A DNA stretch of 29,282 bases from a virus. The position numbers and the translations under genes were made by a program. The number at the start of each line of letters is the position of its first letter. Within the stretch, counting starts at the first letter, position 1. The stretch spans positions 1 to 29,282 of IMG/VR virus record IMGVR_UViG_3300005939_000030. One strand, written 5' to 3'. The notes under the pieces were generated by a model. That model was not told where the DNA came from. It saw nothing but the letters and a program-made list of their open reading frames with translations, and made no database searches. Below are positions 1 through 29,282 of the stretch, piece by piece.

Positions 1-66
1 TGAACGCTCTAGTTTTTTCCATATAGCACATAGGGGTAATGAAAATAAAAAAGGAGTTCAAAGCAA

Positions 67-534
67 ATGACAAAACCAGGGCGAAGAATACAACCGACTG
101 CATTAAAAGTATTAAAGAGTGGTCCTTACGATAAGAAAATAAATACCAATGAAGTAAAGCCTGAACCCACGATGCCTGATATGCCTGACTGGCTACCTGA
201 TGAAGCTAAAGCAGAATGGGAAAGAACCGCTCCTGTGTTGAACAAGCTAGGACTGTTGACCGTTATTGATGGTCCCGCATTTGCTGGATATTGTCAAGCA
301 TACGCAATGTGGAGAGAAGCATCAGAGGGCATACAAGCCAAAGGCAGCATGACATTCACAACACCCAACGGATACCAGCAGCAGATACCCGAAGTCGGTA
401 TTTTAAACACTTCACTCGGGCTGATGTTAAGATATATGGCTAACTTTGGAATGACACCATCTGATCGTGTGGGTATAAATGTCGATACAGATGAGAAAAA
501 AGCAAGTGGAATAAAAGAACTGCTGAGTAAATAA
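67..534 (+). CDS. terS: Terminase small subunit (P27-like family)
   Basis: 155 residues. The small terminase subunit binds the packaging start site on phage DNA and hands it to the large subunit. The call rests on the P27-type body: a helical segment after about residue 35 (WLPDEAKAEWERTAPVLNKL), then the LTVIDGPAFAGYCQAYAMW region and a C-terminal part ending in GMTPSDRVGI, the usual family order. Length fits the family. The start is supported by AAAGGAG at 50-56. The stop overlaps the first base of the large subunit gene by one base, consistent with coupled translation. A cos or pac site would be expected close by, but I could not recognise one in the first 66 bases. Confidence 0.9.
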   Translation: MTKPGRRIQPTALKVLKSGPYDKKINTNEVKPEPTMPDMPDWLPDEAKAEWERTAPVLNKLGLLTVIDGPAFAGYCQAYAMWREASEGIQAKGSMTFTTPNGYQQQIPEVGILNTSLGLMLRYMANFGMTPSDRVGINVDTDEKKASGIKELLSK

Positions 535-2108
535 TGACTAATGATGAGCTTAAAATACTATCAGAACAGAAAGCACAGGAAGCGGTTGACTTCTTTAGTT
601 TTTTAAAGCACACAAAAGGCATATGGCATGGGGTAAAGTTCGACTTGTATCCTTGGCAAGATGAAATAATCCGAGAAACATTTGGAACATTAAAGCCTAA
701 TGGTTATCGAAGATACAATACAGTGTACCTTGAAATTCCAAAAAAGCAGGGGAAAAGTGAGCTTGGTGCTGGAGTAGCATTAAAGCTCTTTTGTGCTGAT
801 GATGAATGGGCTGCTCAAGTATATGGATGTGGTACTGACAGAGCGCAAGCCTCACTAATATTCGATGTGTCGGTTGATATGGTTGACCAAAACGCAGAGC
901 TGAGAAAACTCGTTAAACCTATTATGTCAAAGAAGAGAATGATATACACACCAAACAATAGTTTCTATCAGGTTGTTTCGGCAGAAGCGTTTAGTAAGCA
1001 TGGGATAGATGCTTCTGGAGTTATTTTTGATGAGCTACACGCACAGCCAAACAGAGATTTATGGGATGTAATGACCAACGGTTCGGGTGATGCTCGTATG
1101 CAACAGCTCATATTTGTAATGACCACAGCAGGTGATGACCCCGATGAAACCTCAATCGGTTGGGAAATTCACGAACAGGCAAAAGGTATTTTAAACGGAA
1201 CGTTGACCATTCCCAATATGTATGCAAAAATATACTCAGTAGATGAAAAGGCTAATTGGGAAGATGAAGAGAGCTGGAAGAAAGCGAACCCAAGCATAGG
1301 TCACCATTTGCGAATTGACACGTTTAGAGATGCGTTTGTCAAAGCAAAAATAAACCCGGCAGATGAGCGAAAGTTCAGGCAACTGAGATTGAATCAATGG
1401 CCTAAAGATAAGACATCAAAGTGGGTAAGTATAAATATTTGGAACAGCAACACAGGAGCGGTTCTTGCAGATAGATTAAAAGGCAGAAGATGCGTAGGTG
1501 GGCTTGACCTATCAAGTAAGCTCGATATGACGGCACTGGCACTTGCCTTTGAACCAGTTGAAGATGACACATGGGATGTACTGATGTATTACTGGATTCC
1601 TAAAGATGGGTTGAACGAAAAAGAGAACCGGGATAAAGTACCATATCGTGAGTGGGTGAAAGATGGATTGATTGAAGCCACACCTGGAAATGTAATTGAT
1701 TACAGGTACATCCATAAAAGGATAGCAGAGGTCAAGGATGAGTTTGATATATATGCACTAGGCTTTGACCCTTGGAACGCACAACAGACGGCAACCGAGA
1801 TGACAGACATGGGTATAAATTGTTTGGAAGTCAGGCAGGGATATAAAACCATGTCGCCTGCAATGAAAGAACTTGAGAAACTGATCGTGTCAAAAAATCT
1901 AAGACATGGCAACAACCCCGTACTCAGATGGAACTTTTCAAATGTCGAGGTCAAGTCAGATGAGAACGGCAACATAAGACCAACAAAAGGCAAAGGCAAG
2001 AAGAGCCAAAAGATAGATGGGATAGTTGCATTGATTAATGCAATATCAGTTAAGGATGCAGAAACAGAAGAAAGCATATACGAATCCAGAGGAATGAGAA
2101 AATTATAA
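534..2108 (+). CDS. terL: Terminase large subunit (ATPase/nuclease)
   Basis: 524 residues, normal for HK97/lambda-type large terminases (Terminase_1 family). It powers DNA translocation into the prohead and cuts the concatemer. Visible: Walker A-like loop KKQGKS near residues 70-75, Walker B VIFDEL near 163-168 with the acidic pair, a coupling-motif-like FVMTTAG at 194-200, and C-terminal RNase H-like nuclease acidic residues in GGLDLSSKLDMT (about 320-330) and GFDPWNA. It overlaps the small subunit stop by one base and has a weak Shine-Dalgarno site, so coupled translation is likely. In most phages of this type portal follows directly; here almost 4 kb intervenes. Confidence 0.96.
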   Translation: MTNDELKILSEQKAQEAVDFFSFLKHTKGIWHGVKFDLYPWQDEIIRETFGTLKPNGYRRYNTVYLEIPKKQGKSELGAGVALKLFCADDEWAAQVYGCGTDRAQASLIFDVSVDMVDQNAELRKLVKPIMSKKRMIYTPNNSFYQVVSAEAFSKHGIDASGVIFDELHAQPNRDLWDVMTNGSGDARMQQLIFVMTTAGDDPDETSIGWEIHEQAKGILNGTLTIPNMYAKIYSVDEKANWEDEESWKKANPSIGHHLRIDTFRDAFVKAKINPADERKFRQLRLNQWPKDKTSKWVSINIWNSNTGAVLADRLKGRRCVGGLDLSSKLDMTALALAFEPVEDDTWDVLMYYWIPKDGLNEKENRDKVPYREWVKDGLIEATPGNVIDYRYIHKRIAEVKDEFDIYALGFDPWNAQQTATEMTDMGINCLEVRQGYKTMSPAMKELEKLIVSKNLRHGNNPVLRWNFSNVEVKSDENGNIRPTKGKGKKSQKIDGIVALINAISVKDAETEESIYESRGMRKL

Positions 2109-2118
2109 GGAGTCTAAC

Positions 2119-2415
2119 ATGAAAGGTTCAATACCATACACACCCGTTGTCGGGGCTAGGATTTCGGCAACTTCCACCAATAGCCAAGAGGCACTAACGG
2201 CAGGTTACTATGTGATTACAAACATTGGTTCAGATGTTGCCTACTATGCAACTGATGGAAATGATGCAACCACATCTGACATGCCAATATTGCCATACAG
2301 TCAGGTCGGTAGAATATATATCAACAACTTGGCGATTGATGTTATTTGTGCTGCAACTGAAAGTACCACAATAATTGTCAATGAAATAACTGGTGCGTTT
2401 ATACCAGGGAGCTAA
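2119..2415 (+). CDS. Small beta-rich hypothetical, probable structural protein
   Basis: 98 residues, no family recognised. The sequence alternates hydrophobic and Thr/Ser/Gly positions and looks all-beta (stretches such as AGYYVITNIG and YINNLAIDVI); no signal peptide or membrane segment. GGAG at 2109-2112 precedes the ATG, ten bases after the large terminase stop, and the next gene starts four bases after its own stop. Wedged between the terminase and an adhesin-like protein, it could be a decoration protein or an anchor for that adhesin. That role is inferred from composition and position only. Confidence 0.7.
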   Translation: MKGSIPYTPVVGARISATSTNSQEALTAGYYVITNIGSDVAYYATDGNDATTSDMPILPYSQVGRIYINNLAIDVICAATESTTIIVNEITGAFIPGS

Positions 2416-2418
2416 ATA

Positions 2419-5103
2419 ATGAATGAATTTTTAGGAACATTATATCCTTTTAATGTCCTTGGGAAACAATCAGCTGAGTCTGCATTTCCCTTGGGTGACT
2501 TAATTTACAAGTCAGGCACATTTGACGGCACGAAATACCCATCGCTCGGCTCATCTAATGGCAACCTAAACGCAATCGAGGGTGCTTGTCTTACACCAAA
2601 TGGAACAGATAATAAAATTGAATTAACTGACGCAGATGTGGCAAATATCGACAATGTGAAAGCATATGTCCTTGACGGCACATGGCAGGTCAAAACAGCT
2701 GACACAGATTTATATTCAATAAGTGGCACGACTTTAACACTATTTTATGATAGTAGTTGGTATGCAAGTCAGATTATATATTTCAAAGCATACGATAGTT
2801 CAGATGTTTTATTATTTGATTTTGAATTTACTATGGCAAAAGGGGATAAGGCATACGACCTTATAAATAAAGTACCTTTAAGGGTTCAAGGTACAGGAAG
2901 TGATACAACTTTTTGGGATACTAACACACAAGATGTGGCATTCAAGAATATCGTAAACGGATTTGACAGATGGCAGAACGTATCAGATAGCGAATATCTA
3001 TACTTGCCGTTGACTGATGATGGCGAACATCTTGTACCACCTACCGAATTTATAACTAACAGAGAAGAAAACACCGAATATCCATTTACACCGACAGAAG
3101 TAAAAGACGGTGATGTTACCTTGTTTGATGCTAAAGGGTTGTTGTTTTATCAAGGCATTGAACATGGCGATTTTGATGCTACAACAGGATGGACACCGAT
3201 AAATGGTAATGGTGCGGTTTCATCAAATGTTTATTCATTGACAGGTAATGGCGGAAATGCTTTTGCACAGGTAAATTCAGATAGTCTTATTCCTTGCGTA
3301 GAGGATGACGTAATAACTATAAGGGTTAGGGCAAGAGCAATAAATGCGGTATGTGAACACATTACAATATATCTTGATGGCTCGACAGGTGGAACGGCAA
3401 AAGTTATTGTAGTTCAAGAGGATCCAATTGAAAATCAATGGTATGAATTTATTGAAACCCAAACCGTAGGTGCTGATTTTACAGGAACAGTACAGCTTAA
3501 AATCAGACAGACTTATGCAGATGCAGGAACAGCAAACGGTAAGGTTATGGAAGTAGACGGTAACGGTGCAGGGGTACAAGTAATCAACCTAACCACAGCC
3601 TTTGGAGCAGGAAACGAACCAACCGCTGACGAAGTTGCATCATGGACACCTGATTATTTTGAAGGCTTTGCAAGTGTTGGCACACAGACTATAACAAGTC
3701 AAAATTTAGCTGAAACAGAAACTAATACCCTAGACCTACCTATTATTGGTGCATCACTTCCAAATGGAGTAGCAGATAGAATATACCAAAAAGCAGATTT
3801 AGGATTTTGGCATGAGCAGAATATTGTTGATGAGTACACACTTCAAAGTGGCGATATGGACAATTATGACAATACAACATATACAAATGTGGATATTGTT
3901 AGAATACCTAAAAAGGCAGATTATAAATATGTAGCGACTGCAATTGGTATTATTGGTTCTTCAATATTTGAAGGCTATCCTGAAATGGCTTTTGTTGATA
4001 GTACAGATAACGAAAATACTTTTGCTACTAATATATCTTCTGCGAACTGGTATATTGTAGTTTCGGCAGGATTATATGCAGATATAGCGGCGGCTAGGGC
4101 GGCACTTGCAGGAATAAAAATATACTACGAATTAGCAACCGCAGTAACAACAGAACTATCTGCTCTAACAGACCAGTTAGAAACATACGAAGATGGAACT
4201 ATATTTGTAACACCTGACACTATTGCATCAAAGGCGATTACATTTGATTATCAGGCAGGACTTTATACATACATTTCAGAGCATTTACAAGACGGTAAGC
4301 GACTACTCCCATTTGAAGGGCGTTTCCAATTCTCCGAAAGTGGCACAGACATAAAAGATGCTGACAATGACCACAGTTATTTATATTCTGAAAATGATAG
4401 TGCTTACGCTAAGTTGGATTATGCAGAGTTCTTTGGTAAAGAGGGATTTAATAACTTATTTGTGAATCCAAGATATTCTGACGGCAGTTATGGGTGGAAC
4501 GCTTTTCGTGGTGATATTTCAAGTTCTAATAATATTGCAAAAGTAATAGGAGATGGTAGTGCTACGTATATGAGAGTTAGACAGGTATCTTTTAGCACCA
4601 TAGACACTCATAAGTATTATATTGAATGTAAATCAAAAATATCTGATGATGTATGTGCAACTTTGGAGGCTGTTTTATACGATGGTTCTTCCGAACTTGT
4701 GGTGGAAGCTCAGTCTTCTCCGACAAATGCGACTTGGTATGTGTTATCAGGTGCTGTAACCGCTACTGGAACTACAGCAAGTGGGTATATTTGGGTTGTG
4801 GCTAAATACGCAAGTACCGTTATCCAAAACGGAAAAACAGTTGAGATTGATGGAGTATACGGAGCTTATGCTTACGACCTAACAGCACTTGTAGCATCAG
4901 GCGATTTACCGTCAGACTTTTTCACAACGTATGATAGTGATGCAAAACTCAAAACATACTGCGACAGCACAGCAGGTAAGAAAGCAATAAGTGGTTATAA
5001 CATATTCAACAGAGATGATACAGATAAAGACAGAGTAATGGTTTATTCCGAAGGACAATACAAAAATAAACTAGAGAAGATACTAGACTACACAGGACAA
5101 TAG
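2419..5103 (+). CDS. 894-residue modular adhesin / fibre-like protein
   Basis: Large acidic beta-rich protein with modules resembling phage tail and receptor-binding proteins. Residues 30-65 have a LamG-like flavour. Residues 245-411 resemble a CBM4/9-type jelly roll beginning GDFDATTGW and ending in the motif FGAGNEPTADEVASW, which recurs in Bacillota phage tail proteins. A second jelly-roll-like module spans about 675-830 (NLFVNPRYSDGSYGW to DGVYGAYAYDLTALV). A segment around 565-600 (KIYYELATAVTTEL) is also seen in fibre proteins. The likely role is carbohydrate or cell-surface binding. Its position between terminase and portal is odd, since receptor-binding genes usually follow the tail genes. 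The last 18 codons are repeated after the stop. Exact attachment site in the virion is unknown. Confidence 0.75.
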   Translation: MNEFLGTLYPFNVLGKQSAESAFPLGDLIYKSGTFDGTKYPSLGSSNGNLNAIEGACLTPNGTDNKIELTDADVANIDNVKAYVLDGTWQVKTADTDLYSISGTTLTLFYDSSWYASQIIYFKAYDSSDVLLFDFEFTMAKGDKAYDLINKVPLRVQGTGSDTTFWDTNTQDVAFKNIVNGFDRWQNVSDSEYLYLPLTDDGEHLVPPTEFITNREENTEYPFTPTEVKDGDVTLFDAKGLLFYQGIEHGDFDATTGWTPINGNGAVSSNVYSLTGNGGNAFAQVNSDSLIPCVEDDVITIRVRARAINAVCEHITIYLDGSTGGTAKVIVVQEDPIENQWYEFIETQTVGADFTGTVQLKIRQTYADAGTANGKVMEVDGNGAGVQVINLTTAFGAGNEPTADEVASWTPDYFEGFASVGTQTITSQNLAETETNTLDLPIIGASLPNGVADRIYQKADLGFWHEQNIVDEYTLQSGDMDNYDNTTYTNVDIVRIPKKADYKYVATAIGIIGSSIFEGYPEMAFVDSTDNENTFATNISSANWYIVVSAGLYADIAAARAALAGIKIYYELATAVTTELSALTDQLETYEDGTIFVTPDTIASKAITFDYQAGLYTYISEHLQDGKRLLPFEGRFQFSESGTDIKDADNDHSYLYSENDSAYAKLDYAEFFGKEGFNNLFVNPRYSDGSYGWNAFRGDISSSNNIAKVIGDGSATYMRVRQVSFSTIDTHKYYIECKSKISDDVCATLEAVLYDGSSELVVEAQSSPTNATWYVLSGAVTATGTTASGYIWVVAKYASTVIQNGKTVEIDGVYGAYAYDLTALVASGDLPSDFFTTYDSDAKLKTYCDSTAGKKAISGYNIFNRDDTDKDRVMVYSEGQYKNKLEKILDYTGQ
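5048..5103 (+). repeat. Direct repeat copy 1: end of adhesin gene
   Basis: This 56-base segment is the last 18 codons plus stop TAG of the adhesin gene. It matches 5125-5180 with seven differences. All differences fall in third or synonymous first codon positions, so both copies encode EGQYKNKLEKILDYTGQ followed by a stop. Confidence 0.95.
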
Positions 5104-5180
5104 TGCCGAAGTTGCCGAAGAGTGCCGAAGGACAATACAAAAATAAGTTAGAGAAAATTTTAGACTATACAGGACAATAA
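5104..5180 (+). pseudogene. Leftover 3' end of a second adhesin-type gene (repeat copy 2)
   Basis: After the adhesin stop comes a run containing TGCCGAAG three times (5104-5111, 5113-5120, 5123-5130), then a second copy (5125-5180) of the adhesin's final codons. It is offset 77 bases, so it lies in a different frame. It encodes the identical 17-residue tail and ends in TAA instead of TAG. Synonymous-only divergence says the copy evolved under protein-level selection, most simply as the end of a homologous gene whose body was exchanged by recombination. No start codon with a convincing ribosome site gives it an independent product. Confidence 0.75.
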
Positions 5181-5191
5181 AGGAGGGTAAA

Positions 5192-5632
5192 ATGGAAAAG
5201 AAAAATTATGAAAAGTGGGAAGAAAAAAAGAAACAGAAGCGTACAAAGTGGATTAACGACAACCTTGACCCAGATTACGCAAAGCAAGTTTTAGAAAGAA
5301 ATGATATTGATGAAGCTGAAAGAGAAAGAATTGATAAGGACTTTTTGCGGTACGCATATTCGTTTACGGGAAGAATACAAAATAAATATAATGAAATGTC
5401 AGCAAAAGTAAATGAACAACTTCTCCGCAGAATATTCTTATTGATTGATGAAAACATTACAACCGACACAGGTGAAAGCGAATTGCTAAGAATACTAAAG
5501 AAATACAATATAACAATGAACATAGAAAGCATAGAAGAACAAGGAAATAAAAGACAGCTATACAGAATATATAAAGACAATAAGTTGGCTGATTATTTTA
5601 CAGTACAAATGAAATACGGTATGGCAGTTTAA
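5192..5632 (+). CDS. Charged hypothetical protein
   Basis: 146 residues, not recognised. The first 110 residues are very rich in Lys, Glu and Arg and look helical, with a possible coiled coil; residues 110-146 look like a short beta segment (KRQLYRIYKDNKLADYFTVQ). No membrane segment or signal. AAAGGAGGG at 5180-5188 gives a strong ribosome site. It sits between the adhesin and another unknown ahead of portal; it may belong to the same inserted cassette, perhaps as an assembly factor, but the sequence does not decide. Confidence 0.75.
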   Translation: MEKKNYEKWEEKKKQKRTKWINDNLDPDYAKQVLERNDIDEAERERIDKDFLRYAYSFTGRIQNKYNEMSAKVNEQLLRRIFLLIDENITTDTGESELLRILKKYNITMNIESIEEQGNKRQLYRIYKDNKLADYFTVQMKYGMAV

Positions 5633-5643
5633 GGAGCATTAAC

Positions 5644-6051
5644 ATGAGAAACATGATATTTGAAAATCTTGATACGGCTGATATTAAATATCTAATCGGC
5701 AAAGGGAGAAAGTGCAAGGAGTTTTATGGGTGTTTTGCAACCGCAAAGAAAACCGCAAAAGTTCCCGAACAACTTCCATTTGCTTATAAGATTGAAAAAG
5801 GCGAAGAAGTATTAATGGGATATGATGAATATTTCAACACGAAAGTTGGAACGCTTTGCTACGGTCAAGTTCGCTCTGCATCGGTAATTGACGGTGTAGA
5901 CCCAAATACATTTAGATACCCTAATGAAACACAGCTGAAAGTATTGATTGAATATTTCGGAGCAGAGAATATCAGGGCAGAACAGGTATTTATTGACGCA
6001 CAGGCAAAAGTAATTGACAAGGAAGTGAGTTTAAATGAAGTTACTCGATAG
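5644..6051 (+). CDS. Hypothetical protein upstream of portal
   Basis: 135 residues, no family recognised. Mixed alpha/beta; Cys at residues 23, 30 and about 77. AAGGAG at 5631-5636 is the ribosome site. Its 3' end overlaps the portal gene by 17 bases, and the portal Shine-Dalgarno site lies inside this reading frame, so the two are translationally linked. No membrane segment. Fourth and last gene of the insert between large terminase and portal. Confidence 0.72.
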   Translation: MRNMIFENLDTADIKYLIGKGRKCKEFYGCFATAKKTAKVPEQLPFAYKIEKGEEVLMGYDEYFNTKVGTLCYGQVRSASVIDGVDPNTFRYPNETQLKVLIEYFGAENIRAEQVFIDAQAKVIDKEVSLNEVTR

Positions 6052-7264
6052 GCTAAAAATTGCAATGCCTAAAAACGGCATAGGCGAATACATAGCAGAA
6101 TTTCTAAGAGGTGATGACACCGCTGGAGAAGCCACAAACTATGTTGACAAAAATTATAGTGCGGTTTGGGCTTGTATAAAAGTCATATCAGAAACACTTG
6201 CTTCATTGCCATTGATTGTATATAAGCGTGATGGCAAAACCAAAACAAGAGAAGATAAACTTCCAATAGCTGATGTATTACATTATTCAGCGAACCCCTA
6301 CATGGTAGCTTATAATTTCAAAGAAGCCATGATGATGAGTATATTGCAAGATGGCAATGCTTATGCACATAAACTGAAAAACAAACAGGGCGAAGTTGTC
6401 GGACTGCAACCGATTAAGTGGAAAGATGTAACGGTTGAGCTGACTGTAAATAATGAACCAGTTTATAAAATCAAAAAGGGAACAGTTGAAACACAATACA
6501 CAAGAGAAGATATCTTCCATATTGTAGGATTGTCTGAAAACGGTTATGTCGGAATGTCGCCACTTGAATTTGCAAGTAACGCAATTAAACTTGGACAAGA
6601 TTTTAATAACTATAATTCTAAATTCTTAAAGCAGGGAGCGCACACATCAGGTGTACTTGAAATGAAAGACCACTTGTCCGACCAAGCGTTTCTGAGATTG
6701 AAAAAAGAATTTAATGAACAATACATTGGAATGAAAAACACAGGTAAGCCAATGATCCTAGAAGAAGGCATGGAGTTCAAGCCAATCGGAATGAAGCTAT
6801 CAGATGCACAGTTCCTTGAATCCCGTAAATTCCAGATAGAAGAAATAGCAAGATATTACAGAGTACCATTGCACATGATACAGTCACTTGACAGGTCAAC
6901 GAATAACAATATCGAAACACAGAGCCTTGAGTTTGTTAAGTACACCATGCTTCCTTGGATTAAGAGATATGAAGAAGCAGTCACCCAACAACTATTAACA
7001 GACAGACAAAGAAAAGATGGATATTTTGTTGAGTTCAAAGTTGATGCAATCTTGAGGGGTGATTATAAATCAAGAACAGAGGGATATAAAAATGGAATCT
7101 TATCTGGGTGGATGTCACCAAACGAAGCAAGGAGTCTTGAAAATATGAATCCTGTTGATGGATTGGATATTTATTTCCAGCAATTAAACATGGCGGACAT
7201 CAACGTTGCCAAGGAGATACAAATGGATAATAATGTAAGTAACGGAGGAAATAACAATGAATAA
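6035..7264 (+). CDS. Portal protein, HK97 family
   Basis: 409 residues, typical for HK97-type portals (Phage_portal family). Twelve copies form the ring at the capsid vertex through which DNA passes and on which the prohead nucleates. Family signs: the early stretch NYSAVWACIKVISETLASLPL, the central RKFQIEEIARYYRVPLHMI block and the C-terminal WMSPNEARSLENM(N)P segment, in the usual order. The start overlaps the upstream gene by 17 bases with AAGGAAG about ten bases before it. The C-terminal tail is Asn-rich and overlaps the protease gene by eight bases. Confidence 0.95.
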   Translation: MKLLDRLKIAMPKNGIGEYIAEFLRGDDTAGEATNYVDKNYSAVWACIKVISETLASLPLIVYKRDGKTKTREDKLPIADVLHYSANPYMVAYNFKEAMMMSILQDGNAYAHKLKNKQGEVVGLQPIKWKDVTVELTVNNEPVYKIKKGTVETQYTREDIFHIVGLSENGYVGMSPLEFASNAIKLGQDFNNYNSKFLKQGAHTSGVLEMKDHLSDQAFLRLKKEFNEQYIGMKNTGKPMILEEGMEFKPIGMKLSDAQFLESRKFQIEEIARYYRVPLHMIQSLDRSTNNNIETQSLEFVKYTMLPWIKRYEEAVTQQLLTDRQRKDGYFVEFKVDAILRGDYKSRTEGYKNGILSGWMSPNEARSLENMNPVDGLDIYFQQLNMADINVAKEIQMDNNVSNGGNNNE

Positions 7265-7964
7265 ATTTTGGAGTTTCAAAAACAAGGGTGAAGTTGGAGA
7301 ACTTTATCTTTACGGTGAAATATCCGATGTGACATGGTGGGGTGATGAAGTAACACCTGCCGCTTTCAAAGAGGAACTTGACGCACTCGGAGAAATTGCA
7401 TCATTGGATATTTACATCAATTCAGGCGGAGGAGATGTGTTTGCAGGTCAAACTATTAACAACATCCTTAAACGACACAACGCTTACAAGACAGTATACG
7501 TTGACGGAATAGCTGCAAGTATAGCATCTGTTATCGCTATGGCAGGAGATAAAATAGTAATGCCTGCTAACTCGATGATGATGATACACAAGGCATGGGC
7601 TTTGTGGGCTGGTAATTCAGATGAACTATTGAAAGCTGCTGAAATACTTGAAGGTGTTGATAAAACAATACTGGCAGAATATGTAAATAAGACAGGTAAA
7701 GAACCTGATGAGATAATGGAAATGATGAACGCAGAAACATGGATGACAGGAGAAGAAGCGGTTGAAAATGGGTTCGCTGATGAGTTAAGAGAGAGCATGA
7801 AGATAGCGGCATCCATTGTTGATAAGACACTGATTGTTAATGATTTAAAGGTCGACATTAGCAATTATAAAAATCTGCCTTTGGAGCAAATAGAAGAGCA
7901 ACCAAAGCAGACCAACCTAGAAGTATATGAACAAATTATTGATATTCACAGGAGGAGGAATTAA
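7257..7964 (+). CDS. Prohead protease, ClpP (S14) type
   Basis: 235 residues. It degrades scaffold regions and trims the capsid protein delta domain during prohead maturation. It shows the ClpP order: INSGGGDVFAG near 54-64, catalytic Ser88 in GIAASIAS, His111 in MMIHKAW, and the C-terminal AETWMTGEEAVENGFADEL block, where Glu160 stands near the position of the third catalytic residue (usually Asp). The ATG at 7257 follows AACGGAGG with good spacing. It overlaps the portal gene end, and the strong Shine-Dalgarno site of the capsid gene lies within its last codons. Confidence 0.93.
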   Translation: MNKFWSFKNKGEVGELYLYGEISDVTWWGDEVTPAAFKEELDALGEIASLDIYINSGGGDVFAGQTINNILKRHNAYKTVYVDGIAASIASVIAMAGDKIVMPANSMMMIHKAWALWAGNSDELLKAAEILEGVDKTILAEYVNKTGKEPDEIMEMMNAETWMTGEEAVENGFADELRESMKIAASIVDKTLIVNDLKVDISNYKNLPLEQIEEQPKQTNLEVYEQIIDIHRRRN

Positions 7965-7965
7965 T

Positions 7966-9234
7966 ATGGATTTGACAATCAAGAAAAACGAATTGTTGGA
8001 TAAGCAGGAGGCTCTTCTTACCGTAGCAAAGGGAGAAGATAGAGGACTTAATGTTGATGAACAAACAAAGTTCAACGACTATGATACTGAAATATCCAAC
8101 ATAGAAGCAACCATCGAGATGAACATAAAACTCGATGAGAGAGTAAAGGCAAGAAAAGAAGTTGTCACAGAACCCATCCACGCAGAAGTAATAAGCGACA
8201 AACCAAAATGGAAGAACTCAGGGGAGTTTTTGAAATCTGTTGCTAGCGCTTCAAGCGGAGGTACAATCGACAAAAGACTCAGGAACGCAGAAGGTGCAAA
8301 TGAGGCTGTTGGTTCAGAAGGTGGATTCTTGGTAGGCGACCAATTGTTACCATTATTCTTGGAGAAAATGCACGACTCAGCCGTTGTGGCTGGCAACGCA
8401 TTTAAAGTTCCTATTGGTCCTAATGCTAATGGCGTTAAGATTAATGGGATAGACGAATCATCAAGGGCTAACGGTTCGAGATGGGGCGGAGTACAGGCTT
8501 ATTGGGCTTATGAAGCAGGAACGGTCACATCCACCAAACCAGCATTTAAGAAAGAAAGTCTTGACCTAGACAAACTCATGGCAATCTTTTATGCAACAGA
8601 TGAACTTTTACAGGACAGTGTAGCACTTGGTTCAATCGTTGAAAGAGCTTTCGCAGAAGAGATGGCATTTAAACTTGATGATGCACTTATTAATGGCACA
8701 GGCGCAGGACAGCCACAGGGAATCTTGTTATCTGATGCAATGATAGGTGTTGCCAAGGAAACAGACCAAGCCGCTGATTCCATAGTGTTTGAAAACATTG
8801 TGAAGATGTGGTCAAGAATGTGGGCTAAATCAAGAAGCAATGCCACATGGTACATAAATCAGGATATAGAACCTCAGTTGTTCGCACTGTCATTGGCAGT
8901 AGGCACTGGTGGAGTTCCTGTTTATATGCCAGCAAATGGACTTTCAGGATCACCATATGGCACATTACTCGGCAGACCAGTAGTACCAATCGAGCAATGT
9001 CCGACAGTTGGAGATTTGGGAGATATTATCCTAGCCGATATGAGTCAGTATTTACTGATTGAAAAAGGCGGAGTGGATATGCAGGAGAGCGTACACGTTA
9101 AGTTTATTTATGACGAAAGCTGTTTCAGATTCGTCTATAGAGTTAATGGTATGCCAATGTGGGATAGTACACTAACACCGTTTAAGGGTTCAAATACCCA
9201 ATCGCCGTTTGTTGGACTAGCCGCAAGAGCTTAA
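7966..9234 (+). CDS. Major capsid protein, HK97 fold
   Basis: 422 residues starting at ATG 7966, chosen because GGAGGAGG at 7951-7958 is ideally spaced; an in-frame ATG at 7927 lies inside the protease gene with no such site. Residues 1-75 are charged and helical (delta/scaffold domain). The mature body follows, with conserved features: GSEGGFLVGDQLLPLFLEKM (N-arm), the E-loop region around 150-185, LDDALINGTGAGQPQGIL, and the C-terminal P-domain with LLGRPVVPIEQCP. The cleavage site is probably between about residues 75 and 115, removed by the upstream protease. It forms the icosahedral shell. Confidence 0.95.
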   Translation: MDLTIKKNELLDKQEALLTVAKGEDRGLNVDEQTKFNDYDTEISNIEATIEMNIKLDERVKARKEVVTEPIHAEVISDKPKWKNSGEFLKSVASASSGGTIDKRLRNAEGANEAVGSEGGFLVGDQLLPLFLEKMHDSAVVAGNAFKVPIGPNANGVKINGIDESSRANGSRWGGVQAYWAYEAGTVTSTKPAFKKESLDLDKLMAIFYATDELLQDSVALGSIVERAFAEEMAFKLDDALINGTGAGQPQGILLSDAMIGVAKETDQAADSIVFENIVKMWSRMWAKSRSNATWYINQDIEPQLFALSLAVGTGGVPVYMPANGLSGSPYGTLLGRPVVPIEQCPTVGDLGDIILADMSQYLLIEKGGVDMQESVHVKFIYDESCFRFVYRVNGMPMWDSTLTPFKGSNTQSPFVGLAARA

Positions 9235-9249
9235 AGAGAGGTATAAAAT

Positions 9250-9741
9250 ATGAAAATTTGTTTACCTGAATATAACAAGATAGTGACTGCATTAGCACCA
9301 GTGACCACTAACTCCGCCACAGAAGGCGATTATGTTAGTCTTAGAAATGCTAAAAGGTGCAGCGTTGTAGTTAGTCTTACACAGGCAGCCACACACGCCA
9401 CCGCAATCACAATCGAACAGGCCACCGTTGTAGCTGGCACAGATTCAAAGGCAATCACCGTTGTTGTTCCTATATGGGCCAATGAAGATGTTGCTACAAC
9501 TGACACACTCGTTAGGCAGACTGACGCCGTAAGTTACACCGTAGATACAGCCGCTACAAACAAGCTGGTCATATTCCAGATTGACCCGTCAACACTTGAC
9601 GTTGCAAATGGATTTGACTGCATTAATGTTCAGCTAGCTGCATCAAGCGAAGCCACAAACTTCGTTAGTGCTAACTATTTCCTTGAAGCGAAATATGGAA
9701 TGGAAACAGGACCGTCAGCAATAGTAGACATTACTACCTAA
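9250..9741 (+). CDS. Putative capsid decoration / head structural protein
   Basis: 163 residues, all-beta by composition, Thr/Ala/Val rich. It resembles a family often found directly after the capsid gene in Bacillota phages: an APVTT start, IPW/VPIWANEDVATTDTLVRQT in the middle, then FQIDPSTLDVANGFDCI and a Phe/Tyr-rich end. The ribosome site AGAGAGG lies just after the capsid stop. A hairpin follows at once, so it shares a high-level transcript with the capsid. A capsid-binding role is inferred from position and family recall. Confidence 0.75.
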   Translation: MKICLPEYNKIVTALAPVTTNSATEGDYVSLRNAKRCSVVVSLTQAATHATAITIEQATVVAGTDSKAITVVVPIWANEDVATTDTLVRQTDAVSYTVDTAATNKLVIFQIDPSTLDVANGFDCINVQLAASSEATNFVSANYFLEAKYGMETGPSAIVDITT

Positions 9742-9791
9742 ATTGACTGGGGTGGGTTTCCACCCCTTTAATGGCGGAACTACCGCCTTAA
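9742..9791 (+). terminator. Hairpin terminator after capsid/decoration genes
   Basis: GGGGTGG (9749-9755) pairs with CCACCCC (9760-9766) over a four-base loop, followed by only three T's. A second small hairpin follows, GGCGG (9773-9777) with CCGCC (9783-9787). The weak T-tract suggests partial termination. The left part (9742-9756) is identical over 15 bases to 13186-13200. Confidence 0.7.
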
Positions 9792-9815
9792 TTCTTTGAA
9801 AGGAGAAATAGAGTT

Positions 9816-10799
9816 ATGGGAGCAGGAAATACAAACGTAAAATCAAAATGGATTGACGGCAATCTTTGGTTTAAAGACAAATCAGGGAATACATTAATGT
9901 ATCTTGATGGAGCAAACGGATTGATAGGGTCAGTAGGAATCAACACACCGGGCAAAGTATATTATGTTGAAGCAAATGCAGGAGATGACGACAATGACGG
10001 CTTAACCTGGAACACAGCATATAAAACTTTAGTAGTTGCTATGGCAGCAAGTCACGCAAATATTGCAGCAAGTTCAAGTGGGTGGGCCGCAAGAAATAGG
10101 ATTTACTACAAAGGCGACCCAACAGCCACAGCAGATGCAGAACACTTAACTAAACTTGCACAGAAAACTGACATAATTGGAGTAGGCTCTACCGATTGGA
10201 AAGCTAAATCACAACTAATAGGAAATCACGTTATTCCGACAACCAACAGTTACCCAGGGTGCAGATTTATCAATATGATGTTCAAGGGAACAATCGCATC
10301 AGGTGGTGACATATTCACAATAACAGACCAACATGGAGTTGAATTTATAGATTGTGAATTTATGGGAGATTCTACCATCGCAGCAACAGCGGCCGTAATA
10401 GCAACTGCATGTGTTAGTCTTAAATTCAAAAACTGTGTAACAAAAGGAGCTTATTCTGATGCCGTTATTGAAATTGGAGCAGGACAGGCAGATGATTTTG
10501 AAGTTGTTGATTGTTTAATTCAAGGAGCTAACATGGGAATTGACATCAGCGCCTCAGCTACTTTTGTGGCTGGTAAATATGGACTGATTAAAGACAATGT
10601 GTTTAGAACAACTTTGGCTTGTATCAATGATGGAGAATCAAAATGCTATGTTGTTGGTAACAGAGGTTCAACAGCAGCAGCATCAGGTGTAGCACTTGCA
10701 GGAGCAGTTGTGTGTAATATCGCACTTGCACAAGATAACCGTTTTACCACAAGCAGCGATAACAACATTGAGTACCCAGCTTTGGGTTCAATCACTTAA
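9816..10799 (+). CDS. Right-handed beta-helix protein, possible head fibre or spike
   Basis: 327 residues. After a short N-terminal section (1-45) comes YYVEANAGDDDNDGLTWNTAYKTL, the standard opening of NosD/pectate-lyase-like beta-helix proteins. Repeated coil-like strands follow (FINMMFKG, VEFIDCEFMG, LKFKNCVTKG, FEVVDCLIQG, GLIKDNVFRT). AAAGGAG at 9799-9805 is the ribosome site. Such proteins bind or cleave polysaccharide in tailspikes; no catalytic set can be assigned here. Its location between capsid/decoration and the connector genes argues for attachment to the head or neck, though it may simply be a displaced tail component. Confidence 0.72.
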   Translation: MGAGNTNVKSKWIDGNLWFKDKSGNTLMYLDGANGLIGSVGINTPGKVYYVEANAGDDDNDGLTWNTAYKTLVVAMAASHANIAASSSGWAARNRIYYKGDPTATADAEHLTKLAQKTDIIGVGSTDWKAKSQLIGNHVIPTTNSYPGCRFINMMFKGTIASGGDIFTITDQHGVEFIDCEFMGDSTIAATAAVIATACVSLKFKNCVTKGAYSDAVIEIGAGQADDFEVVDCLIQGANMGIDISASATFVAGKYGLIKDNVFRTTLACINDGESKCYVVGNRGSTAAASGVALAGAVVCNIALAQDNRFTTSSDNNIEYPALGSIT

Positions 10800-10810
10800 A
10801 GGAGTAAAAT

Positions 10811-11728
10811 ATGTTGACCAAACTAATCACAGCAGTAACCACAGAACCGATAACTGTATCTGATGTACTTGCTCAAGTCAGACACAATACTTATGACCTT
10901 GCAGATAGTGTTACATTAGTACAGAGCATAGCTCCAGGCGCACATGATGTTGGTTCTGAAACAGGAACTTCCGCTGACTTGCTTGGATATAAATCACTTG
11001 TGCTTTTAGAAGCTGGTGATTGTACAAGCGGAACTGTTGATGTTGTGGTACAGGATTCAGATGATGATACCACATACACAACTTGGTCAACATTTACTCA
11101 GGTTGATGTTGATAATGACAACACTACTTATGAAAAAGAATACACAGGAAACAAAAGATACGTTAAAGGTGTAGCAACTATTGGAACGGCAAGCTGTGAA
11201 TTTGCAGTAAGCGTTATGAAGTATGCTATAACCTCAAGCGAAAGCGCATTGATTACTGCGAAGATTCAAGCAGCAAGAGAGTATGGCGAGGACTATGCAA
11301 AGCAGGCACTAGCACCTCAGACATGGGAAGTCTATTATGATGATTTCCCAAGTTGCGATTTAATAGAGTGGCCTTATGGTCCGATGACCTCATGCACATC
11401 TCTTATATATATTGATTCTGATGGAACGGAAACAACGATGGTAGCCGATACAGATTACATTGTCGACACAGACACATACCCAGGTAGAGTATACCTGCCG
11501 TATGCCACACACTGGCCATCATTCACACCCCAACCATATAACGCAGTAATACTAAAAGGAGTTTGCGGATACACAGGAGCAGCACCGTATATCTTACCTC
11601 ACAACTTCAAGGAAGCCTTATTGGTACACGTTGGGTTAATGTTCCGATATAGGGATGAAGAAATCCCCGAAGGAGCTTTGAACACCGTACACAGGCTTTA
11701 CAAACTAAGGAGTTACAGATGGCTATAA
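10811..11728 (+). CDS. Head-tail connector (gp6-like) with inserted beta domain
   Basis: 305 residues against roughly 190 for ordinary gp6/phiE125 gp8-type connectors. Residues 1-30 (LITAVTTEPITVSDVLAQVR) match the family N-terminus. The family resumes at about 141 (SSESALITAKIQAAREYGED, then LAPQTWEVYYDDFP, the proline-rich middle, and the FKEALLVHVGLMFRYRDE helix). Between them, residues 31-140 form an all-beta block with the LLGYKSLVLLEAG... YTGNKRYVKG pattern seen in stand-alone small phage head proteins. The connector ring docks beneath portal; the inserted domain would project from it. The ribosome site is AAAGGAG. The stop overlaps the next gene. Confidence 0.85.
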   Translation: MLTKLITAVTTEPITVSDVLAQVRHNTYDLADSVTLVQSIAPGAHDVGSETGTSADLLGYKSLVLLEAGDCTSGTVDVVVQDSDDDTTYTTWSTFTQVDVDNDNTTYEKEYTGNKRYVKGVATIGTASCEFAVSVMKYAITSSESALITAKIQAAREYGEDYAKQALAPQTWEVYYDDFPSCDLIEWPYGPMTSCTSLIYIDSDGTETTMVADTDYIVDTDTYPGRVYLPYATHWPSFTPQPYNAVILKGVCGYTGAAPYILPHNFKEALLVHVGLMFRYRDEEIPEGALNTVHRLYKLRSYRWL

Positions 11729-12042
11729 ACGCAGGTAAAATGAACATATCAATTACCTTGCAGTCATCTAGTGGTGGTGTAGATACTTATGGTCAGCCAA
11801 ACAGAACATGGAACGATGTAGTGACTGTATGGGCTGAAAAGAATAACAGAGGCAGCCGTAAATTCTACCAAGCACAAAAGTTATATGCAGAAACAACTGA
11901 TGTGTTTACAACTTGGTACACTGCAAAAATAGACACATTGAACCGCATTAAGTTTGGGAATCGTTATTATAACATCTTAGGATATGACAACACAGACGAA
12001 CGAAACCTTGAACTGGTGCTGATAGCGAAGGAGGAAGTATAA
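11719..12042 (+). CDS. Head-tail adaptor (SPP1 gp16 / Phage_H_T_join-like)
   Basis: 107 residues, normal length. Family pattern: basic beta start (KMNISITLQSSS), DTYGQPNRTWNDVVTVWAE, a central FYQAQKLYAETTDVFTTWY segment, and the C-terminal IKFGNRYYNILGYDN...LELVLIAKE. It forms the stopper or adaptor ring that keeps DNA in the head and receives the tail. AAGGAG at 11707-11712 is its ribosome site. It overlaps the connector gene by ten bases and abuts the next gene without a gap. Confidence 0.9.
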   Translation: MAINAGKMNISITLQSSSGGVDTYGQPNRTWNDVVTVWAEKNNRGSRKFYQAQKLYAETTDVFTTWYTAKIDTLNRIKFGNRYYNILGYDNTDERNLELVLIAKEEV

Positions 12043-12465
12043 ATGGAAATAGAACAAGCATTAATGACTTACCTACTTACGGTGTCAGGTTTAACCACAT
12101 TGGTCAGTAACAGAATATACGCAGAAGAGATGGATGTAAAAATCAACAATAAAATATCAGACATCTTCCCTGCGGTTATATACTCAAAGATAAGTGATGT
12201 GAAAAGCGCAACACTTACAGCACAAATGAAACTTGAGCGACCTTCTTTCCAGTTCTCATCAATAGCACTGAGGAAGTCAGTTGCTCGAGCAATATCAAAC
12301 CAGATAAGAAATGCACTGGTCGACTATCAGGGAACACTGAGCGGTCTTGTGATCCAAAAGATTGAATTGCAAAACGAAGATTCGCTTAAAGAACAATCAA
12401 CTGATGGAACTGTGCAAGTTTACACAGAAACTTTAGAGTTTCAAATCAACTTTGAAAGGAGTTAA
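12043..12465 (+). CDS. Tail terminator/completion protein (DUF3168-like)
   Basis: 140 residues. It starts MEIEQALMTYLLTVSGLTTLV and has the family's N(R)IYAEE... FPAVIYSKISD segment, then ARAISNQIRNALVDYQG and a C-terminal TLEFQINFER strand. In HK97/lambda-type phages this family caps the finished tail tube and joins it to the head. AAGGAGG at 12028-12034 precedes the ATG. It normally follows an HK97 gp10-like gene; here gp10 is missing from that position and lies further downstream (13839-14294). Confidence 0.82.
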   Translation: MEIEQALMTYLLTVSGLTTLVSNRIYAEEMDVKINNKISDIFPAVIYSKISDVKSATLTAQMKLERPSFQFSSIALRKSVARAISNQIRNALVDYQGTLSGLVIQKIELQNEDSLKEQSTDGTVQVYTETLEFQINFERS

Positions 12466-12467
12466 TT

Positions 12468-13184
12468 ATGTCAAACGCTAAACACGCTTTCGGTACTACC
12501 TTTTCATGGAATAGCGAGGATGTAGCCGAACTGACTGCCATTAACGGCATTGAATTGTCAGTTGATTCTGTTGAGGTCACAAGCCATGATTCCGCTGATT
12601 ATTACAAGGAATTTATACCAGGACTTATAGATGCAGGAGATGTTGTTCTCGAAGGAAACTTTGATTACACCGACACAGCCGCACAACATGCCATGATAAC
12701 CGATGCAAATAGTAGAACATCAAGGACGGGAGTTATTACATTCCCATCCGCCACAGGCTCTACATGGACATTTACAGGATTTGTCACAAGCGTCAAAATA
12801 GGGGATGCACCCGTTGACAATGTTGTACCGTTTACGGCAACAGTTAAAGTCACAGGCAAACCTACATTTGCAGTTGCAACATCAGCAGGACTTACTACAC
12901 CATTCTTCTCAATGAGCGAGAGTGCTGTAATTTCACCTGACCCAGCAGCAGCCGTATATTCCTATGTAGCAACCGTATTGACAGCAGTTACATCTGTAAC
13001 ACTCACACCAACAGCAGCAGCAGGAGTAATTACAGTTGCAGGAAATACCGTAGCCACAGGAGTTGCATCAAGTTCAATAACACTTGGAGCAGCAAACACG
13101 AACACCGAAGTACTCGTTGTTATAACAGAAACTAGCAAAGCACCAATTACATATACTGTGCTTGTAGCAAGAGCAGCGACTTAA
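12468..13184 (+). CDS. Major tail protein with C-terminal Ig/cadherin-like domain
   Basis: 238 residues. Residues 1-135 resemble the tail-tube fold: HAFGTTFSW start, VEVTSHDS, DVVLEGNFDYTD and a final VPFTATVKVTGKP strand. Residues 145-238 form a separate Ser/Thr/Ala/Val-rich beta-sandwich ending in ITYTVLVARA, the pattern of cadherin-like/Ig-like add-on domains. Such domains project from the tube surface and are thought to help weak contact with cell-surface sugars. Tube protein is made in many copies, so the tail would be studded with them. The ribosome site is AAAGGAG, two bases before the gene end-start junction. A terminator follows immediately. Confidence 0.88.
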   Translation: MSNAKHAFGTTFSWNSEDVAELTAINGIELSVDSVEVTSHDSADYYKEFIPGLIDAGDVVLEGNFDYTDTAAQHAMITDANSRTSRTGVITFPSATGSTWTFTGFVTSVKIGDAPVDNVVPFTATVKVTGKPTFAVATSAGLTTPFFSMSESAVISPDPAAAVYSYVATVLTAVTSVTLTPTAAAGVITVAGNTVATGVASSSITLGAANTNTEVLVVITETSKAPITYTVLVARAAT

Positions 13185-13185
13185 G

Positions 13186-13217
13186 ATTGACTGGGGTGGG
13201 GCGACCCACCCCTTTTT
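13186..13217 (+). terminator. Strong intrinsic terminator after major tail protein
   Basis: GGGGTGGG (13193-13200) pairs perfectly with CCCACCCC (13205-13212) around a GCGA loop of the GNRA type, followed by five T's (13213-13217). It starts two bases after the major tail protein stop. The first 15 bases are the same as in the element after the capsid/decoration genes. The next gene's ribosome site follows directly, so read-through must feed the downstream tail genes. Confidence 0.88.
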
Positions 13218-13231
13218 AAAAGGAGGTAAAA

Positions 13232-13540
13232 ATGATACCATTTGTAATTTTACAATTAGACAAGGCTTATAATTTACGGTTTGGAATGAGAACAATGCTT
13301 GAACTTAAAAAAGAAGGATTGGACGTTTCAAAGAAATTCGACCCATCAATCGACAATATGCTAAAGGTTTTATGGGTCATGTTAAGAAGAGAAAACTCAG
13401 CACTCACTATAGAAATGGTTGCTGATTTAGTTGATGATAATGCGAACAACCTTGAAGAAGTGTTTGCTAAAGTAGCAGAAGCTATGGAGGTGGCACAAGA
13501 TACGGGGGAGTTAAAAAAGGGGAGAAACAAAAAGAACTAA
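13232..13540 (+). CDS. Tail assembly chaperone, short form (gpG-like)
   Basis: 102 residues, small helical protein between the major tail protein and the tape measure, the standard place for the lambda gpG counterpart. It is thought to coat the tape measure during tail assembly. AAAAGGAGG at 13217-13225 is a strong ribosome site. The C-terminus is basic (KKGRNKKN). The slippery heptamer lies seven codons before the stop, so most ribosomes would make this form and a minority would continue in the -1 frame. Confidence 0.85.
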   Translation: MIPFVILQLDKAYNLRFGMRTMLELKKEGLDVSKKFDPSIDNMLKVLWVMLRRENSALTIEMVADLVDDNANNLEEVFAKVAEAMEVAQDTGELKKGRNKKN

Positions 13541-13842
13541 ACTTTGACAGCGAATATAAGTATGCTTTAAAAATGGGAATGAAACCATTGGATTTTTGGG
13601 AATTAACATATGCTGAATTTTACCACATGATGAAAGCACACCACGAAAATCTCAAAGAAGAGTTCAAAGATACATTAAGATTGGCATGGTATACAGCGGC
13701 ATTTACAAGAGCAAAGGACTTACCAAAACTTGAAACTGTATTGGCAGATGTATCAGACAAGAAAAAGCAAACCTCAGAAGAGATGATGGCAATGGCAAAA
13801 ATGTTAAACGCAACACATGGAGGCATAGAGGTTAAGACATGA
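13232..13842 (+). CDS. Tail assembly chaperone, -1 frameshift fusion (gpGT-like)
   Basis: Frameshifted product of about 203 residues: 96 from the short-form frame up to the AAG codon at 13517-13519, then 107 in the -1 frame ending at 13842. The -1 frame is open across the junction (GEKQKELNFDSEYKYALK leads into the MGMKPLDFWELTYAEF segment at 13573). That downstream part has the Trp/Phe-rich WELTYAEFYHMMKAH motif typical of the second half of Bacillota chaperone pairs. An ATG at 13573 exists but has no convincing Shine-Dalgarno site, supporting expression as the fusion. The T part recruits tail tube subunits to the tape measure in lambda. Confidence 0.85.
13513..13519 (+). promoter_or_regulatory. 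-1 ribosomal frameshift site A AAA AAG
   Basis: In the zero frame the codons are TTA AAA AAG GGG, so A AAA AAG is correctly phased for a tandem -1 slip, the same heptamer as Escherichia coli dnaX. A purine-rich GGGGGAG lies three bases upstream and GGAGG at 13486-13490. No strong 3' hairpin was obvious to me. Confidence 0.85.
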
Positions 13843-14294
13843 TAAAGATTGATATTATAGGCGAAAAAGAACTAAAAGCGGCAGTACAAAGACTACCGCT
13901 TGAAATGCTTGGAGATATAAAAGACGGGTCTGACTATGTGGCTGAGGCTGTTGTGTTGCCTAATATTAGAAAGCATCTTAGAAAATATCACAAGTATTCG
14001 CAGACAGGTGAACTAAGCAGAAGCCTATATATTAAAAAAAGAAAAATAAACACATATAAGTCAAACTTAGGGAAAGCTACTAAGTACAATGCGATAGTTG
14101 CATTTAAAAGAGATGGAGCTTCTATTGTTCCACTTGAATTAGGGCATAAACTTGTAATAAAGGGTAAAACTGTAAAGATGATAAAAGAACATCCATTCAT
14201 GCGACCAGGAGCAGATGATAGCCAAGCCACAGTAAACAGGGTAATAATCGGAGCGATACAGAAAACAATAGCAAGAATGGGAGGTCTTAAATGA
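13839..14294 (+). CDS. HK97 gp10-like neck/tail-completion protein
   Basis: 151 residues. It shows the gp10-like pattern: amphipathic start IIGEKELKAAVQRLP, QTGELSRSLYIKK (the TG.L..S element), VPLELGHKL and the KEHPFMRPGAD motif, then a C-terminal helix. In relatives this protein acts at the head-tail joint and its gene lies between the adaptor and the DUF3168-type gene. Here it sits after the chaperone pair and just before the tape measure, overlapping each neighbour by four bases. Because it overlaps the chaperone T frame, its translation is coupled to the frameshifted product or to weak initiation. The placement is unusual. Confidence 0.83.
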   Translation: MIKIDIIGEKELKAAVQRLPLEMLGDIKDGSDYVAEAVVLPNIRKHLRKYHKYSQTGELSRSLYIKKRKINTYKSNLGKATKYNAIVAFKRDGASIVPLELGHKLVIKGKTVKMIKEHPFMRPGADDSQATVNRVIIGAIQKTIARMGGLK

Positions 14295-17086
14295 GTAGTA
14301 CAATTAGAAGCCTCGTAGTAAGAGTTGGGGCTGACCTTTCTAGATTTAACAAGTCAATGAATAAGATGTACAGAACCATGAGCAAGGCAGGGCGAAAGTT
14401 CACAGCCGTTGGTAGTACATTAACTAGGGGATTGACATTACCATTATTAGCAGTCGGAGCAGCCGCATTTAAAATGGGTAAAGACTTTGAAGCCGCCACA
14501 GCAAAGATTGTAGGCTTGGTTGGTGTTGCTCGTGAACAGGTTAACGCCTGGTCAAAAGATATGCTTGAGATGGCACCAGACCTTGCGACTGCACCAAACG
14601 AACTTGCAGAAGGTTTATTCTTTGTAACTTCCGCAGGTCAACGTGGAGCTGAGGCAATGATGACACTTGAACTTTCAGCTAAAGCCGCTGCTGCTGGACT
14701 TGGAAGCGTTAAAACTGTAGCTGATGTTGTAACCTCGGCGATGAACGCATATGCCGATTCTGAACTAGACGCAGCCACAGCCACAGACATTCTAACCGCA
14801 GGCGTTAGAGAAGGTAAACTTGAAGCTGAAAGCCTTGCTCCTGTTATTGGTAATTTACTTCCAGTAGCATCTGCAATGGGAATAGAATTTGACCAAGTTG
14901 TCGGAACTCTAGCAGCCATGTCAAGGACTGGTTCTGAGGCAGCATCTTCGGCAACTTCATTACAACAGATAATGATGACACTATTGAAACCAACAAACGA
15001 AGCATCAAATAAACTCAAAGAAGCTGGGCTGTCAATGTCAATGCTAAGAGATATGGCGGCAGGTCCAAACGGCTTACTTGATGTTATGAGATTGCTCGAC
15101 AAAACATTTGCAGATGATGAAGAAGCACTCGGTGAAATCATACCAAACGTAAGAGCTTTCAGAGGTGCTATGAATTTACTAGCACAGGATTCTGCAACCG
15201 TTGATTCCATAATGAATAATGTTACAAACTCAGCAGGTATTCTAAGTAAAGCTTTTTTGGAAACAACAGAAACAACAGGTTTCAAATTTGACCAAGCTAT
15301 TGTAGCCGCAAAAGTTTCATTGGATACATTATGGGGAACAATCAAAGATGATATCATCCCGATCATAGATAAAGCCGCTGAATGGTTTGGCAAAATAACC
15401 GACAAACTAAACGCTATGACAGATGCACAAAAAGATAGTATGTTAAAGTGGGCTAAGTTTGCATTAATTATTGGTCCTGTGCTTTTATTATTCGGCAAAC
15501 TATTGACAATAATACCTATGTTAGGCACAGCCTTTGCGGCACTAATGGGTCCAGTAGGATTGGTTGCACTAGCTTTTGCTGGTATAGCCATTGGTGTTAT
15601 AGCATGGCAGAAGAAATATAATGATGCCGTTGCTGATATAGAAGCGAACGCTAAGAAATCTATCGCATTAGTTGAAGAAGAACGTGATGCTCGAATCATA
15701 GCATATAGAGAAGCACTAGATGAAAAACGTGCAGCACTTGATGAAGAATCACGCCTAGTCGAAGAGAACTATGATGAGGCAATTAGTGAACTTGAAGATT
15801 ATCAAAGACAATCATTGTCTACTGAGAGAACAAGACTTCAAGCATTAATATCAGCTAACGATAGAGCCTATGACAATATTATCCAAAACATCAGAGAAGA
15901 GTATGGTGTGTTTGAAAGTTCCACAAAATCAAAAATGGACATTGCCGATACTTATTATGATGATTTAGTTGACAAGGCTGGAACTTCTTATCAGACTATT
16001 CGAGATGAAATTAATAAAACACTCAAGGCAGATATTGCAACGGTCGATGCTGAAACACAAACAGAAGTTGATAAGGTTCAGACAAAGATTGATTTATTAA
16101 ATACTGAAACCGAAGAAGAAAAGAAAGCCGCAAAGGAAACAGCAAACGCAACACGAATTTCAGAACTTGAAAAGGAATCTGCTTTTGGTAGGTCACATCA
16201 AATAAGGAAAAACGCAGCCGCAGAACTCGTAAGTTTCTTAGAAGCTATTGAACAAGAGAAAAATGAAACGATTAGGAATGACCAGATAGCCGCATACGAA
16301 CAAGAGATAACCGACCTTAAAGATGCAGGCGTTACAAAGGCAGAAGAACTAACGGCTCAAGCTGCAACAGATAAAGAAACAGCCGGAACAAACCTAGCCA
16401 CAAAAATAGTTAACATTAATAAAGAAAAAGATGCAGCCATACAAGCTATTGATGACGAGCGCAAAGAACTTGAAAAGGCAGAACTATTAAAGCACGGATC
16501 AAGAAAAAAATTCCACTTGAAGAATTTATGGTTGTTGGATAATGGCTTTAGTGAATTTGTTGGCAATCTTGAAACTGAACTAACTGAACTTAAAAGAATT
16601 GAAGAAGAAAAGTACAACACAAGAAAAGAATGGCTTGATAAATCTGAGGTAGCTCTTACAACTTACGAAGAAGTACAAGCTGGAATAAATGAAGAAAACC
16701 GCAGAGATGCTGAACAGGCTATTTTGGAAATCCAACAGCAAGCCGTAGTTGAAAAAGAAGCAATCGACATTCCGACACCTGGCGTAAAAGGTGCTGTTAT
16801 AGATTTTGCCAATGATGAAATTAACTCAATAGATTGGTTTAAGCCTTTTAGGGAACTGGGTGAAATACTTGGTTTTGAAAAAGGTGGAACTGTTCCAGGT
16901 GCAATCGGAGAACCAATGCTTGCCGTTGTTCATGGTGGTGAAGAAATCACACCTGCTGGCGGTAATGGTGGAGCAATAGAAATCAATGCAACTTATTATG
17001 TAGCAGACAAAGCAACTGCTGAATATGCAAATAATGACCTTGTAAGAAGATTTCAACAGAGGGGAATAGGGGGAAGTTTCCTATGA
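14291..17086 (+). CDS. Tape measure protein (TP901-1 type)
   Basis: 931 residues, the longest gene. It sets tail length and enters the host envelope during DNA ejection. Residues 60-330 form the TP901-type core (FEAATAKIVGL, LAEGLFFVTSAGQRG, TAGVREGKLEAESLAP, LAAMSRTGSEAASS). About 389-440 is a hydrophobic double-membrane segment. From 441 to about 790 is a long charged coiled coil rich in Glu, Lys and Ala, and the end has the Gly-rich EKGGTVPGAIGEPMLAVVHGGEE typical of these proteins. No peptidase or lysozyme domain is visible. At roughly 0.15 nm per residue it implies a tail near 140 nm. It overlaps both neighbours by four bases. Confidence 0.93.
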   Translation: MSSTIRSLVVRVGADLSRFNKSMNKMYRTMSKAGRKFTAVGSTLTRGLTLPLLAVGAAAFKMGKDFEAATAKIVGLVGVAREQVNAWSKDMLEMAPDLATAPNELAEGLFFVTSAGQRGAEAMMTLELSAKAAAAGLGSVKTVADVVTSAMNAYADSELDAATATDILTAGVREGKLEAESLAPVIGNLLPVASAMGIEFDQVVGTLAAMSRTGSEAASSATSLQQIMMTLLKPTNEASNKLKEAGLSMSMLRDMAAGPNGLLDVMRLLDKTFADDEEALGEIIPNVRAFRGAMNLLAQDSATVDSIMNNVTNSAGILSKAFLETTETTGFKFDQAIVAAKVSLDTLWGTIKDDIIPIIDKAAEWFGKITDKLNAMTDAQKDSMLKWAKFALIIGPVLLLFGKLLTIIPMLGTAFAALMGPVGLVALAFAGIAIGVIAWQKKYNDAVADIEANAKKSIALVEEERDARIIAYREALDEKRAALDEESRLVEENYDEAISELEDYQRQSLSTERTRLQALISANDRAYDNIIQNIREEYGVFESSTKSKMDIADTYYDDLVDKAGTSYQTIRDEINKTLKADIATVDAETQTEVDKVQTKIDLLNTETEEEKKAAKETANATRISELEKESAFGRSHQIRKNAAAELVSFLEAIEQEKNETIRNDQIAAYEQEITDLKDAGVTKAEELTAQAATDKETAGTNLATKIVNINKEKDAAIQAIDDERKELEKAELLKHGSRKKFHLKNLWLLDNGFSEFVGNLETELTELKRIEEEKYNTRKEWLDKSEVALTTYEEVQAGINEENRRDAEQAILEIQQQAVVEKEAIDIPTPGVKGAVIDFANDEINSIDWFKPFRELGEILGFEKGGTVPGAIGEPMLAVVHGGEEITPAGGNGGAIEINATYYVADKATAEYANNDLVRRFQQRGIGGSFL

Positions 17087-17457
17087 TATATGGCACAACA
17101 ACATTGAATGTTTTAGCAGGATCACTAGCAACCACCAAGACTGTTAAAAAAGTAATCAGAAGTTATATAAATAGTGATAGCGCAGATGAGGAATATTTAG
17201 GGCGAGAACCTACAAAGTTCACTTGCACATTAATAGCTGAGTCGGATTCTGCAAGGGTACTCATTGAATCACTCTTGCAAAGCAATACTAATCTAACACT
17301 TTATTTTGATAACCATTATTATAAAAATGTAGTTGGTGGAGCAAGTACAACTTTGAAACCGGCAACAGGTGATGAAACAAATTGGTTTATTGCCGCTGAA
17401 TTTACAGCACTTGACCCTGTACCTTATGATAGCACAACAGATGAAAGGCTTTATTAA
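17083..17457 (+). CDS. Small minor tail protein, possible distal tail component
   Basis: 124 residues, beta-rich. It lies between tape measure and hub, the position of the distal tail (Dit) protein, but is much shorter than usual Dit proteins (over 200 residues). The segment YLGREPTKFTCTLIAESDSARVLIESLL and the closing FTALDPVPYD recall tail-tip ring proteins, though not strongly enough to name a family. ATG overlaps the tape measure stop (ATGA) and its own stop shares one base with the next start. Most likely part of the ring joining tube to hub; this is inferred from position. Confidence 0.68.
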   Translation: MIYGTTTLNVLAGSLATTKTVKKVIRSYINSDSADEEYLGREPTKFTCTLIAESDSARVLIESLLQSNTNLTLYFDNHYYKNVVGGASTTLKPATGDETNWFIAAEFTALDPVPYDSTTDERLY

Positions 17458-19721
17458 TGGCTGACATTTATCGTTATGGGAAATATTCCATAGCCGTTGA
17501 GAATACAAACTTTAGAAATGCTGACCCATCATTTTCAGTAGTTGCTACTGGCTACCCCGGATTCATTACAGGATACGCAGGATACGCTTTTAATTCGACT
17601 GCCGGGTTCTATGGTACAGGTTCATGGGAAGGTAAACCCACCCCATTTGTCGGTGTTGAAATAAGATTTAGAATAGAAGATAATGGTGGAAGAGTTAAGG
17701 CTTATTATAACTATACCACCAACACTTATGATACTTATAAAAAAGAATGTGATTACGACACAGCTAATGTTAAAGGAACATTTGACGAATATGTATATGC
17801 CATTGACGGAGCTTATCCCGATGATGGCGAGAGTGGTTCATATTGGTATGTAAAAGGTGCTGTGTGGATTACAGACCCAACAGGCACGACAACCTCACCT
17901 GCCGAAGACATTGCACATAGTTCGGCCACATTAAAGGGTGCTGTTACAGATGCAGGTACAACTGATTCAGATTTCTACCCAACTGTATATTTTGAGTATG
18001 GCGAAACCGTCACAGATAATGAGGTTGAAGTTTCAACTGGTGGTGTAGATGATTATGAGAAAGCCATAACAGGACTTACACCCAACACCGCTTATGACTT
18101 TAGAATTAAGATAGTTAATGATGCAGCAACGGCTTATGGTGCAACCGAAAGTTTCAGTACAACAGAGCAACCATTAGCAATGCCTACCGTTACATCACCT
18201 ACAAGCGGAACTAACACAACAGACACTACCCCGACATTTGATTTCACATTAACAGATACCCCTTTAAATACTGCCGTAAAATATGAAGCAAGAGTTAGAA
18301 TTTCTACCTTAGTTGGAATGGCAAGTATTGTATATACATATGAAAGTAAAGAGGCTTCGGGAACTTGGGAATATTTAGTCGGTGCGGTATGGACTGCGTG
18401 GCCTGCCGGTGGTGTTGACCCCGACACAAGAGTTCGAGTAACAATAGCAGACACATTAGAATACAGACAACAGTATTATTGGGATTGTACTTCATACGAC
18501 CAAAGCGATTATGGATTTGATTTGTCACCAGCTTACCCACTTCAAGTAATTATAAACATTGATGGGTTATTTGGTTTAACTATTGGCGGAAATTCATATG
18601 ATGTATTTGATTTAATTGTAACCGAAACTTCAAATGGCGAAATAGGAACTATTAACTTCTCGATGAATAACTTGGGCGGTATTAATTATTCAGCCATTGA
18701 TTATGGTGATACTGTTATACTTGGCATAAATGATTCAGCAGGAAACACAGAAGAGTTTGAGGGGCGGATTAAATCGAAAGTTCCTAGCGGTGGAATAATG
18801 AGCATGGAAGCAACATTGGGAGATGGTGTTCTCGGTGAAAGACTTGTAAAAGAAGATTACGATATAGCAGATATAACTCATATGTGGTCAACGAGTGCAA
18901 AGAATGTAACGACCATTTCATTAGCGGGTTCTGGTGTAGTTGAGAATGACATTGTTGTGGTTTGTGGTTCGGGCGATAATGTAACACCTTCAACGCCTAC
19001 GGGATATACTATAATAGCAAGCGGAGTTTCTGGTGTTGGTGGAGTCTACTATAACATATCATACAAAAGAATGGGTTCAACACCCGATAGTTCAGTTGAT
19101 GGATTAGAAGCTGCTGATAACCGACCATATACTGTATCAGCATTTAAAGGTGTCGATATTGCAACGGCTCTTGATGTTACCGTAACAACAGATTCAGATT
19201 CAAGTGGTATGCCGAACTGTCCATCAATCACCCCTACCAGCATAAGCTGTATGATTTTAGCGGCTGGATTTCTTGATGATGATGAAGTGGCTGCCACCGT
19301 AACAGCTCCCGCAAATTTCACTTTATCACAGGCATATGATGGAACTGCAACAACTGTAATGATAGCTTATTATTTGAATGATGGAGTTGCAACCGCTGTT
19401 GATCCTGCCGTCTTTGGTGGCGGTGGCGATGATGTGTGGGTTGGTGTAACTGTAGCTCTAAGACCATACAAATATGATGTCGGAATAATCCTTGATGATG
19501 TTGTCGACACCTACTGTTCGCCATTAACATCAACTGGAGTAGATACAGCCACAGGATTTAGTGCTGATATAATTTCAGACAACTCAACACCGTTAAGTGT
19601 GTTTGAAGAACTTAGAAGAAGATATGGATTTTACTACTTTGTAGATTCTGACTGGGATGTGCAAGTATACAAGAGTGACGTAATAGACGTTGCTGATACC
19701 AAAATAACATATGGAGGGTAA
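17457..19721 (+). CDS. Tail hub/tip protein, N-terminal and central part, with added domains
   Basis: 754 residues. In order: unknown N-terminal region (1-145); fibronectin-III-like domain (about 150-236, SSATLKGAV to LTPNTAYDFRIKIVNDA); Ig-like region (240-366); start of a hub (gp27/XkdQ-like) fold (about 370-472, FDLIVTETSNGEIGTINFSMNN then FEGRIKSKVP and LGERLVKEDYD); an inserted beta domain (about 473-670, TTISLAGSGVVENDIVVVCG to VWVGVTVALR); and hub sequence again (671-754, VGIILDDVVDTYCSPL, then FEELRRRYGFYYFVDSDWDVQVYKS). It stops at ITYGG, where hub proteins normally continue. The missing C-terminal domain resembles the product of 21102-21587. It would form the tail tip that contacts the cell. 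No Shine-Dalgarno site; translation is coupled to the upstream gene. Confidence 0.78.
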   Translation: MADIYRYGKYSIAVENTNFRNADPSFSVVATGYPGFITGYAGYAFNSTAGFYGTGSWEGKPTPFVGVEIRFRIEDNGGRVKAYYNYTTNTYDTYKKECDYDTANVKGTFDEYVYAIDGAYPDDGESGSYWYVKGAVWITDPTGTTTSPAEDIAHSSATLKGAVTDAGTTDSDFYPTVYFEYGETVTDNEVEVSTGGVDDYEKAITGLTPNTAYDFRIKIVNDAATAYGATESFSTTEQPLAMPTVTSPTSGTNTTDTTPTFDFTLTDTPLNTAVKYEARVRISTLVGMASIVYTYESKEASGTWEYLVGAVWTAWPAGGVDPDTRVRVTIADTLEYRQQYYWDCTSYDQSDYGFDLSPAYPLQVIINIDGLFGLTIGGNSYDVFDLIVTETSNGEIGTINFSMNNLGGINYSAIDYGDTVILGINDSAGNTEEFEGRIKSKVPSGGIMSMEATLGDGVLGERLVKEDYDIADITHMWSTSAKNVTTISLAGSGVVENDIVVVCGSGDNVTPSTPTGYTIIASGVSGVGGVYYNISYKRMGSTPDSSVDGLEAADNRPYTVSAFKGVDIATALDVTVTTDSDSSGMPNCPSITPTSISCMILAAGFLDDDEVAATVTAPANFTLSQAYDGTATTVMIAYYLNDGVATAVDPAVFGGGGDDVWVGVTVALRPYKYDVGIILDDVVDTYCSPLTSTGVDTATGFSADIISDNSTPLSVFEELRRRYGFYYFVDSDWDVQVYKSDVIDVADTKITYGG

Positions 19722-19724
19722 ATT

Positions 19725-21092
19725 ATGTTAAATGCAGCCAACAATGCCGAAACAACTTTAGCGGCAACAATCACAGCAATAGCCACAGAATTAACAGTTA
19801 CAAGTGCAAGTGGGTTTCCAAGTGCGCCATTTCTAATCTCGATTGATAATGAAATATTAAAGGTAACTGTTGTGGCAACCAACACTTTCACCGTTACAAG
19901 AGAACAGGAAAGCACAACAGGTGCAATCCACACAATAGGGGTTGCGGTTGAGAACAGATTTACAGCAGGAATGTATAATGATGTAGCCATATCAGCAAAG
20001 GTTTCTGTTTCCGCTGATGGGAGCGGTGAATACTCAACAATACAAGCAGCACTCACAGACAATGTAACCGTTGGTTTATTGGTGTTAGTTTATCCCGGCA
20101 CTTATACAGATGATACAATAACCTTTACGGCTAACAGTCAAGAAGTTAGGGGCATGGGTATTAGTCCATCGGGTGTTAATGTAACCACAGCCAGTTCTAA
20201 TATTGTTAATTACGCAGCTTTTACAGGGTGTCGAATCAACAGAATAAAAATGCAAGTAACAGCAGGCACAACATTAGTACACACCGTTACAGGTTCAACG
20301 GGCAGTTGTAACCTAGTTAAGTGTCATACAAAAATGGTAACAACTTATGCAACGGCAGGTACACAACCAGCTTGTTTAAATTCAAGTGGAACTGGAACAA
20401 TAAAGGTTGTAGAAGGAACGGTAGAATATGAACACAGTGGCAGTAATGCCGCAGTAGCAAAAGCATTATTAAATTGTGAAGCGAATAATTGTACTGCTAT
20501 ATTTGACCAAGTTAATATTGATATTAATTGTTCAAACGACTCTCTTGTAAGTGGTATATCTTTTGGAACTGGTGCAACTACGGTATCAGTAAACAGGTGT
20601 GAAATTGATATTGAAGATGACGGCACAGCGATTGTTGTTGGACTTTATGTAGCCGGTGCTGTTGCTGGAGAGTTTTTATATAATACAGTTCACGTTACAG
20701 GCACAGGTGTTTTAGCTGCTGGTATGTATATCAACGCAGCCGGGGCAGCAATCAGAAGTATGTATAATCATGTTCATGTGTCGGGTGCTACGACTAACAA
20801 CTCTTTCTTCCTTAACGATTATGCCTCGACATTAACATCTCAGTTTGATGACCTTATAGCAGTTGATGGAATAAACAATCTTGGTCTTGCAACAAGGGTT
20901 GTACAGGTAAATTCTGAAGCTGATGGTGCTATTTCAGTCAGTGGAGATTTAGTATTAAAGACAACACAGACACCCGCAACGGCAGGAGCAACAGGAACAA
21001 AAGGAACAATAGCTTGGGATGCAGACTATATGTATGTATGTATTGCCACAGACACATGGGAGCGAGTAGCCATAGCAACCTGGGCGACATAA
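19725..21092 (+). CDS. Beta-helix fibre/spike protein inserted between hub parts
   Basis: 455 residues. Residues 1-85 contain a small phage beta domain (ETTLAATITAIATELTVTSA ... LISIDNEILKVTVV ... FTVTREQESTTGA). From about 92, VSADGSGEYSTIQAALTD and VLVYPGTYTDDTITF open a pectinesterase/pectate-lyase-like right-handed beta-helix with coil repeats to about 395. The end (GTKGTIAWDADYMYVCIATDTWERVAIATW) is a common C-terminal cap of phage fibres. Probably binds or cuts surface polysaccharide; catalytic residues cannot be assigned. AGGAGGGTAA precedes the ATG. It starts three bases after the upstream hub part stops. Confidence 0.8.
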   Translation: MLNAANNAETTLAATITAIATELTVTSASGFPSAPFLISIDNEILKVTVVATNTFTVTREQESTTGAIHTIGVAVENRFTAGMYNDVAISAKVSVSADGSGEYSTIQAALTDNVTVGLLVLVYPGTYTDDTITFTANSQEVRGMGISPSGVNVTTASSNIVNYAAFTGCRINRIKMQVTAGTTLVHTVTGSTGSCNLVKCHTKMVTTYATAGTQPACLNSSGTGTIKVVEGTVEYEHSGSNAAVAKALLNCEANNCTAIFDQVNIDINCSNDSLVSGISFGTGATTVSVNRCEIDIEDDGTAIVVGLYVAGAVAGEFLYNTVHVTGTGVLAAGMYINAAGAAIRSMYNHVHVSGATTNNSFFLNDYASTLTSQFDDLIAVDGINNLGLATRVVQVNSEADGAISVSGDLVLKTTQTPATAGATGTKGTIAWDADYMYVCIATDTWERVAIATWAT

Positions 21093-21101
21093 GGGGCTTA
21101 T

Positions 21102-21587
21102 ATGTTATTTAATACCAGACAATTTAATGAAGGAACATTTAACTCGTTTGATTACACTGAATTAATGTGGGTTGATAAACCTATTGTAAAAACACAAGGG
21201 CCTTTGGCAACGCACGTTACTGTCAAAAGTGACACAGATGAGTACACCGCCAACAACACACCCGAACCTGCCGTTGGTATACGCATTGAAAGAATCGTTG
21301 AGATTGACACAGGCGATGTTGCGGTTTGCCAGACAGTAGCCGAACAGTTACTTGCAAGATGGTCGGTTAATCAGGTGTCAGTAACGGGAATAATAGCTTT
21401 AAACGTTACCCTTGATTTTAAAAAGAAACTAAGAATTGTATTGGCGTGGGCGGGCATTGATGAAGATATGATACTACTAAAGAAAGTTCACTATATCCAA
21501 AAAAATCAGGTAGTAACCGAGATTACTTGTGGAGATTTTATCTTGGGCGAAGATGAACTTTTAACTAGGATATTGGCAACGTTGTAA
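21102..21587 (+). CDS. Detached hub C-terminal domain protein
   Basis: 161 residues. The first 20 (LFNTRQFNEGTFNS) look like a short tail-protein N-terminus. Residues 60-150 have the pattern of the last hub domain in gp27/XkdQ-like proteins: a helix with VAEQLLARWS, a strand region VSVTGIIALNVTLDFKKKLRIV, and LLKKVHYIQKNQVVTEITCGDF. The 754-residue gene lacks exactly this part. Best reading: one ancestral hub gene became two, with the beta-helix gene between. It could instead be a separate small tip protein that merely shares the fold. The ribosome site is weak (AAGGGG). Confidence 0.68.
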   Translation: MLFNTRQFNEGTFNSFDYTELMWVDKPIVKTQGPLATHVTVKSDTDEYTANNTPEPAVGIRIERIVEIDTGDVAVCQTVAEQLLARWSVNQVSVTGIIALNVTLDFKKKLRIVLAWAGIDEDMILLKKVHYIQKNQVVTEITCGDFILGEDELLTRILATL

Positions 21588-21638
21588 AAGGTTTGAAAAG
21601 TGATACTATTTAAGTAAATAACAGCAGGGAGAAGACAT

Positions 21639-21968
21639 ATGACGCAAGGGGAACAGTTAGCAATCTATGAAAAGATTGAAGAAGTAAAGGATAACCTAAG
21701 AGATAAAATTGATGAGAAGTTTGACGATGTGCGAGAAGATATATCAGAACTAAAAGAGTATGTACATAAAAATAACAACATCAAAAAACTTGTGGAAAAA
21801 CATGATGAGAGTATAGACAAATGTACCTCATTGCTCGAAGCTCATTTGGTTGTGTGTACTGTCAGGGCAGATGATAAGAAAGGGAGGTTTAGCAAACGAG
21901 CAACATCAATAGCGTTGTGTTTAACATTTATTGGTTTGGTTGTTTCGATTGCTATTAACGTATTTTGA
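21639..21968 (+). CDS. XhlA-like coiled-coil membrane protein (lysis module)
   Basis: 109 residues. Residues 1-65 are a charged coiled coil (KIEEVKDNLRDKIDEKFDDV); the C-terminus has one membrane helix, about 89-108 (SIALCLTFIGLVVSIAINVF), preceded by basic residues. This resembles XhlA-type lysis accessory proteins, which sit in the membrane and act with a holin. CAGGGAG at 21625-21631 is the ribosome site. First gene of the lysis block; the stop overlaps the next start. Confidence 0.75.
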   Translation: MTQGEQLAIYEKIEEVKDNLRDKIDEKFDDVREDISELKEYVHKNNNIKKLVEKHDESIDKCTSLLEAHLVVCTVRADDKKGRFSKRATSIALCLTFIGLVVSIAINVF

Positions 21969-22219
21969 AAAAGACAAAGGTCGTGGCGTTCTATGAAGTT
22001 ACTTTTACTAAGGTTATAATGATGATTGTTACAATCGTGTTTATGGCTTTTTGTGGTAAGCAGTTTTTCTCTAACGAACTACTCCCAGAGTTTGAATCTT
22101 GGGTTAAAATCTTCCTAGGCTCATGGACTGTATATGGTGGCAAATCGGGTTATGAAAACTACCAAAGAAACAGAACATATAATTATGATAGCAATTATGG
22201 AAGCGGGTTGCCGTTATGA
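21965..22219 (+). CDS. Small membrane protein, holin-associated
   Basis: 84 residues if started at TTG 21965, which overlaps the preceding TGA as TTGA and has no Shine-Dalgarno site, so re-initiation would be needed. An alternative is ATG 22019 after AAGG, giving 66 residues. One clear membrane helix, about 16-34 (KVIMMIVTIVFMAFCG), then an aromatic-rich amphipathic segment (LLPEFESWVKIFLGSWTVYG) and a Tyr/Asn-rich polar tail. Its place between the XhlA-like protein and the amidase suggests a holin partner or second holin. The start remains uncertain. Confidence 0.7.
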   Translation: MKKTKVVAFYEVTFTKVIMMIVTIVFMAFCGKQFFSNELLPEFESWVKIFLGSWTVYGGKSGYENYQRNRTYNYDSNYGSGLPL

Positions 22220-22998
22220 GATTAGCAATCGATGCAGGTCACTCATGGATCACAGCAGGAAAAAGAACACCCAAGTTCTCAGATGGAACATTCATGCACG
22301 AGTTTGATTTCAATTCAGCCGTTGCTAATATGGTTGTGGAAAATCTAAAGCATTGTTGCGAGATAGTATTAACCTATGATGAGAGTGGTCAAACAGATTA
22401 CACATATTACAGCAGAGTGCAAAAAGCCAACACCGTTAAAGCAGATTTATTCGTATCAATTCACGCCAATGCAATCGGTGATGGTGTGAGTTTCAATTCT
22501 TCATATGGGATATTGTTTTTAGCAGACGAAAGAAGAACAGACCATGTGGACTTCGCTCGGACTATCATAGGGGAAATGGCGAAAGTATACCCAAGGAAAA
22601 GAGTATTAAATTGGATACCAGGAAGCACCGGTCAAAGCCTATGCAAATATTCTGATATGCCAACCGCAATAATTGAGTGTGGATTCATGACCAACCTGCA
22701 AGACGCTGAACTTTTACTCGATATAGATTACAGGAAGAATTGTGCCGATGCAATATCAAACGGCATTTTAATATATGCAAAACAAAAGGGGTTGATAAAA
22801 ATGGATGAAGGATTAATAAGACAAGCAGAGGAAGCTATTGAAATATTGGCATTGAGGGGATTTATTAAAGACCCGGAAGTGTGGAAGAACAGTGACCTAT
22901 CACAACCAATGCCAGTAGCACATACCATGATTATCTTGAGCAGAATAGTTCAGGATTATGGTGGCATGATTGATGATTTTGATAAGAGGAGGTATTAA
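22216..22998 (+). CDS. Endolysin, N-acetylmuramoyl-L-alanine amidase (Amidase_3)
   Basis: 260 residues. It cuts the bond between MurNAc and the peptide stem at lysis. Zinc ligands are in place: His9 in DAGH, Glu29 in MHEFDFN, His83 in SIHAN; catalytic Glu154 is in AIIECGFMTN. The catalytic domain is residues 1-190. Residues 197-250 form a helical C-terminal segment (LIRQAEEAIEILALRGFIKDP ... AHTMIILSRIV) found as an end domain in clostridial phage lysins, possibly wall-binding. No signal peptide, so export depends on holin. ATG overlaps the upstream stop as ATGA. Confidence 0.95.
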   Translation: MRLAIDAGHSWITAGKRTPKFSDGTFMHEFDFNSAVANMVVENLKHCCEIVLTYDESGQTDYTYYSRVQKANTVKADLFVSIHANAIGDGVSFNSSYGILFLADERRTDHVDFARTIIGEMAKVYPRKRVLNWIPGSTGQSLCKYSDMPTAIIECGFMTNLQDAELLLDIDYRKNCADAISNGILIYAKQKGLIKMDEGLIRQAEEAIEILALRGFIKDPEVWKNSDLSQPMPVAHTMIILSRIVQDYGGMIDDFDKRRY

Positions 22999-22999
22999 A

Positions 23000-23317
23000 A
23001 TGAATGGAATTATAATGTTACCAAACGAACTAGGAGCAGCGTTGCTTATACTGTTGGGGGCAATAGTCCTTGATGCAATATTCGCAATCCTGATTCACGT
23101 TAAACTTGGAGATTTTGAATGGAGGAAAACCACACAATTTTTGATTACTGGTGTCTTACCGTATGTCGGTGGGATTGGCGCACTTGCTGTATTGGCATGG
23201 CTCGTAGGTGCATTTTTCATCGAGGTATTCTTTGCACTCGGTGCGATTGTTGCCTTGAAATATAGTGCTGAAATCATCAGTAAAATTAAACAGTTGTTTG
23301 GCTTACTGAAAAAATGA
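23000..23317 (+). CDS. Holin-like membrane protein
   Basis: 105 residues from ATG 23000, chosen for GAGGAGG at 22986-22992; an in-frame ATG at 22970 is inside the amidase gene without such a site. Hydrophobic segments at about 8-31 (NELGAALLILLGAIVLDAIF), 45-68 and 70-87, then a basic end (SKIKQLFGLLKK): small, up to three membrane spans, charged C-terminus, which fits a class I/II holin. Directly after the endolysin, with its stop overlapping the next small gene by four bases. Confidence 0.82.
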   Translation: MNGIIMLPNELGAALLILLGAIVLDAIFAILIHVKLGDFEWRKTTQFLITGVLPYVGGIGALAVLAWLVGAFFIEVFFALGAIVALKYSAEIISKIKQLFGLLKK

Positions 23318-23487
23318 ACAAAATATATATAGTAAATGAAAAAGAATACTTGGTGTGGTTCGACTCAATAAGAGGTGTAATGTTTGCCACCCCGAAACAT
23401 GGTGATGCAGATATTAAAATCATACGCAAGTCAGATACCAAAGATACACGTTACGTTGAGAGAGCGATACGCAAGACCTATCTGTGA
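23314..23487 (+). CDS. Small hypothetical protein at end of late operon
   Basis: 57 residues (MNKIYIVNEKEYLVWFDSIR ... ERAIRKTYL). It starts at an ATGA overlap with the holin stop and is followed by the intergenic terminator region, so it is the last gene of the late operon. Basic, no membrane segment, no family recognised. The overlap and normal codon use make it likely real. Confidence 0.65.
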   Translation: MNKIYIVNEKEYLVWFDSIRGVMFATPKHGDADIKIIRKSDTKDTRYVERAIRKTYL

Positions 23488-23570
23488 GCCGTACAACCCC
23501 ATTTTGACGGCTTTATACTAAAAGCTAACCACCTATTCATTTTTACCCCTACCCGCCTCTAAGAGGCACT

Positions 23571-23599
23571 GGACAGGCTAACCACCTGTCCTTTCTTCT
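23571..23599 (+). terminator. Intrinsic terminator at end of late operon
   Basis: GGACAGG (23571-23577) pairs with CCTGTCC (23585-23591), loop CTAACCA, followed by a T-rich run (TTTCTTCT). An 11-base piece covering its loop (GCTAACCACCT, 23577-23587) is repeated exactly at 23524-23534. A small GCCTC/GAGGC hairpin (23555-23567) lies just upstream. The elements separate the late genes from the right-hand operon. Confidence 0.85.
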
Positions 23600-23634
23600 A
23601 TTCCATTAAATGACTATAAATATATATAAATCGC

Positions 23635-23663
23635 TTGACATAACTATTTAATAGGTATAGAAT
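23635..23663 (+). promoter_or_regulatory. Strong sigma-A/sigma-70-type promoter of the right-hand operon
   Basis: TTGACA at 23635-23640, spacer of exactly 17 bases, then TAGAAT at 23658-23663 (one change from TATAAT). An A+T-only or nearly so stretch upstream (about 23608-23630) could act as an UP element. Transcription would start near 23670, ahead of the AAGGAG ribosome site of the gene at 23694. Near-consensus promoters like this usually serve early transcription by host RNA polymerase. Confidence 0.88.
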
Positions 23664-23693
23664 GAGTTATAAGCAAATTAAAGGAGAAAGAAA

Positions 23694-23915
23694 ATGAAAA
23701 ACGCACCTTGTATGAATTGTCAAAAAAGGGTTTTAGGTTGTCAGGTTGTCGGTGATGACGGTTGCTTTGAATACACTGAATACCGCAAAGAAATTGATGC
23801 TATGAACAACAAGGTTAGAATGTCACATCTTTGCACCAATGCACAGAAATCAAAGTTGACTTCAAGACCGAAGAACAGAAGGGAGTATAGTTCATGTTTT
23901 GGGATTTGGGCGTAA
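23694..23915 (+). CDS. Cys-rich small protein, probable zinc-binding
   Basis: 73 residues, first gene behind the promoter. The N-terminus has CMNCQKRVLGCQ and a later GCFEY (Cys6, Cys9, Cys16, Cys24), resembling small C..C..R..GC..C proteins common in Bacillota phages, likely one zinc knuckle. The middle is helical (YTEYRKEIDAMNNKV), the end basic and Ser-rich. AAAGGAG at 23680-23686 is the ribosome site. Function unknown; its last codons overlap the next small gene. Confidence 0.75.
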   Translation: MKNAPCMNCQKRVLGCQVVGDDGCFEYTEYRKEIDAMNNKVRMSHLCTNAQKSKLTSRPKNRREYSSCFGIWA

Positions 23916-24019
23916 AAAAAATAGTAGGTTATGTGGTGGCTTGTTCGCTATTCCTATTGGGTGTGTGGACATATATGTATTTATTAGCCTTGTTATTAAA
24001 GGCATTGAAAGGAGGTTAA
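23894..24019 (+). CDS. 41-residue single-span membrane peptide
   Basis: MFWDLGVKKIVGYVVACSLF then LLGVWTYMYLLALLLKALKGG: one long hydrophobic helix (about 11-36) with Lys at both ends. GGGAG at 23881-23885 precedes the ATG with acceptable spacing. It overlaps the Cys-rich gene by 22 bases in another frame. Small membrane peptides of this kind are frequent in phage early regions and may affect the host membrane or exclude other phages; nothing here shows a specific role. Confidence 0.6.
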   Translation: MFWDLGVKKIVGYVVACSLFLLGVWTYMYLLALLLKALKGG

Positions 24020-24020
24020 T

Positions 24021-24194
24021 GTGGAATATTTAAACTACAAAGGGATTGCAAAAGTTCTCGGAGTGAGTGTTCAGACTTGCTATGGCTTGGTCAAAGATGG
24101 GATGCCAGTTGCATTTAGGATCAAGAACTCACCGAGATTTGAACAGGACAAATGTATAGAATGGTTTAAGGAGAGAAGCGATGAGAACTTCTAA
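24021..24194 (+). CDS. Small helix-turn-helix protein (excisionase/MerR-like fold)
   Basis: 57 residues with a GTG start at 24021, supported by AAAGGAGGT at 24008-24016. The sequence LNYKGIAKVLGVSVQTCYGLV is a clear helix-turn-helix (KVLGVS as first helix and turn, VQTCYGLV as recognition helix), followed by a wing-like KDGMPVAFRI and the helix DKCIEWFKERS. This is the small excisionase/AlpA-type layout. In an early operon it may regulate phage transcription or act as an excisionase; no integrase is present in the window to support the latter. Confidence 0.78.
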   Translation: MEYLNYKGIAKVLGVSVQTCYGLVKDGMPVAFRIKNSPRFEQDKCIEWFKERSDENF

Positions 24195-24208
24195 AGGAAA
24201 GGTGAATC

Positions 24209-24400
24209 ATGAAAATATTACCAGGTGAAATATGGTACATAGCAAAAGAAACCTTAACGGGAAGAGAATATTACCTGAGTAAAGACTGCTATGAAAACGG
24301 TGTAGGTGTCAAAGAAGAATTTGAAATTATAGCAACTGTGAATGACGACCCCAGAGTACAACATGAGTTCTTTATGTATGGACACGCCGAGATAAATTAG
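24209..24400 (+). CDS. Small hypothetical protein
   Basis: 63 residues, acidic, mixed alpha/beta, opening ILPGEIWYIAKETLTGREYYLS, which suggests a small beta-barrel-like fold. No membrane segment or recognised family. AAAGGTG at 24197-24203 precedes the ATG. One of the run of small early genes. Confidence 0.65.
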   Translation: MKILPGEIWYIAKETLTGREYYLSKDCYENGVGVKEEFEIIATVNDDPRVQHEFFMYGHAEIN

Positions 24401-24418
24401 AAAGGATAGGTGAATAGT

Positions 24419-24568
24419 ATGAATAACGCAATAGATAAGATTCAAAAAGATTTAGACAGGTTAATGAAGTATCAAGAACAAATCGGTGCAGGTTGTATTG
24501 AATTTGGCGGAGTGTGGAAAGAAATACACGCATTGAAAAGATGCTTGAACTGGTTAGGAGAGGAGTAA
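24419..24568 (+). CDS. Small helical hypothetical protein
   Basis: 49 residues, MNNAIDKIQKDLDRLMKYQE ... LKRCLNWLGEE, an amphipathic helix with leucine-type spacing. AAAGGATAGG at 24401-24410 is the likely ribosome site. Its last codons GGA GAG GAG TAA begin the 18-base junction repeat that also contains the next gene's ribosome site and start. Confidence 0.62.
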   Translation: MNNAIDKIQKDLDRLMKYQEQIGAGCIEFGGVWKEIHALKRCLNWLGEE

Positions 24569-24574
24569 GGTATG
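24557..24574 (+). repeat. Gene-junction direct repeat, copy 1
   Basis: An 18-base sequence beginning GGAGAGGAGTAAGG and ending in ATG. It encodes Gly-Glu-Glu-stop, supplies a GGAG/AGGAG ribosome site, and ends with the start codon of the next gene, three bases after the stop. Identical copies at 24872-24889 and 25127-25144. Confidence 0.95.
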
Positions 24575-24883
24575 TATAAAGTAGGAGATAAGGCATTTAT
24601 GGAAGTTGATATAGTTCTTGATGGTGATGAAAAAAGTTATTGTTTCCCTAATACCAAAAGTAAAGTATACGAATGTAGAGTAAAAGGATTAACGCATGAA
24701 GATAATAAACTTATGTATTTTTCAGAAAAACAACTAGTTTCATCGCCAATAGCCAAGATACGGGCGAGGCTTAACGAATATCAATTTGTTAAATATGAAA
24801 CAGGGAACAAAACAAGTTTTGACAACCTACAAAGAAGAATTGAAGAACTTGAATGGGTGATGTCACTATTCGGAGAGGAGTAA
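24572..24883 (+). CDS. Hypothetical protein with small barrel and helical tail
   Basis: 103 residues. Residues 1-55 look like a small beta-barrel (KVGDKAFMEVDIVLDG ... YECRVKGLTHED); residues 60-103 are helical and end LQRRIEELEWVMSLFGEE, similar in style to the end of the preceding 49-residue protein, both finishing in GEE. Two Cys, no metal-binding spacing. Starts at junction repeat copy 1. No family recognised. Confidence 0.7.
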   Translation: MYKVGDKAFMEVDIVLDGDEKSYCFPNTKSKVYECRVKGLTHEDNKLMYFSEKQLVSSPIAKIRARLNEYQFVKYETGNKTSFDNLQRRIEELEWVMSLFGEE

Positions 24884-24889
24884 GGTATG
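24872..24889 (+). repeat. Gene-junction direct repeat, copy 2
   Basis: Exact copy of the 18-base junction at 24557-24574: Gly-Glu-Glu-stop of one gene, ribosome site, and ATG of the DUF3850-like gene. Confidence 0.95.
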
Positions 24890-25138
24890 ATACACGCTTT
24901 AAAAATAGCACCACAGTTTTTCATGGAAGTAGCTATTGGAGCTAAAACCTTTGAAGTGAGAAAAGATGATAGAGGCGGTTTCAACCCAAATGATATTTTA
25001 ATATTAGCAGAGTGGAATGGCGAGGGAGAAACAGGCAGATATTTAAAGGCGAGAGTAACATATGTTTTAAATGGTGGTGATTATGGGATAGACAAAGACT
25101 ATTGTGTTATGAGTATTAAAAAAGTTGGAGAGGAGTAA
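24887..25138 (+). CDS. DUF3850/ASCH-like protein
   Basis: 83 residues, full length for the family. Pattern: HALKIAPQFFMEVAIGAKTFEVRKDDRGGF, then NDILILAEWNGEGETGRYLKARVTYVL, the conserved order of DUF3850 (ASCH superfamily, PUA-like fold). The GxKTFExRxDDR element lies along the cleft that binds RNA or a nucleotide in related folds. Substrate unknown; common in early regions of phages of Bacillota. It is bounded by junction repeat copies 2 and 3. Confidence 0.85.
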   Translation: MIHALKIAPQFFMEVAIGAKTFEVRKDDRGGFNPNDILILAEWNGEGETGRYLKARVTYVLNGGDYGIDKDYCVMSIKKVGEE

Positions 25139-25144
25139 GGTATG
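25127..25144 (+). repeat. Gene-junction direct repeat, copy 3
   Basis: Third exact copy of the 18-base junction, spanning the end of the DUF3850-like gene and the start codon of the next. Confidence 0.95.
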
Positions 25145-25498
25145 AAGGTATTAAAAGTATGCAACATAGGCGGTTGCTCCATGCAAGGCAAGTCAGGTGG
25201 CTGTATCGGTTGCTCAGAACTTGTAACACCCGAAGTGTGGTTACTCAACAAACTGAAAGCCGAACGTGGTATCAGGGAACTTGGCTCAAAAAGATTAGGC
25301 GGCAAAACATGGAGCGATAAATTGAGGGGTAGGGCATTGGTGATCGGGTCTGAACATTATTTTGAGTTCACTGAAATCTGGGAAGTGTTCAATGCCGTAA
25401 TAGATGAAGCACTGGATATATCGGGTAAGATTTCCAAGAAGGATTACTCAGGAGCAAGAGCAAAACTACACGATATAATTCACGAATTGGAGGGATAG
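25142..25498 (+). CDS. Hypothetical protein with Cys-rich N-terminus
   Basis: 118 residues. The first 24 contain four Cys (CNIGGCSMQGKSGGCIGC), a possible zinc or cluster site. The rest is basic then helical, with a Gly/Arg-rich RLGGKTWSDKLRGRALVIG segment and a C-terminal amphipathic helix pair (KKDYSGARAKLHDIIHELEG). No known family recognised. Starts at junction repeat copy 3 and ends two bases before the next gene. Confidence 0.7.
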   Translation: MKVLKVCNIGGCSMQGKSGGCIGCSELVTPEVWLLNKLKAERGIRELGSKRLGGKTWSDKLRGRALVIGSEHYFEFTEIWEVFNAVIDEALDISGKISKKDYSGARAKLHDIIHELEG

Positions 25499-25500
25499 AA

Positions 25501-25758
25501 ATGATTAAAAAAGTAATAATAGATTCAGAAACAAGACGGCTTGAAAAGATGTTCGGCGAGGGCAATGTGTTGGTTGCGGATTACTCAAGAGTACCCACTA
25601 TTTATTTAGTAACAATAATAGTTGGTGGGGTTACATTTGAGGGTCAAGGAAATTTTGAAGATGCTGACGCTGGAGAACTAAGGGTCTATGCTCTTAACAT
25701 TGGTCATGAAAATTGTTTGAAAAAACTCTATGATAAATTGGAGGGGCAGAATGGATAA
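25501..25758 (+). CDS. Small hypothetical protein ahead of the annealing protein
   Basis: 85 residues: IDSETRRLEKMFGEGNVLVAD, a beta hairpin (TIYLVTIIVGGVTFEG), and a C-terminal helix with HENCLKKLYDKLEGQN. No family recognised. GGAGGG at 25490-25495 is its ribosome site. Its last eight bases overlap the start of the single-strand annealing gene, whose own ribosome site GGAGGGG (25740-25746) lies inside this frame, so the two are coupled. Confidence 0.68.
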   Translation: MIKKVIIDSETRRLEKMFGEGNVLVADYSRVPTIYLVTIIVGGVTFEGQGNFEDADAGELRVYALNIGHENCLKKLYDKLEGQNG

Positions 25759-26386
25759 TTTAGAAACCTATAACAAATTAAAAGAAGTGCCAAGTGAGGC
25801 AAAGAAAGAAATCACTGGTGGCAGACTTAACGGCATGACCGCAATCGAGCCAATGTGGAGAATCAAAAAACTCACAGAAGAGTTCGGTGTTTGTGGCATC
25901 GGGTGGAAAACCGAAATAGTAAAAAAGGAAATCACAGAGGGTGCAGACGGTCAGATGATGGCAACCGTTGACATTAAACTTTACATCAAGGTGGATGGTG
26001 AATGGTCAGATGCAATACCTGGCACTGGTGGCTCAATGTTTGTGGTGAATGAAAAGAAAGGGCCGTATGTTTCTGATGAGTGTTTCAAGATGGCATATAC
26101 AGATGCAATCTCGGTGGCTTCAAAATCAATTGGTTTGGCTGCTGATGTGTACTTCGGTAATGACCCCACCAATAAATACAGCAAAGGTAAGATGACATTA
26201 AACGACCATGACATATATGCAATCCAAAAAAGGATGCAGGAAAAGTACACCAAGGCAATTCAAATCATGGGAAGTTCCGCTCTTGTTGCTGATAAGATAG
26301 GGGAAACAGAAAAAGCAATCAACAAAATGTTGACCGACTACTTTAAGAATCTTGCCTTGCTTGAAAAAAGGATTGATGAGATATGA
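25751..26386 (+). CDS. Single-strand annealing protein (Rad52-like, DUF1071/Sak type)
   Basis: 211 residues from ATG 25751, preferred over an upstream in-frame ATG (25730) because of GGAGGGG five bases away. It anneals complementary single strands in phage recombination. Visible family pattern: GGRLNGMTAIEPMWRIKKLTE, CGIGWKTEIV, IPGTGGSMFV, and the conserved SDECFKMAYTDAISVASKSIGLAADVYFG. The C-terminal 60 residues are charged helix. It forms a pair with the nuclease gene that overlaps its stop, as in lambda Red and related systems. Family naming (Rad52/DUF1071) is from recalled motifs. Confidence 0.87.
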   Translation: MDNLETYNKLKEVPSEAKKEITGGRLNGMTAIEPMWRIKKLTEEFGVCGIGWKTEIVKKEITEGADGQMMATVDIKLYIKVDGEWSDAIPGTGGSMFVVNEKKGPYVSDECFKMAYTDAISVASKSIGLAADVYFGNDPTNKYSKGKMTLNDHDIYAIQKRMQEKYTKAIQIMGSSALVADKIGETEKAINKMLTDYFKNLALLEKRIDEI

Positions 26387-26976
26387 TTAAGAACCAAGAC
26401 AGGTCAAAGTGGTTCGGTGCATCTGACACATCAATGCTCTTTGCCAATCCCGACACACCGACATTCAGGGCATGGTGGGGAACTAAACTCGGAGCAGTCA
26501 AGAACAACTACTCAAACATTTATATGACAACAGGTAACGCTTTAGAACACAAAATCATTGATGCACTTGACTTATTCTTTGCAGGAATCCAAAAGGGCAG
26601 ACACCCATATTATCGTGCAAAGTATCGGCTTCGGGTAAACATAGATGGCAAGTGGAATAAATCTGTGGTGGAAGTCAAGACCACAAGCAAGGTTATTAAA
26701 AAGATAACACCATCACACTGGCGACAATGCCAGGCTGAAATGTTCGGGCTGAGATATAAAACATCAAGGGTAGTCTACTACCGATTGCTCGAAGAAGATT
26801 ATGAAAACTACTTCAATGTGGTTGACCTTGGGCGGATAAAGATATTCAAAATTGATCGTGACGATGAGTGGATTCAAACAGAGTACCTGCCAAGATTAAG
26901 ATATGTGGCTAAGTGTTTGCGAAATAGAACATACCCATATAAACTTAATGAATTGGCAGAGTTGAAAGGGGTATGA
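26383..26976 (+). CDS. YqaJ / lambda-exonuclease-like nuclease
   Basis: 197 residues, compact. A PD-(D/E)XK nuclease: RSKWFGASD motif (residues 7-15), Glu55 in TGNALEHKIID, Asp88 in VNIDGKW, then Glu97-Val-Lys99 in VVEVKTTSK, and Gln116 in HWRQCQAEMFG, the standard order of YqaJ/alkaline exonuclease domains. It resects 5' ends of double-stranded DNA to give strands for the annealing protein encoded immediately upstream. ATGA overlap joins the two genes. Confidence 0.93.
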   Translation: MIKNQDRSKWFGASDTSMLFANPDTPTFRAWWGTKLGAVKNNYSNIYMTTGNALEHKIIDALDLFFAGIQKGRHPYYRAKYRLRVNIDGKWNKSVVEVKTTSKVIKKITPSHWRQCQAEMFGLRYKTSRVVYYRLLEEDYENYFNVVDLGRIKIFKIDRDDEWIQTEYLPRLRYVAKCLRNRTYPYKLNELAELKGV

Positions 26977-26977
26977 A

Positions 26978-27172
26978 ATGATAAAACACAATCTCAAAAA
27001 GACAATCGAAACATTCAGCCTAAAATCATATCAGGTTGCAGATTTAATTTACTGTCATGCGAACACCGCTTCAAAGAAAATGCGTACAGGGTTTACGGCT
27101 GATGAATTGTTGTTTGTGAGAAAACGGTTGCAGGAATGTATTGATGATATTAATAGGGAGCTGGGCTTATGA
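26978..27172 (+). CDS. Small helical protein, possible HTH
   Basis: 64 residues. KSYQVADLIYCHANTASKKM looks like a helix-turn-helix (VADLIYCHANTASKKM with the turn near CHA), similar in style to small phage repressor-type domains lacking a dimer domain. AAAGGGG is the ribosome site. It overlaps the HNH-like gene by four bases. DNA binding is inferred from the pattern only. Confidence 0.65.
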   Translation: MIKHNLKKTIETFSLKSYQVADLIYCHANTASKKMRTGFTADELLFVRKRLQECIDDINRELGL

Positions 27173-27456
27173 AAAAGCACAAAATGAACTACAAAGGATA
27201 TTTTGACGGTCAATGCGTAGAGTGTACGGCTTGTACAACAGTATGTATGCACCATTTAGTTCATGGTCAGAACCGCAAGAAGTGGAGCGACAAGTATGAC
27301 CTAGTAAGACCAATGTGCATGAAGTGTCATGGATTCTTGCATGGTAAAGACGGGCATGAAATAGACTTGAAATACAAAGTAATCGCACAGATACAGTTTG
27401 AAAAAGAACACCCTGAACTGAGTTTCCTTGAGGTGTTCGGGAGATTATATTTATGA
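27169..27456 (+). CDS. HNH-like zinc nuclease-fold protein
   Basis: 95 residues. His28-His29 in CMHHLVHGQ, then PMCMKCHGFLH with Cys50, Cys53, His54 and His58, matches the phage HNH-like type (HH ... Y.L..PLC..CH...H). An additional CVECTACTTVC cluster (Cys16, 19, 22, 26) lies upstream, more Cys than most members. Possibly a nickase or structure-specific nuclease acting with recombination. Overlaps both neighbours by four bases. Confidence 0.8.
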   Translation: MKKHKMNYKGYFDGQCVECTACTTVCMHHLVHGQNRKKWSDKYDLVRPMCMKCHGFLHGKDGHEIDLKYKVIAQIQFEKEHPELSFLEVFGRLYL

Positions 27457-27809
27457 AAATATTTTTAATATGTCCAGTAAGAAACGCAACAAAGGATCAG
27501 TTAAAATCCTTAGATGCTTATATATCTTTAATAGAAATGAGGGGAGATAAGATTTATTATCCCACCAGAGATAATATATTTGAAAAATCTGACACTATCG
27601 GATATGTCATTTGTGACACAAACAAAAAGGCAATGGCTGATGCTGACGTAGTGCATATTTTCTTTGATCCTAAAAGCAAGGGAAGTTTATTTGACTTAGG
27701 TATGGCATTTGCTTTAAACAAAAAGATATTTATAGCAAACATTGTTGAACTAACTGAACACAAATCATTTTCAAATATGGTTAGAGCATGGAGTTTAAAA
27801 TGCGAATAG
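27453..27809 (+). CDS. Nucleoside 2-deoxyribosyltransferase-like protein
   Basis: 118 residues. IFLICPVRNATKDQ at the start, HIFFDPKSKGSLFDLGMAFAL near 68-88, and the Rossmann-like KKIFIANI strand fit the NDT/DUF4406-like superfamily. NDT enzymes cleave N-glycosidic bonds through a catalytic Glu in the G.....E.G.A motif; here the aligned residue appears to be Asp81, so catalysis by the usual route is uncertain. It overlaps the radical SAM gene by ten bases, suggesting joint action on a nucleotide or nucleic acid; the substrate is not known. Confidence 0.75.
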   Translation: MKIFLICPVRNATKDQLKSLDAYISLIEMRGDKIYYPTRDNIFEKSDTIGYVICDTNKKAMADADVVHIFFDPKSKGSLFDLGMAFALNKKIFIANIVELTEHKSFSNMVRAWSLKCE

Positions 27810-28687
27810 GTTTAATAGATGTAGACGGTCACAACTTCCCAAACTTGCCACTGATGAAACTATCTGCATGGCATAAACAGAACGGCGATAATGTTGATTG
27901 GTGTGTGCCGTTATTGAAGTATGACAAAGTTTATGTTTCTAAAGTGTTTGACTTCACACCTGACTTTGACACAGCGGTCAACACAAAAGAACTGATCCGA
28001 GGTGGCACAGGTTATGACTTGAAGAATGTATTACCTGATGAAGTTGAAACAATGTTCCCTGACTACAACTTGTATCCGCAATATCAAGGTAAGGCATATG
28101 GATTTTTAACAAGAGGTTGTCCGAACAACTGTCCATTTTGTATTGTGACACCAAAGGAGGGTAGATTAGTTCATAAGGTTGCCGACATAACAGATTTTTG
28201 GAGTGGTCAAAAAGAAATTATATTACTTGATGCAAACATGACGGCATACAAAAACACACTTGAACTGTGTGATCAGTTGATAGAAACCAAAGCACTAATC
28301 ACATTCAGTCAGGGATTAGATATGCGATTTATGACAGAAGATTTCGCACACAAGATACAACAAATGAAAATTAAAATGTTGCACTTCGCATGGGATTTGC
28401 CAAAGTTTGAAAAGATTATTGTTGAAAACTTACAAACGTTTCGCAAATATTGGGATCTCAACGAAAGAAACCTAAGGGTTTATGTCCTAACAAACTACAA
28501 CACCGACCTCAAGTATGACTTGTATAGGATATATAAACTCAAAGAACTTGGCTATGACCCATATGTAATGATATTCAATAAGCAAACAGCACCAAGGATT
28601 ACAAGGAAGTTACAGCGTTGGGTTAATAACAAATTCATATTCAGAACTTGTGATAAATTTGAAGATTACAGAGGAGGTAAAAAATGA
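27800..28687 (+). CDS. Phage radical SAM protein
   Basis: 295 residues from ATG 27800. That start is chosen because GGAG (27790-27793) sits six bases before it and the protein then opens MRIGLIDVDGHNFPN. Cys107, Cys111 and Cys114 in TRGCPNNCPFC form the CxxxCxxC site for the 4Fe-4S cluster that cleaves S-adenosylmethionine. The N-terminal 95 residues recall the B12-binding-like or leader domain of MiaB/B12-type radical SAM enzymes, including YDKVYVSKVFDFTPDF. The barrel continues with IILLDANMT and FSQGLDMRFM. Substrate unknown; possibly base or RNA modification, given the NDT-like partner. SAM-dependence fits an anaerobic host. Confidence 0.88.
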   Translation: MRIGLIDVDGHNFPNLPLMKLSAWHKQNGDNVDWCVPLLKYDKVYVSKVFDFTPDFDTAVNTKELIRGGTGYDLKNVLPDEVETMFPDYNLYPQYQGKAYGFLTRGCPNNCPFCIVTPKEGRLVHKVADITDFWSGQKEIILLDANMTAYKNTLELCDQLIETKALITFSQGLDMRFMTEDFAHKIQQMKIKMLHFAWDLPKFEKIIVENLQTFRKYWDLNERNLRVYVLTNYNTDLKYDLYRIYKLKELGYDPYVMIFNKQTAPRITRKLQRWVNNKFIFRTCDKFEDYRGGKK

Positions 28688-29208
28688 AACTATACGCCAC
28701 GATCAAATCATTCACACAACATGGTAATAGGTCGACACTATCATTTGATGTCAGTACCTATCAGTCAGCACCAGTTTACTCAGAACTAAAGGATTGTGAG
28801 GTGACCATTGAAATCAAAAAGAAAAGGAAGCACAGAAGCCTTGACGCAAATTCATATTGCTGGATTCTTCTGCATAAGTTCGGTGAGAAGTTGGGATTGC
28901 CAAAAGAAGAAGTTTACCGCCAACTTATATCAGACGTTGGGAGTTTCGAGATTGTTCCAGTCAAAGAGGTGGCAGTTGAAAAATTCTGCAATGCCTGGAC
29001 AACTCATGGCTTGGGGTGGTTGACTGAAACAGAGCCAAGCAAACTAGACGGCTTCATAAATGTGCTATGTTACTACGGCTCATCAAGCTACAACACAAAG
29101 GAAATGAGCAGGTTGATTGAAGCGATTGTGCATGAGTGCAAATTGCAGGAAATCGAAACCATGACACCGCAGGAAATAGCGGTGATGATAGGAGGAGAAA
29201 ATGACTAA
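28684..29208 (+). CDS. NinB-like recombination-associated protein
   Basis: 174 residues. The stretch KKRKHRSLDANSYCWILLHKFGEKLGLPKEEVYRQLI, then FCNAWTTHGLGWLTETEPSKLDG and YYGSSSYNTKEMSRLIEAIVHECK, is the conserved layout of a phage family often annotated near NinB, a single-strand DNA-binding recombination accessory of lambdoid phages. GAGGAGG upstream (28671-28677) is the ribosome site; ATGA overlap with the radical SAM gene. The exact biochemical role is not fixed for this branch, so the name is by resemblance. Confidence 0.75.
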   Translation: MKLYATIKSFTQHGNRSTLSFDVSTYQSAPVYSELKDCEVTIEIKKKRKHRSLDANSYCWILLHKFGEKLGLPKEEVYRQLISDVGSFEIVPVKEVAVEKFCNAWTTHGLGWLTETEPSKLDGFINVLCYYGSSSYNTKEMSRLIEAIVHECKLQEIETMTPQEIAVMIGGEND

Positions 29209-29282
29209 CATAACATTTGACGACATAATAACACAGGTCAAGAAATCGGTGAAAAAGTACAGGCAAGTCACCCAGCACCTAC
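29201..29282 (+). CDS. Start of a further gene, cut by window end
   Basis: ATG at 29201 overlaps the previous gene's end by eight bases and follows GGAGGAG (29191-29197). Twenty-seven codons are present (MTNITFDDIITQVKKSVKKY ...) and the frame is open to the edge. Too short to identify. Confidence 0.6.
   Translation, partial: MTNITFDDIITQVKKSVKKYRQVTQHL

Follow-up and report, generated by a model that had tools for sequence, protein, structure and literature searches.

A siphovirus tail hub probably built from two chains, with a tail-fibre gene lodged between their genes

Phage tail hubs are usually regarded as single essential chains that can hardly be changed. A siphovirus contig of 29,282 nucleotides (IMG/VR record IMGVR_UViG_3300005939_000030, positions 1 to 29,282; hereafter the window) raises the question of whether such a hub can be divided between two polypeptides. 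A preliminary description had noticed that a 754-residue tail protein with hub-like sequence is followed by a gene for a beta-helix fibre and then by one for a 161-residue protein, and had proposed that the first and the last of these proteins make up one hub.

The window carries, in order, genes for terminase, portal, a ClpP-like protease, capsid, tail and lysis, the roles of the head genes being assigned from reading of the sequence. The frame at 14291-17086 encodes the tape measure protein, as indicated by matches to tape-measure families of PHROG and Pfam; lysis genes lie 3' of the tail genes, with an amidase at 22216, and four proteins, of 124, 754, 455 and 161 residues, are encoded between tape measure and lysis genes. 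The three open reading frames underlying the proposal were all recovered (17457-19721, 754 aa; 19725-21092, 455 aa; 21102-21587, 161 aa) and, like their parts and the 124-residue gene described below, lie on the + strand. Packing is tight, the 124- and 754-residue genes overlapping by 1 nt and the following genes being separated by gaps of 3 and 9 nt. A Shine-Dalgarno-like stretch was found at each of the three frames, GGAGGG and AAGGGG among them; GGAGGG lies within the last codons of the 754-residue chain, ahead of the stop TAA and 3-nt spacer at 19719..19724. All three share one reading frame (a chance of 1 in 9). Window positions 6571-23954 are also spanned by another contig, IMGVR_UViG_3300031227_000731 (L003; related loci are given L numbers throughout), which has 1 mismatch to the window in the 17571-18570 block and 0 in 18571-22570; this near-identity across the tail frames rules out a frameshift artefact. 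The 124-residue protein (17083..17457) sits between tape measure and hub, where L126, L140 and L142 have proteins of 112-116 residues, and is probably a short distal-tail (Dit) protein; family searches with it gave no match.

Three further proteins of the window were recorded in passing. An 894-residue probable structural protein lies between terminase and portal (2419-5103) and has domains in common with the insert of the 1637-residue hub of L098 (E 4e-31). A second beta-helix-like protein, of 327 residues, is encoded directly after the capsid genes (9816-10799) and is perhaps a head decoration. Finally, the 299-residue protein at 27788-28687 has a CPNNCPFC motif and resembles a radical SAM enzyme.

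According to work on T5, duplication and fusion gave rise to the hub, whose last ring consists of tube domains I and IV, domains II and III being elaborations (PMC10038345). No protein of the window had a hub match in Pfam, PHROG or PDB sequence searches, and single-sequence scans of viral contigs and tblastn against cultured phages, run with the 754- and 161-residue chains, retrieved the same virus only. Relatives were gathered from viral contigs and genomes via their capsid and major tail proteins, their hubs were identified, and 24 of these were aligned into a profile. Against this profile, residues 671-754 of the long chain (19467..19718) scored 17.4 bits, against a maximum of 7.4 among 900 shuffles, which bears out their description as hub-like; they show the helix and hairpins of hub domain II. 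The chain ends directly after this domain, with ...KITYGG, at the point where in every complete relative the second tube domain comes next, so that the early stop noticed in the preliminary description was also confirmed. For residues 370-472, described earlier as hub-type, the case is weak: a putative domain I, the first tube domain, can be placed at residues 364-472 (18546..18872) by eye and by positional alignment with domain 1 of relatives, and its score against the 24-hub profile was not significant. Upstream, residues 1-363 (17457..18545) appear from weak matches to comprise a beta domain and FN3-like domains, the FN3-type matches falling at about residues 180-236; a search of genomes within the class to which the Caloramator genome belongs gave one match in this FN3 region.

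Between domains I and II lies the foreign domain described at about residues 473-670 (18873..19466), which has no counterpart in the aligned relatives, where the helical part comes next after domain 1, and is best regarded as an inserted decoration domain. It resembles decoration domains at the start of the second hub chain of L310 (Smith-Waterman Z 6.1) and in the first hub chain of L099 (Z 4.0). In-frame insertions near the domain I/II boundary or in other loops were also found in L239, L307, L310, L159 and L241/L242; thus, the inserted domain in the window represents an ordinary habit of such hubs.

The gene that follows encodes a tail fibre with an N-terminal anchor domain (residues 1-91; 19725..19997), identified by PHROG tail-fibre matches and by a match to a profile of the fibres of L136, L123, L314 and L095 from which the window was left out (E 7.7e-17). 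A putative beta-helix body, delimited by its pattern by eye at about residues 92-398 (19998..20918), has a pectate-lyase-like start, YSTIQAAL...VYPGTYTD, and the last 55 residues resemble the ends of tail proteins in PHROG, defining a C-terminal tip domain (residues 399-453; 20919..21083; phrog_17312, E 1.5e-8; phrog_21017, E 2.9e-7). Anchor-type fibre genes occupy different places in relatives: after the hub in L136 and L095, by Dit ahead of any hub in L123 (directly 3' of Dit, L123:13637-15243), and between hub parts in L314. At L137:14815-19956, Dit is separated from a complete hub by other fibre genes.

Division of a hub by a fibre gene was found in several relatives. In L185, a 135-residue hub chain is followed by a 189-residue fibre-like gene, a 162-residue gene and a 366-residue hub chain. 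The two chains align with opposite ends of PF05954 (positions 28-101 and 224-304 of 305; E 3.9e-4 and 9.3e-4, both below the cut-off of Pfam itself), and an unsplit homologue is known: in the 611-residue hub of vir515, a virus of Methanosarcinales, the N half is matched by residues 54-173 and the C half by residues 168-510. L222, from a different metagenome, has its hub split in the same manner (135 + 366 residues), so in both loci the two ends of the hub family lie on two chains, while nearly all of the 80 loci of the L185-type family have an unsplit hub. The order in L314 is domain 1, domain 1', a 216-residue fibre of the window's anchor family (E 2.7e-45) and the remaining hub part (PF06605, E 1.9e-21); in L317 it is domain 1, domain 1', a 175-residue fibre-like protein and the rest of the hub. 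More generally, hubs split after domain 1 were found in L099, L100, L122, L301-L306, L308, L310-L315 and L317-L319, mostly through a 1-nt ATGA overlap of two genes. The location of the two tube domains on two chains is clear in L122, L314 and L185, and divergent phages share split hubs at about 70% identity. PF18994 and PF06605 both match one unsplit chain in L198. In the collections searched, no relative with the break point of the window was found. Two further candidates, L279 (5490-7287) and L296 (1713-3540), were set aside as small frameshifts, their close relatives being intact.

Tandem, differing domain-1 chains preceding a single second chain were observed at L314:4697-5343, L317:103-1700 and L319:1160-5386, those of L319 both being about 700 residues long with long repeats. 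They are possibly mixed or alternative tip chains.

The preliminary description had placed the missing last hub domain at residues 60-150 of the 161-residue protein, and here confirmation by sequence or fold was not obtained, leaving a C-terminal match found after the fact. The protein scored a non-significant 2.7 bits against the 24-hub profile, whole-domain PSSM tests against hubs gave Z values of 0.2 and 0.85, and its score with a whole-domain hub profile was equalled by 343 of 1000 shuffles. It had no match in genomes of the Caloramator genome's class, and a match to phrog_37928 (E 0.049) was taken as chance. Its last 50 residues, a stretch picked post hoc after inspection, matched the C-termini of hubs end to end (Z 3.6 against a hub C-terminal profile; 4 of 1000 shuffles; rank 4 of 1460 open reading frames), at a score such as some true families obtained when they were omitted one at a time; this positive result was not reproduced with a larger C-terminal hub profile built later. 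By eye, the strands and helix of the protein agree with those of the second tube domain, and its end, TEITCGD...ELLTRIL followed by the stop, resembles that of L049, TKIELGDPLNTIIEKL, or of L095, MEITLGSKPDRLDKYI. AlphaFold models had a pLDDT of 42.6 with 17 hub sequences and of 36.3 with the protein alone, both too poor for use, and Foldseek searches with them returned nothing meaningful. In both low-pLDDT models, the last 100 residues run strand, helix, four strands, helix, and this predicted order, obtained with and without homologues, fits that of the second tube domain.

An FN-rich leader, MLFNTRQFNEGTFNSFD, opens the protein (21102..21152), and the domain-1 chains of L136 (MFNESLYNEALFNQ, L136:12181) and L314 (MFNTAPLNTFAFNTRG, L314:4954) open with similar ones. 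The pattern FN...FN...FN is seen at the starts of separate hub chains in the window, L136 and L314. The remainder of the protein (21153..21584) is the putative second tube domain (domains III-IV) on a chain of its own, as suggested by its position, by elimination, by its secondary-structure order and by the C-terminal match. It is the only other protein without an assigned role between the fibre and lysis genes, and we infer, because of its place and by elimination, with mild support from the remaining comparisons, that it is the missing second tube domain of the hub. The proposal of one hub in two chains with a fibre gene between them is borne out in relatives (L185/L222, L314 and L317), and in the window, where the identity of the second chain is deduced, it is probably correct.

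On an alternative reading, the 161-residue protein belongs to the tail tip or the fibre independently of the hub, whose second tube domain has been lost or replaced; this appears unlikely. Such a reading would account for the lack of significant whole-length similarity to hub C-terminal domains and for a leader that is foreign to hub domains. However, the C-terminal domain is present in the hubs of all complete relatives, where a fibre interrupts the hub gene of a relative, the remaining hub part follows the fibre directly, and both the secondary-structure order and the C-terminal 50 residues of the protein fit a hub. It is more doubtful still that the 754-residue protein is itself a fibre or decoration protein whose hub resemblance at residues 671-754 arose by chance: decoration domains do make up most of this chain, and Pfam and PHROG gave no hub match for it, but the 17.4-bit score exceeds that of all shuffles, the gene occupies the place of the hub, between the Dit-like gene and the fibre, and the window has no other hub candidate.

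Gene decay, in which a recent insertion broke the hub of a phage or provirus that is now defective, is very improbable. A broken essential gene could give such an appearance, and no computed result spoke in its favour; against it, both parts are intact reading frames with their own ribosome sites, the second with its own leader, two assemblies agree, the adjoining genes are intact, and divergent phages conserve the split hub at the identity given above. Least credible of all is a single final chain, produced by stop-codon readthrough of the three frames or by removal of the fibre as an intron or intein, since the shared frame of the three is set against a start and ribosome site for each, the absence of any Rfam match in the window to a group I/II intron core or other RNA family, fibre gene borders with short chance-like direct repeats only and no clear ones, and hub parts that lie in different frames in relatives (the ATGA overlaps and L185).

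Two-chain hubs have precedents. In RcGTA, two proteins make up the hub; in the known structure, a threefold complex, their domains can be superposed on T4 gp27 (PMC7296036). In roseophage R4C, the hub gene is followed by that of a peptidase and then by that of the megatron, hub and megatron being present in three copies each (PMC10276861). Both the RcGTA baseplate (g13 hub, g14 peptidase, g15 megatron) and R4C (genes 014, 015, 016) have a gp27-type hub in two chains, and they would resemble the window in this architecture and in the unrelated gene lying between the two hub-chain genes, with three copies of each chain in RcGTA and R4C. They differ from it in that the gene between encodes a cell-wall peptidase, whereas that of the window encodes a fibre and not a peptidase, in that the megatron carries other domains, and in the position of the break. 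Single-chain hubs (PF06605, Prophage_tail; PF05954, Phage_GPD; T5 pb3) have the same domain order, I, II, III, IV, but both tube domains lie on one chain, in contrast with the relatives and, probably, with the window. L099, L100, L122 and L301-L306 have a two-chain hub like that proposed for the window, with the domain-1 chain often loaded with decoration repeats; unlike the window, they show an ATGA overlap with no gene between, and an earlier break. L185/L222, L314 and L317 share with the arrangement proposed for the window one or more fibre genes between hub parts, the fibre of L314 also having the window's anchor domain, whereas their break points differ and the similarity of their hub parts to those of the window is limited to the general hub profile. 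No split hub with a fibre between its parts was found in the literature, searched largely in freely accessible journals. Thus, two-chain hubs with a gene between are already known from RcGTA and R4C, and what appears to be new is an exchangeable fibre gene at the break.

Exchange at such a break was observed between L185 and L222. Their DNA is 89.5% identical in the 5' flank, up to the first 147 bases of the fibre, and 94.7% identical in the 3' flank, which starts 28 bases ahead of the second hub chain, with no alignment across about 1.0 kb between these flanks (L185 13452-14486 vs L222 5098-5972). The first 45 or so residues of the fibre are kept and the remainder is different, and the other genes between the hub halves also differ, whereas the hub halves themselves are 96% and 91% identical as proteins. 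Only the insert between the hub halves has been replaced, which is a natural fibre swap. The earlier suggestion of a joint exchange of spike and tip does not agree with this sole observable swap, in which the genes between are changed and both hub halves stay. A second fibre cassette downstream is the same in both loci.

On this basis, the hub of the window would be assembled from two polypeptides. The 754-residue chain would contribute tube domain I and helical domain II, together with the inserted decoration domain and further domains of decoration and FN3-like type, and would terminate in an exposed loop; the second tube domain would come from the 161-residue chain. In one ring below the distal-tail protein, three copies of the long chain may alternate with three of the short one and close the tube, as do the RcGTA hub and megatron. 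The beta-helix fibre, encoded in the break, would be translated in the same run as the hub chains and would join the tip via its N-terminal anchor domain, and the break could serve as a site at which fibre genes are exchanged with the hub coding sequence untouched. For this phage, we infer the three-plus-three assembly, the docking of the fibre at the break and its exchange. It is possible, if somewhat doubtful, that the breaks in these siphovirus hub genes evolved as a site for docking and exchange, where, with the tube domains on two chains, fibre genes enter, leave and are replaced while a short anchor that binds there is kept, so that host range shifts with the hub unaltered, the presence of several domain-1 chains per second chain representing the extreme.

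In annotation, a short orphan protein encoded 3' of a fibre gene may represent a missing hub domain. The splits also suggest that the ancient duplication and fusion of the two tube domains has been undone repeatedly. If hubs are commonly cut with a fibre gene in the cut, there would be a simple link between host-range evolution and tail assembly: fibre swaps would spare the hub, and the order of translation may couple the amounts of fibre and hub.
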